Shown in pieces: positions 1-64,000 of a stretch of 64,000 nt of DNA. A program made the translations under genes and the position numbers. This DNA is from a virus: positions 1 to 64,000 of IMG/VR virus record IMGVR_UViG_3300037517_002612, one strand, 5' to 3'. The notes beneath the pieces are model-generated. The model did no database searches, was not told the origin of the DNA, and worked only from the letters and a program-made list of their open reading frames with translations. How positions within the stretch are numbered: the first letter of the stretch is position 1; every line of letters begins with the position of its first letter.

Positions 1-1172
1 CGGGTTACACAGGCCCCACGGGTTACACTGGACCTCAGGGTGCAACAGGTTATACTGGTTACACTGGTCCTGCTGGACAAGATGGACAATCATCTTCATT
101 CTACGATTACAAAACAGACACAAATACAACTTCTGGTAATCCTGGAACTGGTTTGCTTGCGTGGAACAATGCTACACAGACTTCTGCAACACAATTACAA
201 ATCAACCACATTGACCAAGATGGTTATGACATTGACTTGTTCCTTGGTATTATTAAAGTTGGCGACACTGTTTATATCCAAGATGCCGCAAACTCTACAA
301 ACTATCAAAAATTTACGGTTTCTGGAACAATTACTGACCATGGTAACTCTTGGGTTGATGTTCCTGTAACTTTATCAGCATCTGCTGGTACTGGATCAAG
401 CGGTTTTGCTGATGACTTAAATGTTCTTCTTGTTATTGCCAATGTTGGTCCAACTGGTCCAACTGGTCCTTTAGGAGCAACTGGTCCGACAGGTCCAACA
501 GGTCCAACTGGCTACACTGGACCGCAAGGTATTCAAGGTGTTGGTGGTATCGTAGCAAACTGGGGTTCTTTTTGGTCAACCGTAGACCAAACTGCAGCAA
601 ATACAACTACTGCTTATGCAATAACTTATAATAATACTGACCCAGATAGCACTAATGTTAGCGTTGTTTCAAATAGCCGCATAACAGTTGTTGATGCTGG
701 TACTTATAATATTCAATTTTCTGCTCAAGCAGATAGAGTTTCAGGTTCTGGTACTGACACCATTGATATTTGGTTCCGAAAGAATGGAACAGATGTTCCA
801 GAAAGCAATACTGTAGTAACTGTTTCTGGCGGTGCAGCAGCAGCAAAAACAGTTGCAGCTTGGAATTATATGGTTGAACTTAACGCAAATGATTATGTTG
901 AATTGATGTGGAGAACATCAGACACTAATCTTCAACTAATTCACGAACCAGCGGCGACAAGTCCTACTCGTCCAGCAATACCCAGTGTTATTGCCACGGT
1001 TCATCAACTTGCATATAGCGGTCCTACTGGTGCAACAGGGTACACTGGATATACGGGATATACAGGACCTACAGGATCGGGTTCTACTGGTTATACCGGA
1101 TACACCGGATATACAGGAGCAACTCCACCTACAGATTGGACTTATTTAGTAATATTAGGAGGATACGTTTAA
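1..1172 (+). CDS. Collagen-like fibre protein with C1q-like domain (5' end outside window)
   Basis: The reading frame is open from base 3, so the start lies upstream of the window. The product alternates Gly-X-Y collagen-like tracts rich in GPT and GYT triplets (at the left edge, about bases 440-535 and 1015-1110) with two globular parts. The part around bases 550-1010 has the look of the C1q/TNF-like trimeric domains of phage fibres (WFRKNGTDVP, then AAWNYMVELN, then a PSVIATV strand). The protein ends GGYV just after the last collagen tract. It is most likely a trimeric tail or head fibre that contacts the host surface. Thr and Tyr in the Y positions could carry sugars. It is followed closely by other exterior-type genes. 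The virion role is inferred; the collagen repeats are seen directly. Confidence 0.85.
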   Translation, partial: GYTGPTGYTGPQGATGYTGYTGPAGQDGQSSSFYDYKTDTNTTSGNPGTGLLAWNNATQTSATQLQINHIDQDGYDIDLFLGIIKVGDTVYIQDAANSTNYQKFTVSGTITDHGNSWVDVPVTLSASAGTGSSGFADDLNVLLVIANVGPTGPTGPLGATGPTGPTGPTGYTGPQGIQGVGGIVANWGSFWSTVDQTAANTTTAYAITYNNTDPDSTNVSVVSNSRITVVDAGTYNIQFSAQADRVSGSGTDTIDIWFRKNGTDVPESNTVVTVSGGAAAAKTVAAWNYMVELNANDYVELMWRTSDTNLQLIHEPAATSPTRPAIPSVIATVHQLAYSGPTGATGYTGYTGYTGPTGSGSTGYTGYTGYTGATPPTDWTYLVILGGYV

Positions 1173-1189
1173 TTTAAAAAATCAATAAT

Positions 1190-1645
1190 ATGGCATCAGT
1201 ACCTTTATTAGGAGCAATACCCAAGACAAGCTATTGTACTTGGCTTCCAGCAACAACAGCAAATACTAAATCAGATGGTTCTGGAACTATAGGAACAGAT
1301 ATTTTACTTGCCTGTACAGCAGGTTCTAATGGAGCATGGATAGACAGAATACGTCTTATGCCTGTAGGGACAACAGCATTAACATCAACAGCAACAACAG
1401 CTACAGTAGCTAGAATATTTGTATCTACTCAAACATCTGGAGCTACCACAAACCTAAATACTCACTCATGGCAAGAGATGTCGTGCCCTTCTCAAACAGT
1501 AAATCAAGCTACAGTATCTATTAGCCCAGTAGATGTTCCTGCCGGTTTTAGATTAGAAGCTGGAGAAACTATTTTATTTTCTATGTATCATGTAGCGGCA
1601 GCTAATACAGCATGGGAATGTACAGTTTTTTCAACAGATTACTAA
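1190..1645 (+). CDS. Small virion-associated protein of unknown function
   Basis: A 151-aa protein rich in Ala, Thr and Ser with no signal peptide or membrane segment. It starts MASVPLLGAIPKT and looks like one compact beta-rich domain (strand-like stretches such as AWIDRIRLMPVG and FRLEAGETILFSMY). It lies 17 bases after the collagen-like fibre gene and 10 before the glycine-rich genes, so it is probably part of the same exterior structure, for example a fibre attachment or decoration protein. I do not recognise a specific family, and the structural role is inferred from position. Confidence 0.7.
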   Translation: MASVPLLGAIPKTSYCTWLPATTANTKSDGSGTIGTDILLACTAGSNGAWIDRIRLMPVGTTALTSTATTATVARIFVSTQTSGATTNLNTHSWQEMSCPSQTVNQATVSISPVDVPAGFRLEAGETILFSMYHVAAANTAWECTVFSTDY

Positions 1646-1655
1646 AATCTAGTCT

Positions 1656-2588
1656 ATGAGTTATATAGAAGGAGGAGAAAACGAATTATATAAGAATACT
1701 TGTAGAGTAAGCACTTTTAGACCGTTACAACAACGGGGTTCAGGTATTGAAAGATGGCAAACTTGGCAACCAACACCTCAGGAAACCATGGCCTATTTTT
1801 TATGTATAGGTGGAGGAGGAGGAGGAGGAGGAGGATTCTCAGGACTTACACTAACAGCTAGAGGTGGTGGAGGTGGAGGAGGTTCCGCAGGTCAAACAAG
1901 AGGATTAATACCTTTAATGTTCTTACCTAAAATATTATATATCTCAGTAGCAGTAGGTGGTGCAGGAGGAACCGCAGGAGGAAGTGGTGGAACTGCAAGT
2001 AGAAGCTATATATCTGTAGCTCCTAATAGCACTGCGCAAAATCGTGTTATGTCATCTGCTGGAGCTTCTAATGGAGCTACTGGTGGAGCTGCTGGCACAG
2101 CCGCAGGTGCATCTGCTGGTGGTAATGGAGAAGCAGCAGGTGCTTTCACTGACCAGATGGTAGGCCAATGGGGAATATTACAGTTTTTAGCAGGTAAGAA
2201 TGGAGCTGCGGCTGGTGCTTTAGGAGCCGCAGGAGGATCTAATACATTATATACTACAGGTTGTTCTAATGGAGGTAGTGGTGGTGGAAGCACTACAGCA
2301 CTTAATGTTGCAGGAGCAGGAGGTGCCCAAACCGGAGTTGGTATTTGGGATAGCATACCAGGAGGTGCTGTAGCAGGACCAATAGATGGATCTACAGGAT
2401 ATAATACTAGATTTGAAATGATACTTCCCTATGGGGGAAGCGGAGGAGCATCAGGAACAACAGGAATAGGAGGTAATGGTGGTGATGGAGGATTCCCAGG
2501 TGGAGGTGGCGGAGGTGGTGGAGGAGGAACTACAGGAGGAGCTGGTGGTAAAGGTGGTGATGGAATAGTAATGATTATATCATGGTAA
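1656..2588 (+). CDS. Glycine-rich fibre-tip or adhesin-like protein, copy 1
   Basis: A 310-aa protein. A short N-terminal part (about residues 1-50, with ERWQTWQPTPQETMAYFLCI) is followed by long Gly/Ala tracts, including runs of nine or more glycines, interrupted by hydrophobic segments (LIPLMFLPKILYISV; GQWGILQFLAGKNG; FEMILPYGG). It ends in GGDGIVMIISW. Glycine-rich sandwiches of this kind are known from phage receptor-binding adhesins such as the gp38-type tips of T4-like phages, so a distal host-recognition role is plausible. Copy 2, directly downstream, shares the same plan and ending. The family analogy is by composition only. Confidence 0.75.
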   Translation: MSYIEGGENELYKNTCRVSTFRPLQQRGSGIERWQTWQPTPQETMAYFLCIGGGGGGGGGFSGLTLTARGGGGGGGSAGQTRGLIPLMFLPKILYISVAVGGAGGTAGGSGGTASRSYISVAPNSTAQNRVMSSAGASNGATGGAAGTAAGASAGGNGEAAGAFTDQMVGQWGILQFLAGKNGAAAGALGAAGGSNTLYTTGCSNGGSGGGSTTALNVAGAGGAQTGVGIWDSIPGGAVAGPIDGSTGYNTRFEMILPYGGSGGASGTTGIGGNGGDGGFPGGGGGGGGGGTTGGAGGKGGDGIVMIISW

Positions 2589-2603
2589 TTAAAATTTTAA
2601 GTT

Positions 2604-3539
2604 ATGTATATTGAACCAGGAGATAACAGTAATAATAGAACTAGAAATAGAGTAAGTATGTTTACTACTATGGGAGGTGCTGTAGGTACTTCATGGCAAA
2701 CATGGCAACCTAATCCAGATGAAACTATGGCTTACATTATATGTGTAGGAGGAGGAGGTTCTGGTGCAGGTGGATTTACAGGTTCAGCAGGTGCTATTAG
2801 AGGTGGTGGAGGTGGTGGAGGTGCAGCAGGACAGACTAGATGTATAATCCCTTTAATGTTTTTACCTAAGATTCTTTATATTTCACCCGGAGCAGGAGGA
2901 GCATCAGTAGCCGCTTCTTCAAATGGTACTGCTGGTACTTTATCTTATGTATCAGTTGCACCTAATACTACAGCAGCTAATATTGTTGTTCAATCTGGAG
3001 CCGCAAGAGCTTCTAACACAGTAGCAACAGCAGGATCAGGAACAACAGCAGGAGCAGGTGGTAGTGCTGAAACTATTAGCACTGTATCATTATGTGTAGT
3101 GGGACAGTGGGGATTATTACAGTTTTTAGCAGGTAAAGCAGGAGCAGCCGCAGGAGCCGTTACGGGAGCCGCAGGAGGATCTAATACTCTATTTACAGCA
3201 GGTTGTTCTAATGGTGGAGCAGGTGGAGGTAGTACTCCAGCAGCTAATACTAACTTTGCAGGAGGTGCTCAAACAGGTGCAGGTATATGGCCTACTATGC
3301 CAGGTGGTACAGCAGGAGGTAATCCAGGATCAGGGGCTACGGGTTATAATAATATGTTTGAAATGATTTTGCCTTATGGAGGTACAGGTGGTGGGACTGG
3401 AGGTACAGCACTTACTGTAGCAGGAAATGGTGGTGATGGAGGCTTTCCTGGTGGTGGAGGTGGTGGCGGTGGTGGTGGTGTTACCGGAGGGAGAGGTGGT
3501 AAAGGTGGTAATGGTTGCGTATGGATAATCTCATGGTAA
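2604..3539 (+). CDS. Glycine-rich fibre-tip or adhesin-like protein, copy 2
   Basis: A 311-aa tandem paralogue of the preceding gene, beginning 15 bases after it. Shared blocks include SWQTWQPNPDETMAYIICVG near residue 30, AAGQTR..IPLMFLPKILYIS, VGQWGLLQFLAGK, GGSNTLFTAGCSNGG, FEMILPYGG and the ending WIISW. The two copies differ mostly in the Gly/Ala spacers. The pair may give two receptor specificities or form a mixed tip. The gene overlaps the start of the downstream glycosyltransferase by a few bases. Confidence 0.75.
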   Translation: MYIEPGDNSNNRTRNRVSMFTTMGGAVGTSWQTWQPNPDETMAYIICVGGGGSGAGGFTGSAGAIRGGGGGGGAAGQTRCIIPLMFLPKILYISPGAGGASVAASSNGTAGTLSYVSVAPNTTAANIVVQSGAARASNTVATAGSGTTAGAGGSAETISTVSLCVVGQWGLLQFLAGKAGAAAGAVTGAAGGSNTLFTAGCSNGGAGGGSTPAANTNFAGGAQTGAGIWPTMPGGTAGGNPGSGATGYNNMFEMILPYGGTGGGTGGTALTVAGNGGDGGFPGGGGGGGGGGVTGGRGGKGGNGCVWIISW

Positions 3540-5233
3540 AATTTGATGTAGTCCTCATAGCTAGAAACGAAGATAAAACACTTCCTCGTTTATTAGAATC
3601 ACTTAATGAGTTTAAATCATTAGGTGGTAAAGTATATATATTAGATACAGGTTCAAAAGATAATACAGTCCAAGTGGCTAAACAATGGGGATGCCACGTA
3701 GAAGAAGTAGGTGATAAGTTTAGAATCACAATTAATAAAGAACTTGCCGACCAAATAAATGCGTTCACCACAACACAAATAGTAAAAGACGGTGATAGTG
3801 TATTTGATTACGCATCTGCCCGTAACTACATAGCTAACTTCGCTACCCATGACATGATAGTCACTCCTGATTGTGATGAAATATGGACAAAATTTGACAT
3901 AGATAAGATAAATCAAGCCGTAGAACAATCCGATCAATTAGAATATAACTTCGTATTTGCTCACGACGAGAACGGCAAAGAACTCGTAAAATTCCTACAC
4001 TCTAAATTCTACAACAGAAATAAAATGAAATGGGTAGGCATTATCCATGAAGTATTACAAGGAGAAGGTAAACGATTATTCCTAGATGAGAGTATAATTA
4101 AACTCGAACATTGGCAAAATCCAGAAACAAATAGAAGCGGATACCTACCTGGACTTGCTATTGATTGTTATACAAACCAAGATAATGACAGAAACGCACA
4201 CTACTTCGGTAGAGAGTTAATGTATCATGGATATTTTGAAGCAGCTATAAAACAGTTAGAACGACATATAGCTATGGATAAGTGGCCTACGGAAAGATCA
4301 CAAAGCATGATATTTATAGGGGACTGTTTGCAATACATGAATAAATTTGATGCGTCATGGTATTTAAAAGCGTTTGATTTAGAACCAAACCGCAGGGAAC
4401 CTCTAATGAAACTTGCTGAATATTACTATCAGCAGGGCAAAAAAGAGCAAACCAGAGCCTATGGTGAAGCCGCACTAACCATCCAAGGCAATAATTTCTA
4501 CGCAAATTACCAACCTTATTATGAAGATCGGCCACATGAACTATTGTATTGGGCATGGGATGGCATAGATAAAACAAAATCGGATTATCATTGGGATCAA
4601 GCATATAAGTTTAACCCACATAACGCTAAAACATTATCCGGAGCCTCATATAGGTTCAGGCTACCAAAAGTTAGTATTATAATACCACAGCTAGGTAGAG
4701 AAGAAGGATTAAAAAGATGCCTAGACTCTATAAAAAACCTTGACTACCCAAACGCTTTAATAGAAACCATCGTTGTTGAGGGAGAAGAAACAGTGCCTAT
4801 CAAGGTTCAAAAAGGACTAGAAAAGTCTACCGGAGAATATATATGTTATGCTGCCAACGACGTAGAATTTACACCAGATAGCCTTAAAATAGCCATCCAA
4901 GACTCTATTAAACTAAACAAAGGACTTGTTTCATTTACAAGTGGATCACTATTGCCGGACAATGGCAATATTTGTGAGCACTTTATAATTAAGCGAGAAC
5001 TTATTAATAAACTAGAAGCTAGACAAATATTCTCTACCGACTTTAACCACGTAGGAGTAGATAATTGGCTATGGGCACAGGCTACTAAGTTAGAGACGTC
5101 ATATAGATCAGCAGCGTTTATACACCACTACCACTTCTCAACCGGATCAGATATGGACAATGTTTATAAAAGGGGATGGGAGAAAGTAATGAGAGATAGA
5201 GAAATTTTGCAAAATAAATTAAGTAAATTATAA
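3533..5233 (+). CDS. Double glycosyltransferase (two GT2-like domains with a helical-repeat linker)
   Basis: The N-terminal domain is a GT-A family 2-like glycosyltransferase: KFDVVLIARNEDKTLPRLLES, then DTGSKD, then a DCDE metal-binding motif near residue 110. The middle (about residues 215-340) is helical and TPR-like (YFGRELMYHGYFEAAIKQLE; EPNRREPLMKLAEYYYQQGK). A second GT2-like domain follows (KVSIIIPQLGREEGLKRCLDS; YICYAANDVEFTPDS). The likely reaction is transfer of a sugar from a nucleotide sugar to a virion or cell-envelope acceptor. I chose ATG 3533 because the conserved first strand begins immediately after it and the ATG overlaps the upstream stop; ATG 3521 or TTG 3515 would add only a few residues. 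Its position after collagen-like and glycine-rich genes makes the fibres candidate acceptors, which is an inference. Confidence 0.8.
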   Translation: MVKFDVVLIARNEDKTLPRLLESLNEFKSLGGKVYILDTGSKDNTVQVAKQWGCHVEEVGDKFRITINKELADQINAFTTTQIVKDGDSVFDYASARNYIANFATHDMIVTPDCDEIWTKFDIDKINQAVEQSDQLEYNFVFAHDENGKELVKFLHSKFYNRNKMKWVGIIHEVLQGEGKRLFLDESIIKLEHWQNPETNRSGYLPGLAIDCYTNQDNDRNAHYFGRELMYHGYFEAAIKQLERHIAMDKWPTERSQSMIFIGDCLQYMNKFDASWYLKAFDLEPNRREPLMKLAEYYYQQGKKEQTRAYGEAALTIQGNNFYANYQPYYEDRPHELLYWAWDGIDKTKSDYHWDQAYKFNPHNAKTLSGASYRFRLPKVSIIIPQLGREEGLKRCLDSIKNLDYPNALIETIVVEGEETVPIKVQKGLEKSTGEYICYAANDVEFTPDSLKIAIQDSIKLNKGLVSFTSGSLLPDNGNICEHFIIKRELINKLEARQIFSTDFNHVGVDNWLWAQATKLETSYRSAAFIHHYHFSTGSDMDNVYKRGWEKVMRDREILQNKLSKL

Positions 5234-5240
5234 TATTCAT

Positions 5241-5248
5241 TATATTTG
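5241..5248 (+). promoter_or_regulatory. Promoter -7 box TATATTTG
   Basis: An exact match to the Bacteroidota TAnnTTTG box, 15 bases before ATG 5264 and just after the glycosyltransferase stop. It would start a new transcript for the two small membrane-protein genes. Confidence 0.6.
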
Positions 5249-5263
5249 ACAAACTTATTACTT

Positions 5264-5620
5264 ATGCTAACCTCTTTTGTTTATCTCTTATTAGGTTTTA
5301 TCCTTTCAAACCTTGGGTACTACGCTACCAGAAACAGAGAAAGCCACAACTCACCAGTTAAACCAAGCTTTATTTTCTTTTTTAAAGATAATTACATCCG
5401 GTTAATACACTCAGCTTTAATTGCGTCTATTATAAATGTAATACTAATGATGGATATAGCACAGACCAATGAAGTATTAGGCATGCCATATCTCCCAATA
5501 TATGCTGTAGGAGTTGGTTTATTCCCAGACGCAATTTTAGCGTTCCTAAAGAATAAATTCGGCTTCATGCAGCCTAAGAAAGTTCAGGATGAGGATGGAT
5601 CAATTTATAAAAGGAAATAA
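5264..5620 (+). CDS. Small membrane protein (possible lysis or envelope protein)
   Basis: A 118-aa protein with hydrophobic segments near the N-terminus (MLTSFVYLLLGFILSNLGYY), in the middle (IHSALIASIINVILMMDIA) and probably a third (LPIYAVGVGLFPDAILAFL), followed by a charged tail ending IYKRK. I chose ATG 5264; the TTG upstream lies inside the promoter box. Size and topology would suit a holin, but the probable hydrolases lie far away at 59.6-60.8 kb, so this is only a suggestion. The next gene, 2 bases downstream, is also a membrane protein. Confidence 0.65.
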   Translation: MLTSFVYLLLGFILSNLGYYATRNRESHNSPVKPSFIFFFKDNYIRLIHSALIASIINVILMMDIAQTNEVLGMPYLPIYAVGVGLFPDAILAFLKNKFGFMQPKKVQDEDGSIYKRK

Positions 5621-5622
5621 CT

Positions 5623-5916
5623 ATGTTTTATAGCCACGACTCAAGCCAACAACCTGTACACACAGGAACCTGGACAGGATTTTTAATCACCATGGGATGT
5701 AACCTTGTAGGAGGTGCCATATTAGGGATCTTACAGATCGTAGAGGATATTGATAAGCTAACCGTCTTATTCCTACACCTACTTGGAGTTATATCAGTGA
5801 CTATTGGTATTGTGGTAGGTATAATTACGTTGTTCGATAAAATAGAGGCGAGGGTACAAAGGAAAAAGAAAAAGTCCGACACTCCCCATGAAAGAGCATC
5901 GGACCTGAAACCATAA
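5623..5916 (+). CDS. Small two-TM membrane protein, holin-like
   Basis: A 97-aa protein with two predicted transmembrane segments (GFLITMGCNLVGGAILGILQ and FLHLLGVISVTIGIVVGIIT), each followed by charged residues, and a basic C-terminal tail (RVQRKKKKSD). This is the size and layout of many class II holins. It starts two bases after the previous membrane gene, so the two are probably co-transcribed. A pair of adjacent small membrane proteins could be holin and antiholin, but nothing in the sequence proves a lysis role. Confidence 0.6.
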   Translation: MFYSHDSSQQPVHTGTWTGFLITMGCNLVGGAILGILQIVEDIDKLTVLFLHLLGVISVTIGIVVGIITLFDKIEARVQRKKKKSDTPHERASDLKP

Positions 5917-5927
5917 CCATTATTAGA

Positions 5928-5955
5928 AACGTAGTTATCTGCAGATTATTGCGTC
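5928..5955. repeat. Dispersed palindromic element, 16-bp-spacer form, copy a
   Basis: Arm AACGTA (5928-5933), a 16-bp AT-rich spacer, then arm TGCGTC (5950-5955). The spacer contains the perfect palindrome TCTGCAGA. The element overlaps the last codons and stop of the leftward serine recombinase gene, where it meets the rightward membrane-protein genes. It closely matches copies at 8440-8467 and 56684-56711. Confidence 0.7.
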
Positions 5956-6593
5956 TGCTCAAATTCTTTTCTTAAATATTTAACTGCCCTATCACCGAAG
6001 GGGCGGGTAAAGCTAGGATCAAACTTAGGCATAAGAATAAATATCTCAGCATTAGTTTTTCCTTCTTTAATAAAGTGTAGTATAAGCTCTCTCATAGGCT
6101 TCACTCGGTCCAAGAACTTCTGCCTGTTGGCTTCTTGGCCTGCCTTCTGTCCGGTGAGGTTTTTTGCGTTGCCCAAAGACTCTCCTCTTGCTCTCTTAGC
6201 TGAAAGAGCTTCCTTGATCCTGGTTTGTATTCTTTTTACTTCCCACTCGGCAATGACGGCCATAATTTTAATGGTGAGTTCATTAGCTTCTGGGAAGTCG
6301 CAAGCCCTAATTGGTACTTCTGAGTCAAGGATAGAGAATAGGAATTTACAGTCACGACTCAGACGATCAATTTTAGAAACTAGAAGAGTAGCTTTAAGGT
6401 CCTTACAGGCTAATAGGGCTTGTTGTAATTTGGGACGCAGATTATTGCGTCCACTCTCCACCTCTATAAAAGAAGCAACTACTTCATCCCCTGGACGTAG
6501 GTATTGTTGGACGGCTGCTTCTTGAGCTTCCAATCCTAGTCCGGATATCTCTTGAGACTTCCGGCTAACTCTCTTATAAACTACGTACCTCAT
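5946..6593 (-). CDS. Serine recombinase (resolvase/invertase family)
   Basis: A 215-aa small serine recombinase. The N-terminal catalytic domain has MRYVVYKRVSRKSQ with the expected nucleophile Ser10 and Arg8, SKIDRLSRD at about residues 73-81 with the conserved Arg pair, and a long E helix (IMAVIAEWEVKRIQTRIKEA). The C-terminal part (about residues 150-215) would be the DNA-binding region. The size fits resolvases and invertases, not large integrases. The start overlaps the stop of the upstream methyltransferase (ATGA), so the two are translationally coupled. Palindromic elements lie at its 3' end (5928-5955) and inside it (6434-6451) and could be its binding sites. Roles could be dimer resolution, inversion of fibre genes or integration; the sequence does not decide. 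Confidence 0.85.
   Translation of the reverse strand: MRYVVYKRVSRKSQEISGLGLEAQEAAVQQYLRPGDEVVASFIEVESGRNNLRPKLQQALLACKDLKATLLVSKIDRLSRDCKFLFSILDSEVPIRACDFPEANELTIKIMAVIAEWEVKRIQTRIKEALSAKRARGESLGNAKNLTGQKAGQEANRQKFLDRVKPMRELILHFIKEGKTNAEIFILMPKFDPSFTRPFGDRAVKYLRKEFEQTQ
6434..6451. repeat. Dispersed palindrome, 6-bp-spacer form
   Basis: Arms GACGCA and TGCGTC, perfect inverted repeats of each other, with spacer gattat, inside the recombinase coding region. Confidence 0.6.
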
Positions 6594-7258
6594 ATATCTA
6601 TCTTATTAGGTCCCGCCCATTGCTCGGCCATGCTTTTCGCAATACCTGGGAATGTTTTACTTCTTATTGTGCTGCGTTCTTCTTTAGTTTTAGCCTGTGT
6701 TAATGCTTTGTAATACCACATTGGCTGAGACTTTATTTTACCTGTCTTCCTATCGGTCCAATAAAATCTTTCTTCCGGTTCAACGTGAGTTATTTTGTCA
6801 CCAAATAAATTTTCTCTATCATTATGGTATAGCTTAGGTAAATTCTTTAACCATAGGCAAGTTGTTTTCTGAAATCCGTCCCCAAAAAAATAAGGCTGTA
6901 TAACTTGATCGTATGGTCTATAAATCTTCCCCATTATTCCCATAGGGTTTTCTATTGCTATTTTGTGTATTGGAGCATTGGCTATTTTTAAAAAGAAATC
7001 AATACCTTCCTGTTGCCTTCCGTCTAATCTTTTTTTTTCAAAGTGCATAGAACCACTTAAAGCTAAATGAGTACATGGAGGAAACGCAATCATCATATCC
7101 CAACCCATATTTATTACTTCAAAAATATCTCTTTGGTAATGCCATTCGGGATGTCCACCACTACAAGGCAACAAATCACAACTAAAGGCTTCATGTCCTA
7201 ATTTACGCAACTCTTTTGTTACGGCTTGGCTTTCTTCACATCCTACTAATATTCTCAT
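6590..7258 (-). CDS. DNA cytosine-5 methyltransferase-like protein
   Basis: A 222-aa protein of the short phage C5-methyltransferase type. It begins MRILVGCEESQAVTKELRKL (SAM-binding loop region), has the catalytic Pro-Cys motif as FPPCTH at about residues 59-64, and an ENP motif (IAIENPMG, residues 103-105) in place of the usual ENV. No separate target-recognition domain is visible, which is common for this phage family. It probably methylates phage DNA to evade host restriction, which fits ArdA in the same leftward operon. Its end overlaps the recombinase start. Confidence 0.75.
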   Translation of the reverse strand: MRILVGCEESQAVTKELRKLGHEAFSCDLLPCSGGHPEWHYQRDIFEVINMGWDMMIAFPPCTHLALSGSMHFEKKRLDGRQQEGIDFFLKIANAPIHKIAIENPMGIMGKIYRPYDQVIQPYFFGDGFQKTTCLWLKNLPKLYHNDRENLFGDKITHVEPEERFYWTDRKTGKIKSQPMWYYKALTQAKTKEERSTIRSKTFPGIAKSMAEQWAGPNKIDI

Positions 7259-7304
7259 TCCTACGCTAATTTTAAAAGTTTAAAAAAATACAGACACATA
7301 ACAG

Positions 7305-7337
7305 CAGATTGGCGGCATTAAAACGACCGCCAATCTG
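7305..7337. other. Perfect 11-bp stem hairpin
   Basis: CAGATTGGCGG (7305-7315) and CCGCCAATCTG (7327-7337) form a perfect stem with an 11-base loop, in the gap between two leftward genes. No T-tract follows on either strand, so it is not a classical terminator; it may be an RNA-processing or stability element. Confidence 0.5.
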
Positions 7338-7343
7338 TAACCG

Positions 7344-7556
7344 TTATCTGCCCCAAAAATACCTTCTTTTTTCTGATTGATAGCAAACATGTTTATGGAG
7401 TTTAATAGAATAATATGGAAACGCAATTATCGTCATTATAAATAACAGCGTCAACCCATTAGCCTGTTTAACTACGGTAATATTTACCCATAGCAGGAAT
7501 ATTGCCAGTACTATGGTTAGCATTACAATCAGGATTAAAAACTTAAATTTCGTCAT
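7344..7556 (-). CDS. Small two-TM membrane protein
   Basis: A 70-aa protein from ATG 7556 (MTKFKFLILIVMLTIVLAIF), with two hydrophobic segments (about residues 5-25 and 33-50) and a basic C-terminus rich in Lys and Arg. An in-frame ATG at 7586 would add ten residues, but the internal start puts the first TM segment directly at the N-terminus. The sequence just upstream (aaaacgcaattttct) contains a half-site of the dispersed element. Function unknown. Confidence 0.55.
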   Translation of the reverse strand: MTKFKFLILIVMLTIVLAIFLLWVNITVVKQANGLTLLFIMTIIAFPYYSIKLHKHVCYQSEKRRYFWGR

Positions 7557-7624
7557 AGAAAATTGCGTTTTAAATGAATAGAGCAATAACCATCATTATT
7601 AGGAATATGATCCAAAGTATAGCT

Positions 7625-7948
7625 TCAATCGTCGTCCTCTTCATCGTTTATCTTTTTAACAGTTAGTATTAATGACTTCTTGTCTATTGGTTTAAGATTG
7701 TATTCTATAATGGCAATCTTAAAGTGGTTGCTTATATAACGCTGTATTTCAGGTGTTATTGCTACTAATAGCCTACTTTCTTCCGAGTTTATTAGTCTTG
7801 TTTTTAAGAACTTTGGCATGAGTGGGTCTTTCTGAAGTCTGTAAAGTAGACGTACTGAGTACCCGTGAAGTTTTATTGTGCGGATCTTATTATTTTGTAC
7901 TTGCTCATCGGGTTGGCTGCTTCCTCTATCTTCTTCTTCCAGGTACAT
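7625..7948 (-). CDS. Hypothetical protein with acidic C-terminus
   Basis: A 107-aa protein of unknown family, ending in the acidic tail INDEEDDD. The middle (TIKLHGYSVRLLYRLQKDP; SRLLVAITPEIQRYISNHF) looks like a folded alpha/beta domain. The first 25 codons overlap the end of the upstream gene (to 7873) in another frame, so the true start may lie further in; no better ATG exists before residue 43. It belongs to the leftward early operon. Confidence 0.55.
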   Translation of the reverse strand: MYLEEEDRGSSQPDEQVQNNKIRTIKLHGYSVRLLYRLQKDPLMPKFLKTRLINSEESRLLVAITPEIQRYISNHFKIAIIEYNLKPIDKKSLILTVKKINDEEDDD

Positions 7949-8088
7949 AATGCTCTTGGTTTATTGGTTAAAATGATTTGCCCTGTTCTTTCGTGGATTA
8001 GGTCCCAAAGGTCCTTTAGTTTAGGTTTGGGGGCTTCAGGATCAATACCAGTCTTTTTTGCTATTGCTGCTCTTACGTATTGGTTCAT
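7873..8088 (-). CDS. Hypothetical small protein
   Basis: A 71-aa basic protein (MNQYVRAAIAKKTGIDP... ending KIIRSAQ). There is no membrane segment or recognised motif. It starts six bases after a palindromic element (8094-8111) and overlaps the next leftward gene. The overlap is long (76 bases), so one of the two starts may be wrong. Confidence 0.5.
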   Translation of the reverse strand: MNQYVRAAIAKKTGIDPEAPKPKLKDLWDLIHERTGQIILTNKPRALCTWKKKIEEAANPMSKYKIIRSAQ

Positions 8089-8093
8089 GGGTA

Positions 8094-8111
8094 GACGTAG
8101 TTATTTGCGTT
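8094..8111. repeat. Dispersed palindrome, 6-bp-spacer form, at a gene junction
   Basis: Arms GACGTA and TGCGTT with spacer gttatt. It overlaps the stop codon of the 27-aa gene and lies just before the start of the 71-aa gene on the minus strand. Confidence 0.65.
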
Positions 8112-8184
8112 GTTTAAAATACTTAAACAGGTACCCGAAAGGTGATAGTCCTGCTATATCAAGAATTATGTTGATTAATTTCAT
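8101..8184 (-). CDS. 27-aa hydrophobic/basic peptide
   Basis: Encodes MKLINIILDIAGLSPFGYLF plus KYFKQRK, an amphipathic or membrane-inserting peptide with a basic end. Its ATG overlaps the upstream stop (ATGA at 8181-8184), a strong sign of translational coupling in the leftward operon. It is very short, so the evidence is position plus composition only. Confidence 0.4.
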   Translation of the reverse strand: MKLINIILDIAGLSPFGYLFKYFKQRK

Positions 8185-8417
8185 AGTCCGGCTGCGATTA
8201 AATGCGTCTTTTCTAATGAATAAAGCTTATCTATAGCAGCACAATACTGTAGTCCTGCTAATTCTTCGTCTTTATCGCATTCAGGTAGTGCCCATTCACA
8301 GAAGCCAAACATTTCTATTGTTACTTCTATTAGTTGGCCCATTAAAGCTCTCCAAGGGTAAAGCTCGTTAATGAAGTTGAATTTGTCTTGGATGTTTGGT
8401 GGGAGTTCGTAGTTCAT
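8181..8417 (-). CDS. Hypothetical small acidic protein
   Basis: A 78-aa protein (MNYELPPNIQDKFNFINELY, then WRALMGQLIEVTIEMFGFCEWALPE). It looks helical. Proteins of this kind are common in phage early regions, but I do not recognise a family. The next copy of the 28-bp element (8440-8467) lies 22 bases upstream of its ATG. Confidence 0.55.
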   Translation of the reverse strand: MNYELPPNIQDKFNFINELYPWRALMGQLIEVTIEMFGFCEWALPECDKDEELAGLQYCAAIDKLYSLEKTHLIAAGL

Positions 8418-8439
8418 GGCTACTTTTGTTTTATGGTTA

Positions 8440-8467
8440 AACGTAGTTAATTACAGAATATTGCGTC
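8440..8467. repeat. Dispersed palindromic element, 16-bp-spacer form, copy b
   Basis: Arm AACGTA (8440-8445), 16-bp spacer, arm TGCGTC (8462-8467). It spans the last codons and stop of the 66-aa gene and the leader of the 78-aa gene. Confidence 0.7.
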
Positions 8468-8651
8468 TAATATACTTATTATATGTATTTTCTTCTACTT
8501 CAATGAATCCATAGAAGGGATCTATTACTTCTCCATATGGTAGCCAATACTCTTTACCTTCAATCAGGCAGAGCTTTGAGTTCTTGCCTGTCTTTCGGTT
8601 CTTGAATTCTCTTAGGATCTTACCTGGGATTTGTATGAAGGTTCTTTCCAT
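8451..8651 (-). CDS. Hypothetical small protein
   Basis: A 66-aa protein (MERTFIQIPGKILREFKNRK..., then LCLIEGKEYWLPYGEVIDPF). It looks like a small beta-rich domain. Its last codons (RRNIL) are formed by the dispersed palindromic element. It is immediately adjacent to the upstream 69-aa gene (stop and start share base 8651). Function unknown. Confidence 0.55.
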   Translation of the reverse strand: MERTFIQIPGKILREFKNRKTGKNSKLCLIEGKEYWLPYGEVIDPFYGFIEVEENTYNKYIRRNIL

Positions 8652-8860
8652 TAAAATAATTGTAGCTGTTTATAATAAGCTTCTAAGCTATTGCTTACTC
8701 TCGATAGTGTGCAATGAGTTAGTGGATACTCCTCACCCGTGATTACTTTGAGGACTTCCTGTCTTCTTATTACGTTTGTTCCTAGGTACATTGCTACCTG
8801 GATATCGAGGCTGAACCTATCGGTACCTCTTTCTTTTAGTTTCTCTAATAGCTCTTTCAT
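8651..8860 (-). CDS. Hypothetical small protein, possibly DNA-binding
   Basis: A 69-aa protein beginning MKELLEKLKERGTDRFSLD, with a helical middle (IQVAMYLGTNVIRRQEVLKV) that might be a winged-helix or HTH-like fold. The assignment is weak. Its end abuts the next leftward gene at 8651. Confidence 0.5.
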   Translation of the reverse strand: MKELLEKLKERGTDRFSLDIQVAMYLGTNVIRRQEVLKVITGEEYPLTHCTLSRVSNSLEAYYKQLQLF

Positions 8861-8986
8861 GGTGAATTGTGGTTTATATGGGTTAACGTATATTTCTGTG
8901 ATTTATTTTAAAGTGTGTGGTCCGGTTAAAAATAAAAAATTTCTGTAGAATATTGCGTTTAATATAAAATTGCTTCCCTTTCGTGA

Positions 8987-9157
8987 TTAATTCCTGATGG
9001 CCAAAATACTGAGGGCCATAAACAAGGCTAAAAGAATAGTAAAAGGGATGGTTAAAATTAAGGATTGTATAATAATACTCATGGCAATGGTGATGCCCGT
9101 TAATAGGATTAATGACAATAATATTAGGGCTGCGGATATTAGTAAGCGTGTTTTCAT
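8987..9157 (-). CDS. 56-aa two-TM membrane protein
   Basis: Starts at ATG 9157 (MKTRLLISAALILLSLILLT) and ends ALSILAIRN. Almost the whole protein is hydrophobic: two transmembrane segments with little between them. It lies in line with the leftward small-gene operon, and its minus-strand frame fits the neighbourhood better than the plus-strand frame that overlaps it. Function unknown; small inner-membrane proteins in early phage regions often act in exclusion or lysis control. Confidence 0.55.
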   Translation of the reverse strand: MKTRLLISAALILLSLILLTGITIAMSIIIQSLILTIPFTILLALFMALSILAIRN

Positions 9158-9198
9158 AGGCTGTGTGTTTATTTTGCTGTTGTTTGCTTTGGATTTAG

Positions 9199-9462
9199 TT
9201 AGATATTAACCTTTAGGCCGAATGTATGCAACGGGATAAACCTATGACATAAATTAAGCCTTAATAATATCAACACGCTTTCTTTATTAATTTGGCTAAA
9301 ATCGTCTGAGGCATGAAATAACCTTATAAATTCGGGTTTTGCATATCCTTCAATATCTCTAAAAAATGCGGTATTGTCATTCATCATCTCCGCTGCCTGT
9401 TGTATTCCTTTGATATACTTATTCAGCCTTTTTATGTCTCTGTTTAATTCTTGTACTGTCAT
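9199..9462 (-). CDS. Hypothetical helical protein
   Basis: An 87-aa protein starting MTVQELNRDIKRLNKYIKGI, with an N-terminal helix likely to form a coiled coil and a second half (FRDIEGYAKPEFIRLFHASD) of unknown fold. It follows a minus-strand terminator (9491-9522), so it probably has its own promoter or depends on read-through. Confidence 0.55.
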   Translation of the reverse strand: MTVQELNRDIKRLNKYIKGIQQAAEMMNDNTAFFRDIEGYAKPEFIRLFHASDDFSQINKESVLILLRLNLCHRFIPLHTFGLKVNI

Positions 9463-9490
9463 GGTTATATAGTTTTAATGGTTTTCACCT

Positions 9491-9522
9491 AAAAAGCCCG
9501 CAACGTTTAAAGCGTGCGGGCT
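9491..9522 (-). terminator. Rho-independent terminator (leftward)
   Basis: On the minus strand, AGCCCGC-ACG, loop ctttaaa, CGT-t-GCGGGCT is followed by TTTTT. It sits after the 95-aa gene. Confidence 0.75.
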
Positions 9523-9540
9523 GTTGTTTGCTTTGGTGGA

Positions 9541-9828
9541 TTAAATGAACTCTTGTAAAATAAATGCAACCACATATAATTCAATAGCGTGTTCAACTAC
9601 TTCTTTTTCGTTGGCGAACTTCTTATGTAAGTGCTGTTTTTGTGCTGTTAGTCGTTTATAGATTTCTAATAAGTGATGGCAGCCGTTATGCGTTTGAACA
9701 GATGCGAAGCTAGTTTTATCAGAACCTTGCATAAAACTAATAGAAGTTATCTGATTGCCTTCTTTAACAATCTTTATATATCTATCATGATCATTGTTGA
9801 AGTAAATTTCTTGGCTTAATGTTTTCAT
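9541..9828 (-). CDS. Hypothetical protein
   Basis: A 95-aa protein. The first half looks beta-rich (IYFNNDHDRYIKIVKEGNQI); the second half is helical with several His and Lys (LLEIYKRLTAQKQHLHKKF). No family recognised. It is followed by a clear leftward terminator. Confidence 0.55.
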   Translation of the reverse strand: MKTLSQEIYFNNDHDRYIKIVKEGNQITSISFMQGSDKTSFASVQTHNGCHHLLEIYKRLTAQKQHLHKKFANEKEVVEHAIELYVVAFILQEFI

Positions 9829-9849
9829 GGTCGTTTATTTATTTATGGT

Positions 9850-9978
9850 TTATAATTTACAAAAATTAACTGCGTCTTCTTCTTCTTGGGCTTCTGTTAC
9901 GTAGTGGCCCGCTTCCGTTATTATATAGACGCGATTAACTGCGTCGTATATAATAATATAGCCGTTTATTTCATTCAT
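9850..9978 (-). CDS. 42-aa acidic peptide with repeated DAVN
   Basis: From ATG 9978: MNEINGYIIIYDAVNRVYII followed by TEAGHYVTEAQEEEDAVNFCKL. The tetrapeptide DAVN occurs twice, both times encoded by gacgcagttaat, which is also the core of the dispersed palindrome (full palindrome at 9928-9945). An in-frame, gap-filling position between two leftward genes supports a real gene. Confidence 0.45.
   Translation of the reverse strand: MNEINGYIIIYDAVNRVYIITEAGHYVTEAQEEEDAVNFCKL
9928..9945. repeat. Dispersed palindrome, 6-bp-spacer form
   Basis: Arms GACGCG and TGCGTC with spacer attaac, inside the 42-aa gene; one mismatch to the consensus arm. Confidence 0.5.
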
Positions 9979-9990
9979 AGCATAGTAGTA

Positions 9991-10278
9991 TTAAATTAAT
10001 CCTTCATCAGCAAATGAGTAGTATCCGCTTTCAGTTAAAATTATATGGTCTAATAGTTGAAAGTTCATTATTTTACAGGCGGCCTTTATATTGTTGGTTG
10101 CGGCCTTATCCGATTCGCTTGGAAATAATTGTCCGCTTGGGTGGTTATGGCTTAATATAATAGCTGTTGAGTGAGCTAATAGTGCACCTTCAAATAAAAT
10201 TCTTTGGTCTATTAAGTGTGTTAATGCAACTTGTAGACAATTTACTTGTAGTTCGTTTAAATTTTTTGCTTCTATCAT
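9991..10278 (-). CDS. RadC/JAB-domain protein (short)
   Basis: A 95-aa protein from ATG 10278. It carries the JAMM metal-binding signature of RadC-like proteins: SHNHPSGQLFPSESD, followed by the usual LLDHIILTESGYYSFADEG ending. The helix before it (FEGALLAHSTAIIL) also fits the family, but the normal N-terminal region of the RadC domain is missing or very short. RadC-like proteins are frequent in plasmids, phages and anti-defence regions, with an uncertain, possibly nuclease or protease-like role. An upstream in-frame start at 10326 would overlap the previous gene, so I prefer 10278. Confidence 0.75.
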   Translation of the reverse strand: MIEAKNLNELQVNCLQVALTHLIDQRILFEGALLAHSTAIILSHNHPSGQLFPSESDKAATNNIKAACKIMNFQLLDHIILTESGYYSFADEGLI

Positions 10279-10288
10279 GGTGGTCCGT

Positions 10289-10555
10289 CTAAATTTGGTT
10301 TGTGATTCTTTTGTATATAAAGTCATGGAATTGGGTTAAAATAAAATTTTCTGCGGTTTCCCATTCATCAGGGACGTTTTGTCCCCATTCTATTTCGTCA
10401 CTCCTTCTGCTTAATGTTGGGGCTTGTATTATATAGCCGTCGTAGTCCATTATTTGGGCTCCTTTATCGTCGTACATTGTAAAGCTGAAATCGTATCGGC
10501 CATGTTGTCTGTCTGTGTTGTCTTCGAATACTATGTCTTTAATAATTTCTGTCAT
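10289..10555 (-). CDS. Hypothetical acidic protein
   Basis: An 88-aa protein rich in Asp and Glu (net acidic), with DFSFTMYDDKGAQIMDYDGY as a probable beta meander. Such acidic small proteins in early regions can be DNA mimics, but there is no direct sign of that here. It lies 10 bases upstream of the RadC-like start. Confidence 0.5.
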   Translation of the reverse strand: MTEIIKDIVFEDNTDRQHGRYDFSFTMYDDKGAQIMDYDGYIIQAPTLSRRSDEIEWGQNVPDEWETAENFILTQFHDFIYKRITNQI

Positions 10556-10588
10556 GATTATATAATTTAGTGGTTATTAATTTAGTTA

Positions 10589-10840
10589 TTATTGAACTTT
10601 TGTTACAAACCATTTTACTTCATGCCCTGAGTTATATAGGATGTTGTCTATCTTGGTTATCAGGTTATCCATGGCCATATCATTTGTAAGGCACATTGTT
10701 AGGTCTTTATCGTCTTCCTCTATTCCTGCGCCAAATTCGTTGGCTTTTTTTATATATTGGTGAAGGGCATCCGCTTCGAATTGAAACGTATATACGTCTA
10801 TTATGCCTTTGTTTGTGGTTATTATTGCATTTACTTCCAT
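10589..10840 (-). CDS. Hypothetical acidic protein
   Basis: An 83-aa protein (MEVNAIITTNKGIIDVYTFQF; later AGIEEDDKDLTMCLTNDMAM). It is an alpha/beta-looking small protein with no recognised family. It is part of the leftward operon with ArdA. Confidence 0.5.
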   Translation of the reverse strand: MEVNAIITTNKGIIDVYTFQFEADALHQYIKKANEFGAGIEEDDKDLTMCLTNDMAMDNLITKIDNILYNSGHEVKWFVTKVQ

Positions 10841-10876
10841 AGGTTATTAATTTAAGTTTGTGATTAATTGCGTCTC

Positions 10877-10924
10877 ACCACCTTAATCCCCTACCTACAT
10901 TCAAGTAGATTAGAGGCTAAGGGG
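10877..10924. other. Imperfect hairpin in intergenic gap
   Basis: On the + strand ACCTTAATCCCCTA pairs imperfectly with TAGAGGCTAAGGGG around an inner CTAC/GTAG stem. It lies between the ArdA gene and the next leftward gene. No T-tract follows on either strand, so it may be a weak terminator or an RNA stability element. Confidence 0.3.
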
Positions 10925-10940
10925 GTTGTTTGGAGTTTAT

Positions 10941-11501
10941 TTAATCATTCCAATTATCGTTTATTAGGTAGTAAATGCCATCATATTGAAATTCGGTATA
11001 ATTTTCCCGTTTAAAGCGGTCGTAATCAATGCTGATATAGTCGCTTTTGCTCTCTGCTTCTACTACATCAGGGTAAAACATCTCGAATTCTTCATAAATA
11101 GCGTCGCGTGTGTCCTCTATTAAATAAACGTCTTCGAATTTATCCATGGCATAACTAAAACTTTCACCTTGGTCCATGATAAAACAAACCTTAATTTTGT
11201 CATCATCATCTAGGTTAATAAACTCGTATAACTCTTCGAAGTCCATTCCTGACTCACTATAAAAAGAACGTGGGAACCCTTCGAAGTCTGTTATCATTAT
11301 TTCCTCTCTTTTACTGCCAAACCCTAAAGGGCTTTTTTGGTCCGCTTCTTCAAAGTGGTTCTGAATATACTCGTCTAACTCGTCCGCGTCATTGAAGTCG
11401 GTTAAATCAACCCAATGGCCAAACTCGAATTGCGTGCCGTTATTATAACTTGCGTAATCTGTTAGAAAGATTTTTGGGGTTTCTGCTGTTGTGGTTTTCA
11501 T
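10941..11501 (-). CDS. ardA: ArdA-like antirestriction protein
   Basis: A 186-aa acidic protein with the ArdA plan: an N-terminal PKIFLTDYASYNNGTQFEFG followed by HWVDLTDF, a helix DELDEYIQNHF, then REEIMITDFEGFP, then many Asp/Glu (net strongly acidic), ending YYLINDNWND. ArdA proteins mimic DNA and block type I restriction enzymes. The length fits single-copy ArdA (about 165-190 aa). It is one of the first genes downstream of the leftward promoter at 11757-11764, as expected for a protein needed right after entry. Confidence 0.88.
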   Translation of the reverse strand: MKTTTAETPKIFLTDYASYNNGTQFEFGHWVDLTDFNDADELDEYIQNHFEEADQKSPLGFGSKREEIMITDFEGFPRSFYSESGMDFEELYEFINLDDDDKIKVCFIMDQGESFSYAMDKFEDVYLIEDTRDAIYEEFEMFYPDVVEAESKSDYISIDYDRFKRENYTEFQYDGIYYLINDNWND

Positions 11502-11521
11502 GGTCGTTAATTTTAAAAGGT

Positions 11522-11617
11522 TTAATTAAATAATTTACTTTTGATTTCTGCTTGTTCGTAGTTAACTGCGTATACTATTATACTGCATCCGTTAACAATA
11601 AAATTATATAGCTTCAT
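11522..11617 (-). CDS. 31-aa peptide
   Basis: From ATG 11617: MKLYNFIVNGCSIIVYAVNY followed by EQAEIKSKLFN. The ATG overlaps the stop of the upstream 34-aa gene (ATGA), a sign of coupling. The YAVNY stretch is encoded by a copy of the dispersed palindrome (11555-11572). Confidence 0.4.
   Translation of the reverse strand: MKLYNFIVNGCSIIVYAVNYEQAEIKSKLFN
11555..11572. repeat. Dispersed palindrome, 6-bp-spacer form (degenerate arms)
   Basis: Arms TTCGTA and TGCGTA around the perfect palindrome gttaac. Confidence 0.45.
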
Positions 11618-11718
11618 AGTACATAGGTTAAGAGGTTAATAATATACACTATACCTGCTAACCATAGTAACCATCCATAAATAAGGAGGTCAATAATAAG
11701 ATTTTTTAATTGTTTCAT
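11614..11718 (-). CDS. 34-aa single-TM peptide, first gene of the leftward operon
   Basis: From ATG 11718: MKQLKNLIIDLLIYGWLLWL followed by AGIVYIINLLTYVL. A single hydrophobic helix with a short basic N-terminus. It is the first frame after the leftward promoter (about 40 bases upstream) and overlaps the next ATG. Confidence 0.45.
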   Translation of the reverse strand: MKQLKNLIIDLLIYGWLLWLAGIVYIINLLTYVL

Positions 11719-11756
11719 TGGTCGTTAATTTAAGTGATTTATACTAATATTTACGG

Positions 11757-11764
11757 CAAAGATA
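11757..11764 (-). promoter_or_regulatory. Leftward promoter -7 box TATCTTTG
   Basis: An exact TAnnTTTG match on the minus strand, with TTG-like elements upstream (TTGG about 25 bases away) and a GGTTTCAAACC palindrome between them that could be an operator. It is positioned to drive the small-gene operon from 11718 down to the recombinase. Confidence 0.6.
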
Positions 11765-12620
11765 AAAAAAGGTTTCAAACCAATTTAATATAATTGACAT
11801 AATTACCTTAATTAACTCTTTTTTAACACAAAATTTTTAATATTTTGAGCTAAAATAGGCTTATAAAATACTGATAATCAATGCTTTGTAATTATACAAA
11901 TATACTGGATTAATAATCAATAAGTTATGGATGAGTATTTTGGCTGCTTTTTAGGATGATTAGATAAATGGAATTAAATCCGTATAATATAAACCAATAG
12001 GAGAACAAAACAGCAAACAGCCATCCCGAATAAAGGACCAAGGTAAAAGGATAAGCCAAGATAATTGCGTCTCATATAATAACCTCACCCATAACATAAG
12101 AGAACAACCAAAAAAGTTAAACCTGCAAGAGGTATTAAAGTAAACATGATAAACCCCAATTGAGATAAAAGAAATCAATCCCAATTTAAAAGAAACAAAA
12201 AGAAAAAAAAGAATAAAGTATTTCGTGATGAAGAACCAAGACAACAACCTATTTATTTATTAATCAATACTTTGTACTTTGTTTGGACCTATTCTCCTGC
12301 ATGCAATAGCCTTACACCTTTGCGACTAATGTTATTGTGATGTAATCAGATTGCTTTTATTGATTTGCTTTTGCATTTGTCCACAAATTTGACCGCTTTA
12401 AGCCTTTGCGCCTTTATTTATGCGACTTTCATGGGGTGGGGGTGGGTTTCGGAATTTTTTTTCGTACGATTGCATGCCCTACCATATTTATATATATACT
12501 CTCCAGAAACACTCAAGATAATCTTTTAAAAACGTGTCATAAAAACGTCCATATATGCTTGATTATCAGCGAACGGTATTTGAGATATATATAAAATCTT
12601 GTATATTAATAAATTAAGCA
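11765..12620. other. Divergent intergenic control region (about 850 bp, no convincing gene)
   Basis: Very AT-rich DNA between the leftward operon and the rightward genes. Seen here: the GGTTTCAAACC palindrome near 11770, a lone TTGCGTC half-site at about 12065, a purine-rich stretch 11975-12240, the 9-bp inverted pair GCATGCAAT (about 12300) and ATTGCATGC (about 12471), and a short G-rich run GGGGTGGGGGTGGG near 12434. Candidate roles are early transcription control or a replication origin. Confidence 0.4.
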
Positions 12621-12628
12621 TATATTTG
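12621..12628 (+). promoter_or_regulatory. Promoter -7 box TATATTTG, nearly leaderless
   Basis: An exact TAnnTTTG box only 4 bases before ATG 12633, with TTG about 22 bases upstream. The transcript would start at or next to the start codon. Confidence 0.65.
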
Positions 12629-12632
12629 CCCT

Positions 12633-12977
12633 ATGAATAAGTTTACAAAGAAGAATGGGTTTGGATATGTGTGGTTACTGTACTATAGATACCGAGTAGT
12701 TTATGTTGGCAGTTGTGTAAGTTTTAATGGAGACTTGTTCGATAGTTTAAATGGGAAGAAGTTTGACGGGATGAAATATAAGGAGGTGGTCCTGGGTGAT
12801 ATGTTAAAGTTAAAGCGGGAGTTGGTGAGGAAGTATGATCCGGTATATAATAGGAAGAATGTAAAGCGGGTCTCGTTGGTTAAGGAATTGACTTTACAGG
12901 AGAAGTTGGATTATTGTAGGGTGAATGGAATAAGTTTGGCTGAGTATAGATTAACCCATAACCCCCAACAAATATGA
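12633..12977 (+). CDS. GIY-YIG-like endonuclease domain protein
   Basis: A 114-aa protein. GYVWLLYY (residues 11-18) and VVYVG (22-26) match the GIY and YIG strands, and KRELVRKYDPVYN (61-73) matches the family's ending with the metal-binding Glu63 and the final Asn. The Arg usually found just after YIG is not evident in the short linker SFNGDLFDSLNGKKFDG, so catalytic activity is uncertain. Codon use (many agg, ggg, gtg) differs from its neighbours, suggesting separate acquisition. An HNH gene follows, and the nearly leaderless promoter suggests early expression. Confidence 0.65.
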   Translation: MNKFTKKNGFGYVWLLYYRYRVVYVGSCVSFNGDLFDSLNGKKFDGMKYKEVVLGDMLKLKRELVRKYDPVYNRKNVKRVSLVKELTLQEKLDYCRVNGISLAEYRLTHNPQQI

Positions 12978-13019
12978 AAGAGCTAATAGAATTAGGTAGA
13001 ATAGTAGCCGTAGTTTTCT

Positions 13020-13283
13020 ATGAAAAGAATTAGTGATAAACGCAGAAAGCAAAACAAAGAGTACCTTAAAATTAGGGCCGAGATACTTGCGTCCAACCCA
13101 ATCTGCCCAGTAACAAACCAACCAGCTACCGAAATCCACCACATGAAAGGGAGAACCGGAACACTCCTCACAGACAGAAAATATATGCTGCCTGTTTCCA
13201 GGGAAGGACACGTATGGATCGAGATGAACCCCGAAGAGGCAAAGGCTAAGGGGTGGTCATTATCAAGACTTTCCAAAGATTAA
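13020..13283 (+). CDS. HNH-type endonuclease
   Basis: An 87-aa protein with a basic N-terminus (MKRISDKRRKQNKEYLKIRA), a Cys in NPICPVTNQPATEIHHMKGR whose HH is the HNH core, and an ending (LPVSREGHVWIEMNPEEAKA followed by KGWS) typical of small phage HNH proteins. It could act in recombination, packaging-linked cleavage or host DNA degradation. It follows the GIY-YIG-like gene after a 42-base gap. Confidence 0.75.
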   Translation: MKRISDKRRKQNKEYLKIRAEILASNPICPVTNQPATEIHHMKGRTGTLLTDRKYMLPVSREGHVWIEMNPEEAKAKGWSLSRLSKD

Positions 13284-13353
13284 TTGCTTATATGCAATCA
13301 ATTCACAATATTTGTAATATCTATTCGTTCTTTATATAAATTCTAACTAGGTC

Positions 13354-13381
13354 AACAAGCTCGTAGAGATATGGGCTTGTT
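13354..13381 (+). promoter_or_regulatory. Hairpin in the leader of the HTH gene
   Basis: AACAAGC (13354-13360) pairs with GCTTGTT (13375-13381), 18 bases before ATG 13400. An imperfect -7 box (aatatttg, 13307-13314) lies upstream. It could control translation or serve as an operator for the product of the downstream gene. Confidence 0.4.
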
Positions 13382-13399
13382 CCCTTAAAACTTTAACTT

Positions 13400-13978
13400 A
13401 TGAATTTTATTGATCTTATTGAATCTAGACGCATTAAACTAGGAATTAACATCGAGGAACTCTGCCGGAGAGCTGGTATGACTCACGCTTCTAACTACAT
13501 TAAATACAGGGATATGGGTGTGATGCCTGGCTTCCAAAACGTAGTTGATCTTATGAATGCTGTAGGGTATAACCTCGTTGCCATGGACGATAAGTTGAGG
13601 AACCCAGATAAAATTATTGAGTGGTGCACAATAAGTCTTTATATTCACCGTTATAAAGATCATCTCTGCTACGTGTTTGAGAAGATAACTGGGTTCAGAA
13701 CACCGGTTAGTAGACATAACTCGGCATTGATAAAGACTGTTCTTTTTTATGTTTGGTATCACAAGACAACGCAGAATATCGCGTCCAACATAACTCTCCA
13801 CGACGTAGTGTACGAACCAGGAGTAGATATGGAGGACATGATCCACGACTTATCCGCAATAGGATTAATTACGTTGGAGGGAAACCCGTCTAACATAGCC
13901 TATCAATTCTTCATGGAAGTAAGCGAAGGTCTTAAACAATATCTTGAATCGGCTGAATTAGCGGTTCATTTAACTTAA
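13400..13978 (+). CDS. HTH-type transcriptional regulator-like protein
   Basis: A 192-aa protein. The first 70 residues resemble an XRE/lambda-repressor HTH (SRRIKLGINIEELCRRAGMT, then NVVDLMNAVGYNLVAMDD). The rest (about 75-192) is unrecognised and helical. The gene stands alone between a leader hairpin and a strong GC-rich terminator, consistent with a separately controlled regulator. A palindromic element (13768-13785) lies inside it. Confidence 0.65.
   Translation: MNFIDLIESRRIKLGINIEELCRRAGMTHASNYIKYRDMGVMPGFQNVVDLMNAVGYNLVAMDDKLRNPDKIIEWCTISLYIHRYKDHLCYVFEKITGFRTPVSRHNSALIKTVLFYVWYHKTTQNIASNITLHDVVYEPGVDMEDMIHDLSAIGLITLEGNPSNIAYQFFMEVSEGLKQYLESAELAVHLT
13768..13785. repeat. Dispersed palindrome, 6-bp-spacer form
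   Basis: Arms AACGCA and CGCGTC with spacer gaatat, one mismatch to consensus, inside the HTH gene. Confidence 0.45.
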
Positions 13979-14040
13979 TCTGGCCGAGCCCCGATTGCCT
14001 TCTTGGTCGTTGGCTACGGGCTCGATCGCCAGATCTTTTT
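13979..14040 (+). terminator. GC-rich terminator with long two-part stem
   Basis: TCTGGC/GCCAGA outer stem and CGAGCCC/GGGCTCG inner stem with a three-base bulge, a large loop with a further GCC/GGC pairing, then TCTTTTT. It follows directly after the stop of the HTH gene. Its GC content is far above the surroundings. Confidence 0.7.
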
Positions 14041-14088
14041 AAACATAATTTGTTTTTTAAATTAATAAGCCATATCATTGTGGTACAA

Positions 14089-14169
14089 TACAAACGATCA
14101 AGTGAAAAATCAGATAAATACTTATTTAAAATAAAGCCATAGGGGGTGTGCTTCTTACTTGATCGTTTG
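14089..14169. repeat. Perfect 14-bp inverted repeat, 53-bp spacer
   Basis: ACAAACGATCAAGT (14089-14102) and ACTTGATCGTTTGT (14156-14169) are exact inverted repeats, extended by G:U-type pairs on both sides. They lie in the non-coding gap before the replication genes. They could form an RNA hairpin or be a pair of operator or origin sites. Confidence 0.7.
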
Positions 14170-14197
14170 TGCATGCCTCCGACTGGCCTACTTTATT

Positions 14198-14398
14198 ATG
14201 AAAGTTATATTCGAAGAATACGAGTTTAATGACGGCACTGAATTGGCAATGTTTATTAATGCTAAAGAAAAACTGTACTTAGGGATTAGCACAGAGCATG
14301 ATGCAGATTGTGAACGAAGATGTATAGTCCTAGAAAAGTGGCAGGTAAAAGAGTTATTAAGGGAGATGCGTAAAATGTATAATCAAATGGAAGAATGA
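14198..14398 (+). CDS. Hypothetical small protein upstream of replication gene
   Basis: A 66-aa protein from ATG 14198 ([20 protein letters not shown], then [20 protein letters not shown]). Small beta-hairpin plus helix ([20 protein letters not shown]). Start chosen because the upstream frame runs into the inverted repeat. The stop overlaps the start of the next gene by 4 bases, so it is translationally coupled to the replication gene. Confidence 0.6.
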
Positions 14399-15063
14399 CA
14401 GGATACGAACTATCAAGATCATGGTTTGACTGGGCATACGAAAACCCAGACTTAAACACTCCTACTCATACGGCACTATACATGTGGCTTATTGAGAAGT
14501 GGAACCGTTGCGGGCAAAAAGAAAAAATCTCCATAACTACATCCGAAAATATGGAGGCTATTGGAGTAAAATCTCGAAACACCCACTCTAAAATATTGGC
14601 AGATTTAATAGAATATGGATTTATAATTATGGTAGTTCCATCTCGAAATCAGTTCTCCTGTAATGTTATATCGCTTACTCAAAAAATAAGCAAGCAAAAG
14701 GACAGCAAGAGGACAGCTCTTGATCAAGCACTTATACAGCACGAGGACAGCACGAGGACAGCAAGTGTGCAAGCACCTATACTATTAATAAACAAAGAAA
14801 CAAGTAAACAAAGAAACAAAGAAACAATAGATATGCCTGCGATTTTTTATAGACAGTTCGTTCATCTAAAAATAACCCATGATGAAATACAGGAATTAAT
14901 AAAAGCAGGTTATTCTCAAGAACAAATTGACGACACCTTGGACGATATCGAAAACTATAAAAAAAACACAGCTTACAAATCTCTTTACCTTACCGCTAGA
15001 AAATGGTTAAAAAGGGATAAGGATAAAACACAGCCACAAGGAACGCTTAAAATGGTTTACTAA
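14395..15063 (+). CDS. Replication initiator or helicase-loader-like protein
   Basis: A 222-aa protein. Residues 1-95 form a winged-helix-like domain ([20 protein letters not shown], then [16 protein letters not shown]) as in phage replisome organisers. A repetitive hydrophilic linker (about 98-142) is encoded by the iteron-like DNA repeats at 14699-14762. The C-terminal part ([20 protein letters not shown], then [11 protein letters not shown]) is helical. It sits directly before the primase-helicase with overlapping stop and start, as lambda O/P-type or DnaD-like genes do. The role is inferred from layout and domain look. Confidence 0.6.
14699..14762 (+). repeat. Iteron-like repeats AGGACAGC, possible replication origin
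   Basis: Four copies of AGGACAGC at 14699, 14710, 14744 and 14755. Spacings are 11, 34 and 11 bp, close to one, three and one helical turns. Lambda has its origin iterons inside gene O in the same way. Confidence 0.55.
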
Positions 15064-16826
15064 TGATTGTAATTAACCTAGAAGATAAACAGGAGTATGA
15101 TATCGAAGTCCAAAGAGACGGAGAGAACCATATGACTTGTCCGGTTTGTTCCCACACAAGGAAGAAGCAGAAAGAGAAGTGCTTCTCGTTTAATTACAAC
15201 AAGAAGGTAGGAAGATGCAATCACTGTAACGTGGTGCTCGTTGAAAAGAAAGAATTTAAACCGGAGCCTAAATTTAAAAAGCCAGAGTGGAACCCAAAAC
15301 TTGAAATATTATCAGGGGCCGCAGTAAACTGGTTCAGGGATCGCAAAATATCCGCAAGCACATTAATCCACTTCCGAATTACTGAGGGTAAGACTTATAT
15401 GCCACAGGTCCAAAAGGAGAGAAATACCATTCAGTTTAATTACTTCAAAAACGGGGAGCTCATCAACGTCAAATACAGGGACGGCCAGAAAAACTTTAAA
15501 ATGGTATCCGAGGCAGAACTTTGCCTTTATAACATCGACGCAGTTATTAACTCCAAACAGGTTATTATTTGCGAAGGAGAAATGGATGCTCTTTCTTTTC
15601 ACGAAGCAGGATACAGAAACGTAGTATCAGTACCTAATGGGGCTACTATTGGACGCAATAATCTGTCATACCTCGATAATTGTATTGACCTTTTTGAAAA
15701 CGATACGGAGTTTATCCTAGCTACAGATAATGACGTCGCTGGAAATAACCTAAGAGACGAACTCGTAAGAAGACTCGGTGCCGAGAACTGTTATAAGGTT
15801 TCATTCAGGGATTGCAAAGATGCAAACGAATGCCTAGTTAAATACGGACCATCGGCCATCAAGGAAACAATCGACAATAAGAAGCCGTTTCCAGTATCAG
15901 GAATATTCACCGCCCTTGATATATCAGAAGAGATCGACGACTACTTCCATAACGGACTTCCTGTAGGTTGTGAGATAGGCATAGCTGATTTTGACAAACT
16001 ACTAAAGTTCCACCCAGGTTATATAACAGTCATCACTGGAATACCTGGTCATGGAAAATCTGAGTTTACGGACTTTATGATGTCGCTACTAAACATTAAG
16101 CACGATTGGCAGTTTGGAGTCTACTCTCCAGAGAATTACCCACTACAACTTCACTTCAGTAAGTTTGCCGAGAAGCTAATAGGGAAGTCCTTCAGCCGCA
16201 TGAACGAGTTGGAGTTAAGATTAGCCAAGAACTACTTTAACGAAAACTTCTTTTTTATTAAACCAGAGGAGGACAGCAAACTAGACAACATCCTTGAGAA
16301 GGCTAAATACCTTGTTAAAAAGAAAGGAATACGAGGACTTGTTATCGACGCTTGGAACAAGATTGAACATAATTGGGTGGGATCAGAAACGCAGTACATC
16401 AGCAAGGAACTTGATAAACTTGCCATGTTTTGCGAAAGATACGGAGTGCATTTATTCCTAGTGGCTCACCCAACAAAGATACAGAAAGATAAGAACACAG
16501 GATTATACGAGGTGCCAAATCTTTATAACATTAACGGATCTGCCAACTTCTTTAATAAAACCCATAACGGTATCAGTGTTTACCGGAATTTTACTACGAA
16601 ACGTACAGAAATCTACGTCCAAAAAGTAAAATTCAAACACTGGGGAGAACCTGGACAAGTAGAACTTGAATGGGATTGGACCAACGGCAGGTATTACCGC
16701 TACACACCAGACTCCTCTAATTGGATAACCAACCAAACGCAGCAATCAGAATTACATATACCACAAAAATTAACACCTTTAAACCAATTAATAGTCCCAA
16801 CAGGGGACGAAGATATCCCGTTCTAA
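15063..16826 (+). CDS. Primase-helicase (T7 gp4-like)
   Basis: A 587-aa protein with the full T7-type plan: a zinc finger with CPVC (Cys26, Cys29) and CNHC (Cys52, Cys55); a Toprim domain with EGEMDALSFHEAG near residue 171 and ATDNDVAG near 220; and a RecA-like helicase with Walker A GIPGHGKSEF near 326, a Walker B-like GLVIDAWNK, and HLFLVAHPTK. It synthesises primers and unwinds DNA at the fork. The C-terminus is GDEDIPF, an acidic-aromatic tail like that of bacterial SSB, probably a docking peptide. The start overlaps the upstream stop. Confidence 0.93.
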   Translation: MIVINLEDKQEYDIEVQRDGENHMTCPVCSHTRKKQKEKCFSFNYNKKVGRCNHCNVVLVEKKEFKPEPKFKKPEWNPKLEILSGAAVNWFRDRKISASTLIHFRITEGKTYMPQVQKERNTIQFNYFKNGELINVKYRDGQKNFKMVSEAELCLYNIDAVINSKQVIICEGEMDALSFHEAGYRNVVSVPNGATIGRNNLSYLDNCIDLFENDTEFILATDNDVAGNNLRDELVRRLGAENCYKVSFRDCKDANECLVKYGPSAIKETIDNKKPFPVSGIFTALDISEEIDDYFHNGLPVGCEIGIADFDKLLKFHPGYITVITGIPGHGKSEFTDFMMSLLNIKHDWQFGVYSPENYPLQLHFSKFAEKLIGKSFSRMNELELRLAKNYFNENFFFIKPEEDSKLDNILEKAKYLVKKKGIRGLVIDAWNKIEHNWVGSETQYISKELDKLAMFCERYGVHLFLVAHPTKIQKDKNTGLYEVPNLYNINGSANFFNKTHNGISVYRNFTTKRTEIYVQKVKFKHWGEPGQVELEWDWTNGRYYRYTPDSSNWITNQTQQSELHIPQKLTPLNQLIVPTGDEDIPF

Positions 16827-16829
16827 ATT

Positions 16830-17105
16830 ATGGCAAAACAAAACTTAGCAAAAAAAGTAGTCCTTATGTACGAAGGTAAACCGGTTAAAGCCCTCATAAT
16901 TGAGCCCAACCATCAGTACTACAGAATCCACGTACCAACTCATAAAGTGGAACAAATAGAACTCCAATACGATATGACGGCTGTAAACTTTGATACAGAA
17001 TATCACTACCTTCAGGCACTATCATCAGAAAAAGCCCTTGAAAAATTTATTAAATTTCAGAAAAATGAAGCCAATAAGCAATCACGTACTAATAAAGTTA
17101 ACTAA
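16830..17105 (+). CDS. Hypothetical protein
   Basis: A 91-aa basic protein (MAKQNLAKKVVLMYEGKPVK, with a beta-rich middle and a helical Lys-rich end). No family recognised. It begins 3 bases after the primase-helicase stop, and its last 41 bases overlap the start of the double Cpn10-like gene. Confidence 0.6.
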   Translation: MAKQNLAKKVVLMYEGKPVKALIIEPNHQYYRIHVPTHKVEQIELQYDMTAVNFDTEYHYLQALSSEKALEKFIKFQKNEANKQSRTNKVN

Positions 17106-17805
17106 GAAAACCGACGAGCTCCAACTTCCAGGAGTAGGAACACTTGCCCTTGAGACTATCTTCAATGAGGAGCAGCATCAAAGACTCGTGGGTGAGGTTA
17201 TTACGGTCCCAGAGAAATTGACGTTTATTAAAATGGATCACGGTAATATGCCATGGGAAACAGAGATGGAGATTTTAGTAGGAGACGAAGTTATCTTGAG
17301 AAGAACCGATGTTTCAGTTTCTCGGTTTGAGGGAAAGTCTTTCGAATCAGAAGGCCACTTGTACGTGCACGTTCCTTATCACGCTGTTATTCTTTCGAAG
17401 AGAAGGCTTAAATATAGTAACTTTCCTCATGGTGATATATTAGAACTTGACGGAGAAAACTACGTTGTTACAATGCTAAACGGCTACATGCTAGTTCAAC
17501 AGGACGACATAGACTTCCAAACAGAATTCTACATCCCAGGAAACATAAAGAACCCAAAAGCCGAAACCGGAATAATTGCGTTTATAGGAAAACCAAACAC
17601 AGCCTATCACCCTCAATTTATTTCAGCAGGATTTGAATACGGATCACAACTCCCCGACACCCGCTTTGATTTAAAGGTAGGAGATAGAGTAGCCTTCATT
17701 AAACACGCATCCGTAGACTTAGAATACGATATACACAGAACCTTTAACGGACAAGGAAATCACTACGTTAGAATGCAGAGAAATAAGATATTGGCAAAAC
17801 TGTAA
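17065..17805 (+). CDS. Two-domain Cpn10 (GroES)-like protein
   Basis: A 246-aa protein from ATG 17065. Both halves read like co-chaperonin 10. The first half has KPISNHVLIKLTKKTDE, a long loop (LPGVGTLALETIFNEEQ), then VGEVITVP and VGDEVILRR. The second has GYMLVQQDDIDFQTEFYIPG, then ETGIIAFIG, KVGDRVAFI and a closing RMQRNKILA. A fused double GroES would cap a chaperonin ring with fewer chains. The gene lies directly before the terminase and head genes, while GroEL and a normal GroES are 34 kb away, so it may serve head-protein folding. The domain calls are by pattern only and need a profile search. The start is internal to a longer frame but has the typical Cpn10 N-terminus. Confidence 0.6.
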   Translation: MKPISNHVLIKLTKKTDELQLPGVGTLALETIFNEEQHQRLVGEVITVPEKLTFIKMDHGNMPWETEMEILVGDEVILRRTDVSVSRFEGKSFESEGHLYVHVPYHAVILSKRRLKYSNFPHGDILELDGENYVVTMLNGYMLVQQDDIDFQTEFYIPGNIKNPKAETGIIAFIGKPNTAYHPQFISAGFEYGSQLPDTRFDLKVGDRVAFIKHASVDLEYDIHRTFNGQGNHYVRMQRNKILAKL

Positions 17806-17810
17806 AGTGT

Positions 17811-17818
17811 TATATTTG
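17811..17818 (+). promoter_or_regulatory. Promoter -7 box TATATTTG before terminase
   Basis: An exact TAnnTTTG box 6 bases before ATG 17825, so the terminase mRNA would be nearly leaderless. Confidence 0.65.
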
Positions 17819-17824
17819 TAAAAT

Positions 17825-20263
17825 ATGCAGTATAAGTACGAGAAACCAGATACACACTTTTTCATTAACGTAGACGAGGATCTTACCCCAATACGCATTG
17901 ACATAAATAAAACTATAAAGCAGATTTATAAGTTTTGGCATCCGAACGCGAAAGACTGCCCAATATTAAAACCACCTCCAGAGAAGATTGCCAACTACGG
18001 ACTAGACCCCAAAGATCAATATTTCGAAAGACGAGAAATACCAGCAAAACTTAAAAAGCTCCAGAAAGAAAAAGATGGAAGAGCAGATGAAATCTGGAGA
18101 GTACTTACCGCCCACAAAGAAAACTGGGCAGAGGAAATAGAGTTTATCAAAAGAGAATGGTTCCATTGCCTATACGGATACTGGGTATATATCAAAGGAA
18201 AACCTACCTGGATATCACCATGGCACTACCAATACCTTAACTATTCTACAGGTAGCTATACAGTCACCGACCGGAAGACAGGAAAGAAAGTTCAAAGTAT
18301 GTTTGGTGAGTACAGGGATAAGGACAGACGCAAGGATATTGCGTACACCTACCTATACACCACAACAGAAACATTCGCCAACATAAACAAGGAAGGAAAC
18401 GCTATCCCAGAAGAAGACGGTAGCTACGAAATGATTGACACAGGACGTCTACTTTTTTTCGGAGTCATTAACCCTAAAACACGACGAGAAGGGGAAACAG
18501 GTAAAAGCCTTTCAAAACTTCACTTCACCTCAATAGTAGTGGCCGGGCCACAAGCATATTCTTCAATGTGCGCAAACCACGAGTCAACAGTAAAAGGACA
18601 CTGGAACTCTAAATTTGTACCCATGTGGAGACGTATGGCTTTTTTCTTTAAGCCGATTAATGACGTTACAACAAGACCAAAAACAGAAATTACATATAAG
18701 TCTCCAGCAGCTAAACAAAACTCTAAAAACTTTAACTCAAACGTATCAGTAGAGTCCACAGAGCTTGACTCCACGGTAGACTTCTCACCAGTAGTAAGCA
18801 GACACTACTATGACCACAATAAAATCACAGGAATAATATTACTTGATGAGGAAGCAAAGACAGACCTTATTGACGTTTACGATGAATGGAACCTTGTTAA
18901 ACCAGCAATGGCACAGGGAGCAGAATCGGAAAGGAACAGATACGCATTCTCCTTGCATCCCTCTACAGTAGAAGATATGGAAGGAGGAGCCGGAGCAAAC
19001 TTTAAAAGGATGTGCGACGCATCTAACTTCTACCAACGAGGCTTAAAATCTGGACAGACAAAATCCGGACTAGCATTAATCTACATGCCATCATGGGACG
19101 GACTTGAAAACTTCATTGGACCATATGGAGAGTCTATTATCGACGACCCAACCCCCGAACAACAGGCATTCACGAAATGGGACATCGGGGCCAAAGAATA
19201 TATTAACAGTAAAATTGCCGAGTACGAGGCAAACCCCATAATCGAAAACCTTAGAAAACTTGCTCAGTTCAAAAGACAGAACCCACCATGTTACGCAGAT
19301 ATCTGGAGATCCATTGCCGGAGAGATAGGATTTAACATTAAAAAGATTGACTTAAGAACCGATCAGTTAAGAAGGATGTTGTCATTGGAACAAGACCCAC
19401 GGGAGCAAGGAGACTTCGTTTGGATCATCGACGGATACCCACCACTCACCGCAGAGAAGTTTTGGAACCTAAGATTACAGGACTACTTCCTGCCAAAGGC
19501 ACACGTTGAATGGAAACCGTCCACTTCAGGTAGGTTTTTCCTAAGTAAAAAGTTAGCAGAAGGTTCACACAATCGCGTCCAATATAATAGAGACCTAGAA
19601 ACATGGGAGGTAATAGATGACGTCTACCACGCATCTGCCGACCCAGTTACTTACCAAACAAAAAACCAAGCCAAACAAAGAGAGGATAAAGCAGCAGCCT
19701 CCTTCGCATCAGGAGCCGTCCTTTATCCAGCCCAAAACGATGACCTTGAAAAACCCGTAAGCGAATGGCAGAGCCACAAAATAGTTTGCACCTACAAAAA
19801 CAAACCACAGCTTGACGATATCTATATGGAAGAGATGCTTATGATGTGCCGGTACTTTGGTTGCAAAATGTTTCCCGAAACAAACATTAACTCAGTAGTT
19901 AAGCACTTTGAGAACAGAGGCTACGGAGGCTTATTAAGATACGCATGGTTAGCAGATAAGGGAAAGTACAGAGATACACCAGGCTTCCACACAGGAGGAC
20001 AGCAATCAAAGGATGAACTTATATCCGAAGTGCGCGACTACATCGAATACTACGCATTAAACGAAAACCATATTGAGGTTCTTGACGAATGTAGAAAGAT
20101 GAAGTCCAAAGAGGATATGACTAAACTCGACTTATTTGTTTCCGTTGCAGGTGCATTATTGTCTTATAAGTACCGCCCAATGGTTCTTTCAGAAAAAAGA
20201 ATGAGCAAGGAAGACGAAGATGAAGAGTTTAATCCTGAAGACTTTTGGGGTAAACAAAGATAA
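17825..20263 (+). CDS. terL: Terminase large subunit
   Basis: An 812-aa packaging motor. The ATPase domain has a P-loop-like RREGETGKSLSKL near residue 222 and a Walker B-like GIILLDEEAK near 340. The C-terminal nuclease half contains candidate acidic metal ligands (SADPVTY near 600; DDIYMEEM near 675). It is long for TerL (usually 450-700 aa), with an extra N-terminal region. It is followed by the portal gene, as in most tailed phages. The identification rests on motifs and on the terminase-portal-scaffold-capsid order. Confidence 0.85.
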   Translation: MQYKYEKPDTHFFINVDEDLTPIRIDINKTIKQIYKFWHPNAKDCPILKPPPEKIANYGLDPKDQYFERREIPAKLKKLQKEKDGRADEIWRVLTAHKENWAEEIEFIKREWFHCLYGYWVYIKGKPTWISPWHYQYLNYSTGSYTVTDRKTGKKVQSMFGEYRDKDRRKDIAYTYLYTTTETFANINKEGNAIPEEDGSYEMIDTGRLLFFGVINPKTRREGETGKSLSKLHFTSIVVAGPQAYSSMCANHESTVKGHWNSKFVPMWRRMAFFFKPINDVTTRPKTEITYKSPAAKQNSKNFNSNVSVESTELDSTVDFSPVVSRHYYDHNKITGIILLDEEAKTDLIDVYDEWNLVKPAMAQGAESERNRYAFSLHPSTVEDMEGGAGANFKRMCDASNFYQRGLKSGQTKSGLALIYMPSWDGLENFIGPYGESIIDDPTPEQQAFTKWDIGAKEYINSKIAEYEANPIIENLRKLAQFKRQNPPCYADIWRSIAGEIGFNIKKIDLRTDQLRRMLSLEQDPREQGDFVWIIDGYPPLTAEKFWNLRLQDYFLPKAHVEWKPSTSGRFFLSKKLAEGSHNRVQYNRDLETWEVIDDVYHASADPVTYQTKNQAKQREDKAAASFASGAVLYPAQNDDLEKPVSEWQSHKIVCTYKNKPQLDDIYMEEMLMMCRYFGCKMFPETNINSVVKHFENRGYGGLLRYAWLADKGKYRDTPGFHTGGQQSKDELISEVRDYIEYYALNENHIEVLDECRKMKSKEDMTKLDLFVSVAGALLSYKYRPMVLSEKRMSKEDEDEEFNPEDFWGKQR

Positions 20264-20268
20264 TTTAT

Positions 20269-20276
20269 TAGTTTTG
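20269..20276 (+). promoter_or_regulatory. Promoter -7 box TAGTTTTG before portal
   Basis: A TAnnTTTG match 18 bases before ATG 20295, in the short gap after the terminase gene. Confidence 0.5.
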
Positions 20277-20294
20277 TAGGAAATAGCTTCTTAC

Positions 20295-22679
20295 ATGGCA
20301 ACTAAATCAAAACTTTTTGCAGGGGACAAATACGAAAATAAAGGCTCTAACCTATTTCCTTCCGACGATATATCTCCAATGTCCAAAAGAAAAGGAGACT
20401 CTGCAAAACAATTTGCGCTGCAGTTTGCCAAAGCTTTCTACTCTGGATGGGGAACCGGCATATTTGCCTACTCAAGGTTCTCAGAAAGAGATCAGCTTAT
20501 TCAACTAAGAAACTATTCAAGAGGCCGACAAGCAGAGGAAATCTACCAAGAGTTTATATACGGACGCAACGACCAGAACGAGATTATTAAGAAGGGATAC
20601 ATGAACGTTAACTGGGATATCCTGAAAATTGCGTTGCAATACAAAGATGGGTTCATCAGTAAACTTAACGAATGGGACTACGATCCGGTTATTTCCTCTC
20701 AAGACCAATACGCAAGGGACGAGAGAAAAGAACGTATGATGGTAGACTACGTTAAGAACAAAATGAAAGGCATCTTCCAGGCAAACCCAGGCATGGACGA
20801 AAACACCATGGCCCCAGACTCTATAGCGGAATTCGAAATCCTTGAGCAAATGGGAGTCTATAAGAACAAAGCAGAATACGCTTGGGAGAAATATATAAAC
20901 AACGTATTTAATGGCTTTAACCGTTGGGACCTTAAATTAAAGAACAAACTCCTTGACGATATCTTTACCCTTGGAAGACTTTGCGTTCGCGACTATGTGG
21001 ATCCAGAAACTCAAACCGTAAAGACACAATACATTGACCCCCTTAACCTTATCATAAGACTCACCACAGACGGAGAGGTAATCGACGGAGGTTTCATTGA
21101 CCTTATGACCGTTCAAGATCTGAAGAAAGCATCAGGACTCCCAGAAGAAGAATTATTTGCTATTGCCCAAAACGCTTGCGGGTGGTATGGTAATCCGGAT
21201 AAATCGCGTTGGAACTACGGAACATCCTACGAAGCCTACCTACAGCAAAACGCAGTTTCCAGAGGGAGTCTTGGCAATTGCGAGTGGTACGCATTTAGAG
21301 TACCCGTTCTTAAATGTGAATACAGATCAGTAGACACAGAATACTACACCGAACAACAAACCCAAAATGGAACAAAATATTCAAGAGGGAAATATGGTAA
21401 AACCTTTACCAAATCCCCAACTAGAAAAACAATTAAAAAAGACACAATCAATTATTATACCTGCTCATGGATCGTTGGAACGGACTATTGTTATGACTAC
21501 GGTTTACAATACGACATGCCAAGAACCGAGAGAGCAGAAGCAAGATGCTCATTCCACTACTACCAAATGGACGATCCATCCATAGTAGAAAGATGCAAAC
21601 CAGTATTCGATAACGTACAATTAGCATGGTTAAATTTCCAAAATGGTATTGCCAAGTCAAGGCCAGACGGAAACCTATATGATCTTTCAGCCCTCGTAAA
21701 CGCAAACGTAGGGGATAAGATTAAACCATACGATATAATTAAAGGTATAAACGAAACAGGTTCCGGATTCTGGAACTCAATGAATAAGAGGAAAGACCGA
21801 CCTGTACAAGCACCAAACTCAGGACCACCCGTAATCCCAATGAAAGGCGGTTACCAAGGAGCATTAGAAGACTTCGTTGGAGCATGGAACTCAATGAGTA
21901 TGATGCTATCGAGTTTGTCAGGAATGAACCCTAGCTTCATAGGATCAAGCACCGGACTACCAGAAGGAGCAAGAGTAAATGAAGGCCAAATGGCAGCAAG
22001 TGTATCATTGCTTAAACCAAAGATAGACGCATATTTCTTCGTTAAATCAAGTTGTGCACTAAACATCCTATTAAGAGGACAAGTAATATTTAGACATAAC
22101 GACAAGATCAGTGAAGAATATAAAAACATCCTTGGCCCAGATATCGTACAAATTTTAAAGACAGCCAGCGAAAAGAACTATTCTCAGTACGGATTAAAGA
22201 TGACGTTGAGAATAAGCGGAGCCCTAAAAGAAGATGTAAAAGGAGCCGCAGTAGCAGCATTACAAGCAGGAAGAAATGGACAACCTGGACTTACATTCAT
22301 GGAGTACTTCAAAATTCTTGACATGCTAGAAAGCAACGTCGAGATAAAATATATCCAAGGTTTCATGCAAAGGCTAATCGACAAGAGAGAAGGCCAAATG
22401 CAAAAAATGCAACAGGAAAACGCAGACAATCAGAATAAAGGACTTATGCAACTTGAGCAACAAAAGGCAGCAGGTCAAATGGAATTACTGAAGTTTACTA
22501 CGGATCTTGAAATACAAAAAGGAGTTATACTAGAAGCCGCAAAAGCCTATTACGCAATAGAACAAATGAAAGAGCAAGGCAACCAAGACATCACCGGAAG
22601 TTCACTTGATTTGATTATGCAAACGGCAATGCAACAGTATGCTTCGACAATGGCTCCTCAAACACAAGGACAAGCATAA
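20295..22679 (+). CDS. Portal protein
   Basis: A 794-aa protein following TerL, of the large portal type found in Bacteroidota podoviruses. It has an N-terminal linker, a wing and stem region (about residues 90-330), and a clip/crown part with LSGMNPSFIGSSTGLPEGAR near 550, a typical portal hydrophobic/Gly stretch. The C-terminal part is Gln-rich and helical (KMQQENADNQNKGLMQLE and LIMQTAMQQYAST), the likely barrel or crown. It forms the dodecameric DNA gate of the head. Confidence 0.82.
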   Translation: MATKSKLFAGDKYENKGSNLFPSDDISPMSKRKGDSAKQFALQFAKAFYSGWGTGIFAYSRFSERDQLIQLRNYSRGRQAEEIYQEFIYGRNDQNEIIKKGYMNVNWDILKIALQYKDGFISKLNEWDYDPVISSQDQYARDERKERMMVDYVKNKMKGIFQANPGMDENTMAPDSIAEFEILEQMGVYKNKAEYAWEKYINNVFNGFNRWDLKLKNKLLDDIFTLGRLCVRDYVDPETQTVKTQYIDPLNLIIRLTTDGEVIDGGFIDLMTVQDLKKASGLPEEELFAIAQNACGWYGNPDKSRWNYGTSYEAYLQQNAVSRGSLGNCEWYAFRVPVLKCEYRSVDTEYYTEQQTQNGTKYSRGKYGKTFTKSPTRKTIKKDTINYYTCSWIVGTDYCYDYGLQYDMPRTERAEARCSFHYYQMDDPSIVERCKPVFDNVQLAWLNFQNGIAKSRPDGNLYDLSALVNANVGDKIKPYDIIKGINETGSGFWNSMNKRKDRPVQAPNSGPPVIPMKGGYQGALEDFVGAWNSMSMMLSSLSGMNPSFIGSSTGLPEGARVNEGQMAASVSLLKPKIDAYFFVKSSCALNILLRGQVIFRHNDKISEEYKNILGPDIVQILKTASEKNYSQYGLKMTLRISGALKEDVKGAAVAALQAGRNGQPGLTFMEYFKILDMLESNVEIKYIQGFMQRLIDKREGQMQKMQQENADNQNKGLMQLEQQKAAGQMELLKFTTDLEIQKGVILEAAKAYYAIEQMKEQGNQDITGSSLDLIMQTAMQQYASTMAPQTQGQA

Positions 22680-22702
22680 TTTTTTTATTTGAATATTTCT
22701 AT

Positions 22703-22710
22703 TATTTTTG
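22703..22710 (+). promoter_or_regulatory. Promoter -7 box TATTTTTG
   Basis: A TAnnTTTG match 18 bases before ATG 22728, at the start of the scaffold-capsid pair. Confidence 0.5.
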
Positions 22711-22727
22711 CTTAAAACTAAGTAATT

Positions 22728-23798
22728 ATGGCAGAAGAATTAACAGAAGAAGAAGTTATTGCGAAATTTAACGCAGGTGAAAAATTTGAGGAAGTTATCA
22801 ACAAAGATGATCCATCAAAAACAACCCCAGCTACTCCAACCGACACACCCGTAGAACCAGAAAAAACATACTGGGAACAGAAGGGTTTTGCCTCTCAAGA
22901 AGAACTTGATACCTATATTGAATCAAGGAGACACGGAGTAGAACCGGAGTATAAAAGCCAATATGCAAAAGAGCTTGATACCTTCGCAAAGGTTACCGGA
23001 AAAGACGATCCAGAAACCTTCCAGTTCTATAAGAATACCGAGGTAAAAGACACCATGGAACCGATGGATTATATTGATCTATTGGTAAAAGATCACGTTC
23101 TTAAAAACCCTGAGTTTAAAGGGGATGAAGATATTATCAAGGATCGTTTTATTAAACAATATCTAGTAGATATGGACCCTACAGACGAGGCCCTTACCAA
23201 GGAAGATTTGTTTGACAAGAAAATGAAAACCATCGAGCTTAAAAAATCAGCAGAAACGGTTGTCAACGAGATCAAAGAAATTAAAACCAAGATTGCAAAT
23301 AATGGTGTCACCCCAGAAGAAATAGCTGAAAGACAATCTAAGATTGAACAGTCTAAAACTAAATGGAACGACGAACTTAATAAAGCAGCAGAGAACTTTA
23401 AGGTCGATATTTTTGACGAGGCAAAAAATAAAGAAGGCAAATTCGAATTTCTTCAAACAGATAAGGATGAGCCAGTTGTCTTAAAAAGTTTTACCTTTGG
23501 TGACGAGGAAAAAGAATTCTACAAAAGTTCCCTAGGTGGAGTAATTAACCAAATGGGGTATCCTGAACCAGATAGTGAGAACGCGAAAATGGCTCAGAAA
23601 ATTGCAGAAATGGCAACGTTCTATGAATTTAGAGGAAGGCTGATTAAAGAAGTGATAGCACAGACAAAATCATCCCTAATCAAAGAAGATAAGATCGAGG
23701 CCGATAACCCCTCAAAATTGAAAATTGCAGCTAGCACTGATAATCCAGAAGGCATATTGTCGGAGGAAGAAGCGGTGAAAAGAGCAATGAACGGATAG
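22728..23798 (+). CDS. Scaffolding-like protein
   Basis: A 356-aa, strongly charged, mostly helical protein (MAEELTEEEVIAKFNAGEKF; coiled-coil-like middle with ETVVNEIKEIKTKI and ERQSKIEQSKTKW). It lies directly before the major capsid gene. Position, acidic N-terminus and coiled coil are the usual features of phage scaffolds, which guide capsid assembly and are then lost. No protease motif seen. Confidence 0.7.
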   Translation: MAEELTEEEVIAKFNAGEKFEEVINKDDPSKTTPATPTDTPVEPEKTYWEQKGFASQEELDTYIESRRHGVEPEYKSQYAKELDTFAKVTGKDDPETFQFYKNTEVKDTMEPMDYIDLLVKDHVLKNPEFKGDEDIIKDRFIKQYLVDMDPTDEALTKEDLFDKKMKTIELKKSAETVVNEIKEIKTKIANNGVTPEEIAERQSKIEQSKTKWNDELNKAAENFKVDIFDEAKNKEGKFEFLQTDKDEPVVLKSFTFGDEEKEFYKSSLGGVINQMGYPEPDSENAKMAQKIAEMATFYEFRGRLIKEVIAQTKSSLIKEDKIEADNPSKLKIAASTDNPEGILSEEEAVKRAMNG

Positions 23799-23857
23799 TG
23801 AAAAGCAGTTAAAGGGCTATGGGAAATTAAATATAAACCCCATAAAACTTAAAGACA

Positions 23858-25291
23858 GTGAGCAATAATACAGCATCGAGTCTATATACAAGTTTAATTA
23901 CTTCGATAGACCCACTTTTGGAAAAATTTGCCATCGGCCGTGAAATATTTGCCGCCTATGGAGATCAGCACTATAACGCAGCAATGCTTATCAAGTCGTT
24001 GACAAACAGTCAATCGGTTCCAGTGAACCAAGAGACTTATTACCATTTTGAAGATCTTCCAATTAACCAAAACCTTTTAACAGCAGCAGGTGGTCCATAC
24101 GTGGCAGCTTCTCCTGGTGCTTCGGTTGTAGTTAACTTGGCATTATCTAACAACTCTACTTTAAACGGACTTTTACCGGTACGTGAAAAGTGGACAATCG
24201 TTGACCCAAACAACAACCAAAGATTGTATCGTATCGAAACTGTAACAAACAGTGGAGTTACCCCTTCTATTACAATTGCACCGCTTGATCCTACAATCAC
24301 AATCTCTATCTCTGGTGGAGTGTTATTGAAAATTGGACCTTCGGCTTTTGGTGAAGGAACCGGACAACCAGGTGGAATTGTTACTCCTGTATTACGTAGA
24401 AACTTTAACCTTTCTATCTTAAAAGAAGGTTTAAATTTCTCTGGTTCAGAAGCTACCAACGAAGCTAGTGTTGACGCAGTATCGTTAGCAGGTATGTACA
24501 CCGCAGCTAATATCGAACTTCCTGCAGGTTTAGGTAATACCTACGTAGTAAGAAATGCAAAACAAATGGAGTTCCGTATGATGGAGCAACATGCTGACCT
24601 TTACTACTGGGGAGAGAAAAACACCAACACTTCTGTTGTTGTTGACTCAGGTACCGACGGTACAGTAAGATCATCTGAAGGGTTAAAAAGAACTACTACT
24701 TTATACGGAACTCCAATTCCTTATTCAGTTGGTTCAATGACCATGGGTATCTTCAGCCAGGCTGGTGATGCTTTAGATGCTCAATACGTTTCTCCTTCCA
24801 GAGCAATCCTTTGGTTACAAGGTAGAAAGCAGTACACTGAGGCTGAGTCATTATTGGCTACCAACAACTACTATACCGGTATCCGTTACGATAGAGATTC
24901 TTCTCTACCATATGTATATGGAGACGCTATGGCTGTTCAAGGTAAGAAATACAACTTCGCATTTATCGGAGTAGAACTTGGTGGATACAAATATGTATCT
25001 ATGAGAGAGCCTTTATTCACCGACCCTAACGGTACAGGTGCATTAGGTTACCCAGTTCCAAACTTAGGATTCATGTTGCCTTTGGCCTCCATGACTGATC
25101 CTGTTAATAAAGTATCGAGAGATACCGTTACAATGAGATATAAGTCATTGGGTGGTATTAACCGTGCTTACAAAACATGGGTGAGAGGTCAAGAGATCAC
25201 TAACGTGGATACTTACGATATCAACATGCAAGCCAACGTTTCTTACGAGTGGTTCGGAGCTAACAGATTTATCCAAGTTCAAGGTACCTAG
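23858..25291 (+). CDS. Major capsid protein
   Basis: A 477-aa protein, probably with an HK97 fold. It starts at GTG 23858 (MSNNTASSLYTSLITSIDPL). An N-terminal helix, a GREIFAAYGDQHYNAAMLIK segment, a beta-rich middle, a P-domain-like part (AKQMEFRMMEQHADLYYWGE) and a C-terminal VSYEWFGANRFIQVQ are consistent with capsid proteins of Bacteroidota phages. Its codon use is richer in ggt, gct and tct than its neighbours, which suggests high expression. It is followed by a strong terminator, so the transcript ends here. Confidence 0.82.
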   Translation: MSNNTASSLYTSLITSIDPLLEKFAIGREIFAAYGDQHYNAAMLIKSLTNSQSVPVNQETYYHFEDLPINQNLLTAAGGPYVAASPGASVVVNLALSNNSTLNGLLPVREKWTIVDPNNNQRLYRIETVTNSGVTPSITIAPLDPTITISISGGVLLKIGPSAFGEGTGQPGGIVTPVLRRNFNLSILKEGLNFSGSEATNEASVDAVSLAGMYTAANIELPAGLGNTYVVRNAKQMEFRMMEQHADLYYWGEKNTNTSVVVDSGTDGTVRSSEGLKRTTTLYGTPIPYSVGSMTMGIFSQAGDALDAQYVSPSRAILWLQGRKQYTEAESLLATNNYYTGIRYDRDSSLPYVYGDAMAVQGKKYNFAFIGVELGGYKYVSMREPLFTDPNGTGALGYPVPNLGFMLPLASMTDPVNKVSRDTVTMRYKSLGGINRAYKTWVRGQEITNVDTYDINMQANVSYEWFGANRFIQVQGT

Positions 25292-25310
25292 TACTTGATC
25301 GAAATATTAA

Positions 25311-25344
25311 AAACCCTGGTAATTAATTTTATCAGGGTTTTTTT
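25311..25344 (+). terminator. Terminator after the capsid gene
   Basis: AAACCCTG and CAGGGTTT form the stem (AAACCCTG 25311-25318, CAGGGTTT 25333-25340), followed by a T-run; the A-run before it makes it potentially bidirectional. Confidence 0.8.
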
Positions 25345-25402
25345 ATTTCAAATATATTACTATTTTTACCGAGAATTAGGTAATAATTAAAACAAAACCG
25401 TT

Positions 25403-26464
25403 ATGATACTTATTGATAAGAAAAAAGCAGTCTTCGCAAAATCTTACATTACAAAGAAGAAAAATGAAATTGGAGACGGAAGATACGTCCAGTCACCACA
25501 GGAGCTTTTATCCAAACTACCAACAAACAAAGAAGGTTACTTCGTACAGGTAGGTCCGGCAGGTAGCCCCATCTTATTAAACGATACCTTCCACGGAACC
25601 ATCGAATATAACGATGCAGGTGAAATTACTGGATTTGACTTCTCTAAAAAGAGAGCAGAGGCAGGTCCTCATTTAGTTCACTTCTGTAATACAGCTACCA
25701 TTGAACCGGATGGAGTGCATTACAGAGACATGAAGCCTGAGTACTATCAATCATACGGCCATAGAAATGGAAACGCTACCATCGTTATTCAACAAGAAGA
25801 TGTAGAACTTTATATTTTCCTATCAGATTTCTGTAGAAAAGTAAAGAACTCTTTAAATGCACATGCTAATACCATCAAGGATTACGTGCTAGAAATCTCT
25901 AATCCAGAGAAGAGTGCCGCAGAAGAAGCCTCAAAACGCAGACCAAGATTAAAAGCCGAAAGACTTATCTTCGAAGATCCTACAGAAGGTGGTATGACAG
26001 AAGCACAATTAGACATGGTTGCCCGTCACCTTGGACTACCAATTGAACAATATAAAACTACAGCCCTTAAACAGAAAGCTATATGGGCCGCAATCGTAGC
26101 AGACGAAACATCTCGTAAACTATCCGGTGATTCTGATGTTTATGGCTACGAATTCTTAGCTAAACTATCTGAGAACAAAGGCCCAGACTTTAAGTTAAGG
26201 GAATTAGTTACCCTTGCTTTAAAAGAAAGATGTATCTCTATGGATACTAAGAGAAAGATGTTTGTATTTATAGGAGGACCTAATGATGACATCATTGGAA
26301 CCATTTGTCCATACGACGACGCAGCACCTATTAAGATAAACGTCCTCATCACTTATCTGAAGTTCAACCCAGAGGTGGAGGAAAGAATTCACAAACTTGT
26401 CTACGGGGATTTCGAACCGGAACAAACCCCGAAAGTTAAAAAAGCAGGGACCGCAAAAGCATAA
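25403..26464 (+). CDS. Hypothetical protein in the virion gene block
   Basis: A 353-aa protein of unknown family. The first part (MILIDKKKAVFAKSYITKKK, then LNDTFHGTIEYND) is beta-like, the middle is helical (LYIFLSDFCRKVKNSLNAHA), and the C-terminus is basic (PKVKKAGTAKA). It lies between the capsid gene and a large fibre-like gene and has its own terminator. It may be a head-completion or head-to-tail protein, or a non-structural factor; the sequence does not decide. Confidence 0.65.
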   Translation: MILIDKKKAVFAKSYITKKKNEIGDGRYVQSPQELLSKLPTNKEGYFVQVGPAGSPILLNDTFHGTIEYNDAGEITGFDFSKKRAEAGPHLVHFCNTATIEPDGVHYRDMKPEYYQSYGHRNGNATIVIQQEDVELYIFLSDFCRKVKNSLNAHANTIKDYVLEISNPEKSAAEEASKRRPRLKAERLIFEDPTEGGMTEAQLDMVARHLGLPIEQYKTTALKQKAIWAAIVADETSRKLSGDSDVYGYEFLAKLSENKGPDFKLRELVTLALKERCISMDTKRKMFVFIGGPNDDIIGTICPYDDAAPIKINVLITYLKFNPEVEERIHKLVYGDFEPEQTPKVKKAGTAKA

Positions 26465-26476
26465 ATTTTCAAGAGA

Positions 26477-26496
26477 GGGGCATTAGCCCCTTTTTT
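26477..26496 (+). terminator. Terminator GGGGC-atta-GCCCC-TTTTTT
   Basis: A short GC-rich hairpin followed by six T, 12 bases after the stop at 26464. Confidence 0.75.
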
Positions 26497-26511
26497 GTTG
26501 TAATTATTTTC

Positions 26512-26519
26512 TATTTTTG
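26512..26519 (+). promoter_or_regulatory. Promoter -7 box TATTTTTG
   Basis: A TAnnTTTG match 15 bases before ATG 26535. Confidence 0.5.
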
Positions 26520-26534
26520 GTAAAAATATATCAA

Positions 26535-28700
26535 ATGGCAACTACCATCTCAGTAACCTCAACAATCATTACTTCAACACACGTTTTTAAAGCAGATGAC
26601 GTTACGGACTATAGTGCCGTTACCTATTTTGTAGACTCTAAATCAGTCCTCAAATTACAGGGACCATCCGCAACTTTATATAACAACACGAATTTTGCGT
26701 CTCCAGATTTTAACTATCCTGGAACATTAACCAAGTCAATTGTTATTCCTTTAATCAGTGGACTTATCCCACAAGGAGGTTATATCTTAACCACCACAAC
26801 AAAAATCACAAAGACCTGCCCAATCATTGACGTAAACCTTGGATCAAACTACATCCTAGTTGATCTTGCGTTATTGGATAACTTCATAGCAGGACAATCA
26901 ATTGTATTAGCCGGAGGACCAAACGCAGGTACCTACGAAATTCAATCAGTATCTTCCAACGCATTCGGCACTATCCTAACATTGGTAGAAGCCTTAGTTT
27001 CAGATACAGCAACAGATACAGTTACATTTGACGAGACAGTAGAAACCATTGGAGACTACACTTATTGCTACACAGCCCCATCAGGAGTATTAACGCTGGA
27101 GGCTACTTGTGAATCGGCTATCTTAACAGCAACCGACAACACCAACTACGCAATCACTTGTGAGGGAGAAAGTATTCTTCCAACCACCAATACCAAACTT
27201 ATTACGATCGACGCACCACTTAACTCAGGTGGTACACCAGTATATCCTCAAACAACATCATCGGTATCACCGGTAGTTATTCCTGAGTTATGGACGCAAA
27301 CATGGACAGGTAGCCTAACCGCAACACTTGTTTATACACTTCCTTCAGGCTTGATTATAAATACGTCGGTAACAACAACAACTCATTTAGACGTTGCTTG
27401 TGATGACTCTTTATGTTGCATGAGCACTTGCCTTCAAAACGCAACCAATACCTTCTTAACAGCAGTATCGTGTAACTCTAACCTAAACGCAATACTATCA
27501 GCAACGGTTCAGTATAATAAAATACTTGGAGCCTTTATGATGTATTCGGTAGGAGTTAGATGCGGAAACACAACTATCATTGACACTGCAGTAGCAAACA
27601 TGAAGTCCTATCTTTCGGATACTGATTGTTGTAATAACTGTAGTGATACAGGACAGTCTACTCAGATTGTGGCTATATACAACGTAGTTATCTCTGGAAA
27701 TACCTTAGTGGTTCAGTCAGGTGACGCTTACATTGATATATCACAATCTGTAGTTGGAGATGTTACTACCGCAACGTTTACATTAGACGTTGCAGCAGTT
27801 CAAGCTTTAATTGCGTCGTATATAAACAATAACATCGACATCATTACCGATATTGTAGATGCGCTTAAACTAAGAGTATCCACCTTCAGTAACGACAGTA
27901 CAGCATATGATGTTCCAATTTCATTTGACGCAGACACCTCAACAGGTAGCCCAATCATTGATAACGTAGTCTTCTCCACAGGAGCCTTAACAGACATAGC
28001 TGCAGGAGACCCAGTATCAATGCAAGATTTCCCAGTAGGAACAACCATCTCTACAATTAATCTTGACGGAAGCATTACTCTTAGTGCAAACTCTACCGGA
28101 ACAAGCGTAGGTCAAGTAGCACTTATTAGATCAGAGTATGAAGGAATAAGAGCTGATAGATTTAAAAGAACACTTGCCGGTGTGGTTGGATATTATTATA
28201 AAATTGTACTTAATTATCAAAACTCAATAGTTATTGATTCGACAACTGGGGCCGTACACCTTTCAGGAGATGTGCCAAATCCAGGAACAAACAAAGTATA
28301 TAAAACAAACGCAGTCGGAGTAAGAGAGTGGGGATCACCAGTGCCTAGCATATTCACACAAAATGCCGGAGGAACAGTAACCTCAAATACATCTTATGCC
28401 TTAGCAACAATTACCCCAACAACAATTGGCACTTATGCGATTATGTTAAGCTGCCAAGTAGATGCCGGTGGTGCCGCAAATGCCTATAGAATATCAATAT
28501 ACAAAAATGGAGCTTTAATAAATACAAGAGCCGTATTCTACAATACATCAACAAGCGGAGGTATTGACTCTGTAAGCATTGTTACTGAAGAAACCCTTAT
28601 TGATGCAGATGCTATTACATTATTTATGGAGGTTACATCAGTAGGCGGATCAACAGCAGATATTTCTAATATTTCAGCAGTCTTAATGAGAATAGCATAA
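26535..28700 (+). CDS. Fibre-like virion protein with C-terminal C1q-like domain
   Basis: A 721-aa protein from ATG 26535 (MATTISVTSTIITSTHVFKA). It is Thr/Ser-rich and beta-rich, with a Cys-rich central region (DDSLCCMSTC and DTDCCNNCSDTG) unusual for a phage protein. The last 120 residues (FTQNAGGTVTSNTSYALATI, then IYKNGALINT) resemble the C1q/TNF-type trimeric domain also seen in the first gene of the window. It is a probable head or tail fibre. Its stop overlaps the start of the next gene (TAATG). Confidence 0.65.
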   Translation: MATTISVTSTIITSTHVFKADDVTDYSAVTYFVDSKSVLKLQGPSATLYNNTNFASPDFNYPGTLTKSIVIPLISGLIPQGGYILTTTTKITKTCPIIDVNLGSNYILVDLALLDNFIAGQSIVLAGGPNAGTYEIQSVSSNAFGTILTLVEALVSDTATDTVTFDETVETIGDYTYCYTAPSGVLTLEATCESAILTATDNTNYAITCEGESILPTTNTKLITIDAPLNSGGTPVYPQTTSSVSPVVIPELWTQTWTGSLTATLVYTLPSGLIINTSVTTTTHLDVACDDSLCCMSTCLQNATNTFLTAVSCNSNLNAILSATVQYNKILGAFMMYSVGVRCGNTTIIDTAVANMKSYLSDTDCCNNCSDTGQSTQIVAIYNVVISGNTLVVQSGDAYIDISQSVVGDVTTATFTLDVAAVQALIASYINNNIDIITDIVDALKLRVSTFSNDSTAYDVPISFDADTSTGSPIIDNVVFSTGALTDIAAGDPVSMQDFPVGTTISTINLDGSITLSANSTGTSVGQVALIRSEYEGIRADRFKRTLAGVVGYYYKIVLNYQNSIVIDSTTGAVHLSGDVPNPGTNKVYKTNAVGVREWGSPVPSIFTQNAGGTVTSNTSYALATITPTTIGTYAIMLSCQVDAGGAANAYRISIYKNGALINTRAVFYNTSTSGGIDSVSIVTEETLIDADAITLFMEVTSVGGSTADISNISAVLMRIA

Positions 28701-29500
28701 TGACGTTAGATCAAATATTACAACACGCTTATTCGCGTCTAAACAAAGACCAATCTGGTAACACCTATGGTCCAGATCAATTTAATATTGACCTACCATT
28801 TTTCCTATATACTTTCCTAAATAAAAGATATGGGATACCTGCCAATTGGTTACCAGGACTTAAAATGCCTACGTTTGGATTTGAGGTGACGCAATTAATG
28901 ACAGACGACCTTGCACCATTAAAAGTAGTTATGGGAGGAAATGGACCATCAGATCCAGGAACACTTGCCGTTAACAGCAACGGAATAGCAACACTCCCTA
29001 CAGACTACTTTCACTACTCTGCCTTAAACGGAGCAGTGACAGACGGCACCTGTAATGATATGAGCTTACCAGCCATTGAGGTTTGCACCGACCAACAGTT
29101 CAGCGAAAACCTAACCCACTACTCAAGAAACAAATATCTTAGACAGGAGCCCTATTGTAACTTCCAAAACGGAGTTATTGAGTTCCGTCCAAAGGATATA
29201 GGCATGGTAAGGTTTGCGTACCTTAAAACACCTACAAATCCATTCTACGATTATTACACAGTGGTTGCCACAGCAGAAATTGTCTTCTTACAAGAAGGAC
29301 AATCATTCACCGCTACAGCAGCAAACATGTACAGAACAGGAGCCGTAGCAGGAACATTCACATCACAAACAGTAGAACTTCCAGTAGCAGAATACCTACA
29401 CGGGGACTTCGCAAACATGATAGTAGATCTCATGTCCGATAATCTACGTTCACAATACATGAAACAATCATCAGCTATCAGGGAGGGTAAAGACGCATGA
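28700..29500 (+). CDS. Head-tail or tail-ring structural protein
   Basis: A 266-aa protein. N-terminal helices (MTLDQILQHAYSRLNKD; PFFLYTFLNKRYGIP) precede a beta-rich middle and a C-terminal helix (LPVAEYLHGDFANMIVDLMS). It is tightly coupled to both neighbours by overlapping stop and start codons. Three such medium-sized genes in a row before a very large one match the ring/adaptor block of crAss-like and related podoviruses. The specific role is inferred. Confidence 0.6.
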   Translation: MTLDQILQHAYSRLNKDQSGNTYGPDQFNIDLPFFLYTFLNKRYGIPANWLPGLKMPTFGFEVTQLMTDDLAPLKVVMGGNGPSDPGTLAVNSNGIATLPTDYFHYSALNGAVTDGTCNDMSLPAIEVCTDQQFSENLTHYSRNKYLRQEPYCNFQNGVIEFRPKDIGMVRFAYLKTPTNPFYDYYTVVATAEIVFLQEGQSFTATAANMYRTGAVAGTFTSQTVELPVAEYLHGDFANMIVDLMSDNLRSQYMKQSSAIREGKDA

Positions 29501-30156
29501 AAAAGATAGAGATACTTGAAAGAGCAGAAGCAGAATTGGCCGGTGGAAACATGACGGCTGATATGAAGTCGAGATACCCACGATGGCTTGTTAGACAAGT
29601 TTTGTCCAAAGGCTATGACTCTATATTAGGAGATGCCTACGAACAATACCGACAAGGGATATTCGCAAAGAACCAATTCCTTTTAGACAACTACACCGTA
29701 ACCTTTACCCCAACAACAAACCCACCTGTAGTAGTCCAGTATGACACCGAAAGGAAACGCTACTATTGTGACCTGCCTAAATCAGTATTGGTGCTTAAAC
29801 ACAACGAAGGCATACGCTTAGTTTGCCCCGTAGAAAACGAGGCAGGAGCCGCCATCCCAATACAGAGTACTGCGTCGGTTATAAGAAAACCACTAACAGT
29901 AAGTGCAATAAACCCAAGGTTCACATATACATTAGAGGGGACCAAGAGAATATGGTTCACTTTCCCAATAGTACCATACACCGCTTTAATGATTAAAATG
30001 GTAGTGCCATTCGATGAGTTGGAAGATTTTGATGAAGTAGATGAACCAGCCATTATGACAAAGAACGGTATATATACCCTCTATAACTACGTTATGGAAA
30101 ACCTATTAAGAATGCCAATAACAAAGCAAACTGAAAACAACAATCCTACAGCCTAA
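29497..30156 (+). CDS. Structural protein of the ring/adaptor block
   Basis: A 219-aa protein with an N-terminal helix (KKIEILERAEAELAGGNMTA), then SRYPRWLVRQVLSKGYDSIL, and a beta domain containing KRYYCDLPKSVLVL. It overlaps the preceding and following genes by 4 and 1 bases, so it is produced together with them. No family recognised with certainty. Confidence 0.55.
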   Translation: MKKIEILERAEAELAGGNMTADMKSRYPRWLVRQVLSKGYDSILGDAYEQYRQGIFAKNQFLLDNYTVTFTPTTNPPVVVQYDTERKRYYCDLPKSVLVLKHNEGIRLVCPVENEAGAAIPIQSTASVIRKPLTVSAINPRFTYTLEGTKRIWFTFPIVPYTALMIKMVVPFDELEDFDEVDEPAIMTKNGIYTLYNYVMENLLRMPITKQTENNNPTA

Positions 30157-30908
30157 TGTACACAAACGGATTTTTAACCATAGATGAAATTGTAAGCGAC
30201 CTACAATACAGAGGGCAGGATTACTCATTGACCAACTATGACTATTGGTTCCACCTCGTTATTAAAGGCCTTCAGAAAATCAACGTGTACAACCTACGCA
30301 CATCAAACGTTGCGTATCTACCCCTAACCACAACAAACATTATACAACTCCCTTCCGATTATATTGACTACATCCAAATAGGGGTAGTAAACGGATCGGG
30401 AGTATTTAAGCCACTAACCTACGACCCAAACATATTCCCAGTACCACAGGCAGATTGTGGGGAAGATACCTCTACCGTACTACACGCAGACAAAGTATCA
30501 GAAGCCCCAATAGCAGGACTTCCAGGGCCCTATATTTTGTACGGAGAAACACTGCCAGTAGTATATGGTGCGACAGGGGGATACAACGCAGGATACTATA
30601 ATGTAAATAGACAGGACAACCAATTGTATATTTCAGGATTACCAGTAGGAACCGCAATTGCAGTAGAGTACAAAACCAGTGGTGTTAGCTTAACAGGACT
30701 TACTATGATACGGCAACAGTGCCAAGAGGCTTTAATTTCTTGGTGCATGATGACAGCACAACAGTTTGGAGTTATTCAGTCACAAACAAATTGGGCAAAT
30801 AAATATTACGGAGACGAGGCCGAACTTGAGTCACTTGACCAAGCGTTAACCTCTCAAGAATTACAAGACATACTTTACGGAACTTGGAAACAATCACCTA
30901 AGAGATAA
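30156..30908 (+). CDS. Adaptor or tail-ring protein
   Basis: A 250-aa protein starting MYTNGFLTIDEIVSDLQYRG, with LPLTTTNIIQLPSDYIDYIQ as a beta segment and a C-terminal helical part (IRQQCQEALISWCMMTAQQF). This plan (helical ends around a beta core) resembles portal adaptor or head-completion proteins of Bacteroidota podoviruses. It is translationally coupled to the large downstream gene. Confidence 0.55.
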   Translation: MYTNGFLTIDEIVSDLQYRGQDYSLTNYDYWFHLVIKGLQKINVYNLRTSNVAYLPLTTTNIIQLPSDYIDYIQIGVVNGSGVFKPLTYDPNIFPVPQADCGEDTSTVLHADKVSEAPIAGLPGPYILYGETLPVVYGATGGYNAGYYNVNRQDNQLYISGLPVGTAIAVEYKTSGVSLTGLTMIRQQCQEALISWCMMTAQQFGVIQSQTNWANKYYGDEAELESLDQALTSQELQDILYGTWKQSPKR

Positions 30909-33900
30909 TGCAAGATAACAGGCAACAAACCATAGAGTTTAAATATACCGGACTAGACCAGGACAGCGATCAAAGATTAATGAACCCTGGGGATAGCCGC
31001 TATCGCCTTAATTGTATTAACGACAGTACCGATGATGGACTATTAGGGGACATTCAGAATATTAAGGGAAACGCAATTTATCCATACGATGCGCCAGCCG
31101 GAACAAATAAGGTTATTGGTAGCTGTAAGGATACGCAGAATAACGCGATAGTTTTCTTCGTTTATAACTCAAATGGAGATCATCAAATAAGACGTTTCTA
31201 CCCAGACACATTAGCAAACGAACTTATCCTACAAAGTGAAGAGTTAAACTTTCAGGCCAACTTCCGTATTTACCACGCAAATATCATTAACGGATTGCTG
31301 TATTGGACAGACGGTTGGTTTGAGGACTTCGAATACGGATCCAACAATAAACTTAATTACAACCCCCCAAGGAAGATAAATATCCAAAAAGCAATTGACG
31401 GTGACCCTGGTTATTCACCTATTACATTTGAAACACTAGATAGGATTAAATACCAACCACCAACAACAGCTTCTCTTAGGTATATTTATGATGCGGCAAA
31501 CGCAATTAACTACGTCTACGGAAAACTATATCAAGTCACCTACCGTTACATTTGTGATGATAAAGAAGTAACAACATGGGCATCACTCAGCAAAGCCCTA
31601 CTACCTGTTTATAACTACAAGGATAATAACGTTTTTGAGCTATTAGAAAACACCCTTGGTATTACATTATGGACAGGATCAGAGATAGTTACCGACATTG
31701 AAATAGCATTGAGAATAAATGATTCTTACTTTATCATATCAAGACTAAACAAAGCTGAGGCCGGTATAGGATCAAATACACTATACGAATATAATTACAA
31801 CGGTATTGGCTATAAGGAAAACCTATTGGCAGAAGATTTTCTACGTCCATTTGATTACGTCCCACAAATATCACAAACCCAAGACATTGTAGGAGGCAGA
31901 ATAACAGATGGAAACGTTACAGAAAACTACGACAATCTTGACCTTGATATGGAGTTTGAGTTTATTAGGTATGATAAAACCACAGATATTCGATCAACAA
32001 GCCCAGATATTATCAATACAGCAGACCCAAATACATTCCCTTGGGGAACAGGTATAAACACCATGCAATATCCCTTGTGCACATTTAAAAGCGAAGGGGT
32101 ATATCAACCCTGCATAATCTATAAAGATAGAGCTAAGAGGTCGGGAGTGGCACAAACAAAAGAAGAATACATCTTATTAAGCCCATCATATAACGTTGGG
32201 TTATTCCCGCTTAATGGAATGTTATTGGATCCATTAAAGCTAAGATACACTATTAACCATGAGCCGCCTGTTTGGGCAAAGTACTATTCGTTTGGACTAA
32301 CCAAAGAACTTAGTTACATTAAAAAACAGCAAATACTTCTTACTGCTAGGAACTTTAATTTAAGAGATGGCAAGATTAAACTACCATTACAAACTGGATA
32401 TACATTTACTGAAGGAGATAAAATAAAACTTATTTCAGTAATGACACCCCAATCAAATGCTCCAGACGATCTTTATACCTACGCAGACCAGATTGCAGAT
32501 TACTTTTATCTACCATTTAGCAACTCGAACAACTACACCGTAGATCAACAGGTAAGCACATTTAACTATAAGGTAGATGAGTACGATCCCGCAACATTCG
32601 AAATTGTATTAACAAAGGGCGATGCAGCCGATATGAAAAACTACATTCAAGGAGAAATAGTTCCGGATCCAACAAAGGTATCAGCATTTCCATATTATAG
32701 TAACTATTACTACCTAATTGAGATATACAATAATAACAGAGATACAACAGAAAATAAAGTGTTTTATGAGGTAGGAGAAGACTTCGAAATTGGAAACGCA
32801 TATACCCCCTCCAGATACCACAAGTGCTCTGTACAAAACCAAGTTAATGGTGGACAACCAGCAATTGGAGAAGTATATGGGTTTGACGCATATCTTAGAA
32901 GAAAGAAAACACTACTAAACGACCAATCAATCTTATTAGATATTTTTACTCCAGCGTATTTTGTTCATACATCTTCAGTAGATAACACCATAGCATTCCC
33001 AACAGCATGGCTTCAGGCATTTAACAATTCAAACCTTGATATCAACGGAGATTATAGCGGAACAGCCTTAATTACAAATACGCAGTTTTTAGGATATGTA
33101 GGTTTTGGACAACCGGAAGAGGACCTGTTAACAAATACTATTATTATTTCACAAATATCTGGATCATGGACACCGCTTCCTCCAGCCAATACATATCCTA
33201 CATACATTAGCTTCTTTGGAACACAGGAAATTTATCCATGGTTAGAAGACGAAGCATTCGCAGATGACTACCCATCTACAGTTTACAACGACGGTAGAGT
33301 AAACTCAAACCTTGAAACCCTTGGTAGAAAGAACTACATATCAAGACTACGTTGGTCCGGCCCGTTATTTGAGAATACCCTTACAAACGAATTATCAACA
33401 GTATTTGAAGGATCATATAAAGACCTATCAGAAACGTATAACGAGATAAGCCGGATAAGACAAGTGGGTGATACCCTACGTGTACGACAGAAGAACAAGA
33501 TGTCATCGTTCTACATCGACAAGAACATGCTTAACGTTAATGAAGGTGTAGCAAACGTCGGACAATCCGCAGACTTCCTATCTACACCTAACCTATACGA
33601 TGAGTATTACGGATCCTCTACCCCAGGTTCCGACTCCATAAGCACCAGGACAACTTACTTCATGGACCTCCTTCACGGCCTTATTATACGGGACGCAGGT
33701 AACAAGCCCATCCCTATTTCTGGTGATGACGATAACCCGAACGATCAGTTTAAAATGGCAAAGTTCTTTAGGGACCTATGTAAAAACATCAGAGCCGTTG
33801 GAGAAGACAGCTTTAATATCATCAGTTGTTGGGATGAGTTCTCATCACTATATACCTTAACAGTACAGGACCTAAGAACCGTATTCAATACCATCCCAGA

Positions 33901-34438
33901 CCAATCCATGACCATTGTATTCCACGAGCCTACAAACAGGTGGAAGTCTTTCATGTCATATATTCCTGAGTGGTACGAAACCATGGGGCAATTCCTAGTT
34001 TCATTTAAGAATGCACAACCTTATTTACACTACACCAACCCAACAAGGAATAACTTCTTTGGTACCCAATATGGACAGGAGATAAGGGTAACAGCCAACA
34101 TTGCACGAAACACCGTTAAAATTTTTAACAATCTTGACGTGTATTCTAATATTGCCTGGGAGATACCTACTATTAATATCCCATCTACCCCAAACTCACC
34201 TAACGGAATGCTATCTGCTTTACCAGCAGCAAGGTTTAAAGCGAAAGAGGGGGTGTGGCACGCATCTTTCTTGAGAGATAAAAACGACCCCAAATATCCT
34301 ATCGCACCTTTAGCTTTAATTAACGGCAGAAGATTGCGTGGTGAAACAATTGAACTTGTTATGACAAATACTTCAACAAGTTTAGTATATTTGAGGGCAT
34401 TAAATATTTATATTAATCCATCTGAACTTACACTATAA
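30908..34438 (+). CDS. Large tail stabilisation or tail-hub protein
   Basis: A 1176-aa protein. The N-terminus (NPGDSRYRLNCINDSTDDGL, then GDIQNIKGNAIYP) and repeated Tyr/Trp-rich blade-like segments (GLLYWTDGWFEDFEYG; VYGKLYQVTYRYICD) resemble the beta-propeller-like stabilisation proteins of crAss-like and P22-like tails. The C-terminal third (IPEWYETMGQFLVSFKNAQP, then MTNTSTSLVYLRALNIYINP) is also beta-rich. It follows three coupled ring genes and precedes the internal proteins, which supports a tail-tube or hub role. Confidence 0.6.
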   Translation: MQDNRQQTIEFKYTGLDQDSDQRLMNPGDSRYRLNCINDSTDDGLLGDIQNIKGNAIYPYDAPAGTNKVIGSCKDTQNNAIVFFVYNSNGDHQIRRFYPDTLANELILQSEELNFQANFRIYHANIINGLLYWTDGWFEDFEYGSNNKLNYNPPRKINIQKAIDGDPGYSPITFETLDRIKYQPPTTASLRYIYDAANAINYVYGKLYQVTYRYICDDKEVTTWASLSKALLPVYNYKDNNVFELLENTLGITLWTGSEIVTDIEIALRINDSYFIISRLNKAEAGIGSNTLYEYNYNGIGYKENLLAEDFLRPFDYVPQISQTQDIVGGRITDGNVTENYDNLDLDMEFEFIRYDKTTDIRSTSPDIINTADPNTFPWGTGINTMQYPLCTFKSEGVYQPCIIYKDRAKRSGVAQTKEEYILLSPSYNVGLFPLNGMLLDPLKLRYTINHEPPVWAKYYSFGLTKELSYIKKQQILLTARNFNLRDGKIKLPLQTGYTFTEGDKIKLISVMTPQSNAPDDLYTYADQIADYFYLPFSNSNNYTVDQQVSTFNYKVDEYDPATFEIVLTKGDAADMKNYIQGEIVPDPTKVSAFPYYSNYYYLIEIYNNNRDTTENKVFYEVGEDFEIGNAYTPSRYHKCSVQNQVNGGQPAIGEVYGFDAYLRRKKTLLNDQSILLDIFTPAYFVHTSSVDNTIAFPTAWLQAFNNSNLDINGDYSGTALITNTQFLGYVGFGQPEEDLLTNTIIISQISGSWTPLPPANTYPTYISFFGTQEIYPWLEDEAFADDYPSTVYNDGRVNSNLETLGRKNYISRLRWSGPLFENTLTNELSTVFEGSYKDLSETYNEISRIRQVGDTLRVRQKNKMSSFYIDKNMLNVNEGVANVGQSADFLSTPNLYDEYYGSSTPGSDSISTRTTYFMDLLHGLIIRDAGNKPIPISGDDDNPNDQFKMAKFFRDLCKNIRAVGEDSFNIISCWDEFSSLYTLTVQDLRTVFNTIPDQSMTIVFHEPTNRWKSFMSYIPEWYETMGQFLVSFKNAQPYLHYTNPTRNNFFGTQYGQEIRVTANIARNTVKIFNNLDVYSNIAWEIPTINIPSTPNSPNGMLSALPAARFKAKEGVWHASFLRDKNDPKYPIAPLALINGRRLRGETIELVMTNTSTSLVYLRALNIYINPSELTL

Positions 34439-35142
34439 TGGATCCACTATCAGCAGTAATGGCAGGAATACAAGGGGGAACTGGAATTATCCAACTCCTT
34501 TCAGGTCTTTTTGGACAACAAGAAAGACCCAAATACGATATTCCAACAGCAGCAACAGAGTCTCTTAACGTAGCAAAGGGATTAGCCGGACAAACAAAAC
34601 TTCCAGGACAGGATATTTACGAAACGCAGTTAGGAGAGAAGACCGCTAACATGACTAAGAACATCGAGAGAATGGGCGGTGGTGGTTCTGGCCTTGGCAC
34701 CCTATCAAACATATATGCTCAAGAGGCAGGGGCCAAAAGAAACCTTGCCGTTGACGCAGCTAAATACTACCAACAAAACCAAAGAGGTTTACAAGGAGCT
34801 CTTGGGCAATATGCTGGATGGCAAGATAAAAAATGGCAAAACGACGTTGGGCAACCAGCAGCAGATAAAAACGCAGCGACAAGTGCATCTATTCAAGCAG
34901 GTATGAGTAACGCATTTGCAGCAGGAAATAACATTGCAGGCATGAACTTCTACGAAAACCTGTATAATCCAAAGACGCAGAATTCTACGTCTACTCCAAA
35001 AACACAGATTTTACAATCGTACGCTAATCCATTAGGAAGCCCAAAATCTAATGCCATATCTAATTCGGCAACAGCTACCGCTAATGGATTGTTTACTCCT
35101 GAAATGTTACAAATTTTAATGGGACAACTTAGACAAGTTTAA
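34438..35142 (+). CDS. Internal (ejected) virion protein, small
   Basis: A 234-aa Gly/Ala/Gln-rich protein. A hydrophobic start (MDPLSAVMAGIQGGTGIIQL followed by LSGLFGQQ) precedes helical Gln-rich repeats (DAAKYYQQNQRGLQGALGQY). This composition is typical of small podovirus internal proteins that leave the head with the DNA (T7 gp14-like). It overlaps the upstream stop and is followed 3 bases later by a larger internal-type gene. A palindromic element (34974-34991) lies in it. Confidence 0.6.
   Translation: MDPLSAVMAGIQGGTGIIQLLSGLFGQQERPKYDIPTAATESLNVAKGLAGQTKLPGQDIYETQLGEKTANMTKNIERMGGGGSGLGTLSNIYAQEAGAKRNLAVDAAKYYQQNQRGLQGALGQYAGWQDKKWQNDVGQPAADKNAATSASIQAGMSNAFAAGNNIAGMNFYENLYNPKTQNSTSTPKTQILQSYANPLGSPKSNAISNSATATANGLFTPEMLQILMGQLRQV
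34974..34991. repeat. Dispersed palindrome, 6-bp-spacer form
   Basis: Arms GACGCA and TACGTC around the palindrome gaattc, inside the small internal-protein gene. Confidence 0.55.
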
Positions 35143-35145
35143 AAG

Positions 35146-36996
35146 ATGGAGCTAGGCAGATCAAACGTATATCTTAAACAAGCGGGAACCGGAGCAGCAT
35201 GGATGGGGCCGCAATCTTCATTTGATCCCGTAGCAGCAGCCAAATACGCTGGTGCATTAAAGTTAGCTCAACAAAAACAAAAGCAACAGAAAGTCGATAA
35301 AGAACAATTAGACTTCCTTAATCGCCTAAAGGTTACTGGAGGCAAAGTTCTTGAAGAAGACTTTGACTTCTATAATCAAGTAGAACAGGACGTATATAAC
35401 TGGGCCGCAGGCGAAGTAGCTAAAGCAGATAAAGAAGGTAGAGAACCGAACTTACAGCAATTAACTATACAAGGCCAGAAAAAAGCAGCCAACGCAAACA
35501 ACCTATGGAAAAGAGGAACAGTGCAAAAAGAACGTTTCGATAAATTTCACCAATTAATACTTGGAGATAAATCAGCTAATCCTATTTACGACTCCGAAAC
35601 AATGACAAAAGGCGAAGGAATTTATACGCAGCCATATCGCTTTTTAGAAGACGAGCAGGACGGAGAGTTCCTACAACAAACATGGCTACCAATGTTTGAA
35701 GAAGCTATGCGTGATCCTATCAATCAACAGAACCCAGAGAGAACGATGAAGGAGGTTACGGTTGAGTGGAGAGATGCTTATGGCGACGAATATTTACAGC
35801 CAATATACAACCCTATTTCATTACAGAAAAACTTCAAAGATAACATCAAACCTATCTTAGCAGAATTTAAGAATTACAAGTCGGTACGCGACTCAAGCGG
35901 AAACACTATCACAGAAGAAGACGTTTACACTCTTCCCGATAATATGATTGTTACCGTAGAAATGGAAGACGGATCAACAAAAGAAGTTGAACTTCCAGGG
36001 GTAAGAAGCATGGCCATTGATAACTACGAAACAGATGTAACAGTTCAGCGTTCAGCAAAAACCCTGTTTAAGAATCAAGATAAAAGCGTTAAAGAAGATT
36101 ACATTAATCAGTTTGGTGAAGACGCAGCTAAAGAATGGTTTGCTGATGAGAACATGAACTGGGGCTTACAGGCTACTACAAAGAAAATTAACAACGCAGC
36201 AATACCAAAAACAGGAAACTCATATCGATACGGAAATAAAACATATCCATTTGAAGTAACCCTTGATGAAGGAACTAGAAACTACAATAGATTAGGAGTT
36301 TACAATCAGGGCACAGAAGGTGCTGGTATAGCTTATTCATACGCACAGGTTCCGGTAAGAGGAGTTTCGTTTGGGTCTGATAAAAACAAATACCCAAAAA
36401 TTAAAGTTAACCCACTTAGGATATTCGATCAGGATAGTTACTCGTGGATGAACTCGGATGCAAGTCAAGAATTTGACTTTACGGTTGCCGGAGTTTATGA
36501 AATGCCAGCCACCACAGAGCAGATTAATCTTAAAGACCCAAAGTATGCAGGCATACTTACTTGGGGAGCTAAAACATACGGTAAAAAAGCAAACACAGCC
36601 ATTGCTAAATATATAGCTTCTGGAAACTATATTATACCCGCAGGAACTCCTGTAAGTGGTGATGAAGCCGATATTGTAAACAAAATCAAAAAAGGTTCTG
36701 TTAGAAGCCAAAAGTTTGCAACAGGACAAATATCTGGTTACGATAAAGCCCAAGGAAAGAACTTTGAAATAGCAGGTGCCACAATCCCTTATGAAGAGGT
36801 GCAAGAGCAGGTAGAGCTTGCTACTAACGGTAACTGGAGTGAGGAGATTAACGCACAATACGGTGGTGGTGATGACTGGTGGAAGCCTAAAATTAAAGAA
36901 GGCAATCAGAATACTACGGCACCCAATATAAACATAGACCCATTACTTAATATAGTAAACCAGGTTAATACTGGGGGTAGACAAGTTTTAGAATAA
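35146..36996 (+). CDS. Internal virion protein, large
   Basis: A 616-aa protein with an N-terminal region (GTGAAWMGPQSSFDPVAAAK, then ALKLAQQKQKQQK) often seen in internal or ejected proteins of Bacteroidota phages, a helical middle, and a beta-containing C-terminal half (FEVTLDEGTRNYNRLGVYNQ). No enzymatic motif seen. It precedes the ncRNA and the giant protein, both probably linked to DNA delivery or early control. Confidence 0.6.
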   Translation: MELGRSNVYLKQAGTGAAWMGPQSSFDPVAAAKYAGALKLAQQKQKQQKVDKEQLDFLNRLKVTGGKVLEEDFDFYNQVEQDVYNWAAGEVAKADKEGREPNLQQLTIQGQKKAANANNLWKRGTVQKERFDKFHQLILGDKSANPIYDSETMTKGEGIYTQPYRFLEDEQDGEFLQQTWLPMFEEAMRDPINQQNPERTMKEVTVEWRDAYGDEYLQPIYNPISLQKNFKDNIKPILAEFKNYKSVRDSSGNTITEEDVYTLPDNMIVTVEMEDGSTKEVELPGVRSMAIDNYETDVTVQRSAKTLFKNQDKSVKEDYINQFGEDAAKEWFADENMNWGLQATTKKINNAAIPKTGNSYRYGNKTYPFEVTLDEGTRNYNRLGVYNQGTEGAGIAYSYAQVPVRGVSFGSDKNKYPKIKVNPLRIFDQDSYSWMNSDASQEFDFTVAGVYEMPATTEQINLKDPKYAGILTWGAKTYGKKANTAIAKYIASGNYIIPAGTPVSGDEADIVNKIKKGSVRSQKFATGQISGYDKAQGKNFEIAGATIPYEEVQEQVELATNGNWSEEINAQYGGGDDWWKPKIKEGNQNTTAPNINIDPLLNIVNQVNTGGRQVLE

Positions 36997-37032
36997 TTTT
37001 TAAATTTATTTGCATAATTAATTTACGAGGCA

Positions 37033-37040
37033 TATATTTG
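37033..37040 (+). promoter_or_regulatory. Promoter -7 box TATATTTG for the ncRNA
   Basis: An exact TAnnTTTG box, 36 bases after the preceding stop, with a TTTG-like element (atttatttg) about 22 bases upstream. No coding frame begins downstream for over 400 bases. Confidence 0.65.
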
Positions 37041-37046
37041 TTTCGT

Positions 37047-37374
37047 GAAGTTAACGTTTAACATATATAATATTTACGATAAAGGCCCTGGCGTTAGCTT
37101 CACAACTTCGTTTACAGGGCCTTCGTATTTTAATACAGGATAGAAATAGCCCAAGATGGGTATAAGTCAAATTATCCTTAACAGACCAAACTTGCCTACG
37201 GGCTTGGATCTTGTAACCACTCCCTTTAAGAAGTTAAATGATCTTTAAGACTGGAAAGCTCTATCTATTGATCAGCCTCATTTGATAACCTCGTTATACT
37301 CGACGAATAGTCTGGTCTTCAAAAAGGGCTTGTTTTTATCTTCTTTTTTCAAGCTCTTTTTGAAGACCTTTTTT
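37047..37374 (+). ncRNA. Probable structured non-coding RNA with pseudoknot and strong terminator
   Basis: About 330 nt from the expected start after the TATATTTG box to a terminator. Near the 5' end, GTGAAGTTAACG (37045-37056) can pair with CGTTAGCTTCAC (37092-37103; one G:U), and AAGGCCCTG (37082-37090) pairs perfectly with CAGGGCCTT (37115-37123). The two helices are interleaved, so they form either a pseudoknot or two competing folds. The 3' end has a 19-bp stem, 37314-37332 with 37350-37368 (one G:U), followed by TTTTTT. Smaller hairpins lie between (GCCCA-aga-TGGGT at about 37149; CCAA...GCC/GGC...TTGG at about 37185-37206). No open frame of note is inside. Alternatives: the AAGGCCCTG helix alone is a terminator for the upstream gene, or the region is a long leader of the following gene. 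I know no matching RNA family. Confidence 0.6.
37350..37374 (+). terminator. 3' arm and T-run of the ncRNA terminator
   Basis: Pairs with 37314-37332 to give a 19-bp stem; T-run at 37369-37374. One of the longest terminator stems in the window. Confidence 0.85.
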
Positions 37375-37470
37375 CCTCCCTGTTTCCTCTCTGAATAGTA
37401 ATAGCTTTTTATAATAGATAGTACAATAAACAATAATTATAATCGTTATATAGATAAATACAGATAAACT

Positions 37471-37887
37471 ATGAAAAAATTAATTTTTATCTTAATCGCA
37501 GCATTAACCACGTTTAATTGCGTCGCACAACAACTTACCATCACAGATGCCGGAATAGATTATAAGTTTACAAAAGACTCTATTTTCACAACTAATCAGG
37601 CTCCAGAAGTAATATCTTTTATAGATGTAACATATTTAGGAGGAGGCAACTTCTTTTTAAATATTTATACAGCCAAAAACGTTTATGTTTTTAATAATAA
37701 ATCAATGGTCAAAATAGGTATGTATTCTAACGTTCAATTGGTTGTTAATAATTATAAACAAAACGAAGATAATTGGCTTGTTGAAACATGGTTTGATGTT
37801 AAACAGGAATCGTCCAATATTCCTCCATACGACCTTACAACAACACTTACCCCTAAATACGATTATGTGAATGTAATCATAAGGTAA
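37471..37887 (+). CDS. Small secreted protein
   Basis: A 138-aa protein with a clear signal peptide (MKKLIFILIAALTTFNCVAQ). Cleavage is likely after the Ala before the final Gln; a lipoprotein reading using Cys17 is possible but the residues before it do not form a normal lipobox. The mature part is a beta-rich domain (FIDVTYLGGGNFFLNIYTAK; VETWFDVKQESSN). A phage-made periplasmic or surface protein would suit superinfection exclusion or envelope modification. It is between the ncRNA and the giant protein. No TAnnTTTG box seen directly before it. Confidence 0.65.
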   Translation: MKKLIFILIAALTTFNCVAQQLTITDAGIDYKFTKDSIFTTNQAPEVISFIDVTYLGGGNFFLNIYTAKNVYVFNNKSMVKIGMYSNVQLVVNNYKQNEDNWLVETWFDVKQESSNIPPYDLTTTLTPKYDYVNVIIR

Positions 37888-37893
37888 AAACAT

Positions 37894-37901
37894 TATATTT
37901 G
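37894..37901 (+). promoter_or_regulatory. Promoter -7 box TATATTTG for the giant gene
   Basis: An exact TAnnTTTG box 16 bases before ATG 37918. Confidence 0.6.
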
Positions 37902-37917
37902 TGGAAACAAAAATGCT

Positions 37918-40900
37918 ATGGCTCGACCAATTCCAGTTTCAAATAAAAAGGCTCGTCAATGGAATGAGTTCTTATTAGATTTTAACAATGCAGCAGCAGC
38001 AGAACTTCCGCTTGATGCTAATGGAAAACCTAATTATAGCTTATTAGATGACAATAAGCCGTTTGGGACATACTCTGGAGGCCAAGATTTTTACACAAAA
38101 CAGTTTAATAAGTTTAAGCAAAAGAACAATTATACCGCAGCCGATGATGTGTCTGAGGCTGATTTTCCTAAACTACAGCTTTTATTTACAGATATTTACA
38201 ATACCGTTCAGCAGGACCAAACACCATACAAAGCCTTTTTTGACGATAAGCAAGCAAAATTATTATCTGCATTTAATGGTGACCCAAACACGTTTAACCC
38301 TAATAGATCAGCCAGAGATAAAGAAACAGGAGAGGGTTGGATTGGTAGAGACACCAGGTTCTTTTTTATTCCAATGGAAGACGGCCCACTAACTGGGAGT
38401 TCAGGTAAACATATGATACTTCCAGAAAGTTTTGATGAAGGAGACTTAGATCAATCAGGAAATCCTATTTATCAGAAAAATCCAAAGAGAGATATTGGTG
38501 GTACTTTTTATAAGTTTGAAGATGGTGGAATGATTGAAGGTAAAGAGGAAGAGGAAGAGGAAGATGATGACGAAATGGAAGAGTCACCAGAACACGAGGC
38601 TTCTGAAGAAACTCTCGAAAGCAAAAACGGCATAAAAGAAATAGCCGACGATACTTACAAAGTAATTGGTAAGACCCACGAAAAAGGTGGAGTGAAAACA
38701 AAAATTAACGGGAAAAACGTTGAAGTAGAAAAAGGTGAGATTATTGACATGACTACCGAAGACGGCATCGTGCTATCAAATAACCTTCAATTAGCAGAGT
38801 TTGATAATAAAACTCCAGCCAAACTATACGAGGAAATCCTAGCCGAAGAAAAGAAATACGAAGGGGATAACCGTAATTGGGTTAAAAACAAACTAGCCTT
38901 CTTAGCAGAAAAAAAATCTAAGATAATTGCGTTGCAGCAAGAAAGAAACGGAAACCAATCTACCACCATGGCAGAGAATGGAACCATTGTACCAGCCCCA
39001 GAACCAGGAGGAGGAGAAGTGGACCCACCAAAAAAGAAAAGATTATTCTATACTCCAGACAATGTATTATATGAAGTAGCAGAAGACAAAGTAGCCAAAC
39101 ACGCAGACATCTTAAAAAACGCGGTTGAATACACTGAAGAGAAACCAGAAGGATACTCTAACCCAACAAAATTCTACGAGAAGAATGGAGTTGTAGTTGC
39201 CGTTCCACAAGACAAACTATACGCAGCTACAGAATACGTCAAGAGCCAATTTGGAGTTCAGGACTTAACAGACATAAAAGAACTTTACCTCGCAAACACG
39301 GGGCAAAAAAAAAATAAGGATGTACAGTCCATCTATGAAGACACTGATGCCAAGTTCTCAAAAAATACAGGAATCTTTGGAGCAAATACCCAGGTAGACC
39401 TTAATGAAGTTGGAGCCTCAGAACAGGACTTATTTAATTATGATAAGGCCCTGAACGACTACACCTCCTTCATTAAAAAGATACCACGCACCGAAGGCCA
39501 ACCAACAGCCTACAATGAAATCCTAGAAACAGGATACCTAGATAAGCTTTATCCAAACGACATTGACCTGTTAAAAGACGCGTCTCGTAAAATGAGGGAC
39601 GAGGATAATGAATTAGTCGGTAAAAAGTTCATTAATGACCTTCAGCTTGAAAAAGACGACATCATTAAAGAATATAAAATACAAACATCTGCTACCGGTT
39701 GGATGTATGATATCGAAGGCAATATCACCAAAACAAAAGAGTTTAGAGATCACCTTGACCGCAAGTTAAATGCGTCCACCATAGAAATAGACGGAAAGAA
39801 AATAGACTTCCAATCAATGCCAGGAAGCCAAAAAGAGGAGATAAGAAACTACGTAATAGGAAACTACAATACAGTACAGGACCTAAAGAAATCACAGGAC
39901 CATATAGCGTGGCTAACCGACCCAAACCCAACAGGAGATAAAGAGGCTGACGACATTAAATTAAAACAACAGCAAGCCATCTTCAATAAGACCGGAGTAG
40001 ACATTACTACCCTACACGATGAAGGATACTGGATGAAGATGATTGACGGTTTTAAGAAGAAGGCCGACTCAATTAATCAGGAATATGCCAACCTTGCGTC
40101 AAAACTTCCATACACAATTAAGGAAGACCTTGCCCCACTTAAAACGCAGTATGAATTTGATGACAACCAACTCACCCAAACAGGACTACAGGAACTTGAA
40201 TTACTTAAAAAAGATTTACAGTTTCAATTAGATAACGGACAAATTGATGAGGAATCAGCGAATAAAAAATTAGATGAAGCATTTACTGGACTTGAAGTAA
40301 AAAGAACAGAGATGTTCAATCAATACAATAGGGACTTAAACCAAAAAGCACAGCTCAAAATACAGGCAGCTACCGAAACCCTAAAGCTTAAATTTGAAGC
40401 CGAGATTACCGAAGGCTTAAAAGAGTTTGGGCTAGATGGAACCGACGTTATTAAAAACGCAGAAAACTACAACAAATTATTAATGTGGGAGTTTGGTAAC
40501 ATCCAAACAGACCAAATGGTTAGACTTCAAAACGAAGCAACCAGACTTGTTGACTATAAAGGAGACTGGGAACAGATTAAAAACAACCTTAATAGAGGAA
40601 CCCTTCAAATGTTCGAAGGACTTGGAGGAGGAATAAAGTGGCTCGGTGGTTACGAAATGGGTAACATTATGACCGATGCTATGGACGAATACAACGCAAC
40701 AAACCCACAACAGCAAGTACAATGGGACGGCATCGAATCACTTATGAACAAAGATTGGTGGATAGAAAGAGGTGTTACAACCATCCCATCTACCCTGATG
40801 TTTGTATTACCAGGAATAGGAATATCCGGGGCCGCAGGTAAAACCGCAGCAGCCATTGGGCTCGAAGGACTAGAGGCTAGTTTATTTCAAGGTTTTGCAG

Positions 40901-43900
40901 GTGCACTTGCAACCAGACCACTAGAATCATTTATTGAGGCCGGTACCCAGTTCAATACAGACCTTGAGAACGGAATGAATGTGGACGAAGCTAGTGATAG
41001 GGCCGCAAGCGTATTTACTGATAACCTTAAACTTATATTCACCGATGGCTTACAATTAGGATTAGCCTTCACCAAGTTTGGTAAACTATCTGGAATAAAA
41101 GCCGGATTAATTAAAATGCCAATCGAAGCCATAATGGAAGGATCAGAGGAGGTATATCAAGAACTTGCAGTTGAAAAGCTTGATAACCCATACGCAACAT
41201 TCCTAAGTTATATAGCATCACCGGCAGGACAAGAAACATTTGCGCTTGGAGCTTTAATGGCTACCCCATACGCTTTACCAGACATCGTATCAATATCATC
41301 CGGAAAAACCAATCAACAACAGTTTGGATTATTAATGGATATGATAGGCGACCCAAACAACATGGACGTTCGCTATTCCCAAATATTAAACCAAGCAGAG
41401 GTACAAGTAGCTAGGGGCTCAATGACACAAACAGAGTTTAAGCAGCTACAGGCCAAGGCAGAATTTGTTCTATCTAAAAATAGGGATATTCCAATAGACC
41501 TTGCACCAGAAGTAAGAAAAGGAGTACTCTATAAACTTGCGGATATAGCCGACGCAAATAACGTGATAAATGCGTCTCAAGACCCAACCATACAGAACAC
41601 CTATAAAGACAAAATAAAGGAACTTGAAAAGGGGGTTAAGGAATTAATAGCCGGCAAAGAGCCAATGTACTTTATCAACAACGCAATGTACACGAAAGAG
41701 GAGTTTAACGAAGTCCTCTCAAACGACGTTGTTATGCAAAGCCTTGCAGACCAAAACACCCCAATCGAAATCTTCAATGACGATACAATGAGTACTGCCT
41801 TAGAAGAAAGAATGGCAGAATTTAGAGTCGACCAGGAAAAGGTATTTAATGCAGTACAAAACTACGTTCCGGAAATACAAACAGAAGAAGTGGCCTTGAC
41901 TACAGAGGAAGATGTAACTAAAGCTAGCGTTTTAGAAGATACCAAAGAAAGTAGTGTTGGTGTAGGGGGAGATGTGGAGTTTACCGCAAAAGCGTTAGAG
42001 GGGGTAATAAAAGATAAGGTAAAAACACCAAATGATATTCCTAATACTATGGGAACTCATTTACAAAACCTTACTGATGGCTCTTGGCTCATTAGAGATG
42101 GAGATAAATCAAAAGAATGGGTTGACTTAGTTAATAATGGTATAAAAGAAATTGAAAACATATTTAGCGTAATCCCATTTTCAGAAAAAACCAAAAGCAT
42201 ATTAAAAGAAATAAAAGAAAAAGTAGCAAACGATAATTATGATATTTCAAAAGAAGTGTCAAATTTATCAGAAGCCACAAAAAAAGAATTTTATAGAGGT
42301 GGAGAAGGGTGGGGTGTAAAGGAAATTTCCGAAGCCTACCATAAAGCAAAAGCCGATGGCTCAAATCCTGAACTTGTAAAAGCAGTAGAACAATCCCTCA
42401 AAAAAGAACCAACTGCCTTAACACCCACTAAGACAAAAGAAGCAAGTACTAAAACACAACAAACAAACGTTACTAATCAAAATAAAACCATTAACAATGA
42501 AAATATACAAGAGAAACAGCTCGATGAGAAATCAACCGTCGCTATTCCAAAAACCCAAACCACAACTATCCAAGGAGGACCTGAAGAAATTGCACGCAAC
42601 ACTGCAAAAAGAGAAGAAATAAAACAATCTCTTAAAGATCTAAGAGACCAAGGGTTATTAGTTACAGCCGATAAGTCCTTACTAGCTAAAGCAAAGAAAC
42701 TTGTAGGCAAATCATCTGCTCCAGTTAAAATGACCGATGCCGAGATAGATGCTCAAATAAGCCTACTAGACTCCATGGCAAAAGTCTGGAAAGATACTAC
42801 CGGCAAAGACAACTTCTATGATAAGTTTATCGCAGACGTAAAGAAAGGTGACATAACTGCATTAAATAAAATGGGTGGTGCACTATTCCAAGAGGCAGAG
42901 AGCACACGAAAGCCTACATCAAGAGTTACACTAGGTGTATTCAATGAGCCACAATTTGTAAAGATGGAGGGACAATCCGTTAACCCACAATCCATCTCCG
43001 ACTTTATTAAAGGTAAGGGAAAGCAAATCGAAAAGGATATTATTAATCAAGTTCTATCCTATGATAAATACAAAGGGCAAAAAAGAATTCCATTTGACGA
43101 ATTTAAAAATGACGTAGAGCTTCAGTTAATGAAACTCGAAAAAATTAAATCATCATCATACGCTACTTATGGAAAAGATAATCTTGGCTACAATGAAGAT
43201 TATGGAAATGCTGAAACCATTATATTAAACACACCTTTAGATCATGGAGAAACTGGTCACTTTAGTGGAGACTTTATCTCTAGTCAAGTTGAAAATAAAA
43301 ACTGGGAAGTAAAACAGCTAGGCGACACAAACACGTGGGCTGCAGTTGACAAAGATATGCCAGCAGGAACAACTGCGCAGGATATACAAAACTACGTAGG
43401 AACAGCAGGATCAAAAGCAGAAGTTGAACGATGGGTAAACCAACGAAATCAAGAGAAAGATATTAACAAAGGACTATTCGGACATCTTAGGGCTTGGTTT
43501 AATAAGTCTACAAAAGTATTTACTCTAGCAGAACAGCAAAGCGACGTTTATCAGAAACACAAAGCCTCTGAATTATTTGCGGAGAAAATACCGCAAGACG
43601 AGATTGATGAGTATATGAACAGAGAAATCTGGGCTCCCATGCACGCAAAATATTTACAAGAACTTAAAGAGCATACTGGATTTACTACTGTAGTAAATAA
43701 AGAAGATAGAATGGTTTATATTTATGACAATAAAGGAAACCAAATTGGTTCAGCAGCGTTTCGGGATAATCCGTCTCCTGGATATAAAGTAGGAGAGGTC
43801 GAAGAAGCTCAATTATTTACTAGCACTGTACAAGGAATTTATGAGTATAGTGACTTTATCAAAGACTTTAAAGATAGGTACGACGAGGAAAGAAATAGCT

Positions 43901-46900
43901 TAAAACACAAAGAACAACAGTACATAAGCAAAAGAGTAGAAGAAGCTAAAGCAAGCGGGAAAATAGATCTTATTCAACAACAGTTTATAGCATCACAAAA
44001 AGTTCACGAATTGAGACTTTTTAGAGAAGCAATAAATTACGCAGCAGAATTAGGGGCCGAAACATTAAGGTTCCCTACACCATATACACTTGCCGTTATT
44101 GAAGGATATGTTGATAAGTCAGGAGAAGGAAACGCACCTTATGATATAATAGATGGAGATTCTGATGGGTTAGATGTTGGAGATATTATTGATTATGGAG
44201 GTGAGAAAATGCGTGTTGTAGAAAGTAATTCATATGATTTTAAAGCTATTTCTTTTGATGAAAGTTGGGAGGTGAATGTTGATGATTATATCTACGAGGA
44301 AGTTAATAATAGGTGGAGTGAAATAGAATATGAAGCAAAGCGTCATTTTGATAATCTATCCGCTATTACAAAAGAAGAACTTGAGAGTTATAGCGCAGAT
44401 GAGTGGATGGCTTACCATGCTAAAGATTTATTGGAGGCAGAATTTGAAGAATTAGAAGACGGTGAGACCGTAAGCTGGGATGATATTGAAAATAAATTAA
44501 GAGAAGAAATACAAGACAATTATAGCAGGATGGATTATGATGATCTATTTGGTGGCTATGGCGGTGTGTGGGATTTAGGCTATGGCAGAGTTGTTGTAAG
44601 CGAGTCTAGGGGATACGAAACATTTAATCAACCAGACGGATATAGCGGAGACTCCTCAGAGGAGGGGTTTGAAAATGATCTAAGTCGAGAACAGCAAACA
44701 GTAGTAAATAAGTATAAGGAGCTTGGAAAGCTAATTGAAAAAATGCGTCCAGACGCTACTATAGTAGAGGACGACAACGGCATGAAGTGGATTGAAACCA
44801 AGATCACGGACGAAGATGCTAGTAATCCAATAATAGCATTCCAAAAAGAAGGAGGTAAAGCCAAAGCTGCAGTAGATTTTATTAATGATAATAAGGCTAC
44901 GATTTATATTTTTGATGGAGCCGATATATCTTCTTTAGCTCACGAAATGACAGGGCATTTAGGTAGAAGATTTTTAGAAAGTCTAGCAAAAGAAAGTCCT
45001 GCATTCGCCAAAGAATATAACACTGTTAAGAAATGGGCCGGAGTGAAGGGAGATAAGTGGAGCACTAGGGCAGAAGAAAAATTTGCCAGAGCCTTTGAAA
45101 GATACCTTAGAGAAGGTATCTCACCAACAAAAGAACTACAAAGCGTATTCTCTAAGCTGAAGGAATGGTTGAGCAGTATTTATAAATCAATAAAAGGGAG
45201 TTCTATAGACGTTGAACTTACAGATGAAATAAGGGAAGTGTTTGATAGTATCTTGGGTGGAAGAAAGGATAAAGTAGAAGCAACCCCCACACCAAAGAAG
45301 ACGGGCAAAGCAGTAGTCAAAACGCAAATAGGTCCCGCTTCGAAGAAAACTACGTCCACCAAAGAAATACCAGTAAAGGGAGGATACAAATGGACTCAAT
45401 CACCAGAAGGTAAATGGACCATGGTAGATAAGGAAGGAAACCCTCACAAATTAGGAGACCGTTCTATGAACAACTACGAGAGACAACTCGTAGATAAACT
45501 AATCGAGAACGACGAATTTGATACTAAACAGAATTCTATTAAAAGCGACGTTGCTGATCCGGAAATAATAAGCGAAATAGAGCTATCGACCAATCCGAAT
45601 GAACTATTAAAAACAATAAACAATGCTAAAGAGTATATGGAGACTCTTGAAACATCACCAGAGGGAGTAGCGTTAGAAATGCTACAGGCTGGAGTCAAAA
45701 GAGGATCATTTGTAGAATATGGAGACGAAAATTTAATATCAGAAAGTATTGTTAGAACCTATGACTTAAAAAAGGGATCTGGTACTACGCTGGATAATAT
45801 ATCTCAATACCTTGAAGGAAAGGGAGTTATAATGAGTGAAAGTGACCTTGTAGATTTAATGACTACATATCCTGGAGGTATTAAGCAGTTCCTAAATGGG
45901 GAAGTTCCTGCCCTAAAAGCGGCAGAAGGCAGATTGTCTGAATTGGGTATTAATTATGCGTATGCGTTAAAAAAACTATATCCGAAATCATTTAGAACCA
46001 CACAGAAAGGTTCGTCTACCCAAGACTTCCCAGACGTACCATTCAGCAAAGGGAACCAAAAGACAGTAGGAAAGCAGTTTGGAAAAGAAATGCAAAAGCT
46101 GTTAAACGCATTAAGAGCCGGAGCACCAAATATAAAAGTAAACTTCGTTACCGATGAGTTCCTATTAGGGCTCAAGATGGAGGCTAATAAGTATTTAAAC
46201 ATAACAAACAATAGCGGCATCCCAATTGGAGCATACAACCCAAAGACAGGAGAAATCTATTACAATGAAAAATCACTAGATCCAGGAACAGCAATAGAGG
46301 AGTTTGCCCATATGTGGTTGCACGTATTAAAAGAAGTTAAGTCGGACATTTACAATAAGGCAACAGAATTAATACAAGCAACACAATTCTTTAGAGATAT
46401 TGTTAACAGCGAAGAGTATGGACAGTCACCATTATTCATCCAGCGTAACGAGGCTATCGCAAAAGCAATGCGAGCCAAGACCGAGGATATGGTAAACCAA
46501 ACCGGATTAAAGAAAGTGATTGGGCAGATCATGGACCTTATAAAGGAATTACTTTCTAAGTTGGGAATAAATGCGTCTACCCTAAATTTAAACAGCACCT
46601 TAGAGGACATAATCAACAAAGGATCAAAAGAACTTATAGCCAATAGACCATGGACATTAACAGACTCCATAAACCTAATGGGCAAGAACGCTAGAGCTGA
46701 AGAGATAATATCCATAAACTACCAATTATCAGAAGACGCTAAGTTACCGTCCGGAGATCCAAACAAGTTCACCAAAGAAGAGCTAAAAGAAATCAACGAT
46801 AGATTAGCAGAGCTAACCGATAAAGGAGCAAATAAAGACGTTAATGTAACTAATGCCAGTGTAATACGTCTAATGAAGACCCCTACTAAAGTAAGCGAGT

Positions 46901-49900
46901 GGGCCAGAAAAAACCTCACCATCACAAAGGGAGGTAACCCACAAGCCCTACAAAGCAAAGAAGGGATAATCGGTAAAAGTAAAAGGCTTGAGGAACAGTT
47001 GAAAAGAGAGTACCAAAAAACTCTTACCAAGAAGTTTATGCCATATATAAAGAAGATGAAACCGCAGGAAATGACGAACTTCTTTAATGACGTAAACTTC
47101 TATCTTACAAACCCAGATATTGTATCATTAACCGGAATGCCGGATGATATTATACAGTCAATTATAGGATTGAGACAACTTATCAATAAAACAACCAACG
47201 CATTCTTGGGAGTAATGAACCCAGATACATATATTCCTCACATCGGAACAGACCTAAACCTGTACCTTACAAATAACTTTGAAGTATTAAGAAGGTCCGA
47301 GTCTGAAATATCTGCGTATCAAGTACAGGAATCAAAAGAAATTCTTGACCTAAACGATACACTTCAGTCATTAAACTTAGATCAAAAATTTTCAACATTA
47401 AAAGACAAAGCCGCAAAGCTTAAAGCAGAACTAAAGGATCTTGACAAATACGTTGAAGACCAAGAAGTAAAAGACAGTATAAAAGACCTTCTTAACAGTG
47501 AGCAGGTGATGGAATCTGGTAAGCTATATAACTACGTACAATACCTTATAAAAGAGAAGTACAGCGCAAAAAGAGAGATAGCAAACCAAGAGCTTTACAG
47601 TAACAGGATAACCGAGATTGACTACAATAAAACAGATCAAGGCTATGATATTACAGTAGTTCACGCAGACGGCAGAACCCAACAGATGATATTGCAGCCC
47701 AACGAAGTTAAGATACTCTTCAAAGAAAACAGAGCAGCGACCATCTTTAAAACGGAGTCCGGTAATATTGAAGTAGATCTTGAAGAAAACTTCGTCCTCC
47801 AAAATAATGCCCTATACGAAAAACTCCAAAAGGATAAAGAAAGATACGTCACTAGAGCCTTCTATAAATACGAAACCCCTGAGTGGTGGAAAGCTAACTG
47901 GGAAACATACCTTAACGAGCATGTAGATGAACAAGGAAGAGTAATGTATGACGTTGCCGCTAATTGGGTAAAGAAAGAACTTGAAACCTCTAGAGTACGT
48001 CAAATGACCATCCAAAAAGGAGGGGCTAAAGGTAAAGACGGCTACTACACTTATACTGCTACCAACGCAAAAGGAGTACAATCAGAAGGAGTATTAACCG
48101 AGTCCCAATTTGAATTCTTAAACGAAGCCAACGGAGGCTTTATTAAGCCTACAGACTTCGAGAAAATAAAGAAAGACCTTAAAAGTGGAGTGGAGCAAAC
48201 CTTCGGTGGAGAACTTGACGATCAGAAAATGTTTACAGGATGGGGCAAAGAACAGTTCATTATACCGTTTAGCGTTTCAGATAACGTCGTAAACCAAACC
48301 ATGAAGAACCTGGCTACCGGATCAAACGTTCAAACAAACTTCTTTCAAATGGGTGCCGACATTGATAAGTTCAAAGGCGACATTTTAAAAAGAAAACAGG
48401 AGATCCCAGAAGAACTTAAATACATCTACGGTGAGATAACAGACCCAAGCCTTACTGTATTTAAAACCTTAATGGCTCAAACGCTTGCTATCAATAGTTA
48501 TAATACATTTAACACCATAGCAACAGAGAACGGATTATTTACGGACAACCCAACCGGAATGATTAGTATGTATGCCATGACTCAGGAAGAGTATGAAAGA
48601 TATGAAGGGTTAAGACCGTCAATCAGAGAGGAAATGATACCGGTAGATGGAACCAAACTATTTATGGCAGGTGCTAAGAATAACGGAACCATATATCTTA
48701 CTAAAGAGGCGCATGATATATTCTTCCCAGAGCCAGCTAAAATAAATAACAGTATAACAAGACTGTATTTTATGTTGGCCTCCATAATTAAATTTACCTA
48801 TACGAACCCAAATATTGCGTCTCGTAGTAGGAACGTACTTTCCAACCAAATAGCTTATTACAGATCAGGTGCATTAAACTTCAATCCACTTAAACCTGGA
48901 GCAAGCTATAAGCATATGTTGGACGCAGTTAATGTTATCTACTCAGACTTTACAACCAAAGAACAGGCCGTATCTGGATTTATGGATATACCTACCACCG
49001 TTCAGAGAGCATTAGGATTAGTAAGACAAAAAGCCAAAGGCATGACACAAGCCGAGCTTATTGAACTTAAAAACGAGGTAATTGAACTTGGACTTGACGA
49101 AGGATCATTAGACTCAGCAGATTTCGAAAGGTTACAGGAAGGCAGTATCACAGAAATGCTTGCCGGCTACAAAGAAACAAACACTAAAAACTGGATAAAG
49201 AAACGTGAGGAGAAATTAAAAGCCGGAGTAAAAAGAGTAACAAAAGGCTACGGAGCAGCAGATACAATTCTACGTACAGCCATATACTTCAGAGAGAAGG
49301 AAATGCTAATGAAGGCCAATGAAGAGTATAAGAAAATGGGTAAACAAGAAATACCCATAGCCCAACTTAAAAAAATGGCAGCAGAGAAAGCTATACGCAT
49401 CACCCCCGTTTATTCGCGTCTTCCAGAAGTCGCCAGAACCCTTGGAACAATTCCTGGAGTTGGAACTTTCTTTAAATGGTCCGCTTCTCAGTTTAGAGTA
49501 ACCTACAATCAATTTGTAGACGCTACCCAGGAAATGCAAAGCGACAATCAAGTTATTCGAAGAAACGGATGGAGGAAGTTTGGATCATACGCAGGTATGG
49601 CTATGGTAGGTCCAGTTATCGCTGCGTTAATGAAAATGAAATACGACATCGACGACGATGAGGAAGAGGCAGTCAGAACCGTTGATCCATCATGGTTAGA
49701 GAATTCATTATGGATACCGCTTGATAAGCCAATCATTAACGAGAATGGAAACGTAGAAATACGTCGTATAAACTTCTCATTCGTTGACCCATCATCTATG
49801 TGGCACCAAGGAACAATAGCATTCCTACGATCAGATAACGCGGTAGAAGGAACTATAAATGGACTTGGACAATTAGCAGCACCTTTCGTTGGATCCGACA

Positions 49901-50472
49901 TCCTATTAAATACGTTATCAGATATAAATAGAGGAGAGAACGATTACGGAGCTCCATTGTTTAAAGCGTATGATAGCAAGAACGAAAAGATAATGAAGGG
50001 CACCGGATATTTCCTTGAGAAAATGGTAGCACCAGAAATCAAGTCAGTAAAAGAACTTGGAAAGGATTGGAGAACAGAGGTTCAAAACTGGGCATTCGGA
50101 GTTAAGATAACACAGAAAGAGGTAAATAAAACCTTCAACGCTAGGATGAGAAAGATTGAGGAAGTATTTAACAGCCTTGAGTATGATCGCAAAAAGGAAA
50201 GACTTAGTGAAAATGATTATATTTCTAAGAGCCAAGATAACTTCTTAAATGCTAAAAAACTTATAAACTCAATGATAGAACTTGGTGCAAGCCCAGTAAA
50301 TATTTATAACGAGTTAGACTTCTTAAACATAGGAGACGAAAAAGAGGGAGGCTTTACAAAATATTCTTTAGGGTTTGACCGTTTACAAACAGAAGGAGTT
50401 GGTAAAGAGAAGATAGCAACAGAAGTAACCTATGATCCAAACAGACAATGGCAACCAAAACTACTGAAGTAA
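37918..50472 (+). CDS. Giant (4184-aa) polyvalent virion protein with metallopeptidase domain
   Basis: One open frame of 12.5 kb. Seen in order: an N-terminal domain (1-200); FEDGG, a run of Glu/Asp and GKTHEKGGVKTKINGK (about 200-265), a motif common in Bacteroidota phage virion proteins; a second Pro/Lys-rich linker (about 340-375); long helical stretches; hydrophobic helices (about 945-1010 and 1035-1130) that could cross a membrane; a large-polyvalent-protein domain (DHGETGHFSGDF near 1775, FGHLRAWFNKSTKVF near 1853, AINYAAELGAETLRFPTPYT near 2040); a zincin peptidase with SLAHEMTGHLGRRF (HEMTGH at 2342-2347) and EKFARAFERYLREG; a second zincin-like part with EEFAHMWLH near 2793, where HExxH would be expected; and C-terminal modules (GEITDPSLTVFKTLM; YTNPNIASRSRNVLSNQIAY; FFKWSASQFRVTYNQFVDAT) known from DarB-like ejected proteins. 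It is most likely packaged in the head, injected with DNA and protective early on. Confidence 0.8.
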   Translation: MARPIPVSNKKARQWNEFLLDFNNAAAAELPLDANGKPNYSLLDDNKPFGTYSGGQDFYTKQFNKFKQKNNYTAADDVSEADFPKLQLLFTDIYNTVQQDQTPYKAFFDDKQAKLLSAFNGDPNTFNPNRSARDKETGEGWIGRDTRFFFIPMEDGPLTGSSGKHMILPESFDEGDLDQSGNPIYQKNPKRDIGGTFYKFEDGGMIEGKEEEEEEDDDEMEESPEHEASEETLESKNGIKEIADDTYKVIGKTHEKGGVKTKINGKNVEVEKGEIIDMTTEDGIVLSNNLQLAEFDNKTPAKLYEEILAEEKKYEGDNRNWVKNKLAFLAEKKSKIIALQQERNGNQSTTMAENGTIVPAPEPGGGEVDPPKKKRLFYTPDNVLYEVAEDKVAKHADILKNAVEYTEEKPEGYSNPTKFYEKNGVVVAVPQDKLYAATEYVKSQFGVQDLTDIKELYLANTGQKKNKDVQSIYEDTDAKFSKNTGIFGANTQVDLNEVGASEQDLFNYDKALNDYTSFIKKIPRTEGQPTAYNEILETGYLDKLYPNDIDLLKDASRKMRDEDNELVGKKFINDLQLEKDDIIKEYKIQTSATGWMYDIEGNITKTKEFRDHLDRKLNASTIEIDGKKIDFQSMPGSQKEEIRNYVIGNYNTVQDLKKSQDHIAWLTDPNPTGDKEADDIKLKQQQAIFNKTGVDITTLHDEGYWMKMIDGFKKKADSINQEYANLASKLPYTIKEDLAPLKTQYEFDDNQLTQTGLQELELLKKDLQFQLDNGQIDEESANKKLDEAFTGLEVKRTEMFNQYNRDLNQKAQLKIQAATETLKLKFEAEITEGLKEFGLDGTDVIKNAENYNKLLMWEFGNIQTDQMVRLQNEATRLVDYKGDWEQIKNNLNRGTLQMFEGLGGGIKWLGGYEMGNIMTDAMDEYNATNPQQQVQWDGIESLMNKDWWIERGVTTIPSTLMFVLPGIGISGAAGKTAAAIGLEGLEASLFQGFAGALATRPLESFIEAGTQFNTDLENGMNVDEASDRAASVFTDNLKLIFTDGLQLGLAFTKFGKLSGIKAGLIKMPIEAIMEGSEEVYQELAVEKLDNPYATFLSYIASPAGQETFALGALMATPYALPDIVSISSGKTNQQQFGLLMDMIGDPNNMDVRYSQILNQAEVQVARGSMTQTEFKQLQAKAEFVLSKNRDIPIDLAPEVRKGVLYKLADIADANNVINASQDPTIQNTYKDKIKELEKGVKELIAGKEPMYFINNAMYTKEEFNEVLSNDVVMQSLADQNTPIEIFNDDTMSTALEERMAEFRVDQEKVFNAVQNYVPEIQTEEVALTTEEDVTKASVLEDTKESSVGVGGDVEFTAKALEGVIKDKVKTPNDIPNTMGTHLQNLTDGSWLIRDGDKSKEWVDLVNNGIKEIENIFSVIPFSEKTKSILKEIKEKVANDNYDISKEVSNLSEATKKEFYRGGEGWGVKEISEAYHKAKADGSNPELVKAVEQSLKKEPTALTPTKTKEASTKTQQTNVTNQNKTINNENIQEKQLDEKSTVAIPKTQTTTIQGGPEEIARNTAKREEIKQSLKDLRDQGLLVTADKSLLAKAKKLVGKSSAPVKMTDAEIDAQISLLDSMAKVWKDTTGKDNFYDKFIADVKKGDITALNKMGGALFQEAESTRKPTSRVTLGVFNEPQFVKMEGQSVNPQSISDFIKGKGKQIEKDIINQVLSYDKYKGQKRIPFDEFKNDVELQLMKLEKIKSSSYATYGKDNLGYNEDYGNAETIILNTPLDHGETGHFSGDFISSQVENKNWEVKQLGDTNTWAAVDKDMPAGTTAQDIQNYVGTAGSKAEVERWVNQRNQEKDINKGLFGHLRAWFNKSTKVFTLAEQQSDVYQKHKASELFAEKIPQDEIDEYMNREIWAPMHAKYLQELKEHTGFTTVVNKEDRMVYIYDNKGNQIGSAAFRDNPSPGYKVGEVEEAQLFTSTVQGIYEYSDFIKDFKDRYDEERNSLKHKEQQYISKRVEEAKASGKIDLIQQQFIASQKVHELRLFREAINYAAELGAETLRFPTPYTLAVIEGYVDKSGEGNAPYDIIDGDSDGLDVGDIIDYGGEKMRVVESNSYDFKAISFDESWEVNVDDYIYEEVNNRWSEIEYEAKRHFDNLSAITKEELESYSADEWMAYHAKDLLEAEFEELEDGETVSWDDIENKLREEIQDNYSRMDYDDLFGGYGGVWDLGYGRVVVSESRGYETFNQPDGYSGDSSEEGFENDLSREQQTVVNKYKELGKLIEKMRPDATIVEDDNGMKWIETKITDEDASNPIIAFQKEGGKAKAAVDFINDNKATIYIFDGADISSLAHEMTGHLGRRFLESLAKESPAFAKEYNTVKKWAGVKGDKWSTRAEEKFARAFERYLREGISPTKELQSVFSKLKEWLSSIYKSIKGSSIDVELTDEIREVFDSILGGRKDKVEATPTPKKTGKAVVKTQIGPASKKTTSTKEIPVKGGYKWTQSPEGKWTMVDKEGNPHKLGDRSMNNYERQLVDKLIENDEFDTKQNSIKSDVADPEIISEIELSTNPNELLKTINNAKEYMETLETSPEGVALEMLQAGVKRGSFVEYGDENLISESIVRTYDLKKGSGTTLDNISQYLEGKGVIMSESDLVDLMTTYPGGIKQFLNGEVPALKAAEGRLSELGINYAYALKKLYPKSFRTTQKGSSTQDFPDVPFSKGNQKTVGKQFGKEMQKLLNALRAGAPNIKVNFVTDEFLLGLKMEANKYLNITNNSGIPIGAYNPKTGEIYYNEKSLDPGTAIEEFAHMWLHVLKEVKSDIYNKATELIQATQFFRDIVNSEEYGQSPLFIQRNEAIAKAMRAKTEDMVNQTGLKKVIGQIMDLIKELLSKLGINASTLNLNSTLEDIINKGSKELIANRPWTLTDSINLMGKNARAEEIISINYQLSEDAKLPSGDPNKFTKEELKEINDRLAELTDKGANKDVNVTNASVIRLMKTPTKVSEWARKNLTITKGGNPQALQSKEGIIGKSKRLEEQLKREYQKTLTKKFMPYIKKMKPQEMTNFFNDVNFYLTNPDIVSLTGMPDDIIQSIIGLRQLINKTTNAFLGVMNPDTYIPHIGTDLNLYLTNNFEVLRRSESEISAYQVQESKEILDLNDTLQSLNLDQKFSTLKDKAAKLKAELKDLDKYVEDQEVKDSIKDLLNSEQVMESGKLYNYVQYLIKEKYSAKREIANQELYSNRITEIDYNKTDQGYDITVVHADGRTQQMILQPNEVKILFKENRAATIFKTESGNIEVDLEENFVLQNNALYEKLQKDKERYVTRAFYKYETPEWWKANWETYLNEHVDEQGRVMYDVAANWVKKELETSRVRQMTIQKGGAKGKDGYYTYTATNAKGVQSEGVLTESQFEFLNEANGGFIKPTDFEKIKKDLKSGVEQTFGGELDDQKMFTGWGKEQFIIPFSVSDNVVNQTMKNLATGSNVQTNFFQMGADIDKFKGDILKRKQEIPEELKYIYGEITDPSLTVFKTLMAQTLAINSYNTFNTIATENGLFTDNPTGMISMYAMTQEEYERYEGLRPSIREEMIPVDGTKLFMAGAKNNGTIYLTKEAHDIFFPEPAKINNSITRLYFMLASIIKFTYTNPNIASRSRNVLSNQIAYYRSGALNFNPLKPGASYKHMLDAVNVIYSDFTTKEQAVSGFMDIPTTVQRALGLVRQKAKGMTQAELIELKNEVIELGLDEGSLDSADFERLQEGSITEMLAGYKETNTKNWIKKREEKLKAGVKRVTKGYGAADTILRTAIYFREKEMLMKANEEYKKMGKQEIPIAQLKKMAAEKAIRITPVYSRLPEVARTLGTIPGVGTFFKWSASQFRVTYNQFVDATQEMQSDNQVIRRNGWRKFGSYAGMAMVGPVIAALMKMKYDIDDDEEEAVRTVDPSWLENSLWIPLDKPIINENGNVEIRRINFSFVDPSSMWHQGTIAFLRSDNAVEGTINGLGQLAAPFVGSDILLNTLSDINRGENDYGAPLFKAYDSKNEKIMKGTGYFLEKMVAPEIKSVKELGKDWRTEVQNWAFGVKITQKEVNKTFNARMRKIEEVFNSLEYDRKKERLSENDYISKSQDNFLNAKKLINSMIELGASPVNIYNELDFLNIGDEKEGGFTKYSLGFDRLQTEGVGKEKIATEVTYDPNRQWQPKLLK

Positions 50473-50591
50473 ACAGAGAAAACTACGTCCCATCAAGACA
50501 TATCCACCGCTTCCAAATAATTAGAAAATCAGCAGAAGATGGTACTCCTAAGTGGAAGTGTAGATGCGGGATGATAGTAAAAAGCTCCTAA
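50448..50591 (+). CDS. 47-aa basic protein with a CxC-type motif
   Basis: From ATG 50448, overlapping the end of the giant gene by 25 bases in another frame: MATKTTEVNRENYVPSRHIH, then a basic end with KWKCRCGMIVKSS. The two close cysteines might be half of a zinc site. Overlap with the upstream gene and absence of stops suggest a real, coupled small gene, but it is short. Confidence 0.45.
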   Translation: MATKTTEVNRENYVPSRHIHRFQIIRKSAEDGTPKWKCRCGMIVKSS

Positions 50592-50635
50592 AAACGTATG
50601 GGATAATTATTTATTGCACAAACCATTAATTATAT

Positions 50636-50643
50636 TATTTTTG
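50636..50643 (+). promoter_or_regulatory. Promoter -7 box TATTTTTG
   Basis: A TAnnTTTG match 22 bases before ATG 50666, with TTG at about 50612 upstream. Confidence 0.55.
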
Positions 50644-50665
50644 TAGCAATATATTATTCCATAAT

Positions 50666-51679
50666 ATGATTGTATCAATATTCACAGTGGTGAGAAAAGG
50701 GACTCAGTCCTTTGACCCCGCAAGAAAGTACATGTTCAACGTAGGAAGACTCGGTGGAGCTTCTGAAGTATCGGACTATGTAACGCAGCTCCTATTCCAA
50801 GGCACAGCCCTGGCTTCTCCTCCACAGGGGATTCAAGTTCAAGGTGGTTTTGAAACCATCCAAAACTCTATCGAAGGTTCAGTAAACATGGACAACACGT
50901 TCACTATTACACCTAACTACATTAACAACGTCGCCAATTCAAACCCAGTATCAATTAAGAGTGGAAACATTCTTTACGGTATCGAGTCTGGTGCAAACGT
51001 ATTGTTATTTGTAGCAAACACATTAAACGTTTTAACCCCAACAATGTACCAGATTAACTCTACTACATTGGAGGCTCAAACGTTATTCTTAAACAACTTG
51101 TCTGATAACATTAACTTTACAGCGACCTTTACCACCGAAACGCTATCAAGCCAATCAGCTACTTACAGCGTTAATCAGGCAGTTAGTTTACAACTTCAGA
51201 AGTCTACTGGAGAAGCTTGGGTGCCTATTTCAGCAGCATCAGCTACAGCAGCCGGTACAGGAACAAAAGTATTCAATTTTGATATTGGAGACTTAGTTCT
51301 TAATGACCTTATGAGGATTGTTGCTATCAGAGGTGATGGTACTACAGTTCCAATTGTAAACGGATTATTTGCTGGAACCGGTGGTTCTGCATCTGGATCT
51401 GGAACTCCTGGAGATTGTACTATGTACGCATACTTCGATGGCGGTGGATGGGATAATACCTTGAAATCACTTAATGTTGGTGCTACTTGTAGCCAAGGTT
51501 ACAATATCCAAATTGCAAGCAAGGCTTCTTTCGAAGAGTCTTCTATCGTTGAGGATATCAACACCGACGCAACAATCATACAGTTGTTAGACCTGCCAGC
51601 AGGAACTTACTACGCAAGAGTAGGTAACCTTGGTGGACAAACAGCGTTCTCTTCTGTATTGACTTTCGTTAATTCATAG
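50666..51679 (+). CDS. Probable virion decoration or fibre-like protein
   Basis: A 337-aa protein. The N-terminal part (VRKGTQSFDPARKYMFNVGR) is followed by a Ser/Thr/Asn-rich beta region and a C-terminal segment (DLPAGTYYARVGNLGGQTAF) that reads like a fibronectin-type or Ig-like strand pair. Capsid-like codon choice (ggt, tct) and its own promoter and terminator suggest strong, independent expression, as for head decoration proteins. A start at GTG 50690 is also possible. The virion role is inferred. Confidence 0.55.
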   Translation: MIVSIFTVVRKGTQSFDPARKYMFNVGRLGGASEVSDYVTQLLFQGTALASPPQGIQVQGGFETIQNSIEGSVNMDNTFTITPNYINNVANSNPVSIKSGNILYGIESGANVLLFVANTLNVLTPTMYQINSTTLEAQTLFLNNLSDNINFTATFTTETLSSQSATYSVNQAVSLQLQKSTGEAWVPISAASATAAGTGTKVFNFDIGDLVLNDLMRIVAIRGDGTTVPIVNGLFAGTGGSASGSGTPGDCTMYAYFDGGGWDNTLKSLNVGATCSQGYNIQIASKASFEESSIVEDINTDATIIQLLDLPAGTYYARVGNLGGQTAFSSVLTFVNS

Positions 51680-51699
51680 ATTAATTGTTTATAAAGGGA

Positions 51700-51728
51700 A
51701 ACCCGATCAGTAATGGTCGGGTTTTTTT
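51700..51728 (+). terminator. Terminator AACCCGA...TCGGGTT-T run
   Basis: A 7-bp stem with 10-base loop followed by T's, between the decoration-like gene and GroEL. Confidence 0.8.
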
Positions 51729-51798
51729 ATTGCAAAATATTTGCTATAATTGCACAATAATCGGTAAAAATATCGTTATAGCTTAAAACAAATTCAAA

Positions 51799-53391
51799 AT
51801 GATAAAAGACATACACTTCGGGGAAGAAGGAAGAAAAGAAGTCCTAAATGGCATAGACATCGTTGTAAACGCAGTTAAAACATCACTTGGGGCCGCAGGA
51901 AAAACAACCCTCATCGGATATGGATATGATGGACTTGTAGCAACGAAAGACGGAGTATCAATTGCTCGTGCTATAATGGTAGCAAACCCACTAACAAACA
52001 TGGGATGCTCATTAGCAAAAGAGGTATCCGGAAAAACAGTAGATGACTCTGGTGACGGAACAACTACTGCAGCCATCCTATTTCAAGCAATTGTTCATGG
52101 CGGTGTAGAAGCAATCAACAAAGGAGCCAACTCTGTTGAGCTTAAAAAAGGCATTCAAAAAGCCGTTGAAATGATAGTCGCCCATTTAAAAACGTTATCC
52201 AAACCAATTGACAACGTTGAAACTCTTATCCAAATCGCATCCATCTCAGCAAACAATGACGAAACAATAGGCAAGCTAATAGCCGAAGCCGTAGATTCAG
52301 TTGGAAAAGACGGACTTGTTATCGTTGAGGATAGCAAGAACCACGAAACCTTTGTGGATACCATAGAAGGTATGAAGTTTGACAGAGGTTTTGCGTCTCC
52401 AACATACATCACAAACCGAGAAAAAAATCGTTGTGAATTAGAAAACCCATTAATTCTTGTTACCGATAAGAAATTATCATTGGTAAAAGAGGTTCTTGAT
52501 TTTATCCAACACGTAAGCTCAAAACACCCAGGCAAACCACTCTTGATTATTTGTGATAACATCGAAGGTGAAGCACAGTCTTTCTTTGTTGAGAACAAAT
52601 CGAGAGGAGTATTAAACGTATGCGTGGTTAAGGCACCTGAGTTTGGAACAAACCGGACCAGAACCCTTGAGGATATTGCAATCCTTGTTGGAGCAAACTT
52701 TATCTCTGATGAGAAAGGCATGCTTGTAAATAAAGCTCAAGACAAAGACCTTGGTAGAGCCGAAAAGGTTATTGTAGATAAAGACTCTACCCTAATTGTA
52801 GGGGGTAAAGGAAACTCTTTATCGGTTGATGAAAGATGTAACTCCATAAGAGTTGCTATCGAGGAGTCTAAAAACGAAACCGAAACAACCCAGTTAAAAA
52901 CAAGACTTGCTAAAATGCAAGGTAAAATCGCTGTATTAAAGGTTGGAGCAATTACCCCTACCGAGGCAAAAGAAAAGAAGGACCGTATTGACGATGCCCT
53001 TTGCGCAACACGAGCAGCCAATGAAGAAGGCTTCGTTGTTGGTGGTGGAATGGCATTAATGGAGTGCTCTGACATTGATTTATTAGTCATACCAGCAGGA
53101 GATCAATATGAGGGAGCTTGTATTGTTCGTGAAGCATTAAGAGCACCATTTAAGCAACTATTAACAAATGCCGGCATCGAACCAGCACCAGTCTTAAAAG
53201 AATTAGCAGCCACAGAATATGGAGTTGGATTCAATGCTAAAACAGAAAAGGTTGAAAACCTATTCGACTCTGGAGTAATCGACCCTACAAAAGTAGTTAG
53301 ATGCGCCCTTGAAAATGCAGCCTCTATTGCTGAAATCTTCCTTACTACCGAATGTGTTATTAGTGATCCAACACCTAAAGACTTAAAGTAA
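51799..53391 (+). CDS. groEL: Chaperonin GroEL (Cpn60), phage-encoded
   Basis: A 530-aa group I chaperonin (bacterial GroEL is about 545). ATPase residues are kept: TKDGVSIAR with Asp51, GDGTTTAAIL at about 85-94, and KKDRIDDALCATRAANEEGF near 395. The apical domain is complete (RGFASPTYITN; GKPLLIICDNIEGEAQSFF; RGVLNVCVVKAPEFG). The C-terminus ends TTECVISDPTPKDLK, without the GGM-repeat tail of bacterial GroEL, so the cavity floor differs. It forms an operon with groES (stop and start share base 53391). Phages with their own GroEL are known but uncommon; it probably folds capsid or other large virion proteins. A weak -7 box (aatatttg, about 51736) lies after the upstream terminator. Confidence 0.95.
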   Translation: MIKDIHFGEEGRKEVLNGIDIVVNAVKTSLGAAGKTTLIGYGYDGLVATKDGVSIARAIMVANPLTNMGCSLAKEVSGKTVDDSGDGTTTAAILFQAIVHGGVEAINKGANSVELKKGIQKAVEMIVAHLKTLSKPIDNVETLIQIASISANNDETIGKLIAEAVDSVGKDGLVIVEDSKNHETFVDTIEGMKFDRGFASPTYITNREKNRCELENPLILVTDKKLSLVKEVLDFIQHVSSKHPGKPLLIICDNIEGEAQSFFVENKSRGVLNVCVVKAPEFGTNRTRTLEDIAILVGANFISDEKGMLVNKAQDKDLGRAEKVIVDKDSTLIVGGKGNSLSVDERCNSIRVAIEESKNETETTQLKTRLAKMQGKIAVLKVGAITPTEAKEKKDRIDDALCATRAANEEGFVVGGGMALMECSDIDLLVIPAGDQYEGACIVREALRAPFKQLLTNAGIEPAPVLKELAATEYGVGFNAKTEKVENLFDSGVIDPTKVVRCALENAASIAEIFLTTECVISDPTPKDLK

Positions 53392-53765
53392 TGGGAATAC
53401 AAGAATTCTTAGAAAGCAAAGGTGCCTTGTTCCATATGGATGAGAAAAGCATGGCTAAACTATACCCTCTTATTGAAGAGTGGAAAACAATGCCATCAGG
53501 AAAAATTCAACCATTATACGACAAAGTAATGGTTGAGCTAATCGAAGGAGACTTAATGGTAGGTAATATTCACCTACCACAGTCCTCCCAAGAGAAGCCA
53601 ATAAGAGGCTTAGTAATTGCAGTAGGTCCAGGTAAAGACGGAGAGCCAATGAGTACAAAGGTTGGTGACATTGTTCTATTTGGGAAACACGCAGGTACAG
53701 AGGTTGATATTGATAACAAGACGTATAAGTTAATGAGGGAAATAGAGATATTCGCTATCGTATGA
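53391..53765 (+). CDS. groES: Co-chaperonin GroES (Cpn10) with N-terminal extension
   Basis: A 124-aa protein. The Cpn10 domain begins near residue 40 (QPLYDKVMVELIEGD), followed by a mobile loop with GNIHLPQSS, equivalent to the GroEL-binding loop, then RGLVIAVGPGKDG, KVGDIVLFGKHAGTEVD, and a closing MREIEIFAIV. About 38 extra residues at the N-terminus (MGIQEFLESKGALFHMDEKS...) are not part of usual GroES. It is coupled to groEL in front and to the methyltransferase gene behind (ATGA overlap). Confidence 0.88.
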   Translation: MGIQEFLESKGALFHMDEKSMAKLYPLIEEWKTMPSGKIQPLYDKVMVELIEGDLMVGNIHLPQSSQEKPIRGLVIAVGPGKDGEPMSTKVGDIVLFGKHAGTEVDIDNKTYKLMREIEIFAIV

Positions 53766-55045
53766 TGAAAGAAATCGAACCGGTAATTGAGTCGCTGCCA
53801 GGATGGACGTCCATCAAGAAGGCAAACCAGCTTTATAATCTAATAAAGGATACCAAAGCACAAGTTAGCGTAGAACTAGGATGCTTCGGACTTAAAGCTG
53901 GATTAGCTATGGCATCGGCTCATAAAGAGGTTGGTGGCATGTATTATGGCATAGACGCATACGACAAAGAACCCTGTTTATTAGGTGCCGGAAACCCAGA
54001 CAACGATCAGTATTGGTCAGAGATGGACTTTATTGGTGTACACTACGAAGCATTAAGAGCAGTAGAACAGACAGGATTAAAAGAATGGGTTAACATCATT
54101 AAGCTACCAACAGAAAAAGCCGCTTCAAAGTTTAAAGCGATTAACGTTCTTTACATCGACGCAAATTTCACCACCGAGGAAACAGAAAAAGATATTCACA
54201 ATTATGCTGCGCTTGTAACAAAAGAGGGCTATGTAGTTGTTAATAACTCAAATTGGGCTACAAAAAGAAGTGCTAAAAGAATACTCGAAAGCTATGGGTT
54301 TGACTTCGTAGGAGAAGATAAAGACGATGACGGTACCCAGTGGGCATTCTACCAACGACTGAAAATTGCGTCTCCCCCAAAGATAACACCTATCACAAAA
54401 ACCCAAGATAGAATAGATCAGGTAGTAAACTCACTCGAAGGATGGTCCTCTACTAAGCAGTGCCAAACATTATACAACCTAGTAATACAGTCTAAAGCTA
54501 AAGTAAGTATTGATTGTGGAGTATTTGGTGGACGCAGTTTATTTGCCATGGCCCTTGCTCATAAAACAATGAACCAAGGAAAATGTTTTGGGATTGATCC
54601 ATGGTCGGTAGAGGCTTGCTTAGAAGGAGAGAACCCAGACGGCAATGACGAGTGGTGGGCAAACAACGTTGACTTCAAAATTATTTTCACCGGTGTATTA
54701 GAAATGCTTATTAAGGAAGACCTCACCGAATACTCCAATATATTGCGTTTCAAATCAGAAGAAGTATGCCACCTATTTAGCCGCATAGACGTAATATTTA
54801 TAGACGGCAACCACTCAGAAGAACTATCCTGTAGAGACGTAGCTAACTTCGCCCCATTGGTAGTACCTGGAGGCTTCATAATGTTCGATGATATTAAGTG
54901 GAAAGAAACAGCGAAGGCCCAAGACTTAATCTTAAACTACGGGTTTATAGAAATCATCAGTTGCGAAGATCCGGTAGATGGGTATTGGAAAGTCTACCAA
55001 AAATTACCAGACACAACAAGAATAATCGAAGAATCAAAATACTAA
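53762..55045 (+). CDS. Tandem class I methyltransferase-like protein, one copy degenerate
   Basis: A 427-aa protein of two related halves. The second half has intact-looking SAM-binding motifs: KVSIDCGVFGGRSLFAMALA, FGIDPWSVEACLEG, RIDVIFIDGNHSEELSCRDV and VVPGGFIMFDDIKW. The first half follows the same order (VSVELGCFGLKAGLAMASAH, GIDAYDKEP, INVLYIDANFTTEETEKDI) but has lost the GNH and final DD motifs (YVVVNNSNW), so it may be a structural or binding copy. Such enzymes often modify glycans or amino-sugars. It follows groES and begins the glycan block. Substrate unknown. Confidence 0.7.
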   Translation: MMKEIEPVIESLPGWTSIKKANQLYNLIKDTKAQVSVELGCFGLKAGLAMASAHKEVGGMYYGIDAYDKEPCLLGAGNPDNDQYWSEMDFIGVHYEALRAVEQTGLKEWVNIIKLPTEKAASKFKAINVLYIDANFTTEETEKDIHNYAALVTKEGYVVVNNSNWATKRSAKRILESYGFDFVGEDKDDDGTQWAFYQRLKIASPPKITPITKTQDRIDQVVNSLEGWSSTKQCQTLYNLVIQSKAKVSIDCGVFGGRSLFAMALAHKTMNQGKCFGIDPWSVEACLEGENPDGNDEWWANNVDFKIIFTGVLEMLIKEDLTEYSNILRFKSEEVCHLFSRIDVIFIDGNHSEELSCRDVANFAPLVVPGGFIMFDDIKWKETAKAQDLILNYGFIEIISCEDPVDGYWKVYQKLPDTTRIIEESKY

Positions 55046-55047
55046 CC

Positions 55048-55806
55048 ATGGACGATAAAGGAGCAGTAGCACACAACGGACCCATTTACGACCCGCTATC
55101 ATGGCCTCATAAATGCGCAGAAATCTACGTCAACCCACACGACATAGCCTTAAAAGGAGGTATGAAGATAGGACCCTTAAACGTCCAACCAATATTATTA
55201 TACATCCCAGACACTACCTACTTCCAAGATAGATGGGAAACAGTACAGAAACACCTTCAGGAAAGAGGCATAGAAAACCTCATCCAAGTAGCAGGGATAC
55301 ACGGAACCCGCTTCGGGATTGACGGAACCCACACCTACGACGTAGACAATCCTGGAAGCGGATTTAAAATAGGACCTGGCTACACAGCAGAATTCTTATC
55401 TGTTTACATGATGTACAACATTATGAGTGTACTACCTGCAACCCACTTCTTAAAGTTGGAATGCGACGTAGATATGATACCAGACTTCCTTCACCACCTA
55501 TCACGGGAACTAGAAAACGTTCCAGAAGACTTTGACTTCTTATGGGTAGGATCATGCTGTATGACAGGCAAGACTCATAAGCTAATCAAGGGAAACGTTT
55601 ACCAATTCGATCAATCAACAGGATACCCATTTGGAGGGCATTGTTACATCGTAGCAAAGAAGGCCATTCCTTATATCATCCAAACCCAAAGAGACGCATA
55701 CGCAAGCAGCGACTTAAATTTATGCTTCCATACATTCCCGAACTTGAAATGTTACGGAATATTTCCTAGATTAGCAACTCAAAAAAATACAGACTTACCA
55801 CTATGA
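55048..55806 (+). CDS. Glycosyltransferase, GT25-like
   Basis: A 252-aa protein from ATG 55048, just after the previous stop; longer upstream frames would overlap the methyltransferase gene. QPILLYIPDTTYFQDRWETV, AGIHGTRFGID and ATHFLKLECDVDMIPDFLHH (a DVD metal motif), then DFDFLWVGSCC and YPFGGHCYIVAKKAIPYII, match the plan of GT25 and related LPS or collagen glycosyltransferases. It would transfer a sugar from a nucleotide-sugar donor. Its context is three glycan or methyl-transfer genes. The acceptor is unknown; collagen-like fibres are a candidate because eukaryotic GT25 acts on collagen. Confidence 0.6.
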   Translation: MDDKGAVAHNGPIYDPLSWPHKCAEIYVNPHDIALKGGMKIGPLNVQPILLYIPDTTYFQDRWETVQKHLQERGIENLIQVAGIHGTRFGIDGTHTYDVDNPGSGFKIGPGYTAEFLSVYMMYNIMSVLPATHFLKLECDVDMIPDFLHHLSRELENVPEDFDFLWVGSCCMTGKTHKLIKGNVYQFDQSTGYPFGGHCYIVAKKAIPYIIQTQRDAYASSDLNLCFHTFPNLKCYGIFPRLATQKNTDLPL

Positions 55807-56420
55807 CAATTGAGGAACAATTAAAACTAGACGACGGGCACCGCTTCCAAAAGGCAGTTGGTGAAATAATTAAAGAGAAAGGGTTTTCTACTATAGTTGA
55901 AACAGGTACCGGAGTTTCCAGCGTTTACATCTTAAAAGCTCTCGATGACGCAGGAATAGATGGTAAACTTCACTCAATTGATGTTGGGCAATGGTATCCT
56001 CACAAGATAGAACACCCCAAATTTAATGCGATCGTAAGCAAGAGTATCGAGGCTATGCTTCCATTATACCAATTAGTTGGTCCGTGGGATATGTTTGTAT
56101 GCGACGGAAATCACGAAATCCTTTGTCAGTCTTATGAATATGAACTTTCTTTTAACTTCCTGAAGCCTGGAGGATACTTAATCGTCGATGATCGTACCTG
56201 GAATCAGAACAATGCGTGGCAGGACTTCCTATTAAGACATGGACTAAAAGAAACTATATTAGGAGACGCAGCTTATATTATTAAGCCAGCGCATTTAAGC
56301 TATTGTCCAGCCGCATCAGCAGTAAAGTTGCATGAGGAAATCCTATCAATGGCTAAACTAGCTGAAGACAATTGGATTGCCAAAGGAGGAGTTAAAGCAG
56401 ACGTATTTAAAGATACATAG
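55803..56420 (+). CDS. Class I SAM-dependent methyltransferase
   Basis: A 205-aa protein of the Methyltransf_24 type: IVETGTGVSSVYILKALDDA (SAM loop), KLHSIDVGQW, WDMFVCDGNHEILCQSYEYE and KPGGYLIVDDRTW. It overlaps the upstream GT gene by 4 bases and directly precedes the next small gene, so it is one unit of the glycan block. Related enzymes O-methylate sugars, which would cap or disguise a glycan. Substrate not visible. Confidence 0.7.
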   Translation: MTIEEQLKLDDGHRFQKAVGEIIKEKGFSTIVETGTGVSSVYILKALDDAGIDGKLHSIDVGQWYPHKIEHPKFNAIVSKSIEAMLPLYQLVGPWDMFVCDGNHEILCQSYEYELSFNFLKPGGYLIVDDRTWNQNNAWQDFLLRHGLKETILGDAAYIIKPAHLSYCPAASAVKLHEEILSMAKLAEDNWIAKGGVKADVFKDT

Positions 56421-56684
56421 ATGTTCGGATACGAAGGCAAAAAAAGGTTCACACTCAATATACCAGGAATAGGTCTAGTTCGATACGGGACTTGCGAAAG
56501 AGATACAGATGATTGGAGGGACCTATGGTATGACGGGGAAGGTTGGTGGATAAGGCACTGGACTCCTACATACGGGGAAGAGATTAGCAGGGGGAAACTT
56601 CCAGAAGGAACGCAGATAGCTAATGGGTTCTACGACACAGAACACGACGAATTCTTATGGCCTGATGACTTTGTTTTTAAATAG
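56421..56684 (+). CDS. Hypothetical small protein, Trp-rich
   Basis: An 87-aa protein, rich in aromatic residues (WRDLWYDGEGWWIRHWTPTY; FLWPDDFVFK), starting directly after the methyltransferase stop. It looks like a small beta domain. The stop merges with the first base of the 28-bp palindromic element. Confidence 0.55.
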   Translation: MFGYEGKKRFTLNIPGIGLVRYGTCERDTDDWRDLWYDGEGWWIRHWTPTYGEEISRGKLPEGTQIANGFYDTEHDEFLWPDDFVFK

Positions 56685-56711
56685 ACGCAATATTCTACAG
56701 TTAACTACGTT
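56684..56711. repeat. Dispersed palindromic element, 16-bp-spacer form, copy c
   Basis: Arm GACGCA (56684-56689), 16-bp spacer, arm TACGTT (56706-56711); it is in opposite orientation to copies a and b. It lies between a stop codon and the next ATG, 8 bases before it. Confidence 0.7.
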
Positions 56712-56719
56712 TACTCAAT

Positions 56720-56962
56720 ATGGAAAAAAGCAATCACACTTACTCTCTCTCCATCTACAATGGTAGAGTAAAAATCTACATAGATGGTATTGTAATGGTA
56801 TCATTTAATCAAATAGATTTTAAGGGATACTACGCATTTAAAGACGATACTAAGCTATATGGATTAGACATCTATCTTATTGGTGGAGTTACTATCGAAA
56901 CCTCTTATAAAACTAAAGAGGTATGGACGCAGGTTTTAAAGCTAATGGATAAAGAATTATGA
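56720..56962 (+). CDS. Hypothetical small protein
   Basis: An 80-aa beta-rich protein (HTYSLSIYNGRVKIYIDGIV, then YGLDIYLIGGVTIETSY). Unknown family. It is preceded by the palindromic element and overlaps the next gene by 4 bases. Confidence 0.55.
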   Translation: MEKSNHTYSLSIYNGRVKIYIDGIVMVSFNQIDFKGYYAFKDDTKLYGLDIYLIGGVTIETSYKTKEVWTQVLKLMDKEL

Positions 56963-57198
56963 ATAAAATAATTGATATAAAGACAATCAGTACCTCGAAT
57001 AATGATACTGATAAAAGCTCTAATTGCTATAAATTTTCTTTTAATGCACAAGTAGAACGGCTATTAGAGGATGGATATGTGCCTTATGACCAGCTTCAAG
57101 TATCTTTTTCTAGCGCAACAAAATCTGTTACAGGAGGAGAGAACTCTGGGCATAGATACCTTACTCAGCAATTTGTAAAATATGAAGATGAATTTTAA
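56959..57198 (+). CDS. Hypothetical small protein
   Basis: A 79-aa protein (MNKIIDIKTISTSNNDTDKS; then AQVERLLEDGYVPYDQLQVS), coupled to the upstream gene. No family recognised. Followed by a partial copy of the palindromic element (ttaactacgt) ending at the next ATG. Confidence 0.5.
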   Translation: MNKIIDIKTISTSNNDTDKSSNCYKFSFNAQVERLLEDGYVPYDQLQVSFSSATKSVTGGENSGHRYLTQQFVKYEDEF

Positions 57199-57214
57199 AC
57201 ACAGTTAACTACGT

Positions 57215-58876
57215 ATGTTTAAAAAATACCGCATAATATCCGAAGGGCAACTACCAAACTCCCAACATGGCATCTTTAACCCTGGAGCAGTACAATGCCC
57301 TCTAATTAAAAGCGATCGCAACATCCTTTTAAGACAGGATACCACTCGCGGATATAGTAATGACTGTAACACCGTACTCGTAGTAGACAAAATAGAAAAG
57401 CTAAAACACGGGGAAGTAGACAACTACTACTACCTCACAAAAGAAGGCTTCCCAGAAGGCAAAATAGAGGATTTCAGACTCTTCCACTTCCGAGGAGAAT
57501 TATATGCTATCCACACATTAGTAGTTACAAAAGACCTATTAATGAATGCCGAGGTAATCAAGCCTGTTATATCCAAGGTTACACGTTCAACCATCACAAT
57601 GGTAGACTACGTAGAACTACCAGGTATCACAAAGAAACAATGGGAGAAGAACTGGATGCCAATAGTCTGGAAGGACAATCTATACATAATCTACGGAATA
57701 GATCCCTTAATCATTTATAAGCTACAGGGTTGGTCATGGATGCAAGTAATGGAAGTAGACACCGGACTCATAGCACAAGTCAAACAATGGCACCCAAAAG
57801 CTTCATTCTTATCATTATCAGCGACGCATTTATTTGAAGGAAACCAAGTACTCGGCTTCTGGCACATAAGAGAAAACGATATTTATTATCAGGGAATGTT
57901 TGCCTTAGACATGGAAACCCTGAAAATAACCCACTTTACCCCTCCTGTTATCGACGGCACCGATGCAGAGGGGTATAAAGCAGGGTGCCTATACGTTAAC
58001 GACTTAGTGGTAACAGAGAACAACGTAGAAGTTTGGTGCGGAGAAGGAGACTCCCATACAACAATGTTGGAAGCCCCAAAAAACTACGTCGCCCAAAAGC
58101 TATCCGAACACCCATATAACTACACAGCCCCATTAAAGATTAAACTACTTGACAACGGAGTAGGAGACTTCATTTGCGCCATGTATGCAATAAACGGATG
58201 GCTCAGAGATAACCCTACCAGAAAGATAAAACTATACCTATTAGCTAACCGACAAATAGCCACCATCCTAAACATCCCAAGAGTGGAGATATGGAATTGG
58301 TCCGGACAAAGGGTAGACCTCGATCTATCCTCCAACCAAGACAATATCCCATTCAGAGATAGAAAAATCTACCATGAAAAGGTGAAAGGATCATTCAAGG
58401 AGTGGTATAGTAAAGCACTCGGCACAACACCGGAGGATATAAAAGTAGACCACATAGAGCCATTAAAAGGCTATGAAGATGCTATAGTATTATTCCCATT
58501 CGCAGCGCATCCAGAAAGATGCTGGCCTAAAGAGAGATGGATAGAATTGGCGACGCAGTTAATTGCGTCTAATCACAGAGTCATAATATCAGATCCCTTC
58601 CCCGAAAGATGTAAGGACTTCCCAGGAGAACACTTATTAGGAACCTCCATGAGAGAAGTATTAGGATTAATTAAAACAGCTAAATTAACAGTTTCAAACG
58701 AGTCAGGAGCAGCCCATATGGGAGGACTCTTTGAAAGCAAGACTTTAGTATTAAGTGGTTGGCTTGATCCGGCCAAGATTAATGATCGAACAAACAACGA
58801 CTACATATTCAAACCTTCACTTAAACTAATTGAAGTTGAAGAAGTTTACAATAAAATTATTGGTTTAATAAAATAA
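57215..58876 (+). CDS. Fusion of a GH130-like five-bladed propeller and a GT9 glycosyltransferase
   Basis: A 553-aa protein. Residues 1-295 read as a beta-propeller like GH130 phosphorylases: HGIFNPGAVQ, GKIEDFRLFHFRGELYAIHT, KNWMPIVWKDNLYIIYGIDP, LSATHLFEGNQVLGFWHIRE and VEVWCGEGDSHTTML. From about residue 305 it is a heptosyltransferase-like GT9 domain: LDNGVGDFICAMYAINGWLR, then IVLFPFAAHPERCWPKERWI, then LTVSNESGAAHMGGLFESKT. The union of a sugar-cleaving or sugar-binding propeller with a glycosyltransferase is unusual and suggests glycan remodelling, of host LPS or virion. It is the last gene of the block; a palindromic element lies in it. Confidence 0.65.
   Translation: MFKKYRIISEGQLPNSQHGIFNPGAVQCPLIKSDRNILLRQDTTRGYSNDCNTVLVVDKIEKLKHGEVDNYYYLTKEGFPEGKIEDFRLFHFRGELYAIHTLVVTKDLLMNAEVIKPVISKVTRSTITMVDYVELPGITKKQWEKNWMPIVWKDNLYIIYGIDPLIIYKLQGWSWMQVMEVDTGLIAQVKQWHPKASFLSLSATHLFEGNQVLGFWHIRENDIYYQGMFALDMETLKITHFTPPVIDGTDAEGYKAGCLYVNDLVVTENNVEVWCGEGDSHTTMLEAPKNYVAQKLSEHPYNYTAPLKIKLLDNGVGDFICAMYAINGWLRDNPTRKIKLYLLANRQIATILNIPRVEIWNWSGQRVDLDLSSNQDNIPFRDRKIYHEKVKGSFKEWYSKALGTTPEDIKVDHIEPLKGYEDAIVLFPFAAHPERCWPKERWIELATQLIASNHRVIISDPFPERCKDFPGEHLLGTSMREVLGLIKTAKLTVSNESGAAHMGGLFESKTLVLSGWLDPAKINDRTNNDYIFKPSLKLIEVEEVYNKIIGLIK
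58552..58569. repeat. Dispersed palindrome, 6-bp-spacer form
   Basis: Arms GACGCA and TGCGTC around gttaat, in the GT9 coding region. Among the best matches to the consensus in the window. Confidence 0.6.
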
Positions 58877-58879
58877 AAC

Positions 58880-58887
58880 TATATTTG
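58880..58887 (+). promoter_or_regulatory. Promoter -7 box TATATTTG
   Basis: An exact TAnnTTTG box directly after the glycan block, about 33 bases before a terminator hairpin. Confidence 0.6.
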
Positions 58888-58919
58888 TACAACTGTAGTC
58901 TTTTTAGCTTTTTTTACTT

Positions 58920-58954
58920 CCCCGTACAATAATATGTACGGGGATTCGTTTTTT
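58920..58954 (+). terminator. Terminator CCCCGTACA...TGTACGGGG-T run
   Basis: A perfect 9-bp stem with 6-base loop (58920-58943) followed by ATTCGTTTTTT. With the promoter just upstream it would bound a transcript of about 60 nt. Confidence 0.8.
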
Positions 58955-58990
58955 ATAATGGATTGAATTATAACTTTAAATTTAAAAATA

Positions 58991-59257
58991 ATGGAAGAAA
59001 TAAATAACTTAATTGCCAAGTATAAGAATAAGATTGAATTTGCAAAAATGATTCAGGGGGGCGCAGGCTCAAATCCTGACTTGGATAGAATAATAATGTC
59101 GCAATTAAATGATATGGTTGCATATTTAAAATCTTTAAATGAAACTATCGAACACAAGTCTTGGGAATTTTGTGATAACTGCCCACATCAACACTCATGC
59201 TCACATAATGGAGCTTGTTCACGTAATAAAGTACAGAATATCCCATCAATAAAATAG
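58991..59257 (+). CDS. Hypothetical protein with Cys/His cluster
   Basis: An 88-aa protein. A helical N-terminus (MEEINNLIAKYKNKIEFAKM) leads to a C-terminal cluster of four cysteines and four histidines (CDNCPHQHSCSHNGAC), a likely zinc or other metal site. Unknown family. Confidence 0.55.
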   Translation: MEEINNLIAKYKNKIEFAKMIQGGAGSNPDLDRIIMSQLNDMVAYLKSLNETIEHKSWEFCDNCPHQHSCSHNGACSRNKVQNIPSIK

Positions 59258-59289
59258 TTTTTTTATATCAAAAATATTGTTATTTTTAC

Positions 59290-59307
59290 CACGCAATCAA
59301 CTACGTT
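59290..59307. repeat. Dispersed palindrome, 6-bp-spacer form, in a leader
   Basis: Arms CACGCA and TACGTT around atcaac, just after a variant -7 box (tatttttа-like, about 59281) and before the mini Cpn10 gene. Confidence 0.5.
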
Positions 59308-59349
59308 CACCCCTAAAAAATACTCAAAATAACCACAAATAATACTACT

Positions 59350-59562
59350 TTGGAAGCAATAAGTGATAGAATATTGATAAAAGCAGATGAAGGTAACGAT
59401 TATACCCCTCCAGACTTCCTTCCTACTACCGGAACAGTAGAAAGTTCTAACACCAATGTAGTAAAGCAAGGTGATAAAGTAGTCTTCCAAAAAGGAAACC
59501 ACCCAACCCACGAAGGACTTATTATAATCAGAGAAGAACAACTATACGCAAAAATACTATGA
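59350..59562 (+). CDS. Minimal Cpn10-like protein
   Basis: A 70-aa protein starting at TTG 59350 (no ATG or GTG fits). It follows the Cpn10 plan in short form: EAISDRILIKADEG, TTGTVESSN, VVKQGDKVVFQKGNHP, then LIIIREEQLYAKIL as the closing strand. Cpn10 is normally about 95 aa; the part that would hold the GroEL-binding mobile loop is reduced to DYTPPDFLP, so it may not bind GroEL in the standard way. It overlaps the next gene, a probable cell-wall enzyme, by 4 bases. Pattern-based call. Confidence 0.55.
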   Translation: MEAISDRILIKADEGNDYTPPDFLPTTGTVESSNTNVVKQGDKVVFQKGNHPTHEGLIIIREEQLYAKIL

Positions 59563-60197
59563 GCCAATTTGACGAAACCTACAAAGACAAGACAATCAAA
59601 GGAAGCACCTTCCCAGGAAAGCCTTATGACTTCAATCAGAAGATCATCTTAAACCCTGCTATAATCAAGGAATACTTGCCTGCATTTGACAGAGCCATCC
59701 CGAACTCAACTAAGGGATTAAAGCTATTATTAACCATCATGGCATTTAAAGAGGGATTCTACCCTAAAAGGAATAGTGCTAAAGTAGTAGTAGGTACCAG
59801 ATCATACGTCAACAACAACCCTGGGAACATCGGTAATGACGACGCAGGGAACAACGTTAAATATCCAACCCTTGAAGATGGCATAAGGAAGCAGCAGTCA
59901 TTTGTCCACGATATAATCAACGGCAAGAGAAAAGCGTTTCCAATGGGTAAACTAAAGGTTATTAAGCCTTTTTACTCAGAAGAGATAGCAAAGAACTCTA
60001 AACTATACGGCATGTCACCGTGGCTTCCAGGCTATGAGTTTACCTTCACAGGCCAGTTAGATCAGTTTGTAAAGATTTATTCAACAGGAGCCAGAGGAGG
60101 TAACTCATACTTAAACACCATAGTTTCCTACTTCAGGTCCAACGGCATCATCATCACACCAGAAAGTAAACTTCAAGATATTATAAAGGCTGAATGA
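59559..60197 (+). CDS. Probable lysozyme-like or virion-associated cell-wall protein
   Basis: A 212-aa protein. A helix with a central Glu (LLLTIMAFKEGFYP), then RSYVNNNPGNIGNDD and YPTLEDGIRKQQSF, resemble the NNNPGNI and FPTLEDGY motifs of phage lysozyme-like and transglycosylase-type proteins. The C-terminal half is helical. It is coupled to both neighbours by 4-base overlaps; the next gene also appears to act on the cell wall, so the pair may form the lysis enzymes. Confidence 0.6.
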   Translation: MSQFDETYKDKTIKGSTFPGKPYDFNQKIILNPAIIKEYLPAFDRAIPNSTKGLKLLLTIMAFKEGFYPKRNSAKVVVGTRSYVNNNPGNIGNDDAGNNVKYPTLEDGIRKQQSFVHDIINGKRKAFPMGKLKVIKPFYSEEIAKNSKLYGMSPWLPGYEFTFTGQLDQFVKIYSTGARGGNSYLNTIVSYFRSNGIIITPESKLQDIIKAE

Positions 60198-60793
60198 AAC
60201 CAATTCACCTACATAACGGCAACCCTGTAACAAGGAACCACACTTCAACACGATTATATGCGTTGTCAGAAAGTGGTATGCCCAAAGGTAATGGATTACC
60301 AAAAGACCTTTTAGAGATTGCTAAGTACCTTAATCCTGCAATATCAGCACGATACGGCCATACGTTCAACAACTCTATCACCTACGTATATGACTTCTGT
60401 TATTTAGCAGGAGCCTACCTACCTAGAGTTTGGTGGAGAAACGTACTTGAACCGGATCCGCAAAGAATTATTGATATGAACGTCCAAACCGTTTATGATT
60501 GGCTTATTGACTTCGGCCATGACTTCGGTTGGAGGGAAGTATCCGACACAAGGCACGCACAGGAATTAGCTGAAATAGGGCACGTTGTGGTGATAATTGC
60601 GTTGCCAAAAAAACCATCTTTCACTGGAGGTTTATCAGTAGTACTTCCAGAGGATAAAGCAATGTTTAATCCTCCAGCTAAAGACACATCTATCCCTCAC
60701 CAAACATCATCAGGTAAACTTTACTTCAGAACTGATTGGTATAAGGGTAAAAGAAATAAGGAGTTTAAACTCTACGTAAACTACATGAAGTAA
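60194..60793 (+). CDS. Probable CHAP/NlpC-type peptidoglycan hydrolase
   Basis: A 199-aa protein. The region TRHAQELAEIGHVVVIIALP followed by FTGGLSVVLPEDK matches the 'AQ..AN.G.VVV.....GH..VV.P' pattern of CHAP-like phage peptidases. A single Cys (YDFCYLAGAYLPRVWW) is placed where a catalytic Cys might be, but the catalytic His is not clear (GGLS where GH is usual), so activity is uncertain. It follows the lysozyme-like gene with overlap. Confidence 0.5.
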   Translation: MKPIHLHNGNPVTRNHTSTRLYALSESGMPKGNGLPKDLLEIAKYLNPAISARYGHTFNNSITYVYDFCYLAGAYLPRVWWRNVLEPDPQRIIDMNVQTVYDWLIDFGHDFGWREVSDTRHAQELAEIGHVVVIIALPKKPSFTGGLSVVLPEDKAMFNPPAKDTSIPHQTSSGKLYFRTDWYKGKRNKEFKLYVNYMK

Positions 60794-61233
60794 TGGGATT
60801 TTCACTCGAAGACTATAAGAAATTACAAGCCGCAGTTGACAGGGGTAAAACTAAAGGACAGCCGATCCCAGAGAAAACTACGTCTACTAAAACATGGTCC
60901 AAAGAAACAAGAGCCAAAGGAACCAAGCAAAAGGCTGAGATGGAATGGGTAATTAAAGCCATGTTTCCAGAATACGTAAAAGAATTCAAGTTCTCGGACA
61001 GGAAGTTCAGATTTGACTTCTACATACCATGGTTAAAGACCGGCATTGAATACGAAGGTATTATGGTAAAGTCAGAAGAGAAGTCTGGACATACCTCAAT
61101 GGCAGGATATTCTTCTAATTGTGAAAAATACAACCTTGCTCAAATACTAGGATACAGAGTATTGCGTTACACAGCATTAAACCATAAGACTCTCGGAACT
61201 GATTTACAAACCCTTTTAGATAACCATAAATGA
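60793..61233 (+). CDS. PD-(D/E)XK-type nuclease-like protein
   Basis: A 146-aa protein. FRFDFYIPWLKTGIEYEGIM has the Asp and the E-x-E spacing of PD-(D/E)XK cores, followed by KYNLAQILGYRVLRYTALN, as in VRR-NUC- or DUF559-like nucleases. The N-terminal 50 residues are basic. Start and stop overlap the neighbours. Likely roles are recombination-intermediate cleavage or host DNA breakdown. Confidence 0.65.
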   Translation: MGFSLEDYKKLQAAVDRGKTKGQPIPEKTTSTKTWSKETRAKGTKQKAEMEWVIKAMFPEYVKEFKFSDRKFRFDFYIPWLKTGIEYEGIMVKSEEKSGHTSMAGYSSNCEKYNLAQILGYRVLRYTALNHKTLGTDLQTLLDNHK

Positions 61234-61427
61234 CAGTACTTACACTAGCCCTCATAAACGCTGAATTAAAGCGAAGAGGAATAACCAACAAGGATATTGC
61301 TGATAGGCTATGCAAGTCTCCAGGAACCATCACGAATTGGCTATCTAAAGGCAATATAACAATCAAACAGTTAGACGAGCTTATGATCGCATACGGAATA
61401 CAAATTGAAAGAATTGTGTTTAAATGA
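61230..61427 (+). CDS. Small HTH protein (Xre/Cro-like)
   Basis: A 65-aa protein that is essentially one helix-turn-helix: NKDIADRLCKSPGTITNWLS, then ITIKQLDELMIAYGIQIERI. A probable transcription regulator of the recombination-gene block. It overlaps its neighbours by 4 bases on each side. Confidence 0.75.
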   Translation: MTVLTLALINAELKRRGITNKDIADRLCKSPGTITNWLSKGNITIKQLDELMIAYGIQIERIVFK

Positions 61428-61831
61428 TCGTACAGAACTACTTCGTAATAGCTCAGTTAGTAGATGAATACCTTAAAGGAGGTGGAACCATAAGCCGATT
61501 AACCCACATCCTTGGAGTGAAGAACGATAAATACACCCTTGAAAGAATTGAAAAGCAGGATTGGACCAAAAAACACGTAAAGAAAATGACTAAAGCCGGA
61601 ATCATATCTCCCAAAAAGCGCAGGGGAAGAAGAAAACTCATCAAAGACGCAGAGGCTATCTCCGAAGAAGTCATCAAGTGGTTGGATGAATTGGGGGATC
61701 CTGTTAAGTTCTGCAGGTGCATTGGTATTAGAAGCCCAAAGACACTAAAATCGCGTCTCATATCCCACACATGGACTGAACAAGAAAAAAGTATATTAAT
61801 CTCAAAACGAATATTAGATGATAGTTTTTAA
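61424..61831 (+). CDS. Basic, probably DNA-binding protein
   Basis: A 135-aa protein with a strongly basic centre (ISPKKRRGRRKLIKDAE) and helical flanks, the second (WLDELGDPVKFCRCIGIRSP followed by KTLKSRL) HTH-like. It could be a regulator paired with the upstream HTH protein. Overlaps the next gene by 14 bases. Confidence 0.55.
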   Translation: MIVQNYFVIAQLVDEYLKGGGTISRLTHILGVKNDKYTLERIEKQDWTKKHVKKMTKAGIISPKKRRGRRKLIKDAEAISEEVIKWLDELGDPVKFCRCIGIRSPKTLKSRLISHTWTEQEKSILISKRILDDSF

Positions 61832-62156
61832 CCCTAGCAACCTAAACCTCACCCCAAACGAGGAGAGTAAATTTATAGAGATGAGAACCATCTTTGGTAA
61901 AGTCATATACCGAATAGAACGTGACAAGAATAACCTTAATATGGAACGACAAGAGGACAGAGTAGGTTACCGCTTCCAAGGTCATTATGACTACCTAAAA
62001 ATCCACCGTAACACGGATATACTCAGCGAAACCTTTAAAGTAGAATTAGTATGCCCAAACTGTAAAGACAAGGCTTATAACCTTACTGGAAAACTACCAT
62101 TTGTATTCATTCTTAAAACCGATTTTGATGTTACAAAAGATACCAGTAAAGGTTAA
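61818..62156 (+). CDS. Hypothetical protein with CPNC motif
   Basis: A 112-aa protein; beta-rich (RTIFGKVIYRIERDKNNLNM) with VELVCPNCKDKAYNLTG near the C-terminus, possibly half of a zinc site. It overlaps the YqaJ-like gene by 29 bases. Function unknown. Confidence 0.55.
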   Translation: MIVFNPSNLNLTPNEESKFIEMRTIFGKVIYRIERDKNNLNMERQEDRVGYRFQGHYDYLKIHRNTDILSETFKVELVCPNCKDKAYNLTGKLPFVFILKTDFDVTKDTSKG

Positions 62157-63177
62157 TACACCAGAATGGTTGGAGTTGCGACGCAGTTATATAGGCTGTA
62201 GCGATATCCCCATCCTTACAGGGTCAAATAGAAATTATGGATCCCCACTCGATATTTTCTATGACAAAATAGGACTTGAAATAAAGAAGTTTAAGATGTC
62301 AGAGAGACCTTTAATGGGACACATCCAGGAACCTACCATACTTAACCTATGGAGGTATTCAGACGGCAAAGAATGGGTAGATAACTACACCAACGGCAGA
62401 GTTCTACGTGAGTTTAAACAAAACACCGGCTATATTGTAGTTAACCCAGAGATACCATTTATGTCAGATACCCCCGACGGTACCATAGAGAAAGGTACCT
62501 TAAACCTATTCGGGGAAAAGTTAGATAAAGACGCACCACTACAAGCAAAGAATATTGACTCCCTTAAATGGGCTTCTTCCGACGGTTGGATCCCAGAACA
62601 TAAAGAACAGGTTACAGGTGAGATGTTAGTATTCGGAACGCAATATTCTGAAACAGTATCTTTAATCGGAGGTAACCAACTCGTAGTAGCACAGGTAGAA
62701 TATAACGAAGACGTTGCAGCCGCCATATATAATATCTGTAAAAACTTCTGGATTAACTGCGTTCAACCAGCCAAACCACTTGCTAAACAATTTCTATTAG
62801 CTTACTCTAAAGCAGAGAAAGAAGCTATTATGAAAGATATCATGGCACTAGAACCTCTACCGGACGACAGTGACGCTTACAGGGACTTTTTATCAACAAG
62901 ATTCAAAAATCAAGATAACCCAGAGAAAAAAGTAAAAGCTTCCCCTGATATGGAGGTCCTTATGAACTATTATCAGTTTTATAATGATATTGGAAAAGAA
63001 GTAGATTTAATAAAGCGTAAAATAAAAAACACTTTATTGCGTTATCACGAACACAACGCAGTTACACTCATACAAGGGGAAGGATGTAAAAGCACAATGA
63101 ATAAAAATCACCTTGTAAAAGGCAGGGAGATTTCAACAAAACATATTAAAGATCAATTAAACAAACTAAAACCGTAA
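62128..63177 (+). CDS. YqaJ-type viral exonuclease
   Basis: A 349-aa protein from ATG 62128; a TTG at 62101 would add 9 residues but lies deep in the upstream gene. It follows the lambda-exonuclease/YqaJ plan: TPEWLELRRSYIGCSDIPIL, then GHIQEPTILNLW (the Glu of the helix), MSDTPDGTIEKG (the first catalytic Asp) and APLQAKNIDSLKW (ExK-like position replaced by Gln-Ala-Lys, Lys kept). It resects double-stranded ends for single-strand annealing, and the SSB-like and possible ERF-type genes follow. The extra C-terminal 120 residues are helical. Confidence 0.78.
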   Translation: MLQKIPVKVNTPEWLELRRSYIGCSDIPILTGSNRNYGSPLDIFYDKIGLEIKKFKMSERPLMGHIQEPTILNLWRYSDGKEWVDNYTNGRVLREFKQNTGYIVVNPEIPFMSDTPDGTIEKGTLNLFGEKLDKDAPLQAKNIDSLKWASSDGWIPEHKEQVTGEMLVFGTQYSETVSLIGGNQLVVAQVEYNEDVAAAIYNICKNFWINCVQPAKPLAKQFLLAYSKAEKEAIMKDIMALEPLPDDSDAYRDFLSTRFKNQDNPEKKVKASPDMEVLMNYYQFYNDIGKEVDLIKRKIKNTLLRYHEHNAVTLIQGEGCKSTMNKNHLVKGREISTKHIKDQLNKLKP

Positions 63178-63179
63178 AA

Positions 63180-63878
63180 ATGGCACAAGGAACATCAGAA
63201 CAAGGAGGTACGTTTTTCTACGTCAAACCAAAACATCTTAAACCAGGAGAGAACGAATACCCCTGCATGGAGCTTATCCAAAAAAAAGGAGAGAACTATG
63301 AAGTAGTAAATACAGTAAACTTCTTAACCGGACACATCACCGAAATATCTAAGGTGGATAAAATGATAGAGAAGTACGGAAGATTCAGAGGAGTTAAGTT
63401 TACTCTTTCCGACCTTGAGTTAAATGAAAAATACGTATTTGATCTACCATATAGCGGCCCATCCAGAGAAATGCTTAACCGATTAGCCACCTTATCCTCA
63501 TTCAAGGACATGCTTAAAATATCTTTTTATCGTGGTGATAAAGGGTACGCTGGAACTTCAGTTAAAGTATTTACATCCAGTGGTGAGCAGAAACTTGAAA
63601 TTAAGTACGGGTACAAAGAGCATATAGAGCCACGTATGAAAAAAGTAATGTTTCAGGGAAAAGAACTTAACGACTACACTAAAGTAGACGATATGTTTGA
63701 CGCTTTAATTGACACAGTTCTTTCTAAATTCGAAGTAGCTACGTCAAAACAACCATCAAACACACCTGCAGGAACAGTGTATAAAGACCTTAATGTTATC
63801 GAGCCAGAAGCAGATAACTACGTACAACCATCATTCTCCCCTACTGTAGATGATAACGACTTAGGATTGCCATTTTAA
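63180..63878 (+). CDS. Single-stranded-DNA-binding protein-like
   Basis: A 232-aa protein. A beta-rich N-terminal half (VVNTVNFLTGHITEISK; FRGVKFTLSDLELNEKYVFD) suits an OB-fold, and the C-terminus ends in an acidic stretch and DDNDLGLPF, like the DDDIPF tail by which bacterial SSB recruits partners. It begins two bases after the exonuclease stop. It would coat ssDNA made by the exonuclease or the fork. No standard SSB signature is certain, so the tail and context carry the call. Confidence 0.65.
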   Translation: MAQGTSEQGGTFFYVKPKHLKPGENEYPCMELIQKKGENYEVVNTVNFLTGHITEISKVDKMIEKYGRFRGVKFTLSDLELNEKYVFDLPYSGPSREMLNRLATLSSFKDMLKISFYRGDKGYAGTSVKVFTSSGEQKLEIKYGYKEHIEPRMKKVMFQGKELNDYTKVDDMFDALIDTVLSKFEVATSKQPSNTPAGTVYKDLNVIEPEADNYVQPSFSPTVDDNDLGLPF

Positions 63879-63900
63879 TAACTAATTGATAATAAAGTAT

Positions 63901-64000
63901 ATGAGTATTAGAAAGAAAATAGTAGCAATCTCTCAAGCAGTAGGGCAGCTAGAATTCAAAAAGACAGACTTTCAGGGAGTAGACATCTACACCTCTGAAT
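63901..64000 (+). CDS. Start of a possible ERF-type annealing protein (cut by the window)
   Basis: From ATG 63901: MSIRKKIVAISQAVGQLEFK followed by KTDFQGVDIYTSE. Only 33 residues are visible. The pattern (helix, then a 'G-Y-x-Y' like segment) and its position after exonuclease and SSB-like genes resemble ERF-family annealing proteins, but the visible part is too short for a firm call. Confidence 0.4.
   Translation, partial: MSIRKKIVAISQAVGQLEFKKTDFQGVDIYTSE

Follow-up and report, generated by a model that had tools for sequence, protein, structure and literature searches.

The put RNAs of phage HK022 are cis-acting antitermination leaders made of tandem hairpins, and the leader of the lambda late promoter pR' yields the '6S' RNA, which ends at tR'. 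The preQ1-I, SAM-II and fluoride riboswitches carry a compact pseudoknot close to the leader's 5' end and can precede a terminator. To our knowledge few structured RNAs have been described from Bacteroidetes phages, and little is known of the control of their late genes. Here we describe an RNA region in a 64,000-nt stretch of viral DNA (the window, positions 1 to 64,000 of IMGVR_UViG_3300037517_002612, of which the full record is 69.2 kb), which on comparative grounds is a genuine phage RNA family, apparently undescribed, starting with an H-type pseudoknot, since the same RNA is present in a relative with matching paired changes and in two further copies.

Each of these systems resembles the window RNA in part. 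Like the put RNAs, it is structured, is predicted to open phage transcripts and stands before terminators and genes of several kinds, but it begins with an H-type pseudoknot from +1 where put has tandem hairpins. With the lambda pR' leader it shares the succession of promoter, short stable RNA (predicted here), terminator and then late or structural genes; however, no Q-like protein or binding site was recognised, no sequence relation to lambda was shown, and the downstream structural gene has its own promoter box. The compact pseudoknot near the leader 5' end recalls the three riboswitches, but the window RNA matches none of them in Rfam at gathering score and its stems are of 12 and 8-9 pairs; moreover, whereas the pseudoknot and terminator of a transcription-control riboswitch share bases and exclude each other, here they do not overlap and all are kept. 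Scanning the window against Rfam release 15 gave no family at the gathering threshold, in agreement with the original prediction, which had recognised no known family, and permissive scans of the window RNA, its homologue in the relative and the second copy there gave sub-threshold matches only. The DUF3800-I RNA (RF02969) was one of these, a full-length but weak match to 37005-37131 that scored 19.2 bits (gathering score 44.2; E 1.2-1.9), needs bases upstream of the predicted start and is not listed for the homologue or the second copy; miRNA-like matches were to the terminator hairpin and far below threshold. ARAGORN found no tRNA or tmRNA genes in the window, and a tRNA/tmRNA, an Rfam riboswitch and a coding origin were each considered and found unsupported.

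The source virus appears to be a phage of flavobacteria, its terminase and structural proteins being distant kin of those of Cellulophaga phi38:1, Calle, the Flavobacterium elemo phages and Tenacibaculum Gundel_1. The RNA and the small open-reading frame behind it sit between the gp100-like and gp101-like genes (Table 1), which in the other relatives examined are mostly within ~70 nt of each other, some overlapping, with no such element between them. With its own promoter and terminator, and inserted between genes that are adjacent in relatives, the unit has the make-up of a moron-like cassette. As the original prediction had it, an exact promoter box is followed by ~330 nt in which the ORF list calls no gene, the 5' part of the RNA holds two strong interleaved helices and its 3' end a 19-bp terminator stem with T6, and a secreted protein and a 4184-aa virion protein come next.

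Table 1. Features of the RNA locus and its neighbours in window coordinates; L202 is the homologous locus in the relative genome and copy 2 a second copy in that genome
Feature	Position	Strand	Remarks
616-aa gene	35146-36996		5' neighbour of the RNA; placed like gp100 of Cellulophaga phage phi38:1
-33 element TTTG	37009-37012	+	20 nt 5' of the -7 box
RNA region	37033-37374	+	between the 616-aa gene and the 138-aa ORF
-7 element TATATTTG	37033-37040	+	Bacteroidetes housekeeping sigma factor type
Predicted transcription start	37045	+	4 nt past the -7 box; pairing of helix A begins here
Helix A 5' arm GTGAAGTTAACG	37045-37056	+	12/12 pairs kept in L202
Helix A loop stretch CATATATAATATT, 13 nt	37062-37074	+	invariant between window and L202, not kept in copy 2
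Helix B 5' arm AAGGCCCTG	37082-37090	+	pseudoknot stem 2; 8 core pairs kept in L202
Helix A 3' arm CGTTAGCTTCAC	37092-37103	+	12 pairs with the 5' arm, one G-U
Helix B 3' arm CAGGGCCTT	37115-37123	+	9 pairs with the 5' arm
U-rich stretch CGTATTTTAATA	directly 3' of helix B 3' arm	+	counterpart in other copies
Core hairpin P2	37158-37177	+	GGGUA 37158-37162 / UAUCC 37173-37177; 5/5 pairs in three sequences, one double change
Core hairpin P3	37183-37211	+	AGACCAA / UUGG-A-UCU, inner GCC(UACG)GGC
Small hairpin UGAU/GUUA	37283-37296	+	CGAU/AUCG in L202; 4/4 pairs, one double change; two sequences only
Intrinsic terminator stem + T6	37314-37374	+	predicted RNA 3' end; 37314-37332 pairs with 37350-37368, 19 pairs, one G-U, then T6
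138-aa ORF	37471-37887	+	signal-peptide-like start; gene read if the terminator is passed
Separate TATATTTG box	37894-37901	+	just 5' of the 4184-aa gene
4184-aa gene	37918-50472	+	placed like structural protein gp101

Several other features of this virus were observed. At 51799-53765 and 16990-17805 it codes for a GroEL (PHROG E 1e-145), a Cpn10/GroES (Pfam E 3e-21) and, adjoining the terminase, another protein of 271 aa whose C-terminus is GroES-like. A mostly intergenic stretch before groEL (51698-51793) is 76.5% identical to the relative and is possibly a conserved regulatory leader. Bases 1-30 of IMGVR_UViG_3300037517_002612 recur near the record end (68908 onward) without an exact terminal repeat, which may be either imperfect terminal redundancy or a repeated tail-fibre segment. 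Two IMG/VR contigs from other samples (L200 and L201) are near-identical relatives of the window virus, with a capsid gene 99% identical in amino acids; the promoter word of the RNA was absent from the stretches of them that were examined.

The relative, IMGVR_UViG_3300002460_000024 (locus L202), was reached with a 1176-aa structural protein as query and is ~60% identical in that protein. At the same gene junction its DNA is 74.7% identical to the window RNA over 383 nt (E 2.6e-60), a higher identity than in any other alignable block of more than 200 nt, none of which reaches 74%; the average over all alignable blocks of the two genomes is 66.8%. The genes that follow the RNA in L202 are again a small secreted-type ORF and gp101; the former, of 134 aa, is the positional counterpart of the 138-aa ORF of the window, with weak, mainly N-terminal similarity. 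A 2.2 kb segment of mostly opposite-strand ORFs (L202:16442-18578) separates gp100 from the RNA there, so the RNA belongs with the downstream side. One of these opposite-strand ORFs has a weak PHROG endonuclease match.

The two helices of the 5' domain are kept between the phages with compensatory changes. The four arms are interleaved in the order A 5', B 5', A 3', B 3'. A linker of 1 nt joins the B 5' arm to the A 3' arm, and one of 11 nt joins the latter to the last arm; both have the same length in L202, whilst the loop between the two 5' arms varies (26 vs. 32 nt in the window/L202 comparison). Three double compensatory changes fall in helix A and two in the core of helix B, all 40 cells of the two helices being paired across the two sequences, and sliding the partner columns by 1-3 positions abolishes the pairing in both. 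The check proposed with the original prediction, that the arms be conserved and co-vary in relatives, thereby came out in favour of the prediction for A and B, and its central claim of an unannotated structured RNA with pseudoknot and terminator is supported by the comparative evidence. No other interleaved pair on either strand of the window is as strong, and no equal was found in 2.47 Mb of related-phage strands or in 60 dinucleotide shuffles of the window. A rough pseudoknot estimate for the 5' domain is -29 kcal/mol, against -18 for the best nested fold. A pseudoknot or a switch between two folds had been proposed; the arms of the two helices share no bases, which makes A and B compatible as an H-type pseudoknot, and alternative folds need not be invoked. 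The RNA shows what is expected of an H-type pseudoknot RNA, two interleaved helices that are both supported by covariation and joined by linkers of compatible geometry.

The remainder of the RNA is structured as well. Folding energy over the whole stretch gives z = -5.05, and this comes from the 5' domain and the terminator, because the middle alone has z = 0.26; the middle is nevertheless not structureless, as two hairpins (P2 and P3) are backed by three homologous sequences. A bulged A at 37208 in P3 is common to the window, L202 and copy 2, and letters in and around P3 are conserved. All 19 pairs of the terminator stem are kept in L202, 18 of them with unchanged letters, and the T-run is weaker there (TTTCC). 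A conserved AAGCTCT (37249-37262) repeats part of the terminator 3' arm (37350-37368) and could in principle pair with the 5' arm, a match that at such length may be due to chance.

Further copies are present in the genome of the relative. A covariance model of the full RNA built from the window and L202 sequences only (R2) matched a second copy at L326:6376-6600 with 56.8 bits (E about 1e-12; the E-values of these models are rough because the calibration was short). In this copy helix A is reduced to 11 pairs by the loss of both partners of one pair, and seven pairs of helix B are kept; with copy 2 added, helix A shows six pairs with double changes and one paired deletion. Across the window, L202 and copy 2, 97% of cells pair and 11 of 35 pairs are doubly changed, a result matched by none of 500 shuffles. 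The model-fitted alignment A7 was used for copy 2, the arms of which MAFFT misplaced, and it leans towards helix A and the inner P3 pairs and not towards helix B, P2 and the outer P3 pairs, which lie outside that model. The two full copies in the relative adjoin unrelated genes. Copy 3 (L326:8850-8975, relative genome G396) was met as a weak match of model R3 (L326:8866-9069, 26 bits, E 0.001-0.003); it consists of TATATTTG, four bases, a helix of 16-17 pairs from the predicted +1 and an interleaved second helix of 13 pairs, which none of 200 shuffles reached. Its last bases, GGGGGCTTTTAATTTT, are immediately followed by the ATG of an ORF that by inspection reads as an HNH-type endonuclease. 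Copy 3 is thus the 5' domain without the core, a pseudoknot-only leader, and the full RNA is carried by two genomes only, one with an extra full copy.

A host-type -7 promoter box is present in all four copies, and the promoter word TATATTTGTTTCGTGAA is identical between the window and L202; the TTG of the -33 element is also found in L202 (19 nt spacing) and copy 2 (20 nt). Transcripts of F. johnsoniae start 4 or 5 nt past the TAHHTTTG element (PMC6847099). At the 4-nt spacing, taken from F. johnsoniae, all four copies would be transcribed from the first base of helix A. Among ~1,330 boxes from the two genomes and related loci, a helix of at least 10 pairs with ordinary G-U content beginning exactly 4 nt on was found only at the relative's three copies, which the window copy joins once G-U pairs are treated more loosely.

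Leaders of similar layout occur in cultivated phages. The elemoF and elemoA loci (L345 and L344, about 945-1085) are ~75% identical in this stretch, with almost identical flanks and differing arm sequences, and each forms an interleaved helix pair (0 of 200 shuffles in each case), followed by a T-run, a small ORF and a replication protein in a replication operon. In Gundel_1 (L004:16785-16909) promoter-proximal interleaved helices and a U-rich tract precede an antirepressor gene; the shuffle control covered the two elemo loci. At the lower threshold of this survey (-25 kcal/mol) boxes scored 21 vs. 11-20 in displaced controls, so only the top few boxes stand out. Like the window RNA, these leaders have a TANNTTTG promoter, a helix A, an interleaved helix B and a U-rich stretch, with a start codon soon after; unlike it, their helix A lies ~12-14 nt past the box and has 7-8 pairs, and P2 and P3 are lacking. 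The best model E against the window RNA is about 0.01-0.03, so that the likeness is one of layout without proven homology.

Searches beyond these phages brought up no homologue among the Bacteroidia genomes, phages and plasmids covered. Against 395 Bacteroidia genomes, DNA queries and models R1 and R3 gave only short matches, mostly to the T-rich terminator, or none, and among ~50 relative records searched with R1, R2 and R3 only the L202 genome rose above noise. The RNA had no distant blastn match in phages or plasmids, the pattern of the AAGGCCCTG hairpin occurred in 104 contigs in which similarity to the RNA was limited to chance-level short matches, and a viral scan with GACTGGAAAGCTCT had no third genome among the matches listed. 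Queries from the N-terminal third of the 4184-aa protein, gp100 and the 138-aa protein found no relatives among viral contigs, and in genomes the only match to the 138-aa protein was to a signal peptide, in a Prevotella. A limited full-text search of open papers brought up no description of such an RNA.

Several functions had been put forward for this RNA; a regulatory role is the best supported of them, and nothing was found that points to a packaging RNA or a ribozyme, a host-directed sRNA being a possible alternative. From the sequence comparisons we prefer, at roughly even probability, a leader that acts in cis and carries its own terminator to an independent RNA acting in trans. Given the computed pseudoknot, conserved promoter, core, terminator and gene order, the host RNA polymerase would start at G37045 from the housekeeping-type promoter, the first 79 nt would fold during synthesis into the pseudoknot, and the two-hairpin core and the 19-pair terminator would follow, with most transcripts ending at ~37374 as a ~330-nt RNA. 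The leader would then set the amount of transcription that reads through the terminator into the secreted-protein gene, the giant structural gene further on having a promoter box to itself. Readthrough may be governed by a protein, a ligand, host state or the polymerase itself. The leader is favoured because no recognisable promoter lies between terminator and next gene in any of the three copies with a terminator: no TANNTTTG occurs between the terminator and the 138-aa ORF of the window, and the corresponding stretch before the next ORF lacks a promoter box in L202 and copy 2 too. In L202 the opposite-strand ORFs lie directly upstream, which leaves the 134-aa gene no recognisable promoter other than that of the RNA. 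Start codons likewise follow closely in copy 3, the elemo phages and Gundel_1, as is usual for leaders. However, conservation of the RNA far exceeds that of the small gene that follows, the T-run of the terminator is poor in L202, and no conserved antiterminator was identified that would compete with the 19-pair stem, helices A and B and this stem being free of mutual overlap. In a tightly packed genome, moreover, any RNA gene will have a promoterless gene downstream.

A free-standing, trans-acting phage RNA of ~330 nt is a close rival, since the RNA outconserves the gene and shows no conserved alternative pairing that would open the terminator, and we consider it plausible, though less likely than not. 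The pseudoknot would shield the 5' end from decay, P2 and P3 would bind a protein or RNA, and the terminator would end the gene. Its own promoter and strong terminator suit this, as do conservation over the whole length above nearly all coding blocks, the two full copies beside unrelated genes in one genome and the conserved letters in and around P3; the terminator stem, kept almost letter for letter, fits a trans-acting RNA as well. Against it, copy 3 and the elemo and Gundel examples closely precede start codons in the manner of leaders, and no target was found in the phage's own genome, where the longest complementarities are 11-13 nt and AT-rich or of low complexity.

An ordinary transcription boundary, in which helix B and the 19-pair stem end the gp100 operon, the promoter serves the next operon and the rest is spacer, is improbable. 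Hairpin terminators do follow other genes of the phage, for example the capsid gene (~25312-25340) and at 58919-58944, and the original prediction itself cautioned that helix B alone could be a terminator for the gene before it. However, an identity of 75% is not expected of spacer when the mean of the coding blocks is 67%, all pairs of helix A, itself no terminator, are kept with compensatory changes, and the other relatives examined have gp100 and gp101 close together without such an element. That caution is unlikely to be the full story, as gp100 is not adjacent to the RNA in L202 but 2.2 kb away, and helix B is nevertheless kept with compensatory changes. Least probable, and very doubtful, is a small leaderless ORF in the 5' domain (GTG at 37045, 37045-37140) conserved for its protein: it is open in both phages, as 32 aa in the window and 34 aa in L202, with the two stops aligning, and has a weak coding signal (protein score P = 0.0022 by column shuffles), but its codon changes are 4 synonymous vs. 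14 non-synonymous, its codon usage is at the 2.5th percentile of real genes, conservation runs 230 nt beyond the stop, the changes in the helices are compensatory, a stop breaks the frame of a second ORF (37156, 30 aa) in L202, and F. johnsoniae transcripts are mostly leadered (PMC6847099).

Returning to the favoured cis-acting leader, a wider and rather unlikely proposal is that it belongs to a plug-in leader class of flavobacterial phages, in which a +1 pseudoknot before many genes would act on the polymerase or the message 5' end, independently of the gene, by antitermination or by protection against decay. The genes served would be the HNH endonuclease and the secreted protein, with related layouts before replication and antirepressor genes. 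With its covariation support, the exact register of promoter and fold and more than one copy in one phage, the family is directly testable, and the similar leaders of the cultivated elemo phages and Gundel_1 offer laboratory systems. If it does act on polymerase or message decay, the RNA would provide a portable control element for flavobacteria.
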